A stretch of 64,000 nt of DNA, taken from Streptomyces sp. ICC1. GTDB lineage: Bacteria > Actinomycetota > Actinomycetes > Streptomycetales > Streptomycetaceae. The translations under genes and the position numbers were made by a program. The stretch spans positions 2,632,267 to 2,696,266 of the forward strand of contig NZ_CP030287.1 of the NCBI RefSeq assembly GCF_003287935.1, in the 5' to 3' direction. The notes below the pieces were generated by a model that was not told the origin of the DNA, ran no database searches, and saw only the letters and a program-made list of their open reading frames with translations. Positions 1-64,000 of this stretch are shown here, in pieces; positions within the stretch are counted from its first letter, which is position 1, and every line of letters starts with the position of its first letter.

Positions 1-260
1 GGCGGCGGGGTCGATGACGGAGCGGATGACGGTGTCGACGCCCCGGGGCACCATCGACTGGACCACGGGGAGCAGCTCCTGCGGTTTGCCGAGCGCGTGG
101 GTGAGCTCCTCGTAGGAGCGGCGCAGCTCGGCCTCGGTGGTGAGGTCGAGGCGGACGCCCCCGAGGTCGGCGCGGTGGCGCAGGTGCGGGGCGGTGGTCT
201 TGAGGGCCACGGGGTATCCGAGGACCCCGGCGGCGCGGACCGCGGCGTCGGGGCTGGTCC
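1..260 (-). pseudogene. ATP-grasp (acyl-CoA synthetase, ADP-forming) C-terminal fragment
   Basis: The minus strand reads [20 protein letters not shown], then GGVRLDL, a Glu-rich helix and MVPRGVDTVI, which fits the ATP-grasp domain of ADP-forming acyl-CoA synthetase or Pat-like GNAT fusion proteins. Full-length relatives have about 700-900 residues with CoA-binding domains before this one. Here the recognisable homology starts abruptly near position 260, about 70 bases before the divergent phzD start, and the frame upstream is a Cys/Gly-rich stretch unlike protein. The gene runs off the left edge, so only about 87 residues are visible. I infer that the 5' part was lost when the cluster on its right was inserted. 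A short intact ATP-grasp subunit starting just upstream is possible but less likely. Confidence 0.5.
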
Positions 261-332
261 CCCCACAGGTCCCGCACCCCCCACATCCCGAGCATCCCGT
301 CACCGACTCACCACGGAAGGACGCCATCACCC

Positions 333-1025
333 GTGCCTCACATACCCCCCGTAGAGCCGTACCCCATGCCGGCGGAAGGGGACCTCCCCGACAACACGGT
401 GGGCTGGGTGCCCGACCCGGCCCGGGTCGTGCTGCTGCTGCACGACATGCAGGAGTTCTTCCTCAGGCCGTTCCCCCGCACCGGCGAACCCGGCGGCTCC
501 CTCGTGTCCAACGCCACCCTCCTGCGGGACCGCTGCGCCGAGCTGGGCGTCCCCGTGGCCTACACCGCCCAGCCCGGCGGCATGACCGTGGAGCAGCGCG
601 GTCTGCTCCGCGACTTCTGGGGGCCGGGGATGACCCCGACACCGGAGGACCGCAGGATCGTCCCCGGGCTCGAATCGCGCCCGCAGGACTGGGTGTTCAC
701 CAAGTGGCGGTACAGCGCCTTCCACCAGTCCGACCTCCTGGAGCGGATGCGCCTCCACCAGCGCGACCAGCTGATCGTCTGCGGCGTCTACGCGCACATC
801 GGGGTCCTGATGACCGCCGTGGACGCGTACACCAACGACATCCAGCCCTTCCTGGTCGCCGACGCCGTGGCCGACTTCTCCGCCGACGACCACCGGCTCG
901 CCTTGAACTACGTCGCACGGCGCGCCGGCCGGGTGCTCACGACCAAGACCGCCCTCGGCGAACTCGGCGGACCCGCCGGACCCGCCGGACCCGGGGAACC
1001 CGGCGAATCCGGAGCAGCCCGGTGA
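333..1025 (+). CDS. phzD: Isochorismatase PhzD: 2-amino-2-deoxyisochorismate hydrolase
   Basis: This 230-residue isochorismatase-family hydrolase should cleave the enolpyruvyl ether of 2-amino-2-deoxyisochorismate (ADIC) to pyruvate and DHHA. The N-terminus ([10 protein letters not shown]), Asp38 in VLLLHDMQ, Lys124 in FTKWRYSAF and GVYAHIGVL follow the PhzD/EntB pattern. Val158 stands where cysteine-hydrolase relatives have the nucleophilic Cys, as in PhzD. The tail is a Gly-Pro-rich low-complexity run ([12 protein letters not shown]). The GTG start has GGAAGGA about 11 bases upstream. The gene heads an operon with phzE, the carrier protein and the PPTase. Pairing with PhzE favours the amino substrate over isochorismate. 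Confidence 0.9.
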
Positions 1026-1063
1026 ACACGCCCTCCACAGCACCTGACCCGACGAGGAACAAC

Positions 1064-2983
1064 ATGGCATCAGCACGTGAGACACCTGACCTCCTGGCAC
1101 GGATCCTCGACGGCCGCGCGGACGACTTCGCGCTGCTGCACCGGCCGGAGCAGGCCGGGGCCGACACCCTGGAGATCCTCCTCGGCGAGGTGACCGAGGT
1201 CGCCGCCCTCAAGGACCTGCCGCTCGCCGAGGACCCGGCGCCCGGTGCGGGACACGACCTGCTGGTCATGGTCCCGTACGGGCAGATCACCGAGCGGGGC
1301 TTCCGGGCCCGCGCCGACGGCGAGTCGCTGCTCTCCATGGCCGTACGCGAGCAGGCCGCGGTGCCGCTCGGCGCGACCCTGTCCCGGCTCCCGGACGGGC
1401 CGGTCAAGTGCGTCGACGGACGGTTCGACGTCCCGGACGAGGAGTACGCGGACATCGTGCGCCGTGTGATCAAGGACGAGATCGGTACCGGGGAGGGGGC
1501 CAACTTCGTCATCAAGCGCTCCTACGTCGCGCAGCTGCCCGACTTCTCCCGGCAGGTGGCCCTGGCCGTCTTCCGGCGGCTGCTGGAGCGCGAGTCCGGT
1601 GCGTACTGGACGTTCCTCGTGCACACGGGCGGACGCACGTTCGTCGGCGCCACACCGGAGCGGCACATCAGCGTGCACGGCGGCGTGGCCGTCATGAACC
1701 CCATCAGCGGCACCTACCGCTATCCCGCGGCCGGCCCCTCCCTGGACGGCGTCCTGGAGTTCCTCGAGGACCAGAAGGAGACCGATGAGCTCTACATGGT
1801 CGTCGACGAGGAGCTGAAGATGATGGGCCGTGTCTGCCCGTCGGGCGCGCGGCTGTCCGGCCCGTACCTCAAGGAGATGGCACGCCTGGCGCACACGGAG
1901 TACTTCATCGAGGGCACGACCGATCGCGACGTCCGCGACATCCTCCGCGAGACGCTGTTCGCCCCGACCGTCACCGGCTCCCCGCTGGAGAGCGCGGCCA
2001 AGGTGATCCACCGTTACGAGCCCGTCGGCCGCGGCTACTACAGCGGGATCGCCGCTCTCATCGGCCACGATGCCGCGGGTGGCCGCACCCTCGATTCCTC
2101 GATCCTCATCCGCACCGCCGACATCGACGCCTCGGGGCGGATGAGCATCGGGACGGGCGCGACCCTGGTGCGCCACTCGGACCCCGTGTCCGAGGTGCGC
2201 GAGACCTGGGCCAAGGCCGCGGGGCTGCTCGCGGCACTGGGCGAACCCGAGCCCACCCGCTTCGGCGCCCACCCCGCGGTCCGCAGGGCGCTCGACGGGC
2301 GCAACGAGCGGATCGCCGACTTCTGGCTGCGCGACCCGGGCAGCCAGACCGGGCAGGAACAGCCCCTGGCGGGGCAGAGGGTCCTGGTGGTGGACGCGGA
2401 GGACACCTTCACCGAGATGATCGCCCACCAGGTGCGCTCCCTCGGGTGCGAGGTGACGGTACGGCGCTTCGACGAGCCGTACGAAGTGGCCGGGCACGAC
2501 CTGGTGATCCTGGGCCCCGGACCGGGCGATCCGCGCGAGGTGGACCACCCCAAGATCGCCCATCTGCGGGCTGCCGTCACCGGGCTGCTCGCGGAGCGCC
2601 GGCCCTTCCTGGCCGTGTGCCTGAGCCATCAGGTGCTCAGCACCGTCCTGGGCCTGCCGCTGCACCGCAGGCCGGTGCCCAACCAGGGCGTCCAGCACGA
2701 GATCGACTGGTTCGGCGGGCGCGCGCGGGTGGGCTTCTACAACACCTTCGCCGCCCACACCGAGGAGGACGGGTTCGACCATCACGCGTACGGGCGGGTA
2801 CGGGTCAGCCGCGATCCCGAGACCGGTGAGGTCCACGGCCTGCTGGCCGACGGCTTCGCCTCCATGCAGTTCCACGCCGAGTCCGTGCTGACCCAGAACG
2901 GCCCCGGTGTCATCGCCGCGCTCCTCGAGGGCCTGGCCGCCGCACACCGCACGGACGCTTTGGAGCCCACCCATGTCAGTTGA
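1064..2983 (+). CDS. phzE: 2-amino-2-deoxyisochorismate synthase PhzE
   Basis: This 639-residue fusion has a TrpE-like chorismate-binding domain (about 1-425) and a class I glutamine amidotransferase domain (about 450-630). It should convert chorismate and glutamine to ADIC, the substrate of PhzD. The amidotransferase triad is visible: Cys519 in AVCLSHQ, His604 and Glu606 in MQFHAES, with the GPGPGDP turn before it. The synthase half has NPISGTYRY and DEELKMMGRVCP. The length matches Pseudomonas PhzE (about 630) and the gene order matches phenazine clusters. ATG 1064 follows GAGGA by 6 bases; a GTG at 1022 overlapping the phzD stop is an alternative start. An ordinary anthranilate synthase would lack the adjacent phzD. 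Confidence 0.9.
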   Translation: MASARETPDLLARILDGRADDFALLHRPEQAGADTLEILLGEVTEVAALKDLPLAEDPAPGAGHDLLVMVPYGQITERGFRARADGESLLSMAVREQAAVPLGATLSRLPDGPVKCVDGRFDVPDEEYADIVRRVIKDEIGTGEGANFVIKRSYVAQLPDFSRQVALAVFRRLLERESGAYWTFLVHTGGRTFVGATPERHISVHGGVAVMNPISGTYRYPAAGPSLDGVLEFLEDQKETDELYMVVDEELKMMGRVCPSGARLSGPYLKEMARLAHTEYFIEGTTDRDVRDILRETLFAPTVTGSPLESAAKVIHRYEPVGRGYYSGIAALIGHDAAGGRTLDSSILIRTADIDASGRMSIGTGATLVRHSDPVSEVRETWAKAAGLLAALGEPEPTRFGAHPAVRRALDGRNERIADFWLRDPGSQTGQEQPLAGQRVLVVDAEDTFTEMIAHQVRSLGCEVTVRRFDEPYEVAGHDLVILGPGPGDPREVDHPKIAHLRAAVTGLLAERRPFLAVCLSHQVLSTVLGLPLHRRPVPNQGVQHEIDWFGGRARVGFYNTFAAHTEEDGFDHHAYGRVRVSRDPETGEVHGLLADGFASMQFHAESVLTQNGPGVIAALLEGLAAAHRTDALEPTHVS

Positions 2984-3485
2984 AGACCAGACCCTCGCCA
3001 CCGCGACTCCCGACGAAGCGCCGGCCGCGGTGGTGGCCGAGGTCACGCACCTGCTCGCCGACGTGCTCAGGGTGAAGCCCGAACTGATCGATCCCGGGCA
3101 GACGTTCGTTTCGCTGGGCGTCGGATCCGTGGCGACCGTGCAGTTCGTCTCGGTGGTCAACACGCGTTACGGAACCGCCCTCAAGGCCACCTCGCTGTTC
3201 GGTCAACCGACTCCGCTGGCCTTCGCGGGTCTCGTGGCACGCGAAGCGGGGATCAGGGAGCAGGGGGTGGCGTCCGCCGAGCCGGCCCCCGCCGACCAGG
3301 CCGCGGCCGACGGCCAACGGCTCGGCGACGGCCACCGGCCCGCCGACGGCCGACCGCTCGCCGACGACCAGGCGGCCGCCGAAGAACTGGGGGCCGCCGA
3401 AGAACTGGGGGCGCTCCTCGACGCGGTGCGCGCGGACCGGCTTTCCGTGGACGAGGCGCTCACGCGGCTGCCTCACCAGGCGTGA
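2973..3485 (+). CDS. Free-standing acyl/peptidyl carrier protein with C-terminal helical tail
   Basis: This 170-residue protein has a phosphopantetheine-binding domain (about 18-95) with the attachment Ser52 in SLGVGSVATVQF. After it comes a low-complexity Ala/Asp/Gly linker (about 100-145) containing the repeat AAEELG, then a terminal helix LLDAVRADRLSVDEALTRL. The gene overlaps the 3' end of phzE by 11 bases, so translation is probably coupled. The C-terminal helix resembles the first 25 residues of the PPTase encoded next (see findings). The carrier probably holds an aryl acid or extender intermediate, but no adenylation or acyltransferase gene lies within this operon, so the cargo is unknown. 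Confidence 0.85.
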   Translation: MSVEDQTLATATPDEAPAAVVAEVTHLLADVLRVKPELIDPGQTFVSLGVGSVATVQFVSVVNTRYGTALKATSLFGQPTPLAFAGLVAREAGIREQGVASAEPAPADQAAADGQRLGDGHRPADGRPLADDQAAAEELGAAEELGALLDAVRADRLSVDEALTRLPHQA

Positions 3486-3498
3486 ACGGGCGGCAACG

Positions 3499-4428
3499 AT
3501 GGACGAACGAGAGATAATCACCCGGTTCAAGGCCGGACTCCTGGAGCGCGAGCAGGCCGTGTGGCTCCTCGCCGAGCGGCGAAGGACACCCGGTCGCGGC
3601 CCGGTCGCGGTCGCGGTGTCCGGCGGGGCAGACACGGCGCCGGAGCGGACCGAGCCCATCAAGCTCTGGTTCTGCTCCAACGACGAGCTCGATCCCGGGC
3701 TCGCCGTCACCCTGGCCGGGCACTGGCTGGACGCACAGGAGCAGGAGATCGCAGACCGGTTCCTGTTCGAACGGGACCGGCGCCAGTATCTGGTGGCCCA
3801 TGCGCTCGTACGGCGGGTACTCGCGCTGGAAAGCGGCCTGCCCGAGGCGGAAGCCGTGATCTGGCGCTCTGAGCGCGGGCGGCCGTTCCTGCGGCCACCC
3901 ACCGCAGGACTACCGCGCGGCGGTGCGGAGTTGGACTTCAACCTGTCCCATGCCGGGGGCCACAACCTGCTCGGCGTGGTGCGCAGTCACCGGATCGGGG
4001 TGGACGTGGAGCGGGTCGACCGCGGTGAGCAGGGGCTCGACGCGATCATCGAGACCTTCGCACGGGACGAGCGGGATTGGGTGGCACAGGCCGCGCCCGG
4101 CCGCACCCGGGACTGCCGGACCCTGCGGCTGTGGACTCTGAAGGAGGCGTACTCCAAGGCGCGCGGGCTGGGCCTCGGACTCCCCTTCGACAGCTTCTCC
4201 TTCACCCTGGACGAGGAGCGCGGGGTCCTGGGATTCAGGCCGCCCGAGTCCGAAGGGGCGCTGCCCTGGCGGTTCCTGGAGCTGGAGCCGGAGCCCGGAG
4301 TGCTCGCGGCCGTGGCACTCCTCGCCGGCACGGGCGTGTCGTCCGTTCTCCAGCTGCACCGCGGTTTTCCCTGGAGCCGGGAGGCACCGGAGCTGCTGGC
4401 GCTACCGGTTCCGGTCGCCGGCCTCTGA
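3499..4428 (+). CDS. Sfp-type 4'-phosphopantetheinyl transferase
   Basis: This 309-residue enzyme would move 4'-phosphopantetheine from CoA onto carrier proteins, presumably the one encoded 13 bases upstream. The Sfp motifs are present: LDFNLSHAGG, IGVDVERVD (Asp169, Glu171) and WTLKEAYSKARGLGLGLP (Glu216, Lys219). The magnesium-binding residues are therefore intact. It is longer than typical Sfp enzymes (about 225-250) because of an N-terminal helix (EIITRFKAGLLEREQAVWLL) and linker that could dock to the carrier tail. The 3' end overlaps the convergent receptor gene by 27 bases. Confidence 0.9.
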   Translation: MDEREIITRFKAGLLEREQAVWLLAERRRTPGRGPVAVAVSGGADTAPERTEPIKLWFCSNDELDPGLAVTLAGHWLDAQEQEIADRFLFERDRRQYLVAHALVRRVLALESGLPEAEAVIWRSERGRPFLRPPTAGLPRGGAELDFNLSHAGGHNLLGVVRSHRIGVDVERVDRGEQGLDAIIETFARDERDWVAQAAPGRTRDCRTLRLWTLKEAYSKARGLGLGLPFDSFSFTLDEERGVLGFRPPESEGALPWRFLELEPEPGVLAAVALLAGTGVSSVLQLHRGFPWSREAPELLALPVPVAGL

Positions 4429-5127
4429 CTCCGCGCCGGCGGTGTCGGGCGGCGCGGTGTCGGGTGTCACGGTGGACGGCGTCACGGTGGACGGCGTCGC
4501 CGGGTGGGACTCGTCGCCGCGCCGCAGGGAGAGATCGATACGGGGCAGGGTCCCGGGCGTGGCGATCCCCGGGAGCAGCAGCCGCCACATCTCCACCGTG
4601 CGCTCCGGCAGGTCCTTGCGCCCGTTCACCAGCTGCGCGTACAACTGCACGCCGGTACACGCGCTGACGACGAACTCGGCCACCCACATCGGGTCGATTC
4701 CGGGCAGCAGCTCCCCGCGGTCCCGCGCGTCACAGAGACACTGCGCCATGATGTCCCGCCACTGCAGATAGGGCGTGATGTCGTGGACGCCGAAGCTGCC
4801 CTGTTCCACGGAGAGACGCACGCCGGCGCGCAGCAGCGGGTCCTGCAGGAGCTGGTGCGACCACACCCGTGTGATGTCCACGATGCGCTGCAGCCCCTGA
4901 GTGTCGAGACTCGGCTCGATGCTCTGGGGCTGCGACTGCATGACCGCCTTGGCAATGCCTTCCTTCGACTCGAAGTGGAAGTACAGCGCTCCCACGGTCA
5001 GCCCGGCGCGCTTCGCGATCTTGTTGAGCCCCGTGCCGGCGTACCCGGACGCGTCGAACTCCTCTGCCGCCGCTCGTAGGAGCAGCTCGCGTGTGCGCAG
5101 CGCGCGATCCTGCATCGGACGTTCCAT
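4402..5127 (-). CDS. ArpA/ScbR-type γ-butyrolactone receptor (TetR family)
   Basis: The 241-residue protein has an N-terminal TetR helix-turn-helix (GLNKIAKRAGLTVGALYFHF, about 30-50) and an all-helical ligand domain in the style of ArpA, ScbR and BarA. It lies divergent from an afsA homologue, the classic arrangement for a hormone receptor that represses its own promoter and the synthase promoter until γ-butyrolactone binds. ATG 5127 follows GGAG by 7 bases; other in-frame starts lie at 5166 and 5115. The C-terminus carries a Thr/Pro-rich tail with STVTPSTVTPDTAPPDTAG, absent from typical relatives. It probably controls the AT-rich operators listed here; that link is inferred. Confidence 0.87.
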   Translation of the reverse strand: MERPMQDRALRTRELLLRAAAEEFDASGYAGTGLNKIAKRAGLTVGALYFHFESKEGIAKAVMQSQPQSIEPSLDTQGLQRIVDITRVWSHQLLQDPLLRAGVRLSVEQGSFGVHDITPYLQWRDIMAQCLCDARDRGELLPGIDPMWVAEFVVSACTGVQLYAQLVNGRKDLPERTVEMWRLLLPGIATPGTLPRIDLSLRRGDESHPATPSTVTPSTVTPDTAPPDTAGAESEAGDRNR

Positions 5128-5170
5128 GCCTGAGCTCCGTTCGGCAAGCCAGTAAAGACTAGACAAAAAA

Positions 5171-5190
5171 AAGAATCATCCTTATTTTAT
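5171..5190. promoter_or_regulatory. Putative operator A (receptor/afsA divergent promoter)
   Basis: AAGAATCATCCTTATTTTAT sits in an AT-rich island in otherwise GC-rich DNA, between the divergent receptor and afsA genes. It resembles sites B, C and D elsewhere in the cluster and has a weak inverted symmetry. It is probably an autoregulatory element or overlaps the promoter of the receptor gene. Confidence 0.5.
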
Positions 5191-5333
5191 CTCTCACGGG
5201 CTTCGCCGTCCAGGCGTGTGCGCCCGCCGCGTGTTCTGTGCCCGCCCTCGTTCGATGTGACCACTTCGGCGTGGGGACGCGGCACGTTCATGTGCGCTTC
5301 GTGCCCGTAGGTCTTCACCGGGGGAGAAATCGC

Positions 5334-6311
5334 ATGCCATGCACCGCCACAGCCGCCCTCGCTCCGCCCCTCATGTTCGTTGCGGGGGAGCTCGTCCACA
5401 AGGCCCGCCCCGGCTCAGTGCTCCTGACCGGTCTGCGGTCCGACGGGAGCGACGGGTTCGTCGTCTCCGCCCACTGGCCCGCGGTGCACGGCTACTACGC
5501 CACCGGGCAGACCGCGCTCGACCCGCTCCTGCTCACCGAGACGGTGCGCCAGTGCTTACCCCTGCTGTGCCACAGCGCGTATGACGTCCCCCTGGGGCAC
5601 CACCTGCTCTGGGACACCCTCAGATACGAACTGACTCCCGCGGCCCTGGTCCCGAAGGACCGCAGCGGAGGGCTCGAACTCCGCGTCACCTGCCTGGAGT
5701 CGACCCGTCGCGGCGGGCGGGCGTCCGCGCTGACCCTGCTCATATCCGTGGTGCAGGGCGGGCAGTTGCTCGCCGAGTGCACCACCCGCCTGACCGTGCA
5801 GGCGCCGGCCGTCTACCAGCGGCTGCGGGCGGGGCGCGGCGCCCCCGATGCCGTCACCGCCCTGCCGGCCGCACCCACCGCCCCCATCGAGCCGTCCGCC
5901 CTGGGGCGCGCCCGGCTCCGCGACGTCGTCCTCAGCCCTGTGGTGGGGCTCGGTCGGTGGAGGTTGCGGGTGGACACCAAGGATCCCCTCTTCTTCGACC
6001 ACCCGCTCGATCACGTGCCGGGCCTGCTCCTCCTGGAGGCGTCCCGCCAGGCCGCGTTGACGCTTCCCTCCGAGCGCCCGCTGTCCGTGACGGCCTTGGA
6101 GTCCTCCTTCTTCCGCTACGTCGAACTCGACGCTCCGTGCTGGATCGAGGCGCGGCCGACCGACTCGGACGGCCACCGGCGTGCGGTGGTCACGATGTGG
6201 CAGAACGGTGGCGTGTGCTTCTCCGCGACGGTGCTGCTCGCCCGGAAGCCGGGCCCCGGTCCCGCCGACCCGGTGGGTACCGGTGGCGAGGTCATCCCGT
6301 TCCCGCGGTGA
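5334..6311 (+). CDS. afsA: AfsA-family γ-butyrolactone synthase
   Basis: This 325-residue protein has two A-factor hot-dog repeats, the first near 14-150 with the family signature ELVHKARPGSVLLTG, the second near 200-310 with DHPLDHVPGLLLLEA. AfsA-type enzymes condense a β-ketoacyl group with dihydroxyacetone phosphate in the first step of γ-butyrolactone signal synthesis. ATG 5334 is preceded by GGGGGAG at a good distance. Codon 75 is TTA (5556-5558), so translation should need the bldA leucyl-tRNA, tying signal production to development. The gene is divergent from its likely receptor and ends before a strong hairpin. Confidence 0.9.
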   Translation: MPCTATAALAPPLMFVAGELVHKARPGSVLLTGLRSDGSDGFVVSAHWPAVHGYYATGQTALDPLLLTETVRQCLPLLCHSAYDVPLGHHLLWDTLRYELTPAALVPKDRSGGLELRVTCLESTRRGGRASALTLLISVVQGGQLLAECTTRLTVQAPAVYQRLRAGRGAPDAVTALPAAPTAPIEPSALGRARLRDVVLSPVVGLGRWRLRVDTKDPLFFDHPLDHVPGLLLLEASRQAALTLPSERPLSVTALESSFFRYVELDAPCWIEARPTDSDGHRRAVVTMWQNGGVCFSATVLLARKPGPGPADPVGTGGEVIPFPR

Positions 6312-6351
6312 GGGGTCGTGCGGGTCGCATCCCGCCGGCCTGATACGAAAA

Positions 6352-6385
6352 CGGCGGCCCGCCCCGGAGATGGGGCGGGCCGCCG
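6352..6385. terminator. Bidirectional terminator between afsA and the SDR gene
   Basis: A perfect 14-bp stem (CGGCGGCCCGCCCC with its complement) encloses the loop GGAGAT, between the convergent afsA and SDR genes. The base composition makes a very stable hairpin; four A residues precede it, giving a U-run for minus-strand transcripts. Confidence 0.8.
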
Positions 6386-6430
6386 AGCCGTGAGCCGAGC
6401 CGTGAGCCGAGCCGTGAGCCGAGCCGTGAG
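6386..6430. repeat. 12-bp tandem repeat, about 3.7 copies
   Basis: GCCGTGAGCCGA repeats directly after the terminator hairpin and ends a few bases before the SDR stop codon. It is noncoding and probably a replication-slippage product. Confidence 0.8.
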
Positions 6431-6436
6431 GGCAGG

Positions 6437-7210
6437 TCAGGCGGCGGTCCAGCCACCGTCGACCGGCATCGCGACGCCCGTGACGAAAGAGGCCTGATCG
6501 CTGCACAGCCAGGCGGCGGCACGCGCGATCTCATCCGGTGCGGCCATCCGCTTCTGGACCGAGCGCCCGACGAAATCCTCCTCCAGCGAGGGGTTCTCCT
6601 TGAGCACCTGGTCCATCATCTCGGTGCGGGTGCTGCCCACCACCAGGGCGTTCACCCGGATCCCGCGCAGGCCGTACTCGGCCGCGGCCGCCCGCGTCAG
6701 CCCGAGGACCGCGTGCTTGGCCGCCACATAGGCGGAGGACGCTCCGGTAGCCAACACCCCTGCCACGCTGGAGGTGTTCACGATCGCCGCCGGGCGGCCG
6801 GAGCCGAGCATGGCGGGGATCTGGTGGCGCATGCAGTTCCACACGCCCCGGACGTTCACGGCCATGATCTGCTCGAAGACCGCGGTGTCCGTCTCGTGCA
6901 ACAAGCTGCCGGACGTCGCGTAACCGGCGTTGTTGAAGGCCCCGTCCAGCCGGCCGAACCGGGACACCGTTTCGGCGACGGCCCGTTCGACCTCGTCCTC
7001 CCGGGTCACATCCGCCGCCGCCACCACCGCGCGCCCCCCGGCCGCGGCTATCTCGGCGGCCAGCTCGCGCAGCCGCTCCTCGCGCCGTGCCATGAGCACC
7101 ACGGTCGCCCCCTCGGCGGCGAACACGCGCCCGGCCGCCGCCCCGATTCCGCTGGACGCCCCCGTGATCATCACGATCCGGTCCCGCAGCAAGCCTGTGT
7201 CTCTCGTCAT
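6437..7210 (-). CDS. Short-chain dehydrogenase/reductase
   Basis: This 257-residue classical SDR has the nucleotide-binding TGASSGIG near residue 17, NNAG, the catalytic Ser region NTSSVAG and YVAAK, and ends with the usual PVDGGW. Two roles fit. It could oxidise DHHA from PhzD to 3-hydroxyanthranilate, as EntA/DhbA-type SDRs do for the dihydroxy analogue. Alternatively it could act as a γ-butyrolactone-pathway ketoreductase beside afsA. The sequence alone does not decide. ATG 7210 has GGGAGGGAAG upstream. Operator-like site B lies about 80 bases upstream of the start, suggesting control by the receptor or pseudo-receptor. Confidence 0.85.
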   Translation of the reverse strand: MTRDTGLLRDRIVMITGASSGIGAAAGRVFAAEGATVVLMARREERLRELAAEIAAAGGRAVVAAADVTREDEVERAVAETVSRFGRLDGAFNNAGYATSGSLLHETDTAVFEQIMAVNVRGVWNCMRHQIPAMLGSGRPAAIVNTSSVAGVLATGASSAYVAAKHAVLGLTRAAAAEYGLRGIRVNALVVGSTRTEMMDQVLKENPSLEEDFVGRSVQKRMAAPDEIARAAAWLCSDQASFVTGVAMPVDGGWTAA

Positions 7211-7286
7211 GTCGAGCTTCCCTCCCCCTGGATTGCCGCTTCTGACCCTCGGGGGCCGATCGTCACGCGGCCCCCTCGACAGGGAA

Positions 7287-7305
7287 AAGAATAATGGTTC
7301 TTATG
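7287..7305. promoter_or_regulatory. Putative operator B (SDR promoter)
   Basis: AAGAATAATGGTTCTTATG contains a perfect 5-bp inverted repeat, AAGAA and TTCTT with a 6-bp spacer (7287-7302). It is the clearest copy of the shared AT-rich element and sits just upstream of the SDR gene. Confidence 0.55.
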
Positions 7306-7357
7306 TGATTTCGCCAGCGGGTGGCCGATGCCGGGGGAGCCGGGGCGGGATCCGACC

Positions 7358-7993
7358 CTAACCCGCCCCGGGCGGGCGGATGGCCGAGATGCCGTACAGG
7401 AGCAGGTCGCAGAGGTGGGCGAACAGGGCCCTGGCGGCCTCGGATCCCTCGGACCGCGCGTCGTTGCCGCGGGCGCACACCTCCGTCCCGGTGATCAGGC
7501 GCAGGGCCATGTCCGTCACCGCCTCCGGCGTGACGCCCTCCCTCAACTGCCCTCTTTCTCCCGCGCTCCGGAACATCTCGCGCGCCTGCTGGAACCAGGA
7601 CTCCGACCAGTCTCCGGCTTCCGGGACCTCTCCGGAGAGCCGTACGGCCGCGCGCGCCAAGACGTCGCGGTGCAACAGTTCGAGCAGGGCGAGGAGGAGC
7701 GAACGGGCCCTGTGCAGCGGGGCCGCCGGGCGTTGGGCCACCTCGCCCACCCGCTCCTGGATCCGGGCGAACCCGACCTCCATCAGCTCGGCGAGGAGCC
7801 GGTCCTTCGTGGGGAAGTGAAAGGTCAGCGCGCCCGTCGTGACGCCGACCTCGTTTGCGATGCGATGCATGGCCATGCCGCCGTAGCCGTACTTGTCGAT
7901 CTCCCGTGCGGCGGCATCCAGGAGAGCGCCGCGCGTCAGCAGGGACCTCTCCTGCTGTTTCGCCGGCCTCCTTCCTTCTCCGTGTGGCGCCAA
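7358..7993 (-). CDS. TetR-family regulator (pseudo γ-butyrolactone receptor type)
   Basis: The 211-residue protein has a TetR DNA-binding domain (MAMHRIANEVGVTTGALTFHF, within about 39-60, shown in part) closely similar to the ArpA-type receptor upstream, but a different C-terminal ligand domain. The start is unusual: TTG at 7993, supported by a perfect AGGAGG five bases upstream and by the lack of a better ATG. It is divergent from the first transposase-like gene, with operator-like site C between them. Pseudo-receptors of this kind often bind the antibiotic or another hormone and share target sites with the true receptor; that role is inferred from the layout. Confidence 0.83.
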   Translation of the reverse strand: MAPHGEGRRPAKQQERSLLTRGALLDAAAREIDKYGYGGMAMHRIANEVGVTTGALTFHFPTKDRLLAELMEVGFARIQERVGEVAQRPAAPLHRARSLLLALLELLHRDVLARAAVRLSGEVPEAGDWSESWFQQAREMFRSAGERGQLREGVTPEAVTDMALRLITGTEVCARGNDARSEGSEAARALFAHLCDLLLYGISAIRPPGAG

Positions 7994-8105
7994 TGCGACC
8001 TCCTGCTCTCTGTTCGCTGATCGACCTCATACGGTCCACGGCTCATCCGCCGTCCACAACGGCGAGTTGACGAACTTGCACCGAGAAGGCATCCTCGGTC
8101 TTCAA

Positions 8106-8128
8106 AAGAATAAGAATGATGGTTATGT
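8106..8128. promoter_or_regulatory. Putative operator C
   Basis: AAGAATGATGGTTATG at 8112-8127 matches site B at most positions, with a second AAAGAAT just before it. It lies in the intergenic region of the TetR gene (minus) and the first transposase-like gene (plus). Confidence 0.5.
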
Positions 8129-8180
8129 TTCTACTGCGGCTGGCGACCACCGCCAGCCAGGACCGATCAAGGAGCCAGTC

Positions 8181-9419
8181 ATGTCTGCACGCGTCGCGGC
8201 GGTCCTCAGCGCACCGCTCAGCGCACCGCTCAGCGCACCGCTCAGCGCACCGCTCAGCGCACCGGAGCGCGCGCAGCGAGGGCGACCGGAGGGCCTGACC
8301 GCCTACGGGGAGCGGGTCTTCGGGTATCTGCCCCGCAGCGACCAGCGCCGCTGGGCGGACGCCTATCTGCGAGGGCTGCTGGACACGCCGGGGCGCAAGA
8401 CGGTGCGGCGGATGGCCCGGATGCTGGCCCTGCCCGAGAGCGCGCCGCAGGCTCTGCGGCAGTTCATCTCCGCCAGCCCCTGGGAATGGGAGCCCGCGCG
8501 GGTGGAGCTGGCCCGGATCGCCATGGACCTGCTGCCCGATGCCGTGTGGACGGCCAAGCCCGTGCTGCTGCGCAAGCGGGGAAGCCATTCGGTGGGTCTT
8601 CGTCCGGGCGTCCTGCCGGGGACCGGCCGCCGGGTGAACTGTCAGGTCGGCATCGGCCTGTTCCTCTCCGGCGGCCGGTGCAGCATCCCGGTCGCCTGGC
8701 GTCTCCTTCTCGACGACGCCTGGTGCGACGACCCCGAACGGCGCCGTCGGGCGCGGATTCCGGACGAGGTGACGCCCAGGCCCGCCTGGGCCCTCGTACT
8801 GGAGATGGTCGAGCAGTTCGCCGCCGCGGGTGTGGCCGAGTCCGTGCCCCTGGTGCTCGGCCGTGACTTCGCCCCGGTTGCCCAGCAGGTGGCCGCGCAA
8901 CTCACGAGGAGCGGCCGGGACTTCGTCCTCGAGGTGGCGCCCGGACAGCCGCTCATCCCGGTCTCGCCCCGCGGGGCCGGCCCGTCCCCGGCCGCTGTCT
9001 CCGTCAGTGGCGCGGCGGCCTTCGTGGCGGCCCACTGCCGGCGGACGATGTCCGAGCCGCCCGGCCGGGCGCAGATGTTCTCGACCGCGGTGCGCCTCCT
9101 TCCGCCCCGTCCCACGGTGCCGGCCGCCAACCAGCCCCAACGGCTCGTGGCGGAGGTCGCCGCCGTCCCGAAGCGGCCCTCCCGGTTCTGGGTCACGTCG
9201 CTCCGCGACGCACGGACCACCACCGTGCGGGGGATCGCGCACCGCACCGCCCTGACCGACGTGGCGGTCTGGGACGTCCAGACCGAGCTCGGGCTCCTGG
9301 ACTTCGAGGGCCGTTCCTTCCCCGGCTGGCACCACCACATGACGCTGGCCTCCGCCACCTACCTCTATCGCCAACTGGGGTTCGCGGGCGCGCCGCAGAG
9401 GTGGCCCGCCGGTGCATGA
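8181..9419 (+). CDS. IS701-transposase-like protein 1, probably domesticated
   Basis: This 412-residue protein follows the fold pattern of IS701-family transposases: LPRSDQRRWADAYLRGLL near the N-terminus, then HSVGLRPGVLPGTGRRVNCQ, and GLLDFEGRSFPGWHHHMTL near the end. In active IS701 enzymes the first catalytic Asp sits in a DDT-like motif just before the HSVG stretch; here that place reads WTAKPVLLRKRG, with no acid. The second motif is also altered (VLGRDFAPVA). No terminal inverted repeats flank the gene, and it follows its own ribosome site (AAGGAG, 6 bases) and operator-like site C. I infer a domesticated, non-transposing DNA-binding protein. A five-fold LSAP repeat marks the N-terminus. 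Confidence 0.75.
   Translation: MSARVAAVLSAPLSAPLSAPLSAPLSAPERAQRGRPEGLTAYGERVFGYLPRSDQRRWADAYLRGLLDTPGRKTVRRMARMLALPESAPQALRQFISASPWEWEPARVELARIAMDLLPDAVWTAKPVLLRKRGSHSVGLRPGVLPGTGRRVNCQVGIGLFLSGGRCSIPVAWRLLLDDAWCDDPERRRRARIPDEVTPRPAWALVLEMVEQFAAAGVAESVPLVLGRDFAPVAQQVAAQLTRSGRDFVLEVAPGQPLIPVSPRGAGPSPAAVSVSGAAAFVAAHCRRTMSEPPGRAQMFSTAVRLLPPRPTVPAANQPQRLVAEVAAVPKRPSRFWVTSLRDARTTTVRGIAHRTALTDVAVWDVQTELGLLDFEGRSFPGWHHHMTLASATYLYRQLGFAGAPQRWPAGA
8205..8264. repeat. 12-bp in-frame tandem repeat, 5 copies
   Basis: CTCAGCGCACCG occurs five times without change, encoding LSAP repeats at the N-terminus of transposase-like protein 1. Perfect identity of the copies suggests recent slippage. Confidence 0.9.
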
Positions 9420-9514
9420 CCGCGTCCCTCCCCGCCGCCGCCCAGCCGGACACCGTGCCACCCCGCCGCCGATCCCTCCGGGGGTCTTGCCCTCGGGCAA
9501 CAGTGAGGAAGCCG

Positions 9515-10720
9515 ATGATTGACCACCACCCGCCCGTTGTGCGTGCCGGTCACGCCATGCCGGCTCCGCTCCGTCCCGCTTCCCGGGACATGATCCTCGC
9601 CGAGCTGTCCTCCAGGGTCTTCACTTCACTGCCCCGGAGCGATCAGCGCCGCAAAGGCCTGCAGTATCTGAACGGTCTGCTGACCATCCAGGGGCGCAAG
9701 TCGATCCGCAACATCGCGAAGCTGCTCGGAGGCCAGGTGTCCGAGCAGAACCTGCACCATTTCATCAGCGACTCCACCTGGGACTGGGTTCCCATCCGCC
9801 GGGCGCTGGCCGACGCCCTGGACGCCGCCCTGCCGACCCGGGCGTGGGTGGTGCGGCCCATGACCATCCCCAAGGCCGGGCAGTACTCCGTGGGGGTGGG
9901 CCGGCACTTCTCCCCGGCGCTCGGGCAGACGTTGAACGCGCAGCGCGCCATCGGTGTCTGGGCGGCGTCGGAATCCGCGAGCGTGCCGGTCAACTGGCGC
10001 TTACAGCTCCCCTCTTCGTGGCACGTGGACGATCCCCGGCGCAGCCAGGCGGCGATACCGGAGGGAACGGGCGCGGAGAGCCTGCACGAATGCGCGGTCG
10101 AGGCGTCCCGGGAGACCGTGCGGGGATGGGGGCTGCCGGTGCGGCCCGTCATCTTCGACCTGGAGGAGGTGCCCGAGCCGCTCCTGGAGCCGCTCGCCAC
10201 CACGCGCGCCCCGTTCATGGCGAGGGTGGGCGGGGACACCCCGCTCACGGTGACGGACCGCGTCATGGCCGGACGGGAGCAGAGCACGCTCACCGCGCAC
10301 CAGATCATGGCCATGGCCGTGAACATGCGGCGGCCGGTCCCGGGGAGGCGTCCCCTGTCGGGCGTCGTGAAGGGCATGTCCCTCGCCGCCGCCGTCCGCG
10401 TCGAACTCCCGTCGTACCCCAGGGGTTTGCCACACGGACAGCTGGTGCTGATGGGAATGGGCGAGTACGGCGGCCGGTGGCCGGCCGAACTGTGGCTGTC
10501 CAACTCCACCACGGTCCCCCTGGAGTATCTGGCCAGGCTGAGGCAGCTCACGGACAGGGTGGCCCAGGACTCCGCGGGCGTCGCGGACCGGGTGGGCATC
10601 CGGGACTTCACCGGGCGTTCCTTCAACGGCTGGCACCGGCACGTCACGCTCGCCTCGATCGCCCACGCCGTCACCGTGCTCGGCGACCAACCCCAACAAA
10701 GACCCCGCATCGCGGGCTAG
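9515..10720 (+). CDS. IS701-transposase-like protein 2, probably domesticated
   Basis: A 401-residue paralogue of the preceding gene: LPRSDQRRKGLQYLNGLL, QYSVGVGRHFSPALGQTLNA and IRDFTGRSFNGWHRHVTL align with it throughout. The first DDE position is again lost (VVRPMTIPKAG). The two paralogues have diverged well, so this is an old pair rather than a recent IS duplication. ATG 9515 follows GTGAGGAAG. Codon 163 is TTA (10001-10003), making translation bldA-dependent. The stop codon coincides with the left end of a MITE. A regulatory or DNA-binding role within the cluster is inferred. Confidence 0.73.
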   Translation: MIDHHPPVVRAGHAMPAPLRPASRDMILAELSSRVFTSLPRSDQRRKGLQYLNGLLTIQGRKSIRNIAKLLGGQVSEQNLHHFISDSTWDWVPIRRALADALDAALPTRAWVVRPMTIPKAGQYSVGVGRHFSPALGQTLNAQRAIGVWAASESASVPVNWRLQLPSSWHVDDPRRSQAAIPEGTGAESLHECAVEASRETVRGWGLPVRPVIFDLEEVPEPLLEPLATTRAPFMARVGGDTPLTVTDRVMAGREQSTLTAHQIMAMAVNMRRPVPGRRPLSGVVKGMSLAAAVRVELPSYPRGLPHGQLVLMGMGEYGGRWPAELWLSNSTTVPLEYLARLRQLTDRVAQDSAGVADRVGIRDFTGRSFNGWHRHVTLASIAHAVTVLGDQPQQRPRIAG

Positions 10721-10905
10721 TGCTGTGACCGGAAAGGTCTACCGGGTCGCGGCGCCCGGCACGGCACCTCGCGGCGTTGTCGGACCACGCCGGTACGTCC
10801 GGTACGAGGCGTGGTCCTCCGCCCGGGGGCCCCTCCCGGCGGTAGCTGGGGGAGATGCACCGCACCGGACACCGCGACCCGGCAAACCTTCCCGGCCACA
10901 GCACT
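10719..10905. mobile_element. MITE with 33-bp terminal inverted repeats
   Basis: The left end (from 10719, AGTGCTGTGACCGGAAAGG) and right end (to 10905, CGGCCACAGCACT) form inverted repeats over about 33 bp with four mismatches. An inner 10-bp inverted repeat, GGACCACGCC (10782-10791) and GGCGTGGTCC (10808-10817), lies inside. The 187-bp element has no gene. I see no clear target duplication, though the left junction is CTAG. It was probably moved by an IS5-like transposase elsewhere. The left TIR supplies part of the stop codon of the upstream gene. Confidence 0.75.
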
Positions 10906-11194
10906 GGTTGTCGAAGTCCGGCTTGGGACGCGACCGTCGGCCCCATAGCTTTGAGGGGCAGCCGGGGAACGGCCCGAAGCAGTTGCGGGCCGCCCCATCG
11001 CCGGGCCCTTCGGGCGCGCTGCGTGCCGCCGCGTGGCCCGCGGCGAGGACCGGCCCCGGGCAGGGGACTTCCCCCGAACACCCCTCTCACGCCTCTCACG
11101 CACCTCACGCACCTCTCGACCGCGCTGCCCCGAGCAGCGCCCATGACCAGCCCGCGGTTCTCCCGGACCGCCGAATCCGTAGGGACGAGACCCC
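10906..11194. other. Noncoding leader region before the transketolase operon
   Basis: I see no gene, AT-rich operator or clear -10/-35 pair here. A direct repeat of short CACGCCTCTCACGCACCTCACG-like units, not quoted in full, lies near 11085-11115. The promoter of the tkt-aro operon must be in this stretch or in the MITE before it. Confidence 0.4.
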
Positions 11195-13297
11195 ATGCAG
11201 TCACCACCGCAGACCGCACCGGATCAGCCGGCGCAGCGCCCCGACGACTGGAGCGCGCTCGACCAGCGGGCCGTCGACACCGCCCGCGCCCTGGCCATGG
11301 ACGCGGTGCAGCACGCCGGGCACGGACATCCCGGAACCGCGATGAGCCTCGCCCCGGCCGCGTACGTCCTCTTCCAGAAGGTCATGCGGCACGACCCCGC
11401 CGACCCCGGCTGGGAGGGGCGGGACCGTTTCGTGCTCTCGGCCGGTCACGCCAGCCTGCTGCTGTACGTCCAGCTGATGCTGGCGGGCTACCCGCTGAGC
11501 CTGGACGACCTGAAGGCGTTCCGCCGACGGGGCAGCCTCACCCCCGGACACCCGGAGCGCGGCCACACCCCCGGTGTGGAGACCACCACCGGGCCGCTGG
11601 GGCAGGGCGTCGCCAACGCGGTGGGCATGGCCATGGCGGCCCGCTACGAGCGGGGGCTCTACGACCCGGGGGCCCCCGCCGGCTCCTCCGCCTTCGACCA
11701 CACGGTCTGGGTCATCGCGGGCGACGGCGACCTGCAGGAAGGCGTGTGCGCCGAGGCGTCGTCGCTGGCCGGACACCAGAAGCTCGGCAACCTGGTCGTG
11801 CTCTACGACGACAACCACATCTCGATCGAAGGGGACACGAGCACCGCCTTCTCCGAGGACGTCGCGCAGCGGTACGCCTCCTACGGCTGGCACGTGCAGC
11901 GGGTGGAGCCGAAGCCCGACGGCGACCTGGACCCCCGTGCCCTGCAGAAGGCGTTCCTCGCGGCCAAGGAGGAACGGGGGCGGCCCTCGCTGATCGCCGC
12001 GCGCTCGGTCATCGCCTGGCCCGCCCCGCGCGCGCAGGGCACCGCCGCCGCACACGGTGCCGCGCTGGGCGCGGAGGAGGTCGCCGCCACCAAGGAGGTC
12101 CTCGGACTCGACCCGGGCCTCTCGTTCCACGTACCGCGGGAGGTGCTCGCGCACACCCGGACGGCCCTCGACCGCGGCCGTGCCGCACACGCCGCCTGGG
12201 CCGGGAAGCTGGCGCGGTGGCGCGAGGCCCACCCCGGTCGGGCCGCGGAGCACGAGCGGATCACCCAAGGGCAGCCGCCGACCGGGTGGGAGAACAAGCT
12301 CCCCGTCTTCGAGCCCGGCAGCACCATGGCCACCCGCAAGGCCTCAGGCACCGTACTCGCCGCGCTGGGACCGCTGTTGCCCGAGCTGTGGGGAGGCTCC
12401 GCCGACCTCGCGGGGTCCAACAACACCACGATCGACAGCACTTCCTCCTTCCTGCCCGTGGGCAACGCCCTGCCGCAGGCGGATCCGTACGGCCGTACGG
12501 TGCACTTCGGGATCAGGGAACACGCCATGGCCTCCGTGATGAACGGCGTGGCGCTGCACGGCGCGACCCGCATCTACGGAGGCACCTTCCTGGTCTTCTC
12601 CGACTACATGCGCCCCGCGGTGCGGCTCGCCGCGCTGATGCGGCTCCCGGTCACCCACGTGTGGACCCACGATTCGATCGGGCTCGGCGAAGACGGCCCC
12701 ACCCACCAGCCGGTCGAGCAGCTCGCCTCCCTGCGCGCGATTCCCGGCCTGAACGTCGTACGCCCCGCGGACGCGAACGAGACGGCGGCGGCCTGGGCGG
12801 AGATCCTGCGCCGGCACAGCGCGGACCCGGCCCCGCACGGACTCGTGCTGTCCCGGCAGGATCTGCCCGTCTACCCGCCCAACGAACTCGTCTCCCGCGG
12901 TGGTTACGTCTTCCGCGAGGCCGAGGGCGGCGCTCCGCAAGCCCTGATCGTGGCCACCGGTTCCGAGGTGTCCCTCGCGGTCGCGGCACAAGAGCTGCTG
13001 CGGGAGCGCGGCATCGCGACCCGCGTGGTGTCGATGCCCTGCCTGGAATGGTTCATGGAGCAGGACCGCTCCTACCGGGACCAGGTGCTGCCCCCCGCCG
13101 TGCGGGCGCGGGTGACGGTCGAGGCCGGGATCGGCATGGGCTGGGACCGCATCGCGGGCGAGGCGGGGCGCGTGGTGTCCCTGGAGCGGTTCGGGGCCTC
13201 GGCCGACGGCGCGCTGCTCTTCCGCGAGTTCGGCTTCACCCCCGAGGCGATCGCCGCCGAGGTGGAGACCGTCATGGACAGGGCGGCCCGCCGATGA
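11195..13297 (+). CDS. tkt: Transketolase
   Basis: The 700-residue, full-length thiamine-diphosphate enzyme makes erythrose 4-phosphate from glycolytic and pentose-phosphate sugars. Visible motifs are GHPGTAMSLAP, HGHPER-type GHTPGVETTTGPLGQG, the ThDP motif GDGDLQEG with DDNHISIEGDT, and HFGIREHAM with the catalytic Glu in the C-terminal half. Bacterial transketolases have about 660-700 residues, so nothing is missing. It is followed by aroA through an ATGA overlap, and so heads a precursor operon feeding the shikimate pathway. This is probably a cluster copy rather than the housekeeping one. Confidence 0.93.
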   Translation: MQSPPQTAPDQPAQRPDDWSALDQRAVDTARALAMDAVQHAGHGHPGTAMSLAPAAYVLFQKVMRHDPADPGWEGRDRFVLSAGHASLLLYVQLMLAGYPLSLDDLKAFRRRGSLTPGHPERGHTPGVETTTGPLGQGVANAVGMAMAARYERGLYDPGAPAGSSAFDHTVWVIAGDGDLQEGVCAEASSLAGHQKLGNLVVLYDDNHISIEGDTSTAFSEDVAQRYASYGWHVQRVEPKPDGDLDPRALQKAFLAAKEERGRPSLIAARSVIAWPAPRAQGTAAAHGAALGAEEVAATKEVLGLDPGLSFHVPREVLAHTRTALDRGRAAHAAWAGKLARWREAHPGRAAEHERITQGQPPTGWENKLPVFEPGSTMATRKASGTVLAALGPLLPELWGGSADLAGSNNTTIDSTSSFLPVGNALPQADPYGRTVHFGIREHAMASVMNGVALHGATRIYGGTFLVFSDYMRPAVRLAALMRLPVTHVWTHDSIGLGEDGPTHQPVEQLASLRAIPGLNVVRPADANETAAAWAEILRRHSADPAPHGLVLSRQDLPVYPPNELVSRGGYVFREAEGGAPQALIVATGSEVSLAVAAQELLRERGIATRVVSMPCLEWFMEQDRSYRDQVLPPAVRARVTVEAGIGMGWDRIAGEAGRVVSLERFGASADGALLFREFGFTPEAIAAEVETVMDRAARR

Positions 13298-14577
13298 CGC
13301 CGCAAGTCTCCCGGCTGCGCCCGTTGACCGCGCGCATCCCCGGCTCCAAGAGCATCACCACCAGGGCCCTGCTCCTGGCGGCGGCGGCGAAGGGCACCAG
13401 CACCCTGTGGGCCCCTCTGGTCAGCCATGACACCCTCGCTTTCAAGGCAGCCCTCGGCAGCCTCGGCGTGCGGGTCGAGACCAGTCCCAGCGACCAGTTC
13501 TGGGACGTGACCGGCAACGGCCGCGGCCCCGTCGGCACGGCCGAGGTGTGGTGCGCGGACGCCGGCACCGCGGCCCGCTTCCTGCCCCCGTTCAGCGCGG
13601 CGGGCGAGGGCACCTTCACCTTCGACGGCTCCGAACAGCTCCGGGCCCGGCCGCTGGGCCCGCTGATGAAGGCCATGGCCGACCTCGGTGCCCATCTGGA
13701 GGCCCCCGTCCCGGGTCGCCTCCCGCTGACCGTACGGGCCACCGGTCTGGAGGGCGGTGAGCTGCGGGTGGATTCCTCCATGAGCAGTCAGTTCCTCAGC
13801 GGCCTGCTGATGGCCGCCCCTCTGATGCGGCGTCCGGTCCGGGCCGACCTGCGGGGATCCGTCAGCCGCCCCTACCTGGACATGACGCTGTCCCTGATGC
13901 GGCGCTTCGGCGCGGACGTCCGGGAACCCGAGAACGGCGTGGTCGAGGTGCGGCCGGGCGGCTACCGGCCCGCCGCCGTCGTCATCGAGCCCGATGCCTC
14001 CACCGCCTCGTACGTCTTCGCCGCGGCCGCCGCGACGGAGCACAGGGTGACGGTGATGGGTCTCTGCGCGCGGAGCCTCCAGGGTGATCTGCGGTTCGTG
14101 GACGCACTGCGCACGATGGGCGCACAGGTGGAGGTGTCGGATGCCGCCGTCACCGTGACGGGCACCGGTCGGCTGCGCGGCGGTTTCACCCTCGACATGG
14201 GTGACATCTCGGACACCTTCATGACCCTCGCGGCCATCGCCCCGCTCGCCGACGCGCCGCTGACCATCCGAGGCGTGCGGCACGCGCGGTTCAAGGAGTC
14301 GGACCGCATAGCGGCGGTGGCGCAGAACCTGCGCGCCTGCGGAATCCGGGTGGACGAGACGGAGGACTCGGTCACCGTCCACCCCGGTCCCCTGCGGCCG
14401 GCCCGCATCGCCTGCCACCGGGACCACCGGATCGCCATGGCGTTCTCCGTCCTGGGGCTGGCCGCACAGGTTCCGCTGGTACTCGACGACCCGTCCTGCG
14501 TGACCAAGACCTTCCCCGGGTTCCACCAGGAGATGGCGCGGCTCTTCCCGCACTACGCGGTGCCGGAGCGCCGCTGA
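13294..14577 (+). CDS. aroA: 3-phosphoshikimate 1-carboxyvinyltransferase (EPSP synthase)
   Basis: The 427-residue protein transfers enolpyruvyl from PEP to shikimate 3-phosphate. Motifs are IPGSKSITTRALLLAAAA at the N-terminus, DASTASYVFAAAA, RFKESDRIAAVAQ and HRDHRIAMAFSVLGLA. The PEP-loop motif usually written NAGTxxR reads DAGTAARFLPP, with Asp for Asn, a departure worth noting. The start ATG overlaps the tkt stop (ATGA). Together with tkt, aroC and aroB it should raise chorismate supply for PhzE. Confidence 0.92.
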   Translation: MTPQVSRLRPLTARIPGSKSITTRALLLAAAAKGTSTLWAPLVSHDTLAFKAALGSLGVRVETSPSDQFWDVTGNGRGPVGTAEVWCADAGTAARFLPPFSAAGEGTFTFDGSEQLRARPLGPLMKAMADLGAHLEAPVPGRLPLTVRATGLEGGELRVDSSMSSQFLSGLLMAAPLMRRPVRADLRGSVSRPYLDMTLSLMRRFGADVREPENGVVEVRPGGYRPAAVVIEPDASTASYVFAAAAATEHRVTVMGLCARSLQGDLRFVDALRTMGAQVEVSDAAVTVTGTGRLRGGFTLDMGDISDTFMTLAAIAPLADAPLTIRGVRHARFKESDRIAAVAQNLRACGIRVDETEDSVTVHPGPLRPARIACHRDHRIAMAFSVLGLAAQVPLVLDDPSCVTKTFPGFHQEMARLFPHYAVPERR

Positions 14578-14660
14578 CGGGAACGGCCCGTCCACCCCAC
14601 CGTCCACCGCACACCGCACACCGCCCATGGCCATGAGGACAAGAGGAGAGCAGGGAAACG

Positions 14661-15845
14661 ATGAGCAGACTGCGCTGGCTCACCGCGGGGGAGTCGCACG
14701 GCCCCGCACTCGTCGCGACGTTGGAGGGCCTGCCCGCCGGCGTGCCGATCACCACGCGGATGGTGGTGGACGAGCTGACGCGGCGGCGCCTCGGCCACGG
14801 GCGCGGCGCGCGGATGAAGTTCGAGCAGGACGAAGTGACCTTCCTCGGCGGTGTGCGGCACGGGCTCACGCTGGGTTCCCCGGTCGCGGTCATGGTGGGG
14901 AACACCGAGTGGCCGAAGTGGCGGCAGGTGATGGCGGCCGACCCGGTCGACCCCGCGGAACTGGCGGGCCTGGCCCGCAACGCCGCGCTGACCCGTCCGC
15001 GTCCGGGCCACGCCGACCTCGCGGGGATGCAGAAGTACGGCTTCGACGAGGCGCGCCCCGTGCTGGAGCGCGCCAGCGCGCGGGAGACCGCGGCGAGGGT
15101 GGCGCTCGGAGCGGTGGCCCGGTCGTACCTGAAGGAGACGGCGGGGATCGAGATCGTCAGCCATGTGGTGGAGCTGGGAGCCGCGAAGGCCCCGTACGGG
15201 CTGGTGCCCGCGCCGGACGACGTGGAGCGGCTCGACGCGGACCCGGTGCGCTGCCTGGACGGGGACGCGAGCAGGGCGATGGTCGCCGAGATCGACCGGG
15301 CCCAGAGGGACGGAGACACCCTGGGCGGCGTCGTCGAGGTCGTCGCCCACGGTGTGCCGGTCGGCCTCGGCTCGCACGTGCACTGGGACCGCAGGCTGGA
15401 CGCGCGGCTGGCCGGTGCGCTGATGGGCATCCAGGCGATCAAGGGGGTCGAGGTGGGCGACGGCTTCGGCCTGGCGCGCGTACCGGGCTCGCGGGCCCAC
15501 GACGAGATCGTGCCGACGGCCGACGGCATCCGGCGCTCCTCCGGCCGGTCCGGCGGCACCGAGGGCGGACTGTCCACCGGTGAACTCCTGCGCGTACGGG
15601 CCGCGATGAAGCCGATCGCGACGGTTCCGCACGCTCTGGCCACCGTGGACGTCAGCACCGGGGAGGCGGCCGTCGCCCACCACCAGCGCTCGGACGTGTG
15701 CGCCGTGCCCGCCGCCGGGATCGTGGCGGAGGCGATGGTGGCGCTGGTCCTCGCCGACGCGGTGGCGGAGAAGTTCGGCGGCGACAGCACGGCCGAGACC
15801 CGCCGCAACGTGCACGGGTTCCTGGGCAACTTGGAGATCGCATGA
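14661..15845 (+). CDS. aroC: Chorismate synthase
   Basis: The 394-residue enzyme should remove phosphate from EPSP to give chorismate, the direct substrate of PhzE, with reduced FMN as cofactor. The family signatures [37 protein letters not shown] and [15 protein letters not shown] are visible, as is [17 protein letters not shown]. Length fits the usual 360-400. ATG 14661 has a purine-rich stretch (AGGAGAGCAGGGA) upstream. The 3' end overlaps aroB as ATGA. Confidence 0.94.
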
Positions 15846-16957
15846 CCGTTGTCCGCATCCCCGTCGGGGCGAGCGCCGGGACGGACCCGTACGAGGTCCT
15901 GGTCGGGCACCGACTCATGGGTGAACTGGGCCCGTTGGTCGGGCCCGCGCACCGGGTCGCGGTGATCCACCCGGTGGCGCTGACCCCGATGGGGGAGGCC
16001 GTACGGGAGGATCTCGCCGCCCGGGGATACGAGGCGGTCGCCATCCGGGTGCCGAACGCGGAGGGGGCCAAGACCGTCGAGGTCGCCGCCCACTGCTGGC
16101 GGGCCCTGGGGCGGGCCGGCTTCACCCGCAGCGATGTGATCGTCGGCATCGGCGGCGGCGCCACCACGGACCTGGCGGGTTTCGTCGCGGCCGGCTGGCT
16201 GCGCGGGGTGCGCTGGATCGCGGTGCCCACCACGGTCCTCGCCATGGTGGACGCGGCCGTCGGCGGCAAGACGGGCGTCAACACCGCCGAGGGCAAGAAC
16301 CTCGTCGGCGCCTTCCACCCGCCCGCGGGGGTGCTGTGCGACCTGGCGGCGCTGGAGTCGCTGGACGTCGAGGACTACGTCTCCGGCCTCGCCGAGATCA
16401 TCAAGGCGGGCTTCATCGCCGACCCGGCCATCCTCGACCTGGTCGAGGCGGACCCGGAGGCCGCCCGCACCCCCGCGGGACAGCACACCGCGGAGCTGAT
16501 CGAGCGTGCGATCCGGGTCAAGGCGGAAGTCGTTTCGCAGGACCTCAAGGAGGCCGGCCGGCGCGAGATCCTCAACTACGGGCACACCCTGGCCCACGCC
16601 ATCGAGCAGAACGAGGGCTACCGCTGGCGGCACGGTGCGGCGGTCTCCGTCGGCCTGGTGTTCGCCGCCGAACTCGGCCGCGCCGCAGGACGTCTGGACG
16701 ACGCCACCGCCGACCGGCACCGCGCGGTCCTCGAGTCGGTGGGCCTCCCGGTGGCCTACCGCGGTGACCAGTGGCCCGAGCTCCTGGCCGCCATGCGGAT
16801 CGACAAGAAGTCCCGCGGCGACCTGCTGCGCCTGATCGTCCTCGACGGTCTCGCCAGGCCGGCCGTACTGGAGGGCCCCGACCCGGCCGTCCTGCACACC
16901 GCCTACGTCGAGGGCTGCGCCTTCTCGGGCTCCCCCACACGGAAGGCGGAGATGTGA
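15842..16957 (+). CDS. aroB: 3-dehydroquinate synthase
   Basis: The 371-residue NAD- and metal-dependent enzyme closes the ring of DAHP to 3-dehydroquinate. Motifs: [48 protein letters not shown] and the metal-binding [12 protein letters not shown]. The start overlaps aroC by four bases. The last 55 bases overlap the 3' end of the convergent NmrA-like gene. No DAHP synthase, dehydroquinase, shikimate dehydrogenase or shikimate kinase gene lies in the window, so the operon covers only part of the route. Confidence 0.93.
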
Positions 16958-17784
16958 CGCCCCGCCCACGCCCGGAAGGTGCCGGGTTCCCGGCCGATCG
17001 CTTCGCGCACCCCGTGGCCCACTCCGCTCTTGGCCCCCTTGGCCTGCCGGTTCGCACTCTCGAGGAGTGCTTGCGCGAGTGCGGCGGGGAAGCGGGAGCC
17101 CCAGGCGTCCAGGGCCTCCGACTCCGCCAACTCCTCATGCCGTACGGGACGGCCGAGCACCGCCCCCAACTGTTCGACCTGCTGCCGGGCCGACACGGGG
17201 CTCGGCCCCGTCAGCGCGTACGCCCGTCCCGCGCACTCCGGGGAGGTCAGGGCACGGGCCGCCGCCTCGGCCACGTCCCGGGGGTCGACGCAGGAGTTCA
17301 GGGAAGCGCCGTGCAGCGTGCGCACCACACCGCCGTCGCGCACGGTCTGGGCCCAGCCCAGGCTGTTGGACATGAAGGCGCGTGGGCGCAGCAGCGTCCA
17401 GGACATCCCGGACGCGCGTACGCGCTCCTCGCAGTCGCGCTGCCACCGGGTGATCGCGTCCTGCGCCTGCGGATCGGTGACCGCGAGGGCCGAGAGCTTC
17501 ACGACGTGTCGGACCCCGGCCCGGCGGGCGGCGGCGAGGACGTGCTCGTCATGAGCGGCCCGAAGCGGGTCGAACGTCACCACCAGGAGCGCGTCCGCCC
17601 CGGTCAGCGCCCGCGTCAGGGAGGAGGGGTCGTCCAGGTCGGCTTCGACGGCCAGGCCCGGCACCCGTAAGCGGGCCGCCCGCTCCGGGGAGCGGGTCAG
17701 GCAGCGCAGGTGATGCTGCGGGGAGAGGAGGCGTGCCACCTGGCCGCCCACCGTCCCCGTCGCGCCTGTCAGCGCAATACGCAA
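16903..17784 (-). CDS. NmrA-like NAD(P)-binding protein
   Basis: This 293-residue atypical SDR has the N-terminal LTGATGTVGGQVARLL and is built like NmrA/TMR quinone-reductase-type proteins; the usual catalytic Tyr-Lys pair is absent, so it may be a redox sensor or an oxidoreductase. The start is TTG 17784, preceded by GGGAGAG at 5 bases. It contains a TTA codon (17668-17670), suggesting bldA control. It is divergent from the exporter gene, with operator-like site D between them, and overlaps aroB tail to tail. Its role in the pathway is unknown. Confidence 0.75.
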   Translation of the reverse strand: MRIALTGATGTVGGQVARLLSPQHHLRCLTRSPERAARLRVPGLAVEADLDDPSSLTRALTGADALLVVTFDPLRAAHDEHVLAAARRAGVRHVVKLSALAVTDPQAQDAITRWQRDCEERVRASGMSWTLLRPRAFMSNSLGWAQTVRDGGVVRTLHGASLNSCVDPRDVAEAAARALTSPECAGRAYALTGPSPVSARQQVEQLGAVLGRPVRHEELAESEALDAWGSRFPAALAQALLESANRQAKGAKSGVGHGVREAIGREPGTFRAWAGRHISAFRVGEPEKAQPST

Positions 17785-17847
17785 GGCATCTCTCCCATCT
17801 CCGGCCCCGCGGCCAGCCACATCTGGTCCGGGGGGCGCCCACCACGA

Positions 17848-17870
17848 GAAGATAATAATGAACCCTATGC
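17848..17870. promoter_or_regulatory. Putative operator D (nmrA-like/exporter divergent promoter)
   Basis: GAAGATAATAATGAACCCT, followed by ATGC, is an AT-rich island whose reverse complement (CATAGGGTTCATTATTATCT) aligns loosely with sites A-C. It is less similar than B is to C. It lies between the NmrA-like and first exporter genes. Confidence 0.4.
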
Positions 17871-17928
17871 TTTTTGTTGAGCAGTCGTGTCCCCGATTTC
17901 GGACGGAACTCACCCCGGAGGAAGTACG

Positions 17929-19428
17929 TTGACCACGCGCAGCACCACACCCCGCCGGGCCTGGCTCGGCTTCACCCTCGTCCTCAGCCTGGTCGGGCTG
18001 GTGGCGATGGACAATTCGGTGCTCTACCTCGCGATGCCGAGCATCAACGGGGCGATCTCCCCAAGTGCCGGTCAGGCGCTGTGGATCGTCGACATCTACG
18101 GCTTCGTGGTGGCCTCGCTGCTGATCGCGTTCGGCAGCCTCGGCGACCGGCACGGCCGGCTGAAGTTCCTGCTCGGCGGAGCGATGCTCTTCGGCATCGG
18201 ATCGGCCGGCGCCATGCTGGCCGGCAGCCCGGAACTCCTCATCGCCTCAAGGGGGTTGATGGGTCTCGGCGGCGCCACACTGCTGCCCTCCGGGCTGGCG
18301 ATCGTCAGCAACCTCTTCCCCGACCCGAAGCAGCGCGCCCGGGCGATCGGCATCTTCGCGGCCACCTTCGCGGCGGGCTTCGCGGTCGGACCGGTCGCCG
18401 GCGGCCTGCTCCTCGACCGCTTCTGGTGGGGTTCGGTGTTCCTGATCAACCTCCCGGTCGTGGTGGTCTTCCTGACGTTCGCCCCGAAGCTCCTCAAGGA
18501 CGTCCGCGAGGCCCGGCCCGGCCGAGTGGACGCGCTGAGCGTGGCGCAGTCGGCGGCCGGCATCCTGCTCGCCGTCTACTCGGTCAAGGCCCTCGCGGCG
18601 GAGGGGTTCTCGGCCGGGCAGTCGGCCGCCGGCATCGCGGGCGTCGCCATCCTGGTCTGGTTCGTGCGCAGGCAGTTCACGCTAGAGGAGCCGCTGCTCG
18701 ACCTCAAACTCTTCCGTGACCGGGTCTTCACCGTCGCCGTTCTGACCGGGCTCCTCTCCCTGGTGGCCTGGGCCGCGGCGGGCTACCTCAGCGGTGTGTA
18801 CCTCCAGTCGGTGCTCGGATTCAGCGTGCTGACCGCGGCGTTCCTCGCACTGCCCGGGGCGGCCGTGCTCACCGCGGCCTGCATCGGCACGGCCGGTGTG
18901 GTCGAGCGGATCGGCAAGCGGGCCGCACTGATCGCCTCACACTTCTTCATCGGAGCCGGGCTCCTGCTGCTGCTCTTCACCGGGACCACCGGCGGTGCGG
19001 CGCTGTACATCGCCTCCACCGTCATCGCGGGCGTCGGCTACGGGCTCTCCTTCAGCCTGGTCGCGGAGACCGCCGTCGCGGCGGTGCCCCCGGAGCGGGC
19101 CGGTTCGGCCGGCGCGATCGCGGAGATGAGCAACGAGCTGGGCGGCGCGCTCGGCATCTCCCTGCTCGGCTCGCTCGCCGCGTTCCTCTTCCGGTTCCTC
19201 GGCCCCGGTACGGCGGGCACCCTCGATACGACCTTGGCCACCCCGGGCCTTTCCGGCGAGACCGCCGCCCAGGCCAAGGACGCCTTCGTCACCGGCCTGC
19301 ACGCGGCGATCGGCGTCGCCGCCGCGCTCACCTTCGCGCTCGGCTTCCTCGCGCTGCGCTGGCTGCCGCGCGAGGAGCGGAACGGGGAGCCCGAGCTCCC
19401 GCGCCGGGAGGAGCAGGCCGTGTCCTGA
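17929..19428 (+). CDS. DHA2-type MFS drug exporter 1
   Basis: The 499-residue, probably 14-helix membrane protein belongs to the EmrB/QacA (DHA2) family of proton-coupled drug exporters. The first helix carries LVGLVAMDNSVLYLAMPSI, motif A reads GSLGDRHGRLKFLL, and motif C-like GFAVGPVAGGLLLDRFWWG follows. The best start is TTG 17929, with GGAGGA six bases upstream; an upstream GTG at 17887 lacks a ribosome site. It most likely exports the cluster product and gives self-resistance, under site D. A close paralogue lies at 20.5 kb. Confidence 0.88.
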   Translation: MTTRSTTPRRAWLGFTLVLSLVGLVAMDNSVLYLAMPSINGAISPSAGQALWIVDIYGFVVASLLIAFGSLGDRHGRLKFLLGGAMLFGIGSAGAMLAGSPELLIASRGLMGLGGATLLPSGLAIVSNLFPDPKQRARAIGIFAATFAAGFAVGPVAGGLLLDRFWWGSVFLINLPVVVVFLTFAPKLLKDVREARPGRVDALSVAQSAAGILLAVYSVKALAAEGFSAGQSAAGIAGVAILVWFVRRQFTLEEPLLDLKLFRDRVFTVAVLTGLLSLVAWAAAGYLSGVYLQSVLGFSVLTAAFLALPGAAVLTAACIGTAGVVERIGKRAALIASHFFIGAGLLLLLFTGTTGGAALYIASTVIAGVGYGLSFSLVAETAVAAVPPERAGSAGAIAEMSNELGGALGISLLGSLAAFLFRFLGPGTAGTLDTTLATPGLSGETAAQAKDAFVTGLHAAIGVAAALTFALGFLALRWLPREERNGEPELPRREEQAVS

Positions 19429-19469
19429 GCGCGTCCCCGCATTCCCTGCCGTACTCCGCCGTACCTGCC

Positions 19470-19524
19470 GCGCTCCTCCCGTACGAAGCCGCACCCCTTC
19501 GCGGACGTCGTACGGGAGGAGCGC
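19470..19524. terminator. Bidirectional terminator
   Basis: A 17-bp perfect stem, GCGCTCCTCCCGTACGA at 19470-19486 with its complement at 19508-19524, lies between the convergent exporter 1 and XRE regulator genes. Confidence 0.75.
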
Positions 19525-19532
19525 GCGCGGAT

Positions 19533-20414
19533 TCAGCGCTGTCCGGCCCGTGCGGTCGACTCCGACCCTGCGGCCCGGCCGCTCTGCTGGTTCAGGACGC
19601 GCAACGCGTCCGCGGAGGCCGGGTCGTTGGGGGTGTAGATCTCGACCCGATGGTCGGGGCTGTCGGGCTGGAGCCACACCTGGTAGTCCACGTTCACCGC
19701 GCCGACGGTGGGGTGCTGCAGGTCCATGACCCCGACGGTGCAGTCGGAGACGTCGCCGGTGGCCCACATCGTGGCGAAGTCGGCGCTGCCCATGGCGAGT
19801 TCGCCGATCAGTCCCGCGAGCCGGGAGTCGGTGGGGTACCGGCCCGCGGTGAGCCGCAGGTAGGCGACGTGGACGCGGGCGAGCTCGGGCCAGTTGCGGT
19901 ACGTGTCGCGGGTGTGGGGATCGAGGAAGAACATCCGCGGGACCGACGGACGCGACTGCGGGTGCCGTGGTGCCTCGTAGGGGATGTGCTCGGCGACGAG
20001 TGCGTGCCCGGTGCGGTTCCACGCGAGTACGTCTCCCCGCCTGCCGAGTACCACCGCGGGCGTGGCCTCGCCGAGGGAGGCCAGGAGCGTGAGGACGCGC
20101 GGGTGGGGGTCCTCACGGGGCGGTTCGCACAGACCGGGCTTCACGGATTGCCGGGCGAGATTGTGCAGGTGGACGGTCTCCACCTGATCGAGCCGGAGCA
20201 CCCGGGCGAGCGCGTCGAGCACCTGCTCGGAGGCGGCGTCGGCCTGCCCCTGCTCCAGCCGAGTGTAGTAGCCCGCACTCACTCCGGCGAGCTGGGCGAG
20301 CTCCTCACGCCTGAGACCGGGGACCCGGCGGGACGTGCCGTAGGTGCGCAGGCCGATCTCAGCCGGAGTGACCCGGTCGCGGCGGCTCTTGAGGAACGTT
20401 CCGAGGCTCTCCAT
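19533..20414 (-). CDS. XRE-family regulator with MmyB-like ligand domain
   Basis: The 293-residue protein starts with LGTFLKSRRDRVTPAEIGL and an HTH (GLRREELAQLAGVSAGYYTR), followed by the MmyB-like sensor domain (WNRTGHALV, FLDPHTRDTYRNW, RLTAGRYPTD). This family is common beside SDR or exporter genes in actinomycetes, where it usually controls the divergent neighbour. Here the neighbour is exporter 2 and a palindromic site lies between the two starts. The start at 20414 gives the standard N-terminus. Confidence 0.87.
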   Translation of the reverse strand: MESLGTFLKSRRDRVTPAEIGLRTYGTSRRVPGLRREELAQLAGVSAGYYTRLEQGQADAASEQVLDALARVLRLDQVETVHLHNLARQSVKPGLCEPPREDPHPRVLTLLASLGEATPAVVLGRRGDVLAWNRTGHALVAEHIPYEAPRHPQSRPSVPRMFFLDPHTRDTYRNWPELARVHVAYLRLTAGRYPTDSRLAGLIGELAMGSADFATMWATGDVSDCTVGVMDLQHPTVGAVNVDYQVWLQPDSPDHRVEIYTPNDPASADALRVLNQQSGRAAGSESTARAGQR

Positions 20415-20444
20415 GAACCCAAGCCTAGGATGCCGGCCGGCTCC

Positions 20445-20471
20445 GTGGGTGTACCTGTCGGGTGTACCCAC
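20445..20471. promoter_or_regulatory. Putative XRE operator
   Basis: GTGGGTGTACC and GGTGTACCCAC, five bases apart, form an imperfect palindrome and also a direct repeat of GGGTGTACC. The site lies between the divergent XRE regulator and exporter 2 genes. Confidence 0.55.
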
Positions 20472-20517
20472 GGCAGGGGGATGGCTGGCGGCCGCGCCGT
20501 GCCGGACCGTCGAGAAC

Positions 20518-22161
20518 ATGACTCAACAGCGTGCGCACAACGCACCCGGCCTGCGGGCATGGCTCGGGCTCGCGGTGATCCTCGGACCGGTCCTCCTGGT
20601 CTCCATGGACGGATCGATCCTGTTCCTGGCGATGCCGCGGATCAGCCAAGCCCTCTCACCCACCGCGGACCAGGCACTGTGGATCCTGGACATCTACGGC
20701 TTCGCCGTCGGCTCCCTGCTGGTCGCCTTCGGCAGCATCGGTGACCGCTACGGCCGGCTGAAGCTCCTGATGATCGGCGCGACCGTGTTCGGACTCGGGT
20801 CCGCCGGAGCGGCCTTCGCGCCGACCCCGGAACTCCTCATCGCCTGCCGGGCGCTCATGGGTGTGGCCGGCGCGACCCTGCTGCCCTCGGCGCTGGCCGT
20901 GCTGAGCGAGCTGTTCCCCGACCCCCGGCGCCGGGCGCAGGCCATCGGGATCTTCGCGGCCGCCTTCGCCGCCGGGTTCGCCATCGGCCCGATCGTCGGC
21001 GGCACCCTCCTCGGGCAGTTCTGGTGGGGCTCGGTCTTCCTCGTCAACCTCCCCGTCATCGTCGCGTTCCTGGTGTTCGCGCCGGTCCTCCTCGGCGAGG
21101 TCCGGGCGACCGGGACGGGCCGCATCGACCTGCTCAGCGTGGTCACCTCCGCCGGAGGCCTGCTGCTCACGATCTACGGGATCAAGCACCTGGCCGCGGA
21201 CGGGGTGTCGGCCCTGGCGATCGCGACGATGCTCCTCGGCATCGGGGTGCTCACGTTCTTCGCCCTGCGCCAACAGCACCTCGAACACCCGCTGATCGAC
21301 TTCTCCCTCTTCCGCGACCGGGTCTTCACGATCGCGATCATCACGGGCCTGCTGCCGCTGGCCGCGTGGTCGGCGACGGCGTTCCTGTCGGGCATCTACC
21401 TCCAGTCCGTACTGGACCTGAGCGTCCTGCACGCGGCACTCCTGGCGCTCCCCGGCGCGGCCGTTCTCACGATGGCCTGCATCGTCACACCGGCCGTCGT
21501 CGAGCGCATCGGCAAGAGGGCCGCGCTCATCGTCTGCCACTTCTCCATCGCCGGCGGCCTGTTGCTGCTGCTCCCCACCACGATCACGGGCGGGATCGGC
21601 TGGTACGTCGCTTCGACCGCGCTCGCCGGCGTGGGGTACGGCATCTCCTTCAGCGTCGTCGCGGACACCGCCGTCGGGGCGGTCCCCGCGGAGCGGGCGG
21701 GCTCGGCCGGCGCGATCGCCGAGACCAGCAACGAGCTCGGCAACGCCCTCGGCATCGCGATCCTCGGTTCCCTCGCCGCCCTGCTCTTCCGCCTCCAGGG
21801 CCCGGACCTCGCTCCCACCCTCGACGAGACCCTCCAGCTCCCGGCCCTCGCGGCGGCAGCGGCCCAGGACGCGAAGTCCGCGTTCGTCACCGCCCTGCAC
21901 GTCGTCGTGGTGGTGGCCGGCCTGCTGCACGCCGTACTCGGAGCGGTCGCCCTGCGCTGGCTCCCCAGGTCGGCGCCTGACGCGTCGGGCTCCGAGGCGC
22001 CGGGCTCGGACGTGCCGGGCTCGGATGCGCCGGGCTCGGATGCGCCGGGCTCCGACGCGCCGGGCTCCGACGCGCCGGGCTCCGACGCGCCGGCGTCCGG
22101 CAAGCCGGGCTCCGACATCCACGGCGAGTCCGCGAACGACCGGGTGACGAACACGGCCTGA
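20518..22161 (+). CDS. DHA2-type MFS drug exporter 2 with repetitive tail
   Basis: The 547-residue protein is a clear paralogue of exporter 1 through the whole membrane region (ILDIYGFAVGSLLVAFGSIG, GSIGDRYGRLKLLM, FAIGPIVGGTLLGQFWWGS). After the last helix it has a hydrophilic tail (about 490-535) of repeated GSDAP units that exporter 1 lacks. ATG 20518 has only a weak ribosome site. The paired XRE gene probably regulates it. Substrate unknown; it may serve the same product or general drug efflux. Confidence 0.87.
   Translation: MTQQRAHNAPGLRAWLGLAVILGPVLLVSMDGSILFLAMPRISQALSPTADQALWILDIYGFAVGSLLVAFGSIGDRYGRLKLLMIGATVFGLGSAGAAFAPTPELLIACRALMGVAGATLLPSALAVLSELFPDPRRRAQAIGIFAAAFAAGFAIGPIVGGTLLGQFWWGSVFLVNLPVIVAFLVFAPVLLGEVRATGTGRIDLLSVVTSAGGLLLTIYGIKHLAADGVSALAIATMLLGIGVLTFFALRQQHLEHPLIDFSLFRDRVFTIAIITGLLPLAAWSATAFLSGIYLQSVLDLSVLHAALLALPGAAVLTMACIVTPAVVERIGKRAALIVCHFSIAGGLLLLLPTTITGGIGWYVASTALAGVGYGISFSVVADTAVGAVPAERAGSAGAIAETSNELGNALGIAILGSLAALLFRLQGPDLAPTLDETLQLPALAAAAAQDAKSAFVTALHVVVVVAGLLHAVLGAVALRWLPRSAPDASGSEAPGSDVPGSDAPGSDAPGSDAPGSDAPGSDAPASGKPGSDIHGESANDRVTNTA
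21987..22119. repeat. 15-bp tandem repeat in the exporter 2 tail
   Basis: About eight copies of a GGGCTCNGANGYGCC unit encode GSDAP repeats. Copies vary at synonymous positions in places and are identical in others. Confidence 0.8.
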
Positions 22162-22237
22162 ACCGCTCCTCTCCGCAGCCCGGTCCGGCGCCGCGAGCCG
22201 ATAGATTTTGCGGCCCGGACCGAAGGAGCCACCACCC

Positions 22238-23002
22238 GTGATCGTCATAGCCCACCTGAGCGACGTCCACCTCGACGGAGGCGGCCGGGCCGCGGAGCGC
22301 ACCCGCGCCGTCATGGAATACCTGGAGGAGCTCCCGTACGCCCTCGACGCGGTGCTCGTCAGCGGGGACATCGCGGACCACGGGAGCGCGGAGGAGTACG
22401 AGGAGGCGCGCAAGGCCCTCGGCTCGCGGCACCCGCTGGTCGCCTGCCCCGGCAACCACGACGACCGCGCCGCCTTCCGGCGCGGCCTGCTGGGGGAGGA
22501 GCGCCCGTCAGGGGCCCCGGTCGACCAGGTGCTGCGCGGCGACGGCTTCGTGCTCGCGGTGTGCGATTCGTCGGTCCCCGGCGAACACCGCGGACACCTG
22601 GAGGACTCGACGATTTCCTGGCTCGACGGGGTGCTCGCCGGGACCCCGCGCGAGGTGCCGGTGCTGGTCGCCTTCCACCACCCGCCCGTCCCGCTGCACA
22701 TCCCCTACGTGGACGGGATCAGGCAGTTCGGCGAGGAGCGGCTGGCGGCGCTCGTCGACCGGCACCCGCACCTGACCGCGTTCCTGTGCGGGCACGCCCA
22801 CACGGGCGCGGCGACCACCTTCGCGGGCCGGCCGCTGCTCGTGGCGCCGGGCGTGGTGTCCACGACCCGGCTCCCGTGGGAGGCGGCGTCCGGCGCCAGC
22901 GAGTACATCCACCTCGACGAGCCGCCCGCCGTGGCCTTCCACGTCATCGGCGGGGACGGGCGCCTGACGACGCACTACAGGGTGGTCGTGGCCCGCCGGT
23001 AG
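22238..23002 (+). CDS. Calcineurin-like metallophosphoesterase (CpdA type)
   Basis: The 254-residue protein has all five metal motifs of class III cyclic-nucleotide phosphodiesterases and related enzymes: LSDVHLD, SGDIADHG, PGNHDDR, AFHHPPV and CGHAHTG. It probably hydrolyses a phosphodiester such as cAMP, but the substrate cannot be read from sequence. The GTG start at 22238 follows GAAGGAG by nine bases. The 3' end overlaps the convergent DUF2087 gene by 28 bases. Confidence 0.88.
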   Translation: MIVIAHLSDVHLDGGGRAAERTRAVMEYLEELPYALDAVLVSGDIADHGSAEEYEEARKALGSRHPLVACPGNHDDRAAFRRGLLGEERPSGAPVDQVLRGDGFVLAVCDSSVPGEHRGHLEDSTISWLDGVLAGTPREVPVLVAFHHPPVPLHIPYVDGIRQFGEERLAALVDRHPHLTAFLCGHAHTGAATTFAGRPLLVAPGVVSTTRLPWEAASGASEYIHLDEPPAVAFHVIGGDGRLTTHYRVVVARR

Positions 23003-23274
23003 CCGGCGCCGTCGCGGGTCCGGGTGAGGTGACCGGCGATGACCATGTACCGCCGCAGCGCCGCGCAGTCCTCGTGGACGGTGAGGAGGAGCCGGTTCAC
23101 CTCGGGCTCGGTGTACTCGCGGTCCGCCGCGAAGAGGGTCTCGGCGAGGTGGACGAGCAACTGCTCGCGGCGGGCCGCCTTGCGCGGGATGGCCGCGAGG
23201 CGGCCGCCGGCGGTGAAGAGGTCGCCGACGCCTCGTTGTGCGTGCGGACGGGTTTCTACGGAGCTCTGTGACAT
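22975..23274 (-). CDS. DUF2087-like small protein
   Basis: The 99-residue protein contains a basic helical segment and LAETLFAADREYTEPEVNRL, then CAALRRYMVIAGHLTRTRDG, the pattern of DUF2087 winged-helix-like domains found alone or after ArsR/MarR-type domains. The likely start is ATG 23274. It is probably DNA- or RNA-binding; no specific target can be named. Confidence 0.75.
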   Translation of the reverse strand: MSQSSVETRPHAQRGVGDLFTAGGRLAAIPRKAARREQLLVHLAETLFAADREYTEPEVNRLLLTVHEDCAALRRYMVIAGHLTRTRDGAGYRRATTTL

Positions 23275-23503
23275 GTCATGGAGCTTCACCCGCCCCGGCA
23301 CCCCTCGGCAACGGATTTTCGCCCCGGAGGCCTTCCTGCGCGGCGGGCTCCAGGGCGCCCCGCCGCAATATGCCGCACCCCGCCGCAACATGCCTCAACG
23401 TGCCGCACTCCGGCAAAAAGTGACGGTCATTCATCTTACTGAGAAGTAGCACCTGCCAGTACCCTCCCCGTGACCGGTTCCTGCCCCCCACGGAGGAGCA
23501 CGT

Positions 23504-26263
23504 ATGCGACGCCCCACCACCCGCGTCAAAGCAGCCGCGGCCGCCGCGCTCATCGCCCTCGGCGCGGCCCTGCTGGCCCCGGCCGCATCGGCCGCGCCGG
23601 CCGCCGGGTCCGACACCCCGGTGCCGCTGCCCATCGCCGACTACTGCGGACAGCAGTGCGCCGACATCCTGCCGCCCGGCCAGAGCGGCAACGCCACCCT
23701 CGCCCAGATCCTCGCGCACAAGGCGTTCGGGACCATGCCCGCCCACGCCTCCGACCAACTGGCCCGCTACGACTCCCTGGTGGCCGGCTACCCCGGCCTC
23801 ACCGACGCCAAGGTCAACGAGTTCTTCAACGATGCCTCCTTCGGCGTCCCGGGCAACCAGGTCGAGTCCACCACCAGCCCGCGCCCCGACGTCACCATCA
23901 CCCGGGACAAGAAGACCGGGGTCCCCCACATCAAGGGAACCACCCGCTACGGGACTTCCTACGGCGCCGGTTACGCCGCCGGGCAGGACCGGCTCTGGCA
24001 GATGGACCTCTTCCGGCACGTCGGCCGCGGCGACCTCACCCCCTTCGCGGGCGGCGCCCTCGCCAATCAGGGCCTGGAGCAGCAGTTCTGGCCGCAGGCC
24101 CCGTACACCGAGGCGGACCTCCAGGCCCAGGTGGACCGGATCCGGACCACCGAGGGCGAGCGCGGGCGGCTCGCGATGGAGGACGCCCAGGCCTACATCG
24201 ACGGCATCAACGCCTACCGCGTCCAGTCCAAGAACGGCCGCTACTTCCCCGGCGAGTACGTGCTGACCGGGCACATCAACTCGATCACCAACGCCGGTGA
24301 GATCCAGCCCTTCAAGCTCACCGACCTGATCGCCCTCGCCTCCGTCGTCGGCGGCCTGTTCGGCGGCGGCGGAGGCGGCGAGGTGCAGGCCGCGCTCTCC
24401 CTGCTGTCCGCGCAGCAGAAGTACGGCCTGGAGGAGGGCACCCGCGTCTGGGAATCCTTCCGCGAGCGCGAGGACCCGGAAGCCGTGCTCACCGTGCACG
24501 ACGGCTCGAGCTTCCCCTACGCCCAGAAGCCCGCGAACCCGCAGGGCGCGGCCCTGCCCGACGCCGGCTCGGTCACCGCCGAACAGCTCGTGTACGACCG
24601 TACGGGCGCGGCCACGGCCGCCGCGGCGGCAAACCCGCCGAAGCTCATGAAGTCGAGCATGTCCAACGCCCTGCTCGTCTCCGGATCGAAGACCGCGAGC
24701 GGCCACCCGGTCGCCGTCTTCGGACCGCAGACCGGCTACCTCGCCCCCCAGCTCCTCATGCTCCAAGAGCTCCAGGGCCCCGGCATCAGCGCGCGCGGCG
24801 CCTCCTTCGCCGGCGTCAGCATGTACGTACAGCTCGGCCGCGGCCAGGACTACGCCTGGAGCGCCACCTCCGCCGGCCAGGACATCACCGACACCTTCGC
24901 CGTCGAACTGTGCGAGCCGGGCGGCGGCGCCCCCACCAAGGCGAGCACCTCCTACCTCTACCGGGGCACCTGCACGCCCATGGAGAAGCTGGAACACACC
25001 AACGCCTGGAAGTCCTCCGTCGCCGACTCCACGCCGAACGGCTCCTACCGGATGCAGGTCTGGCGCACGCACTACGGCATCGTCACGCACCGCGCGACCG
25101 TCGAGGGCAAGCCCGTGGCCTACACCGCGCTGCGCTCCACCTACCGCCACGAGGCCGACTCGATCATCGGCTTCCAGATGCTGAACGACCCCTCCTACGT
25201 GAAGGACTCCCGCACCTTCCAGGAGGCGGCCCGGCGCATTGGCTACGCCTTCAACTGGTTCTACGCCGACTCGCGCGAAGCGGCCTACTACAACAGCGGG
25301 TTGAACCCGGTCCGGCCGCCCGGCGTTGACGCCGCGCTCCCCGTACACGCGAAGCGGCAGTACGAGTGGCAGGGCTTCGACCCGGCCGCCAACACCGCCT
25401 CCTACACCCCGCCCGCCGAGCACCCGCAGTCCATCGGGCAGGACTACTACATCAGTTGGAACAACAAGCAGGCCAAGGACTACTCCGCGGCCGGCTTCGG
25501 GATGGGCTCCGTCCACCGCGGCGACCTCATCGACCAGCGGGTCAAGACGCTCGTCGCGGCGGGCGGCGTGACCCGGGCCAAGCTCACCCAGGCCATGGCG
25601 GACGCCGCCGTCACCGACCTGCGCGCCGAGAACCTGCTGCCCGAGCTGCTGGCCGTGCTGCGCAGCGCGCCCGCCACGGACCCGGCCGTGAGCGCCGCGA
25701 TCGACAAGCTGTCCGCCTGGCAGGCGGCCGGCACCGAACGCAAGGAGGCCGCGCCCGGTTCGAAGGCGTACGCGCACGCGGACGCCGTCCGGATCATGGA
25801 CGCCTGGTGGCCGCTGCTCGTCGAGGCCGAGTTCAAGCCCGGCCTCGGGGCCCCGCTGTACGACGCCCTGCGCGCCTCCCTGACCGTGGACGAGGCACCC
25901 AACGCGGGCCACGGGCCCACCGGTTCGCACGCCGGGTCGGCCTTCCAGTACGGCTGGTGGAGCTACGCCGACAAGGACCTGCGCACGGTGCTCGGCCGCC
26001 CGGTGGCCGGACCGCTGGCCCGGGCCTACTGCGGCGGCGGCTCGCTCGCCGGCTGCCGGGACGTCATGACGGCGACGCTGAAGCAGGCGGCCGCCGCCAC
26101 GCCCGCCGCCGTCTATCCGGCGGACGGGACCTGCGCCGCGGGCAACCAGTGGTGCGCGGACGCGATCGTGCAGCGCCCGGTGGGCGGCCTGGCCCACCCG
26201 CAGATCAACTGGCAGAACCGGCCGACCTACCAGCAGGTGGTGGAGTTCCCCGCCCACCGTTGA
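23504..26263 (+). CDS. Secreted penicillin acylase family (Ntn) amidase
   Basis: The 919-residue precursor has an Ala-rich signal peptide (about 1-31, cleavage after ASA), then a small-subunit region, a linker, and the large subunit beginning at Ser387 in MKSSMSNALLVSG, the N-terminal nucleophile released by autocatalysis. FGPQTGYLAPQLL and GRGQDYAWSATSAGQD follow as in penicillin and AHL acylases. It would hydrolyse acyl amides outside the cell: β-lactams, acyl-homoserine lactones or lipopeptides. GGAGGAG sits five bases before ATG. It lies alone, so a link to the neighbouring clusters is not supported. Confidence 0.88.
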   Translation: MRRPTTRVKAAAAAALIALGAALLAPAASAAPAAGSDTPVPLPIADYCGQQCADILPPGQSGNATLAQILAHKAFGTMPAHASDQLARYDSLVAGYPGLTDAKVNEFFNDASFGVPGNQVESTTSPRPDVTITRDKKTGVPHIKGTTRYGTSYGAGYAAGQDRLWQMDLFRHVGRGDLTPFAGGALANQGLEQQFWPQAPYTEADLQAQVDRIRTTEGERGRLAMEDAQAYIDGINAYRVQSKNGRYFPGEYVLTGHINSITNAGEIQPFKLTDLIALASVVGGLFGGGGGGEVQAALSLLSAQQKYGLEEGTRVWESFREREDPEAVLTVHDGSSFPYAQKPANPQGAALPDAGSVTAEQLVYDRTGAATAAAAANPPKLMKSSMSNALLVSGSKTASGHPVAVFGPQTGYLAPQLLMLQELQGPGISARGASFAGVSMYVQLGRGQDYAWSATSAGQDITDTFAVELCEPGGGAPTKASTSYLYRGTCTPMEKLEHTNAWKSSVADSTPNGSYRMQVWRTHYGIVTHRATVEGKPVAYTALRSTYRHEADSIIGFQMLNDPSYVKDSRTFQEAARRIGYAFNWFYADSREAAYYNSGLNPVRPPGVDAALPVHAKRQYEWQGFDPAANTASYTPPAEHPQSIGQDYYISWNNKQAKDYSAAGFGMGSVHRGDLIDQRVKTLVAAGGVTRAKLTQAMADAAVTDLRAENLLPELLAVLRSAPATDPAVSAAIDKLSAWQAAGTERKEAAPGSKAYAHADAVRIMDAWWPLLVEAEFKPGLGAPLYDALRASLTVDEAPNAGHGPTGSHAGSAFQYGWWSYADKDLRTVLGRPVAGPLARAYCGGGSLAGCRDVMTATLKQAAAATPAAVYPADGTCAAGNQWCADAIVQRPVGGLAHPQINWQNRPTYQQVVEFPAHR

Positions 26264-26289
26264 GGCCCGTGCGCACGAAAGCCCGCCGG

Positions 26290-26353
26290 CCGCACGAAGG
26301 CCCGCCCGTCCCGGAACGCGAGCGCTCCGGGGCCGGCGGGCCTCTTCGTGCGG
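26290..26353. terminator. Bidirectional terminator
   Basis: CCGCACGAAGGCCCGCC and GGCGGGCCTCTTCGTGCGG pair with one small bulge, between the convergent acylase and secreted-protein genes. Confidence 0.75.
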
Positions 26354-26360
26354 GGGTGCG

Positions 26361-28083
<1,723 letters not shown>

Positions 28084-28202
28084 GAGATCGTCCCTTGTGA
28101 TCGGCTGTGCACCGTTGTTACCGACGAGTTGAATGTAAGAGTGCCAATGGGGGTTGGCAAGGTTGCTCGAGCGCACCTTTTCGGCCGACTCCTACTGACC
28201 GG

Positions 28203-28967
28203 TTACGCCTCAGGAGACTCCGTGCGCAGCAGCTCGGCGACCTCGGCATCGACCCGCCGGGCCATCGCCCGGGCGAACTCGGCGGCCACGACCCCGCCGG
28301 CCAGCGGACGCAGCGCCGCCACCGCCTCCGTGATGTGCCGAAGCCGCGTGGCCGAAAGCTGTTCCAGCCCCTCCGGGCCGATCACGTGCTGCCGGAACAG
28401 CGCGACGAACCGGTCCGCGACCGCGGCCGCCTGCGCCTGTACGAAGTCACCCGCGTCCAGGACCTCGCCGAGCGGCACGCCCGCGCGCACCAGCGTCTCG
28501 GTCGCCTCCAGGAGGCGCCGACTGCGGTGGGTGACGAGGTCCCCGTCGATCGTCACGTAGCCCAACTCGGCCGCCCGCCGGGTGTCCTCGGGGGACGCCG
28601 TCGGGCCGAAGAGCTCGCGCAGCTCGGCCCGGGACATGGAGACCGACTCCTCCTGCTCCCAGTCGCGGGTCATCTCCCGCTCCAGGCCAAGCAGTTGGGA
28701 TATCCCGCCGCCCTGCTCCCAGGCGGCCAGCAGTTCCGCGATGCCGTTGACGGTGTAGCCGCGCCCCAACAGGTCGCTGATCAGGCGCAGTCGGGTGAGG
28801 TGGTCGTCGGAGTACCAGGCGATCCGGCCCTCCCGGCGCGGCGGCGGCAGCAGCCCGCGCTCCTGGTAGTAGCGCAGGTTGCGCACCTTGACGCCGGCCG
28901 CGCGGGCCACGTCTTCCCGCCGGTAGCGCCCGCCGGAGGTCCTGTCCTGATCCACCTGACTGCTCAC
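28203..28967 (-). CDS. MerR-family transcriptional regulator
   Basis: The 254-residue protein has an N-terminal MerR helix-turn-helix (YRREDVARAAGVKVRNLRYY, then ERGLLPPPRREGRIAWY) followed by a long helical effector domain unlike metal-binding MerR proteins. A GTG start is used. The region just upstream has ACCTaCCGG and CCGGcAGGT in inverted order (about 28996-29033), a possible operator. Ligand and targets unknown. Confidence 0.85.
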   Translation of the reverse strand: MSSQVDQDRTSGGRYRREDVARAAGVKVRNLRYYQERGLLPPPRREGRIAWYSDDHLTRLRLISDLLGRGYTVNGIAELLAAWEQGGGISQLLGLEREMTRDWEQEESVSMSRAELRELFGPTASPEDTRRAAELGYVTIDGDLVTHRSRRLLEATETLVRAGVPLGEVLDAGDFVQAQAAAVADRFVALFRQHVIGPEGLEQLSATRLRHITEAVAALRPLAGGVVAAEFARAMARRVDAEVAELLRTESPEA

Positions 28968-29057
28968 GCGGCCGAGTGTAGGACGAACAGGCGGACCTAC
29001 CGGCGGGTTACCTGACGGGCGTACCGGCAGGTCACGCGGGGCGGGCGTACCGGCGGA

Positions 29058-30263
29058 TCACGCGGGGCGGGGCTGCTCGCGCCGCTTGACCGCCCGCAGC
29101 ACCACGAACTTCGGTTCGCTCGCGGCGACCTCGCTGTTGCCGAAGAGCCGGCGCAGGTGGGTGTGGTAGCCCATGTGGCGGTTGGCGACCACCCACAGCT
29201 CGCCGCCCGGCCGCAGCGCCTTGCGCGACTGCGCGAACATGCGCAGCGCCGTGGCGTCCGTCGTCGCCTGGTGGGAGTGGAAGGGCGGGTTGCACAGGAT
29301 CAGGTCCACCGAGCCGGGCGGCAGCATCGCGACGCCGTCGCCGACGAGGAATTCGGCGCGGTCCAGCCTGCCCTTGACGTTCGCCCGGTACGTCGCCTCG
29401 GCCGAGGCCATCGCCTGGTACGACTCGTCCGTGAAGACGACCTCGGCGTCCGGGTCGGCCACCGCGACCGCCGTGCCGACGATGCCGTTGCCGCAGCCCA
29501 GGTCGACGACCCGGGCCCCGTCCGTGTTGGTCGGGATGTTCTGGAGGAAGAAGCGCGTGCCGACGTCCAGCCGGTCGGCGCAGAAGATCCCGGCGTGGTT
29601 GACGACGGTCAGCCCCGAGCCGGATCCGGCCTCCTGGTCCGCCGTGTACGTCACGGGCCACGGCCCGGCGGTCGTGGGGTGCGCGGCGCCGGGGTTCCCG
29701 GGCGTGCAGAAGATCAGCCGGGCCTTCTTCTCCGCCAGCGAGGTCTTGGTCGGCCCGAGGATCTTCTCGAAGAGGCGCAGCGTGGAGGTGTGGATCTCCT
29801 TCACCATGCCGGTGCCCACGACGACGGTCCCGGCGTGCACGTGCGGGGCCACCCGGTAGAGCTGGTCCTCCAGCAGCGCCAGGCTCTTGGGGATCCGTAC
29901 CAGGAGCACGTCGATCCGCTCCGGCGGCGCGTCCTGCGTGGTCAGCAGCGTCACGGTGCTCTTGCTCGTCCCGATGCCGTTGCGGTCCAGGTTGGCCGCG
30001 GTGGCGGAACGGGTCAGGCAGGAGTCGGTGATCTGCGTGGGGTGGTGGGCGGCCAGCGCCGTCGTCAGCGCCCCCCACCGGTCCCCGATCACGGTGATCT
30101 GGCCGGCGGCGGCCAGATCCACCGGGCCGCGTTCGCCCGTACCGGATTCGAGGTGGCGCAGCAGGTACTCGTCGGCGGCGTCCCATGCGAAGAGCCGGTC
30201 GCGCGGGTCCTCGGGGAAGCGGGCGAGCTCGAAGGAGCCGAAGGGCGTGGTCAGACGGTTCAT
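29058..30263 (-). CDS. rlmG: RlmG-like class I methyltransferase (rRNA or DNA/RNA guanine N2)
   Basis: The 401-residue protein has the RlmG/RsmC layout: a non-catalytic N-terminal methyltransferase-like half (about 1-190) and a catalytic half with the SAM motif VVDLGCGNGIVGTAVA and the guanine-targeting NPPFHSHQ. RlmG methylates G1835 of 23S rRNA in E. coli. Length fits. The precise base in this organism is not proven. Confidence 0.85.
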   Translation of the reverse strand: MNRLTTPFGSFELARFPEDPRDRLFAWDAADEYLLRHLESGTGERGPVDLAAAGQITVIGDRWGALTTALAAHHPTQITDSCLTRSATAANLDRNGIGTSKSTVTLLTTQDAPPERIDVLLVRIPKSLALLEDQLYRVAPHVHAGTVVVGTGMVKEIHTSTLRLFEKILGPTKTSLAEKKARLIFCTPGNPGAAHPTTAGPWPVTYTADQEAGSGSGLTVVNHAGIFCADRLDVGTRFFLQNIPTNTDGARVVDLGCGNGIVGTAVAVADPDAEVVFTDESYQAMASAEATYRANVKGRLDRAEFLVGDGVAMLPPGSVDLILCNPPFHSHQATTDATALRMFAQSRKALRPGGELWVVANRHMGYHTHLRRLFGNSEVAASEPKFVVLRAVKRREQPRPA

Positions 30264-30290
30264 ATTGCCCCCAGGCTAACCGAGGGACCG

Positions 30291-30318
30291 CCCCGGCCCC
30301 GCATGGGCGGGGCCGGGG
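30291..30318. terminator. GC hairpin, probable terminator
   Basis: CCCCGGCCCCGC pairs with GCGGGGCCGGGG across the loop ATGG. It lies between the TPR gene and rlmG, both on the minus strand, and probably ends the TPR transcript. Confidence 0.55.
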
Positions 30319-30423
30319 AGCGGCGTACGGAGTGCCACCCCGTCATCCGCACGGGGCCGGACGGGGCCGCATGGGGCTGTACGACCCCCCACGGGGCGAG
30401 GAACCGCCGGGACGTCCCGGGAC

Positions 30424-30774
30424 CTACTCGGGGAAATCCCCGGCCATCGCGGCGGCGATCCGCAGGTGCGGCGCCGCCTCCGCGGCCCGGCCCTGGCGCT
30501 CCAGGGTCCGGCCGAGCATCAGCTGCGCGTAGTCCTCCACGGGCCACCGCTCCAGGATGGCGCGCAGCTCGCGCTCGGCCCGCGAGAGCTGGGCGGAGTG
30601 GTAGTAGGCACGGGCCAGCAGCAGCCGGGGCGCCAGCAGCTCGGGCGCCTCTGCGGCCACGCCGTCCAGGACCAGGGCGGCGTTCGCGTACTCCTTGGCC
30701 TCGAAGAAGAGCAGGCCGCGGTCCCAGCGCTCGGCCGCGGTCCCGTGCTCCAGGTAGCCCTGCTGCGCGTTCAT
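30424..30774 (-). CDS. Small tetratricopeptide-repeat protein
   Basis: The 116-residue protein contains about three TPR-like helical pairs: RWDRGLLFFEAKEYANAALV, LLLARAYYHSAQLSRAEREL and AQLMLGRTLERQGRAAEAAP. It likely serves as a protein-binding adaptor. It is divergent from the pirin gene across 111 bases that must hold both promoters. Confidence 0.8.
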   Translation of the reverse strand: MNAQQGYLEHGTAAERWDRGLLFFEAKEYANAALVLDGVAAEAPELLAPRLLLARAYYHSAQLSRAERELRAILERWPVEDYAQLMLGRTLERQGRAAEAAPHLRIAAAMAGDFPE

Positions 30775-30885
30775 CGGTTCCCTTCCGCCGTTGAGGCTCT
30801 GTCGCTCTGTCCGCCCCTCCAACACGGGGATCCCGAGGAACATTCCACTGACCGCGGCGACCGCGCCGGGACTAAGTTGTGCCGT

Positions 30886-31851
30886 ATGAGCAATCTCGAT
30901 CGCCAGCCCGCTCTCTCCACCTGCGGCGGCCGCGGTTTCGTCGTGGCCGAGCCCGTACGCGAGCTCCTGAGCCCGCGCACCGTCAAGCTCGGTGGGTCCA
31001 CCGAGGTACGCCGTCTCCTGCCGAACCTGGGTCGCCGGATGGTCGGCGCCTGGTGCTTCGTCGACCACTACGGCCCCGACGACATCGCCGACGAGCCCGG
31101 CATGGCGGTGGCCCCCCACCCCCACTCGGGTCTGCAGACCGTCAGCTGGCTCCACGAGGGCGAGGTGCTGCACCGCGACAGCGTCGGCAGCCTGGCGACG
31201 ATCCGCCCGCGCGAGCTGGGCCTGATGACCTCCGGCCGCGGCATCAGCCACTCGGAGGAGAGCCCGCGCCCGCACGCCCGCTTCCTGCACGGCGCGCAGC
31301 TGTGGGTGGCGCTCCCCGACGCCCACCGCGACGTGGACCCGCACTTCCAGCACCACGCGGAGCTCCCGCAGGTCACCGCCCCGGGTCTGGCGGCGACCGT
31401 CATCCTGGGCACGCTGGACTCGGCGACCTCGCCGGGGTCCACGTACAGCCCGATCGTCGGAGCGGACCTGACGCTGGCGGCGGGCACGGAAACCCGGCTC
31501 CCGCTGGACCCGGACTTCGAGTACGCGGTCCTGTCGATGTCGGGCGAAGCCCACGTCGACGGCGTCCCGCTCCTCCCGGGCTCGATGCTCTACCTCGGCT
31601 GCGGCCGCCCGGACCTCCCCCTGCGCGCGAGCTCGGACGCGAGCCTGATGCTCCTGGGCGGCGAGCCGTTCGAGGAGGAGATCGTGATGTTCTGGAACTG
31701 GATCGGCCGGAGCCAGGCGGACATCGAGGAGTTCCGCGAGGCCTGGACGAACGGCACCCTCTACGGCGAGGTCAAGGGCTACGACGGCCCCCCGATCCCC
31801 GCGCCTGAACTCCCGCCAACTCGCTTGAAGCCTAGGGGGAGAACGCGCTGA
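30886..31851 (+). CDS. Pirin family protein
   Basis: The 321-residue bicupin has the metal-binding motif HPHSGLQTVSWLHEGEVLH with the partner Glu/His in GISHSEESPR, followed by the C-terminal pirin domain (GGEPFEEEIVMFWNWIGRS). Pirins bind iron; some are quercetinases, others regulators. ATG 30886 is the first plausible start. Nothing in the context narrows the role. Confidence 0.87.
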   Translation: MSNLDRQPALSTCGGRGFVVAEPVRELLSPRTVKLGGSTEVRRLLPNLGRRMVGAWCFVDHYGPDDIADEPGMAVAPHPHSGLQTVSWLHEGEVLHRDSVGSLATIRPRELGLMTSGRGISHSEESPRPHARFLHGAQLWVALPDAHRDVDPHFQHHAELPQVTAPGLAATVILGTLDSATSPGSTYSPIVGADLTLAAGTETRLPLDPDFEYAVLSMSGEAHVDGVPLLPGSMLYLGCGRPDLPLRASSDASLMLLGGEPFEEEIVMFWNWIGRSQADIEEFREAWTNGTLYGEVKGYDGPPIPAPELPPTRLKPRGRTR

Positions 31852-32420
31852 ACTGCGTCAATGTCATCGGGGGGTGGTCCGCAGGCGGCGGCTGCTAAGT
31901 CGTTCCGCTTCCAGAGGCCTCACGGAAGTCAGCGCGGACCCTGGAGGGATTTTTTGATCTTGAAGCGGAGTGGCATGTGGGTCAGGGTGTGGTCAGGCTT
32001 GGTCGGGCGTATGCTGACCCTTTGCTGACTCTACTGACGAGTAGTTAGATTTCTCGAGGGGGAGTCAGGGCGCGCCTCCCGGCAGGCGACCGGTCACGCC
32101 CTGCCCCCCCGGCCCTGGCCCCCCTTGGCTGCTGCGAGCTCCTCAGGCGGCCTCTCCCTCAAGGCCGCGGGTCGCTGCCCATCTCTCATGGAGGCCGGCG
32201 CGCGACGCTGTGGGCAGTCAACAAAGCGCGTTGTTGAAGCCGCGGAGGTTACGCCGACAGGCGTCCCATGATGAGCGAGTGTCCGCCGGCGGCCACTCCA
32301 CGTACCAACCGCGGGGCGGGCGCTGTGTGGGGGCACGGCTGCGGCTATGGGGGGGCTCGACTTATCAGCTGTCTCACCTGCTCGTTGACCTAGCGAGGTC
32401 AAGCCCGACTCATGATCGTG
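31852..32420. other. Noncoding or degenerate stretch next to a truncated PadR gene
   Basis: No convincing gene is present. The stretch has mixed composition with local AT-rich parts (about 31930-32060) and a short palindrome TTGACCT/AGGTCAA at 32385-32402. It abuts the break in the PadR gene, so it may hold remains of the element or rearrangement that truncated it. Confidence 0.4.
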
Positions 32421-32468
32421 TTACGAGCTCTCAAGCGTGCCCTTCGGCATCTCCGTCAGGTCGTCCAT
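32421..32468 (-). pseudogene. PadR-family regulator, N-terminal remnant
   Basis: A 15-codon frame, MDDLTEMPKGTLESS, matches the start of PadR regulators that begin MD(D/E)LTEMLKG(T/V)LEG. It has a ribosome site (GGAGAGGGG) and sits directly downstream of a PadR-type operator, but stops after codon 15 and no later part of the gene is seen. The 3' part was probably lost to an insertion or deletion at about 32425. A functional 15-residue peptide is possible but less likely. Confidence 0.5.
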
Positions 32469-32493
32469 CGGGGTCCCCTCTCCGATCCCCCCG

Positions 32494-32536
32494 TGTACTG
32501 CGTAGCACCGAGTACCACTATGCGGTATCACGGAGT
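32494..32536. promoter_or_regulatory. PadR-type double operator
   Basis: Two related sites, on the minus strand ACTCCGTGATACCGCATAGT and ACTCGGTGCTACGCAGTA, stand in tandem upstream of the PadR remnant. The second contains GTACT and AGTAC in inverted order. The pattern is like self-regulated PadR promoters in Streptomyces. Confidence 0.5.
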
Positions 32537-32580
32537 AGCCGGGTGAGAGAGGACCCCGTGCTGTCGGCCTTCCCGGCTCC

Positions 32581-34050
32581 TCAGGACGCGGTGCAGTTGA
32601 CCCGCACCGGGGCCGCTGCGGCGTGGCGGTTGTCGGCGCCGTTGCCGCGGTTGTCGAGGACGACGGAGATCTTGTTGTCCGTGATCGAGAAGGTCCCGGC
32701 GGACACCCACTGGCCCAGCGAGGCGGGCTGGTTGATCGTGAAGGATCCGATCTCGTCGCCCGACTTCTGGGTGAACGAGCGGTAGACGGTGTAGTGGGCC
32801 GGGCTGCCGCCGACGTACGAGAGGTCGCGCACGTTCGGAACGAACACTTGGACCGAGCAGCGACCCTTCTGCACCTTGTCCGTCGTGAACTTCCACTGCG
32901 CCCAGATGCCGTCCGAGCGTGAACTGCCGGACATCGGGAGGCTGTAATAGAAGCCGCTGCAGCCATAGGACTTGGTGCTGTCCCAGCTCTTGCGCCAGCC
33001 CTCGTTGCCGTCGGTGTAGAAGTCGCCGGTGGCGAACCCGGGGGTCTCGCAGCCGGGGCCGATCAGGTGCGAGTACGTGACGGCCGAGGGCCGGTTCTCC
33101 GGGACGGCCGCGGGCGGGTTGCCGCCGGGCGAGCCCTTCGAAGGGACCTGTCCGGGGTTCTGGGACACCGGGGTGTCCGTACGGCTCTCCCCGGCCGGCG
33201 CCGCGTGGTTCGAGCCTCCCGGGGAGCTGCCCTCGCCCCCGCCGCCGGAGCCCTGGGGGCTGCCCGCAGGCTCGCCGGCCGTGGTTCCGGGGGCCGCGCC
33301 GGGCTGCTCGCCGCCGACCGCGGGGGGGCTCGGGACGGAGACCCGCTGCTCGCCGGGTACGAGCCCGGGGCCGGAGCCGTCGGGGTTCAGCGGGCTGCCG
33401 GCCGGAGTCTCGGAGGAAGCGGCGCGGGGCTTCTCGTCGGGGCCGGATATGAGGAACGGCAACCCGATGAGGACCAGCCCGCCGAGGACGGCCGCGGCGA
33501 TCATCGGCTTGTTGGGCCGCCCCGGGGGCAGGAGGGCGGCGCGCGTGCCGGAGGTGCCCGAGCGGGTCGTCGTGGCGAGTCGGGTCTCGGCCGCCGACTC
33601 GGTCGCGGTACGGGCTTCGGCGTTGGTGGAGGTGGAGGTGGCGGTTTCCGTTGTGGCGGCCGCCGCCTCGGTGGTGGTCGGGACGGCGGCGGCCGAGGCG
33701 GGCTGCCGGGCCGCGGGCCGGGCCTGCGGTTCCGCTGCCTCCGGCTCCGTGGCCGCCTGCGGGGCAGGTTCCGCGGCCTCGGTGGCGGTGGCGGTCGCGG
33801 TCGCGGTCGAGGTGGCGGTGGCGGTCGCGGTGGAGGCGGCGGTCGCGGTGGCCGCGCCGCCCGCCTCCGTGGTGCGCGTCCCGGTCACGGCGCCTGCCTG
33901 CGGGCCGGCGGGGGCGGACCCGGTGACCGAGGGGGCGGCGGGGAACAGGCCCGTCGTCGGCTCCTCGGACAGGACGGCGAGCGCCGCCGCGCGACGCACC
34001 GGGGACCCCCCGGCGTTCTCACCTACCGGGTTGGACTCTCTGCTTGCCAT
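32581..34050 (-). CDS. Single-pass membrane protein with Ala/Thr-rich stalk and extracellular Cys domain
   Basis: The 489-residue protein has a cytoplasmic N-terminal part dominated by TATATAT-like low-complexity runs (about 65-140), one transmembrane helix (MIAAAVLGGLVLIGLPFLIS, near 190), a Pro/Gly-rich spacer and a C-terminal domain (about 330-489) with four Cys (GPGCETPGF, GCSGFYYSL, RCSVQVF, NCTAS). No catalytic motif is evident. It lies 58 bases downstream of the ART-like reading frame and may belong with it rather than with the NRPS genes. Confidence 0.72.
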   Translation of the reverse strand: MASRESNPVGENAGGSPVRRAAALAVLSEEPTTGLFPAAPSVTGSAPAGPQAGAVTGTRTTEAGGAATATAASTATATATSTATATATATEAAEPAPQAATEPEAAEPQARPAARQPASAAAVPTTTEAAAATTETATSTSTNAEARTATESAAETRLATTTRSGTSGTRAALLPPGRPNKPMIAAAVLGGLVLIGLPFLISGPDEKPRAASSETPAGSPLNPDGSGPGLVPGEQRVSVPSPPAVGGEQPGAAPGTTAGEPAGSPQGSGGGGEGSSPGGSNHAAPAGESRTDTPVSQNPGQVPSKGSPGGNPPAAVPENRPSAVTYSHLIGPGCETPGFATGDFYTDGNEGWRKSWDSTKSYGCSGFYYSLPMSGSSRSDGIWAQWKFTTDKVQKGRCSVQVFVPNVRDLSYVGGSPAHYTVYRSFTQKSGDEIGSFTINQPASLGQWVSAGTFSITDNKISVVLDNRGNGADNRHAAAAPVRVNCTAS

Positions 34051-34108
34051 GGCTGTGGGCCTTTCGGGGGTGGGAGGAGGAGCAAGGGTGCGGGAACGAC
34101 GACGTCGC

Positions 34109-36556
34109 TCAAGGACTCGACTGGGCCCGGTGGAACGGGCCGGTGCACCGGTCCGGCCAGGGCGTCGCCCCGGCCGGGCCCGTACGGCGGGCGACGGCGT
34201 CCAGCCGTTCCACGACATCGGACGAGGGGGCCCGGAAGGGGCCGGTGCCGGTGGGCAGTTCGGCCAGCAGGATGCGGGCGGGCAGGGCGCCGGCCGCGTC
34301 GTGGCGGGCCAGGACGGTGAACGCCGCGCCGGTACCGAAGAGAGCCTGCGTCCCGTTCCCGTCACGGGAGAGCACCGAGGTGCGGCGGGCGGTCAGGGGC
34401 CGGATGGCGTAGCGGACGTGGGACGGCGGCGGCTGGGGCGCGTGCCGCGCGTCCAGGTGGACGACGTCCAGCGGAACGTCGCACTCCAGCAGCGCGCCCG
34501 GCACCAACTCGTCCGGGACGGACGACGGCGCCACGGCGCGTACGAGGGTGCCCCGCAGCGCGGGAAGGCGCCGCAGACCGGAGGCCAGGCAGGCGGCGTA
34601 CGGGCGCAGCGCGCCGTCGCCGTCCTCGGGCAGGGCGCGGGCTCCGAACGGGTCGTCGGGGGAGGAGGAGAGGTAGAGGTGGACGGCGATCAGATCGGCC
34701 AGGGCCGCCTCCTCGCCGCTTCCGCGCAGGGCGGGCAGCCGGATGAGGGCCTGGCTGACGGGGCCGCTGTGCTTCTCCCAGACCCCGGAGGCCAGCTCCC
34801 GGAACGCGCGGCGGTCCGGCGGGGCGCGGCCGGGCCCGCGCCCGGGCGCGGGGCCTCGATACCGCGGGCTACGACGACGCGTACAACGGCATCGGGAACT
34901 CGGTGCTGTCGGTCCTGCGCCACCCCCAGTACGACCCCCCCGCCTGGCCGGTCTCCGCCGGCGCGTCCCTGGCGCGCCGCGCCTCGCAGCCGGCGCACCA
35001 GCCGCGGGCCGGGTGGGCTGCGTGGTGGCCTTGTCGGTGCGGTCCGGGGACCCGGTGCGCGCACCGGGCACGCCCGGGGCGGCGAAGGGCAGCTCGCTCA
35101 GGGCGAGTTCCGGGTCGGTTGCCAGCGTATGGAGCAGGGCCGCGTAGTCCCGTACGGCGGCCTCCGCCACGGTGTCGTCCAGCGTGTTGCCGTCGTACTG
35201 GACCAATGCGGCGGGCTGTGCGGCGTCGCTGAGCCCCAGGCCGTAGGACAGGGTGAACTTCGCGCCGTCCGTGGGTACGTCCACGTACTCGGCCGACGTA
35301 CCCGGCACGCGGAGGACCGTCGGTTCGCCGAGGACGTCGGAGGTGACCTGGACCAGCGCGGTGCCGTCAGCGCCGCGTGCTCCCGCGCCGAGGCGTTCGA
35401 GGACCAGGTCGAAGGGGAGGTGCCTGCGGCCCTGGGCTTCGACGAGTGCGTCGCGTACCCGTCGCAGAAGGTCGGCGAGGGTCGGGTCGTCCGAGACGTC
35501 GACCCGTACGGGCAGGGTGTTGACGCACAGGCCGACCAGCCCGCGCATGGCCGTTCCGCCGCGGTGGGTGGCCGCCACGCCGATGACGAGGTCGTCGTCG
35601 CCGGTGAGGCGGTGCAGGGCGGCGAAGGCCGCGGTCAGCGACACCGCGAAGAGCGTGGCGTGCCGCTCTGCACCCAGCGCCCGCAGGGCGCCGGGCACGG
35701 TGGGCGCGAGGGGCACGGTGCACACGGCCGCGGGCCGGGCGCCGGTGTGCGGCGCGGCCGCCGCCGGCAGGGGCAGGCGCGGTGGGGCGGCGTCGGCCAA
35801 CAGGGCGGTCCAGCGGTCCAGTTCAGCCGTGAATCCGGAGAGGCCCTCGTGCTCGTGGCGCGCGTGGTCGGCGTACTGCGGCGGTGCGGCGAGCTCGTGC
35901 CGGCCCGCCGCGTCGGTGGCCGCCGCGTAGAAGACGGCGAGTTCGGCGGCCACGGTCTCCAGCGAGGCGCCGTCCACCGCGATGTGATGGAACGTCAGGA
36001 GCAGCGTGTGGTCCTGCGGGCCGTGGCGCAGGACGAGCGCCCGTACGGCGTCGCCGGCCGCGAGGTCGAACGGCCGGGCCGACTCCCGCCGCAGCAGCCC
36101 CGGGGCGTGCGTCACGTCGGTGTCGATGACGGGTACGGGGACCTCATCCGGTGCCGGGAGCACCTCCTGCAGGGGCTCGCCCTCGCACTCCGTGTAGCGG
36201 GTGCGGAGGATGCCGTGCCGGGCCACCAGTGAGGTGACGGCGGTGGCGAACGCGGCCACGTCGAACGGACCGCGCACGCGCGTGGCGAACGGTACGTGGT
36301 ACGAGTCGCCCGCGCCGCCGAGCCGCTCCATCAGCCACATGCGGCGCTGGGCGCGGGAGAGGGGGGCGCTCGCGGCCCGCGGGTCGGTACCGGATCGGGC
36401 GGTGCCGCGTGCTGCGTGATCGTCCTCACGGGAGGCCGCGCCGGTGCCGGTACGGGGCTTCGCGCGCCCGGCGGCTCTGGTGCGGGCCAGGCGCAGCAGT
36501 TCCACCTGCCGTTCCTGTTGGCGGTCGCGTGCCGCGGAGTCGGCGTCAGTGGGCAT
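34109..36556 (-). CDS. NRPS condensation domain fused in frame to an ADP-ribosyltransferase-like region
   Basis: The 815-codon frame starts with a basic helix, then a full condensation domain (about 65-500) with LTFHHIAVDGASL as the HHxxxDG site. After LSELPFAAPG it passes through about 55 codons of Arg/Pro-rich, poorly biased sequence, then enters a region (about 575-800) with LRRLPALRGTLVRAV, VRYAIRPLTARRTSVLS and GTGAAFTVLARHDA that resembles ADP-ribosyltransferase-fold proteins of Streptomyces. The junction coincides with a segment of opposite-strand coding bias. The frame may therefore be an accidental fusion of a truncated NRPS gene and a truncated ART-like gene rather than one real protein. 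Its start overlaps the upstream A-T gene by 11 bases. Confidence 0.65.
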   Translation of the reverse strand: MPTDADSAARDRQQERQVELLRLARTRAAGRAKPRTGTGAASREDDHAARGTARSGTDPRAASAPLSRAQRRMWLMERLGGAGDSYHVPFATRVRGPFDVAAFATAVTSLVARHGILRTRYTECEGEPLQEVLPAPDEVPVPVIDTDVTHAPGLLRRESARPFDLAAGDAVRALVLRHGPQDHTLLLTFHHIAVDGASLETVAAELAVFYAAATDAAGRHELAAPPQYADHARHEHEGLSGFTAELDRWTALLADAAPPRLPLPAAAAPHTGARPAAVCTVPLAPTVPGALRALGAERHATLFAVSLTAAFAALHRLTGDDDLVIGVAATHRGGTAMRGLVGLCVNTLPVRVDVSDDPTLADLLRRVRDALVEAQGRRHLPFDLVLERLGAGARGADGTALVQVTSDVLGEPTVLRVPGTSAEYVDVPTDGAKFTLSYGLGLSDAAQPAALVQYDGNTLDDTVAEAAVRDYAALLHTLATDPELALSELPFAAPGVPGARTGSPDRTDKATTQPTRPAAGAPAARRGAPGTRRRRPARRGGRTGGGAGPTAPSSRCRCTRRRSPRYRGPAPGRGPGRAPPDRRAFRELASGVWEKHSGPVSQALIRLPALRGSGEEAALADLIAVHLYLSSSPDDPFGARALPEDGDGALRPYAACLASGLRRLPALRGTLVRAVAPSSVPDELVPGALLECDVPLDVVHLDARHAPQPPPSHVRYAIRPLTARRTSVLSRDGNGTQALFGTGAAFTVLARHDAAGALPARILLAELPTGTGPFRAPSSDVVERLDAVARRTGPAGATPWPDRCTGPFHRAQSSP
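34855..35016 (+). other. Segment with plus-strand coding signal inside a minus-strand gene (probable inversion)
   Basis: Read on the plus strand this segment gives about 50 codons ending almost all in G or C, including YDDAYNGIGNSVLSVLRHPQ and YDPPAWPVSAG, a plausible protein. On the minus strand, where both flanks code, it gives Arg-rich nonsense. Inverting it would join HQPRAG to GPAPGRGPGRAPPDRRAFRE, the apparent upstream part of the ART-like region. Confidence 0.55.
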
Positions 36557-38411
36557 CGCTGTGCTCCGGAAGGTCGAGGTGGAGGTCGCCGTGGGCGGCC
36601 AGGAGGGCACGTTCGACCAGCGCGGCCTGCGCGGCGACGGTCGGGGCGGCGAAGAACTCGGCGAGGGAGATTTCCACGCCGAGTTCCTCGCGGAGGTTCT
36701 CGGTGGCGGCGAGGGCGAGCAGGGAATGGCCGCCGAGGGCGAAGAACTCGATGTCGGCGCTGGTGACTTCGAGTTCCAGGGCCTGGCTCCACACATCGGC
36801 GACGGCCTGCTCCAGCGGTGTCATCTCCGCTGCCGGCACGTCGGTGGGCCGGTTGTCGGCCGCGTGCGGGCGACCGGTGAGCGCCCGCCGGTCGACCTTG
36901 CCGGCCGGGGTGAGGGGAAGCCGCCCCAGCAGGGTGATCGCGTCGGGCACCAGGTGGGCGGGCAGGGCAGCGGTGAGACGCTCGCGCAGCGCTCCGCCGG
37001 AGGGCACCGGGCCGGGCGCGGCGACGACGAACGCGACGAGGCGCGCCTGGGGGGTGCCGGCGCCGTCGACGGTCACGGCGGCGTCGTCGACGTCCGGCTG
37101 CTCGCGCAGGACGTGTTCGACTTCGGCGGGCTCGATGCGGAAGCCGCGGACCTTCACCTGGTCGTCGTTGCGGCCGTGGAACCGGAGGATGCCGTCGGGC
37201 CTGAGGGAGACGACGTCGCCCGTACGGTAGAGCCGGCCGGCGGCGGGATGCTCGACGAAGCGCTCGGCGGTGAGTTCGGGCCGGCCCGTGTACCCGAGGG
37301 CGAGCCTGCTGCCGCCGATCCACAGTTCGCCCCGGTCGCCGTCGGCCACCGGGCGGCCCTCGGAGTCCAGGACGTGCGCCGTGGCCCCGGAGATGGGCCT
37401 GCCGATCGGTATCGGCCCCTCCAGGTCCTGCTCGGTGACCCGGTGGGCGGTGGCGAAGGTGGTCGTCTCGGTCGGTCCGTAGCCGTTGACGAGCTCCAGC
37501 CAGGGGAAGGCGGTGAGCACCTCGCGGGCAGGTGCGGTGGCCATCGCCTCGCCGCCGACGAGGACCGAGCGGAGCTGGGTGAAGACGCGGGAGCGGCGCG
37601 CGGCGAGCTGGTGGAAGAGGGCGGTGGTGAAGAACGCCACCGTCACGCCGTACCGCTCGACGTGCCGGGCCAGGTCCTCCAGGGAGGGCCGCTGCTCGGT
37701 GCAGACGACGACCGCCGCGCCGTTGGCGAGCGCGACCCAGACTTCGAAGGTCGAGGCGTCGAAGGTCATGGGCGAGTGGAACAGGACGCGGTCGCGGCCG
37801 GTGAGGGTGACGTAGTCGGGTGCGGTGACCAGCTCGGCAATGGCACGGTGCGGCACGGCGACGCCCTTGGGGCGGCCGGTGGAGCCGGAGGTGAACATGA
37901 TGAACGCCGGGCTGTCCGGGTCGGAGTCGTCGACCGGCGAGCCGCTCATGAGCGGCTCCTCGGGCAGGGCGAGTACGGGCCCGGGGAGCGTGACCGCGTC
38001 CAGCAGCTTGCCGTCGCCGACGGTGAGCGTCACGTCCGCGTCGGCGATCATCGCCTCGGTGCGCGGCCGGGGCTGGGCGGGGTCGAGCGGCACGCACACG
38101 GCTCCGGCCAGCCACAGCCCGAGCTGCGCCACGACCGTGCGGGCCGACCGTGTCGTCATCAGCGCGACCCGGTCGCCGCGGGACACCCCGTGGTCGCGCA
38201 GGTACGCCGCGAGGGCGTGGCCGGCCTCGAGGAGACCGGCGTAGGTGAGGGTGGTGTCGCCGTCCACGACGGCGAGTGCGTTCGGGGTGAGTGCGGCGTT
38301 CCGGGCAAGGAGCGCCGACAGGGTGGTCGCCCGCACCGGCGGCGGTACGGGTGCACCGGTCACCGGGTCGATGGGCTGCGGGGTGGTGGGCTGCGGGGTG
38401 GTGGGTGTCAT
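36546..38411 (-). CDS. NRPS A-T protein (adenylation plus carrier), valine-like code
   Basis: The 621-residue protein has an adenylation domain (about 20-530) with FTSGSTGRPKGVAVPH, NGYGPTETTTF, YRTGDVV and GKVDRRAL, and an intact carrier domain with Ser in FFALGGHSLLAL. Reading the ten specificity positions by eye gives DAFFVGGTFK, close to the valine code DAFWIGGTFK, so a branched aliphatic amino acid is likely (inference). There is no condensation domain before it. It starts one base after the stop of the preceding A-T gene and overlaps the next gene. Confidence 0.87.
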   Translation of the reverse strand: MTPTTPQPTTPQPIDPVTGAPVPPPVRATTLSALLARNAALTPNALAVVDGDTTLTYAGLLEAGHALAAYLRDHGVSRGDRVALMTTRSARTVVAQLGLWLAGAVCVPLDPAQPRPRTEAMIADADVTLTVGDGKLLDAVTLPGPVLALPEEPLMSGSPVDDSDPDSPAFIMFTSGSTGRPKGVAVPHRAIAELVTAPDYVTLTGRDRVLFHSPMTFDASTFEVWVALANGAAVVVCTEQRPSLEDLARHVERYGVTVAFFTTALFHQLAARRSRVFTQLRSVLVGGEAMATAPAREVLTAFPWLELVNGYGPTETTTFATAHRVTEQDLEGPIPIGRPISGATAHVLDSEGRPVADGDRGELWIGGSRLALGYTGRPELTAERFVEHPAAGRLYRTGDVVSLRPDGILRFHGRNDDQVKVRGFRIEPAEVEHVLREQPDVDDAAVTVDGAGTPQARLVAFVVAAPGPVPSGGALRERLTAALPAHLVPDAITLLGRLPLTPAGKVDRRALTGRPHAADNRPTDVPAAEMTPLEQAVADVWSQALELEVTSADIEFFALGGHSLLALAATENLREELGVEISLAEFFAAPTVAAQAALVERALLAAHGDLHLDLPEHSDAH

Positions 38412-38412
38412 G

Positions 38413-40365
38413 TCAGGCTCCTTCCGGTCGCGGGGTGCGGCGCTGGTGGACGACGGCGGCGAAGGCGCGCAGGTCGGCGCTGCGCAGCAGCTCGTGGGCG
38501 CGCGGGCGTACTCCGGTCTCGCGTTCGACGGCCGCCATCAGCCGTGCGGCGACGACGGAGGTGCCGCCGGCGTCGGTGAAGTTGTCGCCGGGGCCGGTGT
38601 CGGGCCGGCCGAGGAGGTCGCGCACGGTCGTCAGCACGAACCGCTCGGTGCCGGTGGCGTCGGCGAGGTCGTTCGGGGCGGCGGTCCGGGGCGTCACGGG
38701 GTCCGGGGTCCGGGCCGTCAGGGCGGCCCGGTCCACCTTGCCGTTGGCGTCGAGCGGGTAGCCGTCGACGATCCGTACGGCGCTGGGGACGGCCTGCTCG
38801 GGCAGCCAGGCACGGACCGCGGCGAGGAGGTCCCCGGCCGCGGGTTCGGCGCCGTCGACGGGCCGTACGTGCGCGACGAGGCGGCCGTGGCCGGAGCTGT
38901 CGCGCAGCACGGTGACGACGGCACTGCGTACCCGGTGGTCCTGCTCGAAGGCGGCTTCCACCTCGGCCGGTTCGATCCGCACCCCGCTGATCTTCACCTG
39001 GTCGTCCAGGCGGCCGAGGAAGTCCAGGCCGCCGTCGGCGTTCATCCGTACCCGGTCGCCCGTGCGGTAGAGGCGGTCGACCGCGGGCAGCTCCGGCTCT
39101 TGTGGAGGCGCGGCGAACCGGCGTGCGGTCAGTTCGGGGTCAAGGTATCCGAGCGCCAGGCAGTGGCCGCCGATGCGCAGTTCGCCGTCCTGCCCGCGGG
39201 CGACGGGCCGGCCCTCGTCGTCCGTGACGACGAGGGTGACGCCCGGCAGCGCGGTGCCGATGGGTGGCGGGGTCGGGTCACCGGCCTCCGGGTCCGTGCC
39301 GCGCATGGTGTGGGTGGTGGTGACGACGGTGGCTTCCGCGGGGCCGTAGGCGTTGTGGACGGTGGCGGTGACGTCGGGGCCGGGCCGTCGGCGCATGCGG
39401 TCGCCGCCGACGACGAGGTGGCGCAGGTTGAGGTCCTGCGGCCACGGCCGGTCCAGGAGCGGTTCGACGGTGGGAGTGGCCGCCACCACGTGGGTGAGGG
39501 CGGTGTCACGCCACCAGTCGGTGAGCACGTCCGAGTCCCAGCGGGTGTCGTCCGGGGCCGGGACGAGGGCGGCACCGGAGGTCAGTGCGGCCCAGAGCTC
39601 CAGCAGATGCGGGTCGAACGCGACGCCGATGAGCAGGGACTGGCGGTCACCCGGCGCCAGGCCGGTCTCGGCCCGGTACCAGTCGAGGGCGACGGAGAGC
39701 GAGGACTCGGCCACGGCGACCGCCTTGGGGCGGCCGGTGGAGCCGGAGGTGAGGACGGCGTACAGGGCGCCCTCGGGCGCGCGCCGGGTTCCGCGGACGG
39801 AGTCGGCGAAGGCCGCCACCGCGGCGGCGGGGGCGTTGACGCCATCGGTGGGCAGCAGCAGCGGCAGCGGGGCGTGCTTCCCGCCGCGGTGTTCCTCGGG
39901 CAGGACAGCGGGGTCGCCGATGAGGCAGGCGACGTCGAGGTCCTCGGTGACGGCCTGGATGCGGCGTTCGCCGGGGCGGGGGCCGAGCGGCAGGTAGACG
40001 GCGCCGATCCGGGCGAGGGCGACGGCGGTCACCACCAGGGCCGTGGACCGGTCGAGGCAGACGCCGACCAGGTCGCCGGGCCGTACGCGGTCGCCCAGAT
40101 CGGCGGCGACCAGCTCGGCCGCCGCGTCGAGGTCCTGGTACGTCCAGATCTCGGTGCGGTCGATCACTGCCGGGGCCCGCGGGGTGCGCCGGGCCCAGTC
40201 CTCGAAGCGGGCGAGCACACTGGTCGGTTCGGCGGCCGGGCCATGGGCGACGCTCAGCGCGGTGCCGAGGCCGGTGCCGGTGCCGAGGCCGGTGTTGCGG
40301 CCCGTGCCGAGGCCGGTGTGGAGAGGCTTGGCGGGGACGACGGGCGCGGTCGGGGACTGGGTCAT
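38413..40365 (-). CDS. NRPS A-T protein, unknown specificity
   Basis: The 650-residue protein begins with a Gly/Thr-rich repeat (LGTGRNTGLGTGTGLGTAL), then an adenylation domain (about 45-560) with VLTSGSTGRPKAVAV, NAYGPAEATVV, YRTGDRVRM and GKVDRAAL. The carrier domain has an intact attachment Ser in DAGGTSVVAARL. The core-4 motif VAFDPHLLELW keeps the Asp that grips the α-amino group, but the rest of the pocket does not match a code I know. The gene start and the upstream stop share one base (TGATG), so translation is coupled. Confidence 0.86.
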   Translation of the reverse strand: MTQSPTAPVVPAKPLHTGLGTGRNTGLGTGTGLGTALSVAHGPAAEPTSVLARFEDWARRTPRAPAVIDRTEIWTYQDLDAAAELVAADLGDRVRPGDLVGVCLDRSTALVVTAVALARIGAVYLPLGPRPGERRIQAVTEDLDVACLIGDPAVLPEEHRGGKHAPLPLLLPTDGVNAPAAAVAAFADSVRGTRRAPEGALYAVLTSGSTGRPKAVAVAESSLSVALDWYRAETGLAPGDRQSLLIGVAFDPHLLELWAALTSGAALVPAPDDTRWDSDVLTDWWRDTALTHVVAATPTVEPLLDRPWPQDLNLRHLVVGGDRMRRRPGPDVTATVHNAYGPAEATVVTTTHTMRGTDPEAGDPTPPPIGTALPGVTLVVTDDEGRPVARGQDGELRIGGHCLALGYLDPELTARRFAAPPQEPELPAVDRLYRTGDRVRMNADGGLDFLGRLDDQVKISGVRIEPAEVEAAFEQDHRVRSAVVTVLRDSSGHGRLVAHVRPVDGAEPAAGDLLAAVRAWLPEQAVPSAVRIVDGYPLDANGKVDRAALTARTPDPVTPRTAAPNDLADATGTERFVLTTVRDLLGRPDTGPGDNFTDAGGTSVVAARLMAAVERETGVRPRAHELLRSADLRAFAAVVHQRRTPRPEGA

Positions 40366-43300
40366 CACGACTCCGTGGAAGGGGCGGTGGTGGCGAGGGC
40401 TTCGGCCTGGTCGGCGAGCACGGGGTTGCGGAAGAGCACCCTCAGCGGCGGGCGCGTGCCCAGCCGGGGCTCCAGCCAGGCGGCCAGCTCGGCGGCCAGC
40501 AGGGGATGGCCCCCGCTGTGGAAGAAGTGGGAGCGGGCGTCGAAGCGGCTGTGGCCGAGGACCTGACGCCAGCCTTCGGTGAGCAGAGCCGTCATCGGAT
40601 CGTCGGACACGGCGGACGCGTCGGACCCGGCGGACCCGGCGGACACGTCGGACCCGGCGGTGGCCTCGGGCCCGGCCTCGCGATCGCCTCCGGGCTCGTA
40701 CGTCGCCGTGTCGTCGGGGTCGAGCGCCGCCGCTCGGCGGGCCAGGGCCGTACGGTCGGGCTTGCCACCGGCGAGGGTCGGCATGGTGTCCAGCCGTGCC
40801 CACCGGGCGGGCACGAGGGGGCCGGGCAGGCGGCGGCTCAACTCGGCGTGCAGCGTCTTGTCGTCGAAGTCCGCGCCGCTCGCGCCGTTCGCGCCGTTCG
40901 CGCCCTCGGCGCCCTCGGCGCCGACTTCGAGGAAGCCGACGAGCCTGGGCCCGCCGGGACCCTCCCGGTCCAGTACGACGGCGCATGACCGGCCGCCGAG
41001 CACCGCGGACGCCGCCGCCTCGATCTCCTCCAGCTCGATGCGGTGACCCCGGAGCTTGATCTGGTTGTCGCGCCGCCCGAGGAAGTACAGCAGGCCGTCC
41101 AGACCGCGGTAGCCGAGGTCGCCGGTGAGGTAGACGCGCTGCCCGTCGAGTGCGTCGACGGTGACGAACCGGGCGGCCGTAGCCTCCGCGTTGCCCGCGT
41201 AGCCGTCGGCGAGGCCGGGACCGGCGACGGCGAGTTCCCCGACGGCGCCGGTGGGCAGCGGGCGGTGGTGGGCGTCCAGGACGTGGATCCGCTCGCCCGG
41301 AAGCTCGGTGCCCAGGGGGATCTCGGCGCCCTCGGCGAGGGCCTCCCGGGAGACCTCGTGGACGGTCGAGCTGATGGCCGCCTCCGTGACGCCGTACACG
41401 TTGAGCACGGTCGCGTCGGTGTCGGTGAGGACTCCGCTCAGTGCCTGGGCGGGAAGGCGCTCGCCGCCGAGGACCAGGAGCCTCGGTGCCCAGCTCTCGT
41501 CGCGCAGCGCGGGACGCAGGTCCTCGCGGGTGGCGAGGAAGTAGCTGGTGGGCAGGTTGGCGACGGTCACCCGGGCTGACGCCAGCAGTTCGGCGAGCTC
41601 CGCGCCCGTGGGCACCTCGTACTCGGGCAGGACCAGGCACGCACCGGCGTACAGGGTCGGCAGCACCTCCTCGAGCGCCACGTCGAAGGACGGCTGGGCG
41701 AACATCAGGACCCGGTCCGAGGTGGTGAGGCCGAACCGGTCGGCGGCCGCCGTCAGATGGTGCGCCAGCGCCTCGTGGCCGACGGCGACCGGCTTCGGCA
41801 GCCCGGTGGAGCCGGAGGTGTGGATGACGTACGCGGTGCCGGGAAGCTCCGCGGCCCCGTGCGCGGCGGGCAGTACCGGGGCGTCGATCCGGGCGGTCGG
41901 CAGTCCTTCCGGCAGGGCCGGGGTGCCGTCACCGGTGAGGACCAGTGCGGGGGCGAGCCGCTCCAGGAGCACTCCGAGCCGGGCCGGCGGATCGGACGGG
42001 GACAGCGGGCAGTAGACGGCGCCGGTCCGCAGGCATGCGAGCAGGGCGACGACGGAGTCGGTCCCCCTGGGCAGGACCACGGCCACCGGCCGGCCGGGCT
42101 TCACACCGGCATCGCGCAGTCGCTCGGCGAGGGAGCCGACGCGGTCGTCGAGTTCGCCGTAGGTGAGCCGGCGCGCGCCGCACAGCAGGGCGGGCAGCGA
42201 CGGGTGGTGCGCGGGTACGGGGTCCAGCGGATCGCGGTCGGCCGGGACGGGCACGGGCTCGGCGGCCGGCTCCACGGCGGTCGGTGCCAGGTCGGCCAGC
42301 GCGGTCTCGGGGCTGTCGAGGTAGGCGCGCAGCAGGTCCAGGAAGCGGCCGGAGAGCAGCCGGGCGACGTCTTCGCCGAAGAGGTCCGCGTCGTAGTCCC
42401 AGACCAGGGTCATGCCGGGCGAGCCGTGGCGCGGGGTGACGCCGCGCCGGTCGTCCGGGAGCAGCACCACGTCGAGGTCGAAGCGGGTGGTGCCGGTGTT
42501 GAAGCCCTCGAAGAGGGTGATGTCGAGACCGGGTACGTCGATCTCGGGCAGCGGTGCGTCGTGGGCGCTGAACATGACGGAGAAGAGCGGGTTGTCGGCG
42601 CCGGAGGTGTGCATGCCGAGCGCCCGGGTCAGCTCCTGGACCGGCACGTCCTGGTGCGGCAGGGCCCGGATGAGGGTGTCGGTGACCTCGTCCATGGTGT
42701 CCTGGGCGGGGGCGGCGGCGTCCAGGGCGAGCGGCAGCGGGATGGTGTTGACGAACATGCCCACGGCGTCCTCGTAGCCGAGGGGGCGGTTGCCGACGGC
42801 GGTGCCGATGACCATCCGGGACCGGCCGCTGTGCCGGCGCAGGAGTTCGGCGAACAGGCCGAGAAGCGTGGCGAACGGGGTGAGACCGCGGGAACGGGTG
42901 TGCGTGCGCAGGCGCTCGGCTAGGTCGGCGCCGATCGTCTGGCGCAGCTGTCCGCCGTGGTGCCGGCGGCGGGCACCGGGGCGGGCGAGGCCGGGCAGCG
43001 GCAGGTCGTGGGGCTGGTCGCGCAGTTCGGCTCGCCAGAAGTCGAGCGATTCGGGCGTGTACGCGGCCTCGGCCTGGGCCCGGACGTGGTCCGCGTACGA
43101 GGACGCGGGCGGGAGCTCCAGGGTCTCGCCGAGGACGTGGGCGCGGTAGACGCGGAAGACGTCGTCGAGCAGGATCGCGAAGGAGTGCCCGTCGTGGATC
43201 AGGTGGTGCTCGACGTGGACGAGCCGGTGATGGTTCTCGGCCAGCCGCACGAGCGTCCAGCGGATCAGCGGTGCCTCGAAGGTGTCGAGCGGTGTCTCGG

Positions 43301-43607
43301 CCTCGGTGCGCAGGAGATCGCCGAAAGCCGCCTCGGGGTCCCCTCCGGTGCTGAGGTCGATCGTGCGCAGCCTCGGCGGACACTGCGCCGCGACCCGCTG
43401 CCCGGGTACGGACGGCCCGGTGGGGGCGACGAGTTCGAGCCGCAGACCGGGGTGGCGGGCCAGGGTGGCGGCGAGGCCCCGGCGCAGTGCGTCGGTGTCG
43501 AGCGTGCCCCACAGGTCCAGTGAGGCGGTGAAGTTGTAGGCGCGACTGCCGGGCTGCATCTGCTCGTGCAGCCAGACGATCTCCTGCGAGGAGGAGAGGG
43601 GAAGCAT
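40365..43607 (-). CDS. NRPS C-A-T protein with a carrier domain lacking its serine
   Basis: The 1080-residue protein has a condensation domain (about 1-430; HHLIHDG at 134-140), an adenylation domain (about 450-960; HTSGSTGLPKPVAVGH, NVYGVTEAAISST, YLTGDLGY, core-10 GGKPDRTAL) and a C-terminal carrier-like domain. In that last domain the usual GGHSL reads GGHPLL, with Pro1035 in place of the serine that takes phosphopantetheine. The nucleotide sequence is CAT CCC CTG, so a single base does not explain it by a TCC misread elsewhere in the codon. Loading in cis looks impossible; one of the downstream carriers would have to serve. ATG 43607 has AGGGAT upstream. The 245 bases before it are noncoding. 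Confidence 0.86.
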   Translation of the reverse strand: MLPLSSSQEIVWLHEQMQPGSRAYNFTASLDLWGTLDTDALRRGLAATLARHPGLRLELVAPTGPSVPGQRVAAQCPPRLRTIDLSTGGDPEAAFGDLLRTEAETPLDTFEAPLIRWTLVRLAENHHRLVHVEHHLIHDGHSFAILLDDVFRVYRAHVLGETLELPPASSYADHVRAQAEAAYTPESLDFWRAELRDQPHDLPLPGLARPGARRRHHGGQLRQTIGADLAERLRTHTRSRGLTPFATLLGLFAELLRRHSGRSRMVIGTAVGNRPLGYEDAVGMFVNTIPLPLALDAAAPAQDTMDEVTDTLIRALPHQDVPVQELTRALGMHTSGADNPLFSVMFSAHDAPLPEIDVPGLDITLFEGFNTGTTRFDLDVVLLPDDRRGVTPRHGSPGMTLVWDYDADLFGEDVARLLSGRFLDLLRAYLDSPETALADLAPTAVEPAAEPVPVPADRDPLDPVPAHHPSLPALLCGARRLTYGELDDRVGSLAERLRDAGVKPGRPVAVVLPRGTDSVVALLACLRTGAVYCPLSPSDPPARLGVLLERLAPALVLTGDGTPALPEGLPTARIDAPVLPAAHGAAELPGTAYVIHTSGSTGLPKPVAVGHEALAHHLTAAADRFGLTTSDRVLMFAQPSFDVALEEVLPTLYAGACLVLPEYEVPTGAELAELLASARVTVANLPTSYFLATREDLRPALRDESWAPRLLVLGGERLPAQALSGVLTDTDATVLNVYGVTEAAISSTVHEVSREALAEGAEIPLGTELPGERIHVLDAHHRPLPTGAVGELAVAGPGLADGYAGNAEATAARFVTVDALDGQRVYLTGDLGYRGLDGLLYFLGRRDNQIKLRGHRIELEEIEAAASAVLGGRSCAVVLDREGPGGPRLVGFLEVGAEGAEGANGANGASGADFDDKTLHAELSRRLPGPLVPARWARLDTMPTLAGGKPDRTALARRAAALDPDDTATYEPGGDREAGPEATAGSDVSAGSAGSDASAVSDDPMTALLTEGWRQVLGHSRFDARSHFFHSGGHPLLAAELAAWLEPRLGTRPPLRVLFRNPVLADQAEALATTAPSTES

Positions 43608-43852
43608 GGGCGATCCCTGAGGTTGTCGGGTCGGTCTCCGGTGCCGGTCACGGTTGTGCCCGGTGGTCGTGCGGGCGGATTTCGCGGGTCGCGCGGGGCC
43701 GCTTTCGGCATGGGTCGATGCCGTGGGGGGAGCTTGGAGTGCGCGCCGCGGCGTGGGAGGTGGTGCCGGGCGGTGTGGGGTGTGCGTGGGTGCTGGTGCC
43801 GGTACCGGGTGTGGGTGGGTGCCGGTACGCGGGCTTCCGGGCGGCGGGGCCG

Positions 43853-45187
43853 TCAGTCCGAGGGGCGCGCCGAGGGACGCGCCGAGGCGCGCAGCGCGTG
43901 GGTGAGCGCGTCGAAGGCCCGGTGCGCGGTGTCGTCGTCGATCACCTCGCGGTTCCACCCCATCCGCAGGCGGATCTCCGCTCCCTGGGTGACCGAGACG
44001 GCGAAGGGGCCGCGGACGGGTCTGCCGTCGACGTGGACCTCTCGTCCCTCGACACCGGCCAGTTCGAGGGGCGGGCGGCGGCTGTCGTCGTCCACGGTGA
44101 GCAGTCCGTCGAGGCCTCCGCTCCAGGGCGAGCCGGCGGCCCGTACGGCGGTCGCGACCGCGTCGAACGGGACGTCGGCCCGATCGAGGTCGTCCCACCA
44201 CGCGTCGGCAGTCGCCTCCGCGTCAGGTCCGTGGCCGGTGTCGGCCGGGAAGACGAGGGTGTTGAGGAAGCACCCGACGACCGGCTCCGCTCCCGTGGGA
44301 CGGCCGCCCCACGGGTAGCCGAGCGGGACCACGTTGTCCGGGCCGTACAACTCGCGGGCCGCGGACCGGCAGGCGTCGAGCAGCCCGGGGAAGGGCAGGC
44401 CGCCGCCGTGCGCGGGAAGCCGGGCCTGTGCGAAACCGCCGGGTAAGGCGCCGTCGGGCACGCGTGCCGGACGCGGTGGCGGGGCGTGAACGCGCAGCGC
44501 GCGCAGCCGGTCCGCCCAGTACTCGGCCGCTTCGGGTGTCTCCGCCCGTTCCTCGGCGGCGAGTTGGCGCAGAACCGTGTCCCGGTAGGCGTCGAGTTCG
44601 GCTTCCGTCTCCGCGGGCGCGGGCGCGGGGCTGAGGTCGGTGGCCTCCTCGGTGTACGCGGCGCCGAGTTCCTCGACGATCCGCGTCAGCGAGCGGCCGT
44701 CGCAGACGGCGTGGTCCAGGACGATGGCGAGGATGTCCTCGTCGAGGTCTTCGTCGCGGTCCGCCTCGCGGTCTTCGTCGCGTACGAGGAAGAGCCGCAG
44801 GGCGGGACCCCCCGCATCCCAGGAGGCCAGCGCGCGACGGAGGGTGTCGGCGGGCCGCTCCCCCGGCACGGGGGCCGGCCGGGTCACGCTGACGTCCGGT
44901 TCGGCGACGCGCAGGACGGGAGTGCCGCGGACGACGACGGGCCGCGAGCGCAGGGCGGTGTGCCGTGCGGCGAGCCTGCCGGCTGCTGCGCGCAGGCGTT
45001 CGGGGTCGACGGTTCCGCGCGGGAAGGCGAAGAACATCGGCACCAGGTCGGGGCGTCCCGACGGGTCCAGCGAGCGCACCAGGACGAAGCGGCGCTGTGC
45101 TCCGGTGACCGGCAGCAGGGTGTCGGACCGGTCGTCGGCGGTGAGACGCCGGTAGCGGGCCAGGTACTGACTCGTGATGCTGAGCAC
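43853..45187 (-). CDS. Free-standing condensation-domain protein
   Basis: The 444-residue protein is a single condensation-superfamily domain with LDHAVCDGRSL as the HHxxxDG motif; the first His is Asp, the catalytic second His is kept. GYPWGGRP and VGCFLNTLVFPA mark the C-terminal half. GTG 45187 follows AGAGAGGA by four bases and lies 19 bases after the exporter stop. It contains a TTA codon (44444-44446), so bldA may gate the operon. It could act as a terminal amide- or ester-forming, releasing condensation enzyme, given the lack of a thioesterase. Confidence 0.82.
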   Translation of the reverse strand: MLSITSQYLARYRRLTADDRSDTLLPVTGAQRRFVLVRSLDPSGRPDLVPMFFAFPRGTVDPERLRAAAGRLAARHTALRSRPVVVRGTPVLRVAEPDVSVTRPAPVPGERPADTLRRALASWDAGGPALRLFLVRDEDREADRDEDLDEDILAIVLDHAVCDGRSLTRIVEELGAAYTEEATDLSPAPAPAETEAELDAYRDTVLRQLAAEERAETPEAAEYWADRLRALRVHAPPPRPARVPDGALPGGFAQARLPAHGGGLPFPGLLDACRSAARELYGPDNVVPLGYPWGGRPTGAEPVVGCFLNTLVFPADTGHGPDAEATADAWWDDLDRADVPFDAVATAVRAAGSPWSGGLDGLLTVDDDSRRPPLELAGVEGREVHVDGRPVRGPFAVSVTQGAEIRLRMGWNREVIDDDTAHRAFDALTHALRASARPSARPSD

Positions 45188-45206
45188 GTGGTCCTCTCTG
45201 TCGTAG

Positions 45207-46556
45207 TCAGCCGATGGGTGCGGGGGCCGGGCGTTCGCCGTCATCGGCGGAGGTCTTCTCCCGCGGTGTCTCCTCGGCGGCGCCGGCGAGGACGTCGTCC
45301 TCGGGACCGGGCAGGTCCCGCATCCGGCGCAGCGGGGAGAGCAGCAGCGGCAGCGGTACGGCGAGGATGCCGACGGCGCACCAGGCGAGTGCCGTACGCG
45401 ACCCGTAGGACTGGGCGAGGGCGCCGCCGAGGAGCGCGCCGAGCGGCAAGGTTCCCCACATCAGGAAGCGCAGGGTGGCGTTCATCCGCCCGAGCAGGCG
45501 CGGGGGGCAAAGCCCTTGGCGGAAGCTGACCTGGGCGATGTTGTAGACGACGGCGCCGAAGGAGACGACCGCCGATCCGGCGGCGAAGAGGGCCGCCCCG
45601 GGGAGGCCGGGCCCGGACAGGGGCCACAGCAGGGCGAACGGGCCGGTCACCAGGACGGACAGGAAGATCACCCGGGCCTGCCCCAGCCGGGCGGCGAGGC
45701 GCCCGGCGCACAGGGCGCCCAGGAGCCCGCCCACGGCCGATGCGGACAGCACCAGCCCGAGCCCGCCGGGCTTCAGTCCGACGACACGGACGAGATGCAC
45801 GGTCTGGGTCGCCATGAGGACGGCGGTACAGAAATTGGCCAGGCCGGTGGTGAGGGCGATGACGCGGAGCAGCGGATGGCCGAAGACGAAGCGGACACCT
45901 TCGCCGATCTCCTTGCGCAGGGAGCGCCCGGGGGCGGGGTCGGACTCCGGTCCTTCCTCGGGCTGTTTGATGCGGAGCAGGAACAGGGCGGAAAGTACGT
46001 AGCCGAGTGCGTCGGCGATGACGGCGAAGTGCGCTCCGACGAGCTGGACCAGTCCGCCGCCGACACCGGGGCCGGTCACCTGGGCGGTGGAACGGACCGT
46101 CTCCAGGGCGCCGTTGCCGGCCACGAGTTGGTCGCGGGGCAGGATCTGCGGAAGGTAGCTCTGGTGGGCGACGTCGAAGAACACGGTCGCCACGCCGGTC
46201 ACGAGCGCGACGGCGTAGAGCTGGGCCATGGTCAGGACGTGGGCGAGCGCGGCAACGGGGATGCTCGCCATGGCGACCGCGCGCACCAGGTCCGCGCGGA
46301 TCATCAGGGTCCGCTTGCGCATGCGGTCGGTGAGTGCCCCGGCGGGCAGCCCGACGACCAAGAAGGCGGCAGTCTCCGCGGCGGTCAGGAGACCCACCTG
46401 GAAGGCAGGGGCCTCAAGTTCGAGGACGGCCACGAGGGGCAGCGCCACCAGCGTCACCTGGGCACCGAGCTGTCCGGTGGCGGCTCCCGCGAGCAGCATC
46501 CGGAAGTCACGCAAACGCATAGGGCCACGGGTGGCGGCTCGGGATGTTTCGGACAT
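45207..46556 (-). CDS. MFS exporter (EntS/MFS_3-like)
   Basis: The 449-residue, 12-helix protein resembles EntS-type siderophore exporters and macrolide efflux proteins (MFS_3): FRMLLAGAATGQLGAQVTLV at the start, LPAGALTDRMRKRTLMIRAD as motif A. It leads the NRPS operon and probably exports its product. The region upstream holds the operon promoter; I see no clear consensus. Confidence 0.87.
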   Translation of the reverse strand: MSETSRAATRGPMRLRDFRMLLAGAATGQLGAQVTLVALPLVAVLELEAPAFQVGLLTAAETAAFLVVGLPAGALTDRMRKRTLMIRADLVRAVAMASIPVAALAHVLTMAQLYAVALVTGVATVFFDVAHQSYLPQILPRDQLVAGNGALETVRSTAQVTGPGVGGGLVQLVGAHFAVIADALGYVLSALFLLRIKQPEEGPESDPAPGRSLRKEIGEGVRFVFGHPLLRVIALTTGLANFCTAVLMATQTVHLVRVVGLKPGGLGLVLSASAVGGLLGALCAGRLAARLGQARVIFLSVLVTGPFALLWPLSGPGLPGAALFAAGSAVVSFGAVVYNIAQVSFRQGLCPPRLLGRMNATLRFLMWGTLPLGALLGGALAQSYGSRTALAWCAVGILAVPLPLLLSPLRRMRDLPGPEDDVLAGAAEETPREKTSADDGERPAPAPIG

Positions 46557-46945
46557 GTGAACGACAGTCGCGGACCCGTCGATCCGAAGTCAAAGCAACC
46601 CCGTCAGTTTCGGACTTCTTTTTCGGCACGATGGAGGCACCTCCGCAAATCTTTCGGGCTACCCAGGGTTCGACCACGTGAATTCCTGTTGATCATGCAG
46701 TCAGCCAGGGGCGGGTGGGGCAAGGGAGAGCAAGGGAGGACAGGGGCGCACGGACGGGCTGAGCAGCGCCTCGCCATGCTGAGGTTTCGATTCGATCCTG
46801 ACCGAAAAAGCCCATCCGTGATCATGCCCCTACGGAATCACCCATTCCGTCCGCTACGAACGCCGCGCGGTGCCGGGCCAGTTGACACACGCCAGACCTG
46901 ACGAGTCGCCCGCCACCAGGGAAACCTCCGGCCGGCGGGTGGGGA
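46557..46945. other. Noncoding upstream region of the NRPS operon
   Basis: No gene is supported here. It must contain the promoter for the minus-strand exporter/NRPS operon. Composition is less GC-biased than coding DNA. Confidence 0.5.
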
Positions 46946-46947
46946 TA

Positions 46948-47740
46948 GGACCGGGTGGCTTTGACGGCGCCTTCCGACTCCACCCGGAAGGCGAGTTCTG
47001 ACTCCGCCCCTGCCCGCGGGAGCAGGCTGACTGATGGGTTCTTCTCGGCAAGCCGGTTCAGCCACGCGTGGCGGGAGGGGATCGATCCGCGCTGCCGGAG
47101 CTACGCGGGCCGTCCACGTGCATCCGGCGGATTGCTCTGACCAGCCGACAGCCCTGCCCGTGCAGAGCGGCAGGCGGTGGTTTTCAGCGGTCCCCTGGGG
47201 CGATCGCCTTGGCAGCGGGGTTCTGCCAGGTGACGCTACCGCTGATATTCACGCTGCCTTCGAGGTCAGCCGGAAGGTCGGCCTCGATGACACCCTCCTG
47301 GGCGGCGCCGGCATCCAGGGCGGGAAAGGTGCACCGGATGGTCTTGGCATCCTGCGCCGGGACCTCGCACCCCGGGGACACACGGGTGACGACCACCGTC
47401 GGGGTGATCTTGCTCGTGAACACCACCCGGGAGACGCTGCGGCCGGTGTTGTTCATCACCGTCCAACTCCAAGTGACGTGGTCGCCTTCGTCGCTGATGT
47501 CGGGGGCCGAGTACTCAAAGAGCCCTCACCAGCGACGCCGCGCCGCCCAGGAAACCCGCCATCCGGGGCGCCACTGACGGCCCGGCCCTCGCCCCGCGCG
47601 GCTGACGGGACAGCGCATGCGCTGCGAATGCCGGGCGGGGCCCCCGCCGCGACCCTGGCGGCCAGGACCGCGCCCCAGGATGGAGTCAGAACCCGCCTTC
47701 CGGGTGGAGTCACAAGTGACCGCCAAAGCCAGACCGGGCG
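46948..47740. repeat. Long inverted repeat, arms about 58 bp
   Basis: The arms are at 46948-47005 and 47682-47740. The inner 30 bp (46976-47005 against 47682-47711) differ at one base and contain GACTCCACCCGGAAGGCG; outer parts match less well (GGCTTTGRCGG). About 680 bp lie between, including a truncated gene. The layout suggests the ends of a degraded mobile element or two copies of one dispersed element. Confidence 0.6.
47184..47516 (-). pseudogene. Fragment of a secreted β-rich protein gene
   Basis: The minus strand encodes FEYSAPDISDEGDHVTWSWT, then VMNNTGRSVSRVVFTSKI and CEVPAQDAKTIRCTF up to a stop. The sequence looks like an Ig- or DUF11-like exported domain with two Cys. A stop codon cuts the frame just upstream (near 47517) and there is no start or signal peptide. 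An internal ATG at 47459 would give 91 residues without export signal. I read it as a 5'-truncated gene. Confidence 0.5.
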
Positions 47741-47939
47741 GTTCGCGAAGTCCCGCCGTGACGCTTCTCAAAGAGCAGTGGTTGGACGTAGCAGACGAGG
47801 TGGAACGTGGAGAAGCGTGGGTCACAGAGGGTGCGGTGGAACGCCCTGACGTCCGTGGCGAACTCCTGTGCCGCGGCGGACGTGCCGCGATACTTCTGGA
47901 GAGACGTACAGGCACGCTTTCTCTCACTTGGAGTCGCCG

Positions 47940-48287
47940 ATGGCCGTTCGACGTGTCGTGCCCAATATCCAGTCGGAGGCCGTGGAGGAGAGCCGGGAGT
48001 TCTACGGCCTGCTGGGCTTCGAGGAGGTCATGAACCACGGCTGGATCATGACGCTCGCCTCCCCGACCAGCCCGGCAGCGCAAATCAGCGTGGTGACCAG
48101 CGACAAGACCGCGCCCGTCACCCCCGACATGAGCATCGAGGTGGACGACGTGGATGCGGCCTACGCGGTCATGCGGGACAGCGGTGCGGAGATCATTCAC
48201 CCCTTGCAGGACGAGGAATGGGGCGTGCGGCGGTTCTTCGTCCGCGACCCCAGCGGACGGGTGGTCAACGTGCTGGGCCACCGCTGA
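47940..48287 (+). CDS. VOC (glyoxalase/bleomycin-resistance-like) protein
   Basis: The 115-residue protein has two βαβββ halves (VVPNIQSEAVEESREFYGLL and MSIEVDDVDAAYAVMRDSGA) and ends with RRFFVRDPSGRVVNVLGH, typical of small VOC proteins. It may bind a drug or act as a dioxygenase or epimerase; the metal-ligand pattern is incomplete to the eye. GGAG lies just upstream of ATG 47940. It stands alone among degraded genes. Confidence 0.82.
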   Translation: MAVRRVVPNIQSEAVEESREFYGLLGFEEVMNHGWIMTLASPTSPAAQISVVTSDKTAPVTPDMSIEVDDVDAAYAVMRDSGAEIIHPLQDEEWGVRRFFVRDPSGRVVNVLGHR

Positions 48288-48787
48288 AGTCCAGCGGGCT
48301 CGGGCACTGTCGGCGCAGTGAGTGCTGTGCTCGCTGTACGGCGCCGGTACTGGAAGGACGAAGGAGCCTTCGAAGGCGACCGGTATCAGCGGATCCCAAC
48401 CGAGCAGCGCCTCATAGCCCTCCTGTCCGCCGGGCTGGAGACGGCACAGATCCTCGAAGGCGCCCGTCCAGCAACCGCAGGGCCGGATGACTCAGCAGTC
48501 GTAGCGATGCATGTACGGCATGTCCGGGCAGGTGAGGCAGACGAAAAGGTACATGCCGCCGAGATCCCCCATGTCCATGCCGTGACCGACTGCGTCAGGT
48601 TCCTGTCCTTCATGTGCGAACCATCGGCCGTCGACCGGTTCCGTGGCGGTGATGCTCAGCTTGTTCTTTGTCTACGGGCGTCACGCAGAGCTACCAGAGT
48701 GTCGAAATGCCTGCCCTGTGTGCCAGCCGTGGCGCGGTAGCTGCAATCCAGTCGACGTGGCACGGACTTGCTGCGGAGAATCAGCGC

Positions 48788-49153
48788 ATGAGCCTCAATG
48801 TGGACACCTTCATATACGAAGCCAACGGCAAGTGGACCCTTCTGGAAGATCCCGACGACGACTACAACAAGACCAGGGCCGGATTCGAGAGCGCGCGCCA
48901 GAAGCTATGGGGCTCTGCGGCGGTTCAGGCGCTTGGGGCTCACTTCTTTCCCCGGCTCGATGGCGACAACCTCCAGGTCGAGCCGGGGGAGATCGATGAC
49001 TTCCTGGCCGAGTGCGGAGCGATACGCCCGCACTTGGATCAGCTTGGTGAAGTCAGCGGCTACGGCACGGAGTACGTCACCAAATGCTTCAACAACATCG
49101 TTGCCGCCTCCGTACGCGCCAAAGCCGAAGGCGGCGGTGTCATCGTCTGGTGA
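48788..49153 (+). CDS. Hypothetical passenger protein
   Basis: The 121-residue protein (MSLNVDTFIYEANGKWTLLE at the start) is acidic, has no signal or membrane segment, and ends GGGVIVW. I do not recognise the family. Codon usage is less GC-biased than in neighbouring genes (ATA, AGC, GAA are frequent), suggesting transfer. Its stop codon is formed by the internal IS end at 49151, so the natural C-terminus may have been cut. It lies inside the element that interrupts the DUF1963 gene. Small acidic proteins near SUKH and DUF1963 genes can be immunity proteins; that is only a guess. Confidence 0.6.
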   Translation: MSLNVDTFIYEANGKWTLLEDPDDDYNKTRAGFESARQKLWGSAAVQALGAHFFPRLDGDNLQVEPGEIDDFLAECGAIRPHLDQLGEVSGYGTEYVTKCFNNIVAASVRAKAEGGGVIVW

Positions 49154-49189
49154 GCTTGATCTTTACCCTCGGGCGTCGTGGGGTCAGCA

Positions 49190-50347
49190 TCTACCAGGAT
49201 CTACCGGGTCTGCCGATGGCCTTGAGGGTCTCGGGGCGTTTGACGGTCTTGCCGACGTCGTAGCGGGGTGCGGGGCGACGGTTCTTGCTTCCAGGCGGCC
49301 GTCCGGGACCGGCACCACGAGGTTGAGGAACACGGGTGGGGCAGAGAAGGTAGGCTCGGATGTTCCGAAACCCCGGCGGACCCGGGCCGGGGTGAGGCGT
49401 TCGGGCTTGGCCGGCTTCTCCCAGGGGCGGCGGAGGTCGGCGGCAAGCGGTCGGGCGAGACGGAGCTGGTCTTCGAGGACCACAGACACACTGGCGGTGC
49501 TTCCCGGTCCTTGGAGAGATGCTCGACTTTGAGGCGGACCAGGGTGCCTTCGACGGTGGGAAGTTCACCGTCGTGCTCCAGCCAGGCCGAGCGGTGGGTC
49601 AGCCGTGGGTGGACCCGGTCGCCGCGGATCCGCCCGACCAGCTCGACGGGCAGATCCCGCAGGACCCAGGCCAGGCGGGTGACGTCGTAGCCGGCGTCCA
49701 TGACGATCGTGATGTCCGGGTTGCCAGGCGTCCTGACCAGCCGCGACGAGCCGCTCGACCACGGCCCTCAGCTGGGCGGCGGTGACGGCAGTCGCGTCAT
49801 CTTCGGGTCCCAGCCGGACCACGTCCAGGACCCCGGTCCACGAGGTGGCCCCGGGCTCCAGCACGGCGACGAAGGAGTACGGCCAGCCCGGGATGAACTG
49901 CGACGCGGACTTCGCCCGCCCGTAGACATGACAGAACAGCCGCTGGTCCGAGCACGGCGCGTCCGAGCGCAACCACGGCGACACGTCGACCGCCAGCATC
50001 AGGCGCCCGCCCTCAAACCGGGGCAGCGGCAGCCCGGCGAGCATCGTCCGCAGCCGGTCGACGTCGATCCGGCCGCGGTTGCGGGCTCCGTACAACGCTC
50101 CGTGGACGCGAGGGTGTTCGGGTACCAGCGTCAACTCCACCGGCGGGGTAACCGGCCCGTCGGCACACAACACCGCATCGGTCAGCTCGAACAACTCATC
50201 CCGCCGAGCAGGCAGGCACTCGTAGAAATCTGCCCGGAAGCGTGACGCTTCCGCGAACGCTTCCTGCCGGGCATCGTGATGCAGAAAACTCACCCCTGGC
50301 GGCCTTGGGATCTTGCGACGTAGTGAAACTCGCACTCTGGTCAGCAC
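49190..50347 (-). pseudogene. Decayed transposase of an actinobacterial IS family
   Basis: Three frames carry successive parts: FYECLPARRDELFELTDAVL with LAVDVSPWLRSDAPC and GWPYSFVAVLEPG (50347 to about 49700), then MDAGYDVTRLAWVLRDLPVE to LTHRSAWLEHDG (to about 49490), then QLRLARPLAADLRRPWEKPA with LTPARVRRGF (to about 49190). At least two frameshifts and a deletion of the region before QLRLARPL are evident. The acidic residues in AVDVSPW and DAGYD fit a DDE enzyme. It cannot make an active protein. Confidence 0.8.
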
Positions 50348-51199
50348 GAAGGATCACGCCAAGGCCGCCCCTGAGTCCGCCGAACTCCCTCCTGAGCAAT
50401 CAAGTTCGGGACGCATTTCGAAGCCGGAAGAAAAAGAACAAGCTCAGAAGGTGTTCCATGCGTCTGCCGCAGCGGCAGTCCGGCCACTGGGGGCCCTGGG
50501 CCCAAGACGGGTAGCCTCCGACCTTGCTCTGGAGGGTGGTGGCTGTTTCGTAGTACGAGAAGCCCGTTTCCACCTCGATCTCCTCGAACCGTCGGCTCAG
50601 CTTCCGCGTCAGACTTCCCGGCAGGTCGGCATTCGGGTACTCCACCGCCCGCGTCGGAGCCACCGTGCAGGGCCGGGGCGTGAATTCCTCTTCGTACTCG
50701 TACGGTTCCGGCCGCTCCGAGAGCACCGCGCCCGCCGCCAGCTTCTGCTCACTGCGCCAGTACACCTTCGGCAGCGCGGTATCCCCGTGGTCATCGTGGA
50801 TCAAGGGGCACCACACGACCTGCAGCACGTCCGTGCCCGCCGGGAACGGCAGCTCGGGCACGTCCCGTGCGTAGAGCTGCACGATCGGCACCATCGCCAC
50901 CGGCTCGGGGCCGACCACCTCGGTGGGAGTCCGCAGGGGCTTCCAGTGGCCCGGCTCGGCACACAGCGGCCACGGTTCACCGGCCGGCCACAGCAGGGGG
51001 CCGCCAATGGAGCTGTCGCGCACTCCTGGTTCGCCGCTGCGTGGATACGGCAGGGTCGTTTCCCGCGCCAGACCGGCGAGCTCCGGTATCAGCGATTCCA
51101 CGTCGAGGGCGGGGGAGGTGCCAGGCGGGGCATGGTGGGTTCCTTCATGGGGGGGCAGGACCGGTTACCGGGGTCGGAGGCGGGGTCAGGAACGCGAGG

Positions 51200-51829
51200 T
51201 CAGTCGTACTCCATGCCGAAGAACGGGTTGGGTTCACCTGTATAGGGGTCGATTCCGGACTCCCGGCGTCGTTGTTCCTCGCGCCAGTGGACGAAGTGCG
51301 GAGCGGGCTCGCCCCACAGCGACCCATCGCTGAGCGGGCACTTGTCGAAGGCTTCGGCGAACAGACGGTGGAGGAACTCCACCATTCCGCAGTCGTAGAT
51401 CTTCCAGTGGGGCCGGCCGTGCCGTTCCCACACGATCACCGGCCACTTGTCGGGGTCCTCGTCAACGGCGACCCAGCAGAGGATGTCGGCTCCGCAGCTG
51501 ACACCCCAAGCGATGACGGAATCAGGGCCGGCGGTGACTCCGTCGGAACCTCCTTCGGTCGCCCAGATGTGTCGCATGCCGGCGGTCTCGCCCGCCATGC
51601 TCCCGATTCCCGGGCCCTCTGGTGGCTGCGGGGTCGCTTCGGGAGTGAGAACGCCGAACGCGTCGTCGATGCCTCCGGCGCCGTATGCGGCCATGAAGGC
51701 CCTGTAGTCGGACGGAAACCCGACTCGCCAAGCTCGTCGCAGCTCGTCCCAGTCCACCTGCTCATCCGCACCATCATGGGCCGACATGACGGACAGGAGC
51801 GCGGTGAGATGTATTTCCTCAGATGGCAT
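51200..51829 (-). CDS. SUKH (SMI1/KNR4) family protein
   Basis: The 209-residue protein contains WDELRRAWRVGFPSDYRAFM, the entry motif of the SUKH fold, and later DILCWVAVDEDPDKWPVIVW and the aromatic stretch FLHRLFAEAFDKCPL. Such proteins often neutralise toxins of polymorphic or contact-dependent systems. No toxin gene is adjacent. ATG 51829 has GGAGG upstream. It precedes the split DUF1963 gene on the same strand. Confidence 0.82.
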   Translation of the reverse strand: MPSEEIHLTALLSVMSAHDGADEQVDWDELRRAWRVGFPSDYRAFMAAYGAGGIDDAFGVLTPEATPQPPEGPGIGSMAGETAGMRHIWATEGGSDGVTAGPDSVIAWGVSCGADILCWVAVDEDPDKWPVIVWERHGRPHWKIYDCGMVEFLHRLFAEAFDKCPLSDGSLWGEPAPHFVHWREEQRRRESGIDPYTGEPNPFFGMEYD

Positions 51830-52649
51830 GGCCCCTCCAGCACTGCGCTTCTTTTGGCGCAACCTTTCTGGCGTCACCGACATCGGGTTCCCGGGGGCGT
51901 GAGAACGAGGCAGGGCAGCTGCCGCTTCGGGCGAGCACTTGCGACAGTCGGGGCTCCAGTGCTGCGAGGCCCGGGTCTCGGCTGCATGTTGTGCGAGGAG
52001 GGCTGCCTATGTGCTGCGCGAGAAGACTGCGGCAGCGCAGGAGCGACTGGCCCGCCTGACGATCACACGCGGGACGCAGCCTTCCCTCACGGGCGAACGA
52101 AGGCCACGCTGACGACGACCACACAGAGCCTCCACCGCAGGAGCAGAGCCCGTCAGAGAGCCAGAACCCCTCGAATGGCCCGCGAGCGGATGCCGGTGCT
52201 GATGACCGGGGCAGGGCAGGAGTTGAAAGACCAGGACATCGCCGACCCGCAATAGGCCCATAGGTGCTCGGGGTGCCGCATCGTCCAGTCGGTGATCCGG
52301 CGGATTCCTGGGGCGACGGGCGGACGCCGGCGATGGCCTCGTCGAAGGGTCTTGCGGTTCAGCGGGGCGATCCGGATCTGCGTCACAGGCGCCAGCGCGT
52401 GCTGACGGTGGAGGTGAGGCTCGCACGGCGTTGCGCCGACTGCCGGGAACTCCCGCTCCCCCAGCCGCCGCGACTCGTCTCGATCGCTCCGGTGCCTTCG
52501 ATCCCGGTTCGCCGGTTCCGGAGTTCTTGCGCCGCCTCGGAGGCTGACGCTTGGCCGGCCCCGCGCGCGGGGGGCCGGCCAAGCCACCCATGCGGGTGCC
52601 GGCGCGATCGGCGGGCCGGACCTCCGGCCCGCCCGGACTCACCTGCCTG
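51830..52649. other. Degenerate stretch with a possible IS remnant
   Basis: No intact gene is supported. On the minus strand near 52360-52230 the fragment GIRRITDWTMRHPEHL resembles the C-terminal part of ISL3-like transposases, but its surroundings do not continue the match. The rest is noncoding to my eye. Confidence 0.35.
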
Positions 52650-53219
52650 TCAGACGCCGAAGTCGGCGACGATCCCGGTCAGGCCGGAGGCGTACCCCTG
52701 GCCCACGGCGCGGAACTTCCATTCGGCGCCGTTGCGGTAGAGCTCGCCGAAGATCATCGCGGTCTCGGTTGCGGCGTCCTCGGAGAGGTCGTAGCGGGCG
52801 AGTTCGGCGCCGCCGGCCTGGTTGACGACGCGGATGAAGGCGTTGCGGACCTGGCCGAAGCTGTGGCCGCGGGCCTCCGCGTCGTGGATGGAGACCGGGA
52901 AAACGATCTTCTGGATGTCCGCCGGGACGGCGGCGAGGTCGACCTTGACCACCTCGTCGTCGCCCTCGCCCTCACCGGTGAGGTTGTCGCCGGTGTGCTC
53001 GACGGAGCCGTCGGGGCTCTTCAGGTTGTTGTAGAAGACGAAGTGCCCGCTGGAGGGCACCTTGCCGGACTCCCCCACCAGCAGGGCGCTGGCGTCGAGG
53101 TCGTAGTCGGTGCCGGTGGTCGTACGGACGTCCCAGCCCAGGCCGACCAGTACCGCGGTCAGGCCCGGCGCCTCCTTGCTCAGCGAGACATTGCCGCCCT
53201 TGGACAGGCTCACACCCAT
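52650..53219 (-). CDS. terD: TerD-family protein
   Basis: The 189-residue protein shows the full TerD signature: [60 protein letters not shown] with part shown, and the Ca-binding [20 protein letters not shown]. TerD proteins bind calcium and belong to tellurite-resistance and stress systems; Streptomyces carries many copies. Length is standard. It stands alone here. Confidence 0.92.
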
Positions 53220-53420
53220 GTCGTATCCCTCTCGCGGCCGAAGCCGGTAGCCGAGTAGCCGAAACAGAAAACCACACTAATGTAGAAGTTTGGCCTGGTC
53301 GCGTGGGCGCGGCCGTGCACTCCCGCAGAGGTCCATCAGTACGGTGATCCGCGCCGCGGAGGCAGACGGGGGTTGGGGCTAGCTGGAGGCGCAGGCGCAG
53401 GTGCCGGCCGCGCCGCGCCG

Positions 53421-53553
53421 CTCCGGGCTCCGGGCTCCGGGCTCCGGGCTCCGGGCTCCGGGCTCCGGGCTCCGGGCTCCGGGCTCCGGGCTCCGGGCTC
53501 CGGGCTCCGGGCTCCGGGCTCCGGGCTCCGGGCTCCGGGCTCCGGGCTCCGGG
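53421..53553. repeat. Heptamer array CTCCGGG, 19 perfect copies
   Basis: Nineteen uninterrupted copies of CTCCGGG fill 133 bp between the terD start and a GNAT remnant. A period of seven keeps frames open on both strands, but no start, ribosome site or homology supports translation. The perfect identity implies recent expansion by slippage. Confidence 0.95.
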
Positions 53554-53631
53554 GCCGACGTGCGCGGGCACCCTGGGGTGGGTCAAATCAGCCGGTGGGG
53601 ATGACGTCGGCGCGGGCGAAGCGGGTGCCGA

Positions 53632-54216
53632 TCACGGCTTCGTGGAGGTGTGACCGGCGATGGCGCGGTCGCCTTCGGTGCCCGGACACCCCCCATTGAC
53701 CAAGAGGGCGTAGACCTGATGGTCAGTCCTGCCCGAGTGCGTATGCCGGATATGGCAAGAGCGATCCGTTGTGGTCCCGCTGATCTCTGGTGCCGATGGG
53801 GCGAAGCCGGTCTTGGCCAGGACGCGGCCGGAGGCGGGGTTGTCGGGATGGTGCATGGCCTCCATGGTCGGGGAGCGGCGCCGTACGGAGATGAGGCCGA
53901 CCACGTCGTCCCCCGCGAGGATGGCCCAGCTCCACTGCGCACGGGGGTTCTGGGCGGCTCGGGCGAGTGCGGCCCGGATCTTCTCGCGCGCCTCGTCCGG
54001 GGTGAGGGGCTCGCCGACGGTCTCGTTCGTCGGGCATCGACGCAAGGCGAACGTACGGGCCGGGGTGCTCCTTTGGGTACGCAGGCGGCCCCCGGCGCTG
54101 GGCGCGGACCCCGGTTCGGTGCAGCGGATGGAAGCGACGATGGACGCGGCGGATCGTCGCGGTCGGCTTCGGCAACCGCGTGGACGGGCCGTAACCGGTG
54201 TCCCGGTTGGGTGCAC
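53632..54216 (-). pseudogene. GNAT acetyltransferase with internal deletion
   Basis: The frame encodes EPLTPDEAREKIRAALARAA and WSWAILAGDDVVGLISVRRR, then jumps directly to HHPDNPASGRVLAKTGF. In RimJ-like GNAT enzymes these blocks are separated by about 40 residues with the acetyl-CoA-binding loop (G-rich, before the ETV helix), which is missing here. The N-terminal 60 residues are also unlike the family. The gene is probably dead. Confidence 0.55.
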
Positions 54217-54482
54217 TCCCGGGACACCGGACAGGTGCTCGTCTGGGCGCTGGGCTTCCCTCCGCAGGGGCCTGATGCGGACGCGGTCTTCACCGCGGTG
54301 TTCGACGGCGGCATTCAGGCATTCAGGACGGGTCTGCGGGAGATTCGAGGTCCTTCGGGCTCACCCCCATGACGGGGCCCAGGTGTGCGGCACCGAACTG
54401 TGGCGCTTCCACCGGGTGCTCGGGAGGTTCCGCGACAAGCCGTCCGTGTTCAGCGGGCGCGACAGCCGCGCCGACCGGGATG

Positions 54483-54863
54483 ATGCTCGGCATGACATTC
54501 GAGCATCCCGCTGAGAAGAACGAGGACGGCCACGTCGGTCCGTTCGAGAGGCTGGCCGAGCTGGCCTCCAACTTCACGAGTTCGGCCGCCTTCTTCGTGG
54601 TGTGCGTGGCCCTGGTGGTCAACGTCGTGGTCGTGCACGTCCTGCATCTGTCCCAGAGCTGGCAGCACCTGGCGGGCGATGCCGTGGCCTCCGTCGCCCT
54701 GCTCCTGCTGGCCCTGCTGAAGAACTCCGAACGGCGGGCCGAGCACGCCATCCAGCGCAAGCTGGACGCCATCGCCGCCGCGCTGCTGGAACAGCACTCG
54801 GGCAAGCCCGGCACGGCGCACGAGGAACTGGCGAAGGCGATCGGGATCGAGCAGCGTCAGTAG
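54483..54863 (+). CDS. Low-affinity iron permease-like membrane protein (PF04120 type)
   Basis: The 126-residue protein has two hydrophobic helices (FFVVCVALVVNVVVVHVLHL and GDAVASVALLLLALLKNSER) and a helical tail, the pattern of small proteins grouped with low-affinity Fe/Cu permeases. Actual transport is unproven for this family in bacteria. The start could be ATG 54483 or 54492. Confidence 0.65.
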   Translation: MLGMTFEHPAEKNEDGHVGPFERLAELASNFTSSAAFFVVCVALVVNVVVVHVLHLSQSWQHLAGDAVASVALLLLALLKNSERRAEHAIQRKLDAIAAALLEQHSGKPGTAHEELAKAIGIEQRQ

Positions 54864-54986
54864 GACCGACCGACGTGGAAAAGACGCGGGGGCCTCGCGT
54901 CGGCCGAAGGAGGCGGGGAGGTTCCGAGATGTGAGCCGGTGTCCGGTGCTGTTGCAGGTGCGGCGGGGCCGCCGTGCCTGCGACGC

Positions 54987-55190
54987 CTATCGCTCCAGAG
55001 CCCCACGGGCATTGCGGAGTCCTCTCCGGGCCTCGCCCAGCCTCTCCCTGAACCGGGTGATCGCCTCGGGATCGTCACCCCGCAACGCATCCTTGAGGTC
55101 GTTCTCCCGCCCGAGCACCTCGTGCTCCGCCTTGAGGAGCCGCTGCTCGGATTCCTTGCGCTGTTGCGCGGCCTCGTCGCCCATCGTCAT
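54987..55190 (-). CDS. Small coiled-coil protein
   Basis: The 67-residue protein (start MTMGDEAAQQRKES) is almost wholly charged helix, with a heptad-like pattern through RLLKAEHEVLGRENDLKDAL and FRERLGEARRGLRNARGALE. GAGGTAG precedes the ATG. Function unknown. Confidence 0.6.
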   Translation of the reverse strand: MTMGDEAAQQRKESEQRLLKAEHEVLGRENDLKDALRGDDPEAITRFRERLGEARRGLRNARGALER

Positions 55191-55677
55191 CTCTACCTCA
55201 GGTCGAGTTACCCCAGCCACACAGCTCGCTCGCCACAGACGCAAACTCCGTAAGCCCGGCACACAGCAGACACCATGCCCCCAAGATCTACCAGCTTCCC
55301 CACTGGTCAGAGGCATGACCCGGCTCAGGAAGACGGACAGCCACCGCCAGCGGCCTACCGCCCGTCGCGCACGCGGGGCCCCGGCGAGTACGACCGAGGC
55401 GAAGCATCGCCGCGAAACGGACCGACCCGGAGTCGCCGTGCGGGTCGAGCCGCGGCCTTGGGGGGACTGCCGGGGGAAGGGGAAAGAGGTCCCGCATCCC
55501 CTCGCGGCGGGCGGCGATGTGCGCTGTGTGCGTGGGGTGTGCGCACGGGATGCGCGGCGAATGAGCGTTCAGTAACAGCCAGTTGAGGGGTCGTTACATT
55601 CGGGGATCGCTTCGCGATTCTGGAGGTGAGGGCTGCGGGAGGACAGCGGCGCTCACCTAAATCCAGGGGGAAACGAC
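55191..55677. promoter_or_regulatory. Upstream region of the subtilase gene
   Basis: No gene is supported. AT-richer sequence from about 55565 (CAGTAACAGCCAGTTGAGGG, then GTTACATTC) probably holds the promoter, and a small hairpin ATCGC/GCGAT follows near 55606. CCAGGGGGAAACGAC precedes the GTG start. Confidence 0.4.
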
Positions 55678-58600
55678 GTGCGACGCACACCTCAGATCAG
55701 GCGGAACGGAGCGAGAGCGGGGTCCGCGGCCGTTCTTGCCGCCTTCGCTCTCGTGGCGGGGCTCACCACCCCGCTCATCACACCTGCCGCGGCTGCCGGT
55801 GCCGCTTCCCCGGCCGGGGAAGCGGGGGGCGCCGGAGCCGACGGGCTCACCCGGCTCACCCTCGTCACCGGCGACCGGGTCACCGTGGACGGCGCCGGGC
55901 GTCCCGTCGCGTTCCAGCCCGCGCCAGGGCGCGAGAAGATCGCCGTCTCCGTGGAGCGGGACAACGGGTGCACCAGCCTCGTCCCCGCCGACGTGCGGGG
56001 GCTCGTCCTGGCGGGGCGGCTCGACGCCCGGCTGTTCGACATCACCGAGCTCAGCCGGGCCGAGTACCGCCGGGCTCGGGGCAGCGGTGACCGGGTGCGG
56101 CTGATCGTCAGCTACGAGAAGGGGTTCGCGCCCGCCGGGCGGTCGGCCGTGCGAGGTGGCGGCGGGCTCCAGGTGGACCGTACGTACGCGTTCCTCGGCG
56201 CCGACGCGGTCAGCGCGAGCTCCGCGGGGGCGGCCGCCGCCTGGCAGGCGCTGACCGGCACGCGGGCCCTGACCGGCACGCAGGCGCCCGGCCTGGCCCG
56301 TGGCGGGGATCCCGGTCTGGCTCCCGGGATCGCGAAGGTCTGGCTGGACTCCGTACGGTCCGCGACCCTCGACAAGACCACCCGGCAGATCGGGGCCGAC
56401 CGGGCCTGGGAGGCCGGGTACAACGGCGCCGGCGTGAAGATCGCCGTGCTGGACACCGGAGTCGACTCCACCCACTCCGACCTCGTCGGGAAGGTCGTGG
56501 CGGAGCAGAACTTCACCGTTTCCGAGGACCCGAAGGACCGGCACGGGCACGGCACCCACGTGGCCTCGATCGCGGCGGGCACGGGCGCCAAGTCGGGCGG
56601 GAAGTTCAAGGGGGTGGCCCCCGGTGCCTCGATCATCAACGGCAAGGTCCTCGACGACCAGGGCTACGGCGACGACTCCGAGATCATCGCCGGCATGGAA
56701 TGGGCCGTCGCCCAGGGCGCGCAGGTCGTCAACCTGAGCCTCGCCGGCGCCGACTACCCCGGCGTCGACCCCCTCGAAGAGGCCGTGAACAAGCTGAGCG
56801 CCGAGCACGGCGTGCTGTTCGCCATCGCGGCCGGCAACAGGGGCGAGTACGGATCCGCCACCGTGGACTCCCCCGGCAGCGCGGACGCCGCGCTGACCGT
56901 GGGCGCGGTCGACGACTCCGACGTCCTGGCCCCCTTCTCCGGCACCGGCCCGCGCCTCGGCGACGGGGCGATCAAGCCGGACGTCACCGCGCCGGGCGTC
57001 GACGTCACGGCGGCGGCCCTGTCCGGTGGCGGCGAGGGCGGTGATCCGGACGGCTACGTCTCGATGTCCGGCACCTCGATGGCCACCCCGCACGCCGCAG
57101 GCGCGGCAGCGCTGCTCAAGCAGCAGCACCCCGGGTGGACCGGCTCCGACCTCAAGAGCGTCCTGACCGGGTCCACGAAGCCGGGGGCCTACGGCGCGTT
57201 CCAGCAGGGCAGCGGCCGGATCTCCGTCGCCAACGCGCTGCGCCAGCCGCTCGCCGCCGCACCCCAGTCGCTGTCCTACGCCGCCCAGGCGTGGCCGCAC
57301 CACGACGACACTCCGGAGAAGAAGCAGCTGACCTACCGGAACCTGGGCACCGACCCGGTCGTTCTCGACCTGTCGGGGGACGCCACCGGCCCGGACGGCA
57401 GTACGGCACCGGCCGGCTTCCTCGCGTTCGACGCGCCCCGGGTGACCGTCCCGGCGGGCGGCAGCGCCTCGGTGGGCATCACGGTCGACTCCCGGCTCGG
57501 CGGTCTGCCGCCCGGCACCTACACGGGGTACGTGGTCGCGAGCGGCCCGGGCGGGCAGAGCGTCCGTACCGGGATGGCCATCGAGATCGAGGCGGAAGCG
57601 TACGACCTGACCGTCAAGCACATCGGGCGCGACGGCAAGGAGCCCACGGCCTACCGGGCCGCGCTCAAGGGGATGACGGGTGGGGGCGCCGACCGGGAGT
57701 TCTGGTGGGTCGGCGGGACCGTGAGCGGCGAGGAGGGGAGCGGCGAGAAGGGGAGCGACACGCACACGCTGCGGGTGCCCCCCGGCTCGTACATGCTGGA
57801 CTCGAACTTCTACGTGGACGTGAACGACGCTTCCAAGGGCATCGACTGGCTGGCGCAGCCGCGCCTGGACATCACCGGTGACACCACCCTGAACGTCGAC
57901 GCGCGCACCGCCAAGCCCGTGGACATCACCGTGCCCTCGAGGTCCGCCACCCTCTCGTCCGCCTCGCTCGGCTACGACCTGCGGCTGCCCACGGCCTCCC
58001 GGGGCTTCGGGATGTGGGTCATGGACCTCACCGGGCTGCGCACCGCGCACTTGGGCCCGGACGTGACCTCCGGCGCCGCCCCCGTGGACGAGCGGCGGGA
58101 ACAGAACATGACGGGACGGAGCACGGCGGGACAGAGCATGGATCCGGTCCCGGTCACCACCCTGGTCCAGCAGTGGGACGCGCACTGGACGGACGGCGCG
58201 GCGGAGGAGTACCACCTCGTCTCGGGCGGCCCGGTACAGCGGCTGGCCACCGGCTACGTGAAGCACGTGGGGCGGAGCGAGCTCGCGACGGTCGCGGTCG
58301 AGCAGGGCTCCTCGGCGGCCGGCAAGCAGGGCGAGGTCGTCGCACGGGGCGTGCTGCCCGGCGGCGTCGGGGAGAGTGCCGCCTACGTCGCGCGGCCGCT
58401 GCCGGGCTCGGTGAAGCTCCATCTGTCGGCGAGGGAGGGGGTGTTGTGGCACCTGGCCACGGTGCAGTGGGGGACGGACGCGGACGGCTTCCCCGTCCAG
58501 GAGAACGAGTACGCGGGCGGACCGGTCGCCTACCAGGCGGGGCGGACCTACCGGGAGCGGTTCGCCGCCGGGGTGTTCGGCCCGCGCATGGCGCCCGAAC

Positions 58601-59202
58601 AGGGACACGCGCTGTTCCGCAGGGGCGACGACCTGTTCGGCGGGCCGCCGCTGCTGTCGGACGGGGCCGGCCACACCGGCCGCGACTTCGTCGGCCAGGG
58701 CGAGACCGTCCTGTACCGCGACGGCAAGGTCATGGGCACGCAGGACGTGGAGCTGTCCGACTCGGGGGGCTTCACCCTCCCGGCGGCGAACGCCGCGTAC
58801 AAGCTGGTCACCTCGTTCACCCGGCCGGAGACGGTGGCGCGGACCTCGACCAAGGTGACCGCCACCTGGTGGTTCCGTTCGAAGACGACGCCCGAGGACA
58901 AGAAGGTCACGGTCCCCGTCTCGACCGTGCACTTCAGCCCGGAGCTGTCCCTGAGGGGTACGTCGCCGGCTGACCGGAAGGTCCGCGTCCCGGTGACCGT
59001 CCTCGGCGGCAAGTCGAAGTCCCTCACGGTCCAGGTCTCCTACGACGACGGCCGCACCTGGCGGACCGTCCCGGTGACGTCCGGCGCGGCGACGGTCAAG
59101 AACCCGGCGAAGGGCGGCCACGTCTCCCTCCGGGGCACGGTGACCGACGCCTCGGGCAACAGGTCGGAGATCACGGTCACCCGGGCCTACCTGACGGCCT
59201 GA
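55678..59202 (+). CDS. Secreted subtilisin-like serine protease (S8), large
   Basis: The 1174-residue precursor has a signal peptide (about 1-40), an N-terminal propeptide-like part, an S8 catalytic domain (about 245-515) and a long β-rich C-terminal region that may bind substrate or cell wall. The catalytic triad is visible: Asp259 in VLDTGVDSTH, His291 in HGHGTHVAS, Ser467 in GTSMATPHAAG; the oxyanion Asn lies in AAGNRGEYG. The propeptide opening (LTLVTGDRV) is typical of large Streptomyces subtilases. It probably degrades extracellular protein. The GTG start has a GGGGG-rich site. It stands alone. Confidence 0.92.
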   Translation: MRRTPQIRRNGARAGSAAVLAAFALVAGLTTPLITPAAAAGAASPAGEAGGAGADGLTRLTLVTGDRVTVDGAGRPVAFQPAPGREKIAVSVERDNGCTSLVPADVRGLVLAGRLDARLFDITELSRAEYRRARGSGDRVRLIVSYEKGFAPAGRSAVRGGGGLQVDRTYAFLGADAVSASSAGAAAAWQALTGTRALTGTQAPGLARGGDPGLAPGIAKVWLDSVRSATLDKTTRQIGADRAWEAGYNGAGVKIAVLDTGVDSTHSDLVGKVVAEQNFTVSEDPKDRHGHGTHVASIAAGTGAKSGGKFKGVAPGASIINGKVLDDQGYGDDSEIIAGMEWAVAQGAQVVNLSLAGADYPGVDPLEEAVNKLSAEHGVLFAIAAGNRGEYGSATVDSPGSADAALTVGAVDDSDVLAPFSGTGPRLGDGAIKPDVTAPGVDVTAAALSGGGEGGDPDGYVSMSGTSMATPHAAGAAALLKQQHPGWTGSDLKSVLTGSTKPGAYGAFQQGSGRISVANALRQPLAAAPQSLSYAAQAWPHHDDTPEKKQLTYRNLGTDPVVLDLSGDATGPDGSTAPAGFLAFDAPRVTVPAGGSASVGITVDSRLGGLPPGTYTGYVVASGPGGQSVRTGMAIEIEAEAYDLTVKHIGRDGKEPTAYRAALKGMTGGGADREFWWVGGTVSGEEGSGEKGSDTHTLRVPPGSYMLDSNFYVDVNDASKGIDWLAQPRLDITGDTTLNVDARTAKPVDITVPSRSATLSSASLGYDLRLPTASRGFGMWVMDLTGLRTAHLGPDVTSGAAPVDERREQNMTGRSTAGQSMDPVPVTTLVQQWDAHWTDGAAEEYHLVSGGPVQRLATGYVKHVGRSELATVAVEQGSSAAGKQGEVVARGVLPGGVGESAAYVARPLPGSVKLHLSAREGVLWHLATVQWGTDADGFPVQENEYAGGPVAYQAGRTYRERFAAGVFGPRMAPEQGHALFRRGDDLFGGPPLLSDGAGHTGRDFVGQGETVLYRDGKVMGTQDVELSDSGGFTLPAANAAYKLVTSFTRPETVARTSTKVTATWWFRSKTTPEDKKVTVPVSTVHFSPELSLRGTSPADRKVRVPVTVLGGKSKSLTVQVSYDDGRTWRTVPVTSGAATVKNPAKGGHVSLRGTVTDASGNRSEITVTRAYLTA

Positions 59203-59271
59203 CCGGTGCGGTGGGGTGCGGTGCGGTGCGTGCGCCCGCGCCCTTGGAACACAGGCCCTCAGGGGCTTGAC

Positions 59272-59317
59272 GCGGGCCTGCGGACCCGCCCCGAGTGGGG
59301 CGGTTCCGCAGGCCCGC
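59272..59317. terminator. Bidirectional terminator
   Basis: GCGGGCCTGCGGA with CCCGCCCC pairs with GGGGCGG and TTCCGCAGGCCCGC across GAGT, with one bulged base. It lies between the convergent subtilase and thioredoxin-like genes. Confidence 0.75.
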
Positions 59318-59431
59318 GGTCGCGCTCAGGGCTGCCGGGAGCTGGGGCCGGGGCCGCACCGGCTTGGGCATGACGGCGTCCACGGGCATCCCTTCGGTGC
59401 TGCTCGCAGCATCTCAAGGCCGAAGCCGGCG

Positions 59432-60070
59432 CTATTTCTCCGCGAGGACGGGGTCGATCATCGAGCGCAGCTTCTCGGCGTTGACCGCCGCCAGCATGCG
59501 GGCGGCGATCTTGCCGTCCCTGTCGAGGATGATCGTGGACGGAATGGCGTTCGGGTTGAGCGAGCCCCCGGGGAAGCGGAGCAGTAGCTTTCCATCCGGG
59601 TTGAAGAGGCTCGGGTAGGTGATCCCGTAGGTCTCTTCGAAGGCGGCGGCGTTCTCCTTGGTGTTGTCGCGGATGTTGATGCCGACGAAGGCGGCGGGCT
59701 GTCCGGCGGCCTCCAGTTCCTTGGAGACCTGCGCGAAGTACGGGGCCTCCCCCCGGCACGGCCTGCACCAGGAACCCCAGACGTTGAGGACGACGACCTT
59801 GCCCTTGAGCTCGGTGGTGTCCAGCGTCTTGCCGTCGACGGTCTCGCCGTCGAGCTTGGGTGCCTCGATGCGGTCGGCCTTGGCCGCGGTGGAGATGCCG
59901 TTGGAGCCCGTCACGTAGTTGCCGCCGGCGGAGCCGGCGGAGCCGGCGGACTTGGCCCCGCCCGCATCGCACGCCGCGAGGGTCAGGGCGCCGGCGAGGG
60001 CCGCCGCGGTCAGCAGGGCAGTGCGGCCGCTGACCGAGCGGCTGCGACGGGGGGCGCGGCTGAGGCTCAT
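59432..60070 (-). CDS. TlpA-like thioredoxin-fold lipoprotein
   Basis: The 212-residue protein has a lipoprotein signal with lipobox LAAC (Cys34), a Gly/Ser/Ala linker, and a redoxin domain with the active site WCRPC in NVWGSWCRPCRGEAPYF and the cis-Pro in AIPSTIILD. It would reduce or form disulfides on the outer face of the membrane, for example in cytochrome maturation or envelope stress. It is not linked to a ccd or res gene here. Confidence 0.88.
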   Translation of the reverse strand: MSLSRAPRRSRSVSGRTALLTAAALAGALTLAACDAGGAKSAGSAGSAGGNYVTGSNGISTAAKADRIEAPKLDGETVDGKTLDTTELKGKVVVLNVWGSWCRPCRGEAPYFAQVSKELEAAGQPAAFVGINIRDNTKENAAAFEETYGITYPSLFNPDGKLLLRFPGGSLNPNAIPSTIILDRDGKIAARMLAAVNAEKLRSMIDPVLAEK

Positions 60071-60301
60071 CGGAAAAGTTTCGCATGAGCCCGCGCGCGA
60101 TCCGCCGTGCCCCCGAGTCCGCCCAACCCATGGCCCTCGGCGACGCGAAACGCGGCCACGAGCTGCGCGGCAAACGCCTCGGCATCGTTCTCAGCGGGAC
60201 CCCGCGGCATGGTCCACGGTCGTCATCGTCCATCGTCCATCGGCCTCGAAGCCTCACGCTGCCCCGCTGGGGCGGACGACCTCGCGCGGCCCCAGCCTGA
60301 G

Positions 60302-60625
60302 CTACCGCGCGGCCCGCAATGCCGCCGCGATCTCGGTGACTTCCAAGTCGACGACGACCTCCTCGCCCTCCCATACGCCGCGCGAGGTGATGGCCAAGCC
60401 GATGAAGGCGAGCTCGGCGGCATCGTCGCGCAGCGCGTACTCTTCGCGGCTCTCGTCTGCGACCCCACCCAGTTCGTCGCGATCCCAGGCGGCAACGGCC
60501 GACTCGCCAACGGACCGCGGCAACCGCACGCTGATCCGGCCGATCTGGGGATCGAGATGAGCCCCGATCGCCGCCAGCACGGTCCGGTCCTGCTGATACC
60601 TCACATGCTCCTCGCGATCTTCCAC
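60302..60625 (-). CDS. Hypothetical protein
   Basis: The 107-residue frame (GTG start, EDREEHVRYQQDRTVLAAIG) has acidic helical character and ends with VVVDLEVTEIAAALRAAR. I do not recognise a family. It is in frame with the degraded gene upstream, so its start is uncertain and the ribosome site is weak. Confidence 0.5.
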   Translation of the reverse strand: MEDREEHVRYQQDRTVLAAIGAHLDPQIGRISVRLPRSVGESAVAAWDRDELGGVADESREEYALRDDAAELAFIGLAITSRGVWEGEEVVVDLEVTEIAAALRAAR

Positions 60626-61300
60626 AAGGCGAGGGTACCCAGGCGGCCCAGGCCGTCTCTTTCGGATCTTGTCGGCCGAGCCCGCAGCGCCTGGTGCCGT
60701 GCCTGGCAAGGCGGAGGGGCGCTCCGTGTACTGGACGTACTCGTGGACGATCGCGGCGCGCCGCTCTTCGTCGAGGCCGGCCACCTCGACGCGGGGTCGC
60801 CCCGCCTTCTCGTACGGCTTCCGCGTCTCGGCGGCGTCACCGGTCAGACGGTGCAGCGCGTACACGGCCCACAGCTTCGCCTCCTCGGTCGGCGCCTCGG
60901 CCAGGTAGGCGCGCAGCCGTTCGGGGTCGGTCAGGAGCGCCTGGGCGCGGTAGGCGACGCCCCGGTCGCCAGTGGGCGAGCGCGCCGGTCATGTCCCCGC
61001 CTCCTCGATGGCGCATACGGGCTGCGACGGAGCGGTCCTCGGGCCTGGCCCCGCCGAGTTCGGCCGGCACCGACTCGACCCCGCGCCGGGCGGCCAGTGC
61101 GTCCAGCCCGGCCCCGCCGGTCTCCCGCCGGTGACGCCACGGGCTGAAGGCGAGCGTCGCCAGGTCCCTCGCCGCCGTACGGTCGCCGAGCGCACCGCGC
61201 GCCTCGAGGACCGCCTCGGCCATGCCGTACGAGTTCTCCCGCATCCGGTCCTCGTGCTGCAGCCGGGGCAGCAGCTCCGGCCGGTCCGCGAGGAGGTGCT
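60626..61300 (-). pseudogene. HEAT-like repeat protein gene, broken
   Basis: One frame encodes RMRENSYGMAEAVLEARGAL and ARDLATLAFSPWRHRRETGG with AELGGARPEDRSVAARMRHR, and after about 60965 the continuation GVAYRAQALLTDPERLRAYL and EAKLWAVYALHRLTGDAAET lies in another frame. The blocks look like one helical-repeat protein. A stop near 61300 cuts the 5' end. A frameshift and 5' truncation make it a pseudogene unless there is a sequencing error. Confidence 0.5.
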
Positions 61301-61470
61301 AGGCGGCACCGGTTCCTCGCCGCCGTGAACGGGGAACTCGGCGAGCTGCGGGCGCCGGGGCGCTGAATCTCCGGCGGCCCGCATCCGTGGCCGCCCTTAC
61401 CGGAGAAGACAGGGGTACGAACAAACGGCGCCGGCCCTCCTGGCTGTCGCAACACCCCTCGTCTCATCTC

Positions 61471-61499
61471 TCTCAATGATTGAGATTGTCAACTGTTGA
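61471..61499. promoter_or_regulatory. MarR/TetR-type operator before the MMPL gene
   Basis: TCTCAATGATTGAGA (61471-61485) is a perfect palindrome and TCAACTGTTGA (61489-61499) is a second one, 20-50 bases upstream of the transporter start. No regulator gene is adjacent, so the repressor is encoded elsewhere. Confidence 0.6.
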
Positions 61500-61519
61500 G
61501 ACAGATCTCCAGGAGCTTC

Positions 61520-63619
61520 ATGTCCGCCTCACCACGCTTCACCCGATGGCTGATCCCCGTCATCCTGCTCGTCGCATGGCTGCTCGTCGGAGGCGGGCTG
61601 GGTCCGTACGCGGGCAAGCTCGGCGAGGTGGCCACCAACGATCAGACCGCGTTCCTGCCCCGCAGTGCCGAATCCACCCAGGTCGTCGAGGCGCAGAAGG
61701 CCTTCCGGCAGGACGAGACCCTGCCGGCGGTCGTGGTGTGGACGGCGAAGACGCCGGGCGCGAAGCCGGGTCCCCAGCAGCAGGAGGAAGCCACGCGGGC
61801 CTTGGCCGGTCTGGGCGACGCCGACTTCGTGGCCGGTCCTTCCTCCGCCGCCGCCCTCTCCGCCGACGGCCAGGCGCTGCAAGGCGTCGTACAGCTCAAG
61901 CCCGACCTCGGAGAGGAGTTGCCCCGCGCCTTGGAGGAGATCGCGGCGGCCGCGGGCAAGGTCCCCGGGACCGTCGCACAGGTGGCCGGCCCCGCGGCGA
62001 GCCAAGCCGATCTCGCCGATGCGTTCGCCGGGATCGACGGGCTCCTGCTGGCCGTTGCCCTGATCGCGGTCCTGCTCATCCTGCTGGTGGTCTACCGCAG
62101 CCTGCTGCTCCCCGTGGTGATCATCGTCGGGGCCGTGTTCTCCCTGGGACTCGCCTGCGCGATCGTCTACGTGCTGGCCGACCGGGGCGTCGTCCGCGTC
62201 GACGGGCAGGTACAGGGCATCCTCTCGATCCTCGTGATCGGTGCGGCCACCGACTACTCCCTGCTGCTCACAGCACGCTTCCGCGAGGAGCTCCAGGCCC
62301 GCTCGGACCGATTCGCCGCCGTACGGGCGGCCCTGCGCCGGTCGGTCGGCCCCATCACGGCGAGCGCGGGCACCGTCGCCCTCGGCCTGCTCGCCCTGCT
62401 GTTGAGCGACCTCACCAACAACCGCGCCCTCGGCCCGGTGGGGGCGATCGGCATCGTGTGCGCGGTCTTGAGCACCCTCACCTTCCTGCCCGCCGTCCTC
62501 GTCCTGCTGGGCCGCGCCGCCTACTGGCCCGCCAAGATCCGCCACACCGCTGACGACACCACAGGCCGCGGCATCTGGGAGACCGTGGCGGCCTGGGTGG
62601 ACCGCGCCCCGCGCAAGGTCTGGGCCCTCAGTCTCGCCCTGCTCCTGGCCTGCGCCGCGTTCGCCCCCACGCTCAACGCCAAAGGCGTGCCGCTGGACGA
62701 AATCTTCGTGAACGACGCCCCGTCGGTGGCCGCACAGCAGACCCTGAGCGAGCACTTCCCCGGCGGATCGGGCAATCCGGCCGTCGTGATCGCGGACGCC
62801 GACCAGCTCGCCCAGGTCACGCGGGCGGCCGGGCAGACCGAAGGCGTCGCCGCCGTCACTCCCGTCACCGCACCGGGCCCGGCGGGCGGCACCCCGCTCG
62901 TGGCGGACGGGAAGATCCGCCTCAACGCCACGCTCGAGGCACCCTCGGACAGCAGGGCCGCACAGCAGACCGTCGTCCGACTGCGTCAGGCGGTTCACGC
63001 CGTACCGGACGCCGACGCGATCGTCGGCGGCTACAGCGCGCAGCAGTACGACACCCAGCGCACGGCCGAGCAGGACCGCACACTCATCATCCCCGTCGTC
63101 CTGGTGATCATCCTGATCATCCTCGTCGGGCTGCTGCGCTCGGTGCTGATGCCCCTGCTCCTGGTCACCACCGTCGCCCTCAGCTTCGTCGCGACCCTGG
63201 GCATCTCGGCGATCGTGTTCCAGCAGCTCCTCGGGTTCAGTGGGACGGACTCCTCCGTACCGCTCTACGGCTTCGTGTTCCTGGTGGCCCTCGGGGTCGA
63301 CTACAACATCTTCCTGATGACCCGCGTCCGCGAGGAGTCCCTTCTGCACGGCGCCCGCCAGGGAGTGCTGCGGGGACTGGTGGCCACCGGCGGCGTGATC
63401 ACCTCCGCGGGTGTCGTCCTCGCCGCGACGTTCGCCGCGCTCGGCGTGATCCCGCTGGCGTTCATGCTCCAGATCGCCTTCATCGTGGCTTTCGGCGTGC
63501 TCCTCGACACCCTCCTGGTCCGGTCCCTCCTGGTACCGGCCCTCGTCCGGGACATCGGCCCGGCCGCATGGTGGCCCGGCGCCCTCAGTCGCGCCGCCCA
63601 CCAGGACGATCGGCACTGA
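61520..63619 (+). CDS. MMPL/RND-family transporter
   Basis: The 699-residue protein has two repeats, each with a large extracytoplasmic loop followed by a bundle of about five helices: ILSILVIGAATDYSLLLTAR and YGFVFLVALGVDYNIFLMTR carry the GxxxDY(S/N) motifs of MMPL transporters. Such proteins export lipids or drugs using the proton gradient. ATG 61520 follows AGGAG by four bases; a TTG at 61496 is an alternative. Regulation through the palindromes just upstream is likely. Confidence 0.9.
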   Translation: MSASPRFTRWLIPVILLVAWLLVGGGLGPYAGKLGEVATNDQTAFLPRSAESTQVVEAQKAFRQDETLPAVVVWTAKTPGAKPGPQQQEEATRALAGLGDADFVAGPSSAAALSADGQALQGVVQLKPDLGEELPRALEEIAAAAGKVPGTVAQVAGPAASQADLADAFAGIDGLLLAVALIAVLLILLVVYRSLLLPVVIIVGAVFSLGLACAIVYVLADRGVVRVDGQVQGILSILVIGAATDYSLLLTARFREELQARSDRFAAVRAALRRSVGPITASAGTVALGLLALLLSDLTNNRALGPVGAIGIVCAVLSTLTFLPAVLVLLGRAAYWPAKIRHTADDTTGRGIWETVAAWVDRAPRKVWALSLALLLACAAFAPTLNAKGVPLDEIFVNDAPSVAAQQTLSEHFPGGSGNPAVVIADADQLAQVTRAAGQTEGVAAVTPVTAPGPAGGTPLVADGKIRLNATLEAPSDSRAAQQTVVRLRQAVHAVPDADAIVGGYSAQQYDTQRTAEQDRTLIIPVVLVIILIILVGLLRSVLMPLLLVTTVALSFVATLGISAIVFQQLLGFSGTDSSVPLYGFVFLVALGVDYNIFLMTRVREESLLHGARQGVLRGLVATGGVITSAGVVLAATFAALGVIPLAFMLQIAFIVAFGVLLDTLLVRSLLVPALVRDIGPAAWWPGALSRAAHQDDRH

Positions 63620-63702
63620 ACCCATCCGCCCACGACGTTCCGCACGGTCCACGGCGACGCCTCGATGTTCACCGGGGGCTGGAAGAACTTCCAGCACCGC
63701 GG

Positions 63703-63744
63703 CGATGACGTCCCCGACCACGGTCTCGGTCGGGGACGTCATCG
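63703..63744. terminator. Terminator hairpin
   Basis: CGATGACGTCCCCGACC pairs perfectly (17 bp) with GGTCGGGGACGTCATCG across an eight-base loop, between the convergent MMPL gene and the gene at the right edge. Confidence 0.8.
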
Positions 63745-63774
63745 TGCCTCACTCGGCGTGCGGGTGGGTCGGAA

Positions 63775-64000
63775 TCAGCCGCACTGCAGGCCGAGCTGCG
63801 CGCTCGCGACGGCCGTGTCGAGCTTCTGCAGGTCCGGGGTGAGCTTGGTCAGGGCATCGGCCCCGGTGGTGTCGCCGGGCAGGTCGTCGTACGCCTTCTT
63901 CACGTCGTTGGCCGCGGACTTGATCGCGTCCTTCTGGGCGGCGTTGAACTGCGCGGTGGACTCGGCGACGGTCTTCCAGTCGTCCTGGACGGCGTTGTGC
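63775..64000 (-). CDS. C-terminal part of a hypothetical helical protein (runs off the edge)
   Basis: The last 74 residues are visible: HNAVQDDWKTVAESTAQFNA, then KSAANDVKKAYDDLPGDTTG, ending QLGLQCG. The sequence is helical and charged with one Cys near the end. It could be a secreted or lipoprotein α-helical domain; the N-terminus lies outside the window. Confidence 0.65.
   Translation of the reverse strand, partial: HNAVQDDWKTVAESTAQFNAAQKDAIKSAANDVKKAYDDLPGDTTGADALTKLTPDLQKLDTAVASAQLGLQCG

Follow-up and report, generated by a model that had tools for sequence, protein, structure and literature searches.

We found that two adjacent genes, A and B, in the window (the whole stretch of DNA analysed, 64 kb in length) encode transposase-like proteins that are very likely DNA-binding regulators of the TylR/SgcR3 kind, derived from IS701 and catalytically dead, and most likely activators of the chorismate/shikimate-fed, butyrolactone-type-hormone-controlled cluster that surrounds them. 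This reading draws on sequence and on analogy: a role as hormone-controlled regulators is probable because the residues needed for cutting have been lost and because both proteins belong to a large family that includes a tested DNA-binding switch, SgcR3. The results computed directly are the intact genes, the predicted fold, the lost catalytic triad, the place in one catalysis-lacking clade with SgcR3, the recurrent linkage with afsA/scbR genes and the shared operator-like sequence. The activator kind is already known from TylR and SgcR3, and A and B add two members to it.

Gene A (8181-9419, plus strand, 412 aa) and gene B (9515-10720, plus strand, 401 aa) both have intact reading frames, with 95 bp between the stop of A and the start of B on the same strand. 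Both proteins match PF13546 DDE_5 (E 4.9e-41 for A and 3.3e-42 for B) and the NCBIfam IS701 model NF033540 (271 bits and 281 bits, cut-off 150). The markers LPRSDQRR, SVG and GRSF.GWH.H, to which an earlier, sequence-only reading of this DNA had pointed as signs of the IS701 fold, are found in A and in B, and the ribosome site that it had assigned to each gene was located as a ribosome-site-like AAGGAG for A and GAGGAAG for B. Structure prediction gave an RNase H-like, Tn5-like transposase fold for both proteins, with the Tn5 transposase and its inhibitor (PDB 3ecp, 1mus, 1b7e) as the closest solved fold; however, identity with Tn5 is only about 11-15%, the alignment of A and B reaches Tn5 residues ~372-394 at most, and A and B are without the triad. 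A PDB sequence search using B returned no credible relative (best E 1.5). The N-terminus of A carries LSAP repeats, encoded by a twelve-base tandem repeat, CTCAGCGCACCG, at 8205-8264, and this stretch of the predicted model has a pLDDT below 50. In a scan of 7990-11250, no sigma-70 promoter-like site was found, and one terminator-like site was detected on the minus strand, which is about the chance expectation.

Intact IS701 transposases from the same genome and genus, such as L001 with VDDTGF, VADTGYG and RWRIEHDYRELK, served as the reference for the catalytic triad, the catalytic columns being the second D of VDDTGF, the D of VADTGYG and the E of RWRIEHDYRELK. The columns were moved to this second D and this E on account of the YREK signature, which marks Tn5-like transposases. 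An alternative triad, for which HFEGRSF supplied the E and VDDTGF its first D, read D-D-E in 18 of 322 rows, including that of the intact L001, and was rejected. The triad is complete in 17 rows, among which L001 and L129 are one gene. Aligned to these transposases, A has P127/G227/D360 and B has P115/D215/A350 at the catalytic columns, where calls for the second D and the E vary with the alignment. Judged from these alignments, the first Asp is missing in both proteins, as had been claimed, and the Glu is missing in B, while A has probably lost the second Asp as well; an intact triad, which would have spoken against domestication, appears in neither.

The same loss extends to the relatives of A and B. 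We compared 314 distinct homologues, taken from the best 120 of each of 610, 222 and 1085 matches, and among these matches listed, the first column holds Asp in 0 of 314, the second column D in 278 and the third column E in 30, so that a full triad is present in 0 of 314. Since the triad is absent across all the homologues listed, its loss characterises the family rather than reflecting a local mutation. One protein outside the 314, L082, has D at the first column, with the other two residues absent.

A tree of 109 rows (quick search without bootstrap, rooted on the intact rows, 34 of 103 inner branches below 80) placed 91 of the 93 rows without the full triad on one side of a branch with an SH-aLRT support of 100, while the opposite side holds the 16 intact transposases together with two degenerate proteins related to them. 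The 91-row side divides into 31 rows with A and SgcR3 (support 93) and 60 rows with B (support 99), and A and SgcR3 are further grouped in a 25-row set (support 96). Because A and B lie in separate deep sets, they are old paralogues, as the sequence-only reading had it, rather than the product of a recent tandem duplication. B is paired with an A-type protein in the window and in L009, L011 and L021, and with a member of another B-side subclade in L012, L014, L016, L018, L030 and L103. IS701-family transposases (PF13546, NF033540), including L001, L115, L119 and other intact relatives, match the same families and have a common ancestry with A and B, whereas A and B are without the triad, have no near-identical second copy among the candidates scored, fall on a separate side of the tree and sit in recurrent gene neighbourhoods.

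SgcR3 is the protein annotated as “transposase” that is encoded at L041:11965-13152, on the S. globisporus C-1027 plasmid SGLP1. The gene encodes 395 aa, as stated in PMC2657911, and it contains exact matches to the gene-derived portions of the two coding-region primers given there as well as to the RT-PCR primer R3RT2, which is listed as reverse and fits the coding strand. It is neighboured by DUF1702 genes and a type I PKS. SgcR3 is related over its whole length to A (38% identity, E 2e-77) and to B (33% identity, E 2e-55), is 30% identical to an intact IS701 protein, and has lost the triad (V101/D201/G343). According to PMC2657911, disruption of sgcR3 abolishes C-1027 production and lowers the sgcR1 and sgcR2 transcripts, purified SgcR3 binds the sgcR1R2 promoter and 0 of 7 other fragments, and TylR, an activator, is 33% identical to SgcR3 over the whole protein; TylR (tylosin) is tied to A and B through this published identity and not through a direct sequence comparison. 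The word transposase does not occur in the paper. SgcR3 resembles A and B in its clade, its comparable length, its lost triad and the annotation of its gene as transposase, but it was studied as a single gene of an enediyne cluster (C-1027) with sgcR1R2 as the target, whereas A and B form a tandem pair from two subfamilies in a chorismate-type cluster. Binding and activation are experimentally established for SgcR3 alone, and would extend to A and B by homology.

The relatives of A and B are mostly named transposase among the matches listed, and one of them, P0169, which is 43% identical to A, has the database name “TylR regulatory protein-like”. AcyB2 and Srm40, of the carbomycin and spiramycin pathways, respectively, resemble TylR. 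Both are termed positive regulators in PMC6379999, and tylR is termed a SARP gene in PMC6693128. Aur1O, the subject of PMC8910723, is unrelated. These results support the proposal that a domesticated transposase pair was turned into regulators or DNA-binding proteins of a biosynthetic cluster: none of the 314 homologues among the matches listed retains the triad, the predicted fold is Tn5-like, the tree separates the family from intact transposases, and SgcR3 is a DNA-binding activator (PMC2657911).

A and B sit inside a biosynthetic cluster with shikimate/chorismate genes, a carrier protein, a phosphopantetheinyl transferase, an MFS gene and AfsA/ScbR genes. On the plus strand, it includes a fusion of chorismate-binding and glutamine amidotransferase domains (329-2983, start uncertain), which is a recurrent neighbour of B homologues, a PP-binding carrier protein (2907-3485, start uncertain) and a 4'-phosphopantetheinyl transferase (3499-4428). 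The hormone genes comprise a ScbR-family receptor on the minus strand (4402-5127; NF041196 216 bits, cut-off 150; a TTG further upstream, at 5166, may be the start), an AfsA/ScbA-type butyrolactone synthase on the plus strand (5238-6311; PF03756; NF041195 306 bits, cut-off 200; the true start may lie downstream) and an SDR oxidoreductase of the hormone locus on the minus strand (6437-7210). A pseudo-receptor-like TetR protein (7358-7993, minus strand; NF041196 124 bits, below the cut-off of 150) is divergent from A. Beyond B follow, all on the plus strand, a transketolase (11195-13297), an EPSP synthase (13294-14577), a chorismate synthase (14661-15845), a 3-dehydroquinate synthase (15842-16957) and an MFS exporter (17887-19428). 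As far as gene content tells, the cluster looks like a hormone-regulated one with its own shikimate supply.

Similar neighbourhoods were seen in 27 loci found with B, for which Pfam was run on one representative per gene group. A tandem same-strand pair is present in 13 of the 27 (the first gene of L010 consists of remnants, and the fragmentary L035 is excluded), AfsA in 11, a ScbR-like gene in 13, the chorismate-type fusion in 18 and a class II DAHP synthase in 17, though none of the latter was found beside the window's own cluster. It is worth mentioning that carboxylic acid reductase homologues lie near B homologues in 11 of the 27 loci (L012, L015 and nine more) and a class IV aminotransferase in three loci; together with DAHP synthase, these neighbours hint at an aminobenzoate-type product family.

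For a sample of the genus, 61 genomes were searched with P0169, an A-type protein, which gave 73 stretches covering 79 of 88 places, nine places being left out. AfsA is present in the stretch in 17 of 52 catalysis-lacking loci versus 0 of 11 intact-transposase loci (Fisher p 0.027), and AfsA or a ScbR-like gene in 20 of 52 versus 0 of 11 (p 0.012), in a comparison that omits the own-genome L129, L144 and L145, the mixed or unclear L082, L118, L136, L142 and L143, and L140 and L141, from which no gene was recovered, and that keeps loci cut by a contig end. From the AfsA density across these genomes (at least 216 domain matches in ~516 Mb, at most eight per genome), chance would place at least ~0.35 AfsA in the 52 loci. 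The suggested search for orthologues beside ArpA/AfsA genes has thus revealed a recurrent linkage with afsA/scbR. In 35 of the 52 catalysis-lacking loci, there is no AfsA within the fetched stretch, and the genes near AfsA are 11 of 23 on the A side versus 7 of 35 on the B side. Linkage with PKS/NRPS genes is not significant (7 of 52 catalysis-lacking versus 0 of 11 intact loci, p 0.34). A ScbR-like gene diverges from the start within ~800 bases in 10 of 59 genes without the first Asp (two degenerate genes on the transposase side of the tree are included in the 59), which is the arrangement of the TetR gene at 7358-7993 and A in the window. Among annotated plasmid contexts, L039 and L040 have the ScbA/ScbR/TetR arrangement, and L041 and L042 are without it in the stretch shown.

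The motif AAGAATNATNNTTATNTT, derived from the scbR-afsA gap and the promoter of A, presumably resembles published AREs. With up to three mismatches, it was found at four places in the 64-kb window, as compared to a mean of 0.00 in 100 shuffles. The founding ARE-like sites, in the scbR-afsA gap (5171-5188, matches from 5166, plus strand) and in the promoter region of A (8112-8129, overlapping matches from 8106, plus strand), match by construction, while a site ~75 bp upstream of the SDR gene (7285-7304, matches up to 7307, two mismatches) and a weaker match just upstream of the MFS gene (17849-17866, minus strand, three mismatches) are independent. The operator-like site noticed earlier above A is real, and it recurs in the scbR-afsA gap. 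At the founding sites, L009 and L010 have the exact core, and L011 has a diverged yet recognisable one; in the genus sample, the exact core is found in 2 of 17 afsA-bearing loci, L073 and L074, where the ScbR-like and AfsA frames meet, and is missing from the other 15.

On the proposed mechanism, AfsA, with the SDR, would make the hormone, and the ScbR-type receptor would sit on the common operator-like site at three places: between scbR and afsA, at the SDR gene and upstream of A. The hormone would release the receptor and the A-B unit would be transcribed, after which A and B would bind promoters of the cluster or, like SgcR3, target a further regulator, and turn production on. We infer here the receptor control, the DNA binding, the sign of regulation and the target promoters of A and B. 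In the boldest form of the proposal, A and B might act as a hetero-pair that bridges promoters, as transposases synapse transposon ends.

Pairwise dN/dS is 0.32-0.41 for A (three orthologues) and 0.33-0.53 for B (four orthologues), close to the values for AfsA (0.30-0.45) and higher than those for transketolase (0.19-0.26), and the check proposed earlier gave values below 1 in all nine pairs compared. By this measure, the constraint on A and B is real but moderate, like a regulator's. In S. chumphonensis, the A homologue is present as remnants (L010:9771-9962) with B intact and the rest of the cluster present, and this loss suggests that A can be dispensable or replaced. The claim that selection has kept two copies therefore does not hold everywhere.

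Among the 40 of 423 candidates scored, the genome yielded no near-identical second copy, the next DNA match being 68% over ~340 bases, so the identical copies that would have told against domestication did not appear. Of 18 inverted-repeat pairs in 7900-11300, one (I16; 14 nt, 86%) has arms outside both ends of A and B, ~260-300 bp away and of chance-like length; terminal inverted repeats bounding A and B as in active IS701 were not seen within this interval. A MITE-like inverted-repeat element with 46-nt arms (83% complementary) begins at the stop codon of B (~10717-10905). It has no likeness to IS701 and occurs at 40 or more places in the genome at 82-100% identity, itself included, but the aligned orthologous loci L009-L011 lack it. 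Its CTAG/CTGG flanks presumably reflect an IS5-group target. The pair had been described as free of transposon ends, a description that this element corrects.

The TTA codon reported earlier is present in B (10001-10003) and is the only one in the pair, but it carries little weight because it is missing from the orthologues L009, L010 and L011. A TTA codon occurs in 19 of the 59 genes that lack the first Asp, in 10 of 16 intact genes and in 30 of 284 background genes (19/59 versus 30/284, p 1e-4); as intact transposases are richer still, TTA does not discriminate. Internal stops were rejected as a test of decay, “stop” being flagged in many intact rows, which may be explained by matches that overrun the natural stop.

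These data bear on whether A and B are functionless, decaying remnants of an IS701 insertion. The transposase names of most relatives among the matches listed, the broken A in L010 and the MITE-like element at the B stop would fit such decay, but we consider it highly improbable in view of the intact frames, dN/dS below 1 in nine of nine pairs and a gene order that recurs across deep divergence, and family-wide conservation, with the first Asp missing in 314 of 314 homologues among the matches listed, disfavours it. It is hardly credible that A and B are still nucleases or transposases that use substituted catalytic residues: although A has the acidic D360 at the Glu position and B retains D215, the first catalytic column holds Asp in 0 of the 314, and no near-identical second copy was found among the candidates scored (40 of 423).

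Alternatively, A and B could be catalysis-dead DNA-binding proteins that repress or insulate, for example through competition with RNA polymerase, with the receptor or with intact IS701 elements. Homology speaks to DNA binding more directly than to whether regulation is positive or negative, the same genome carries an intact IS701-type transposase gene (L001), and the known Tn5 inhibitor protein has the fold of the Tn5 transposase, 1b7e being among the structural matches of both A and B. We regard this as unlikely, since SgcR3 and, as cited there, TylR act positively (PMC2657911), and the recurrent afsA/scbR linkage suits cluster regulation better than control of insertion sequences. Several points count against activation of the cluster by A and B: A is reduced to remnants in L010, B belongs to a subfamily that is without SgcR3 and lies near AfsA less often, most catalysis-lacking loci (35 of 52) are without AfsA in the fetched stretch, the PKS/NRPS comparison gives p 0.34, only 11 intact loci were compared, the exact operator core is in 2 of 17 other afsA loci, and 7990-11250 has no sigma-70-like site.

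For the family as a whole, we think it likely that the TylR/SgcR3-type activators, with two deep subfamilies and hundreds to more than 1000 homologues mostly named transposase or hypothetical protein, go back to a single IS701 domestication, in which the first Asp was lost and the DNA-binding fold kept, and that they were repeatedly wired behind butyrolactone receptors. No statement that TylR or SgcR3 is IS701-derived was found among the open-licence papers listed; it may be in print elsewhere. As databases mostly say transposase, cluster mining likely passes over proteins like A and B as mobile-element debris, and if our reading is true, annotation conceals a major class of pathway switches. 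If the family consists of ex-transposase activators, expressing its members could switch on silent clusters, and the sites they target could be looked for as relics of the way in which IS701 recognised its ends. The family would then also offer a bacterial example of a transposase domesticated as a transcription factor, one member of which has already been tested experimentally in the literature.

Further IS701-like genes were observed in the same genome. A third catalysis-lacking IS701-like protein (L038:13293-14588) is encoded at ~2.73 Mb, ~33 kb to the right of the window, with Q-P at the first-Asp site; it has five close relatives, L093-L097, of up to 96% identity, and no AfsA was found in their stretches. 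Within the window, a separate DDE_5 gene on the minus strand (49201-50347) is split over two frames (49565-50347 and 49201-49701) and sits in a region of lower G+C at 46-52 kb.
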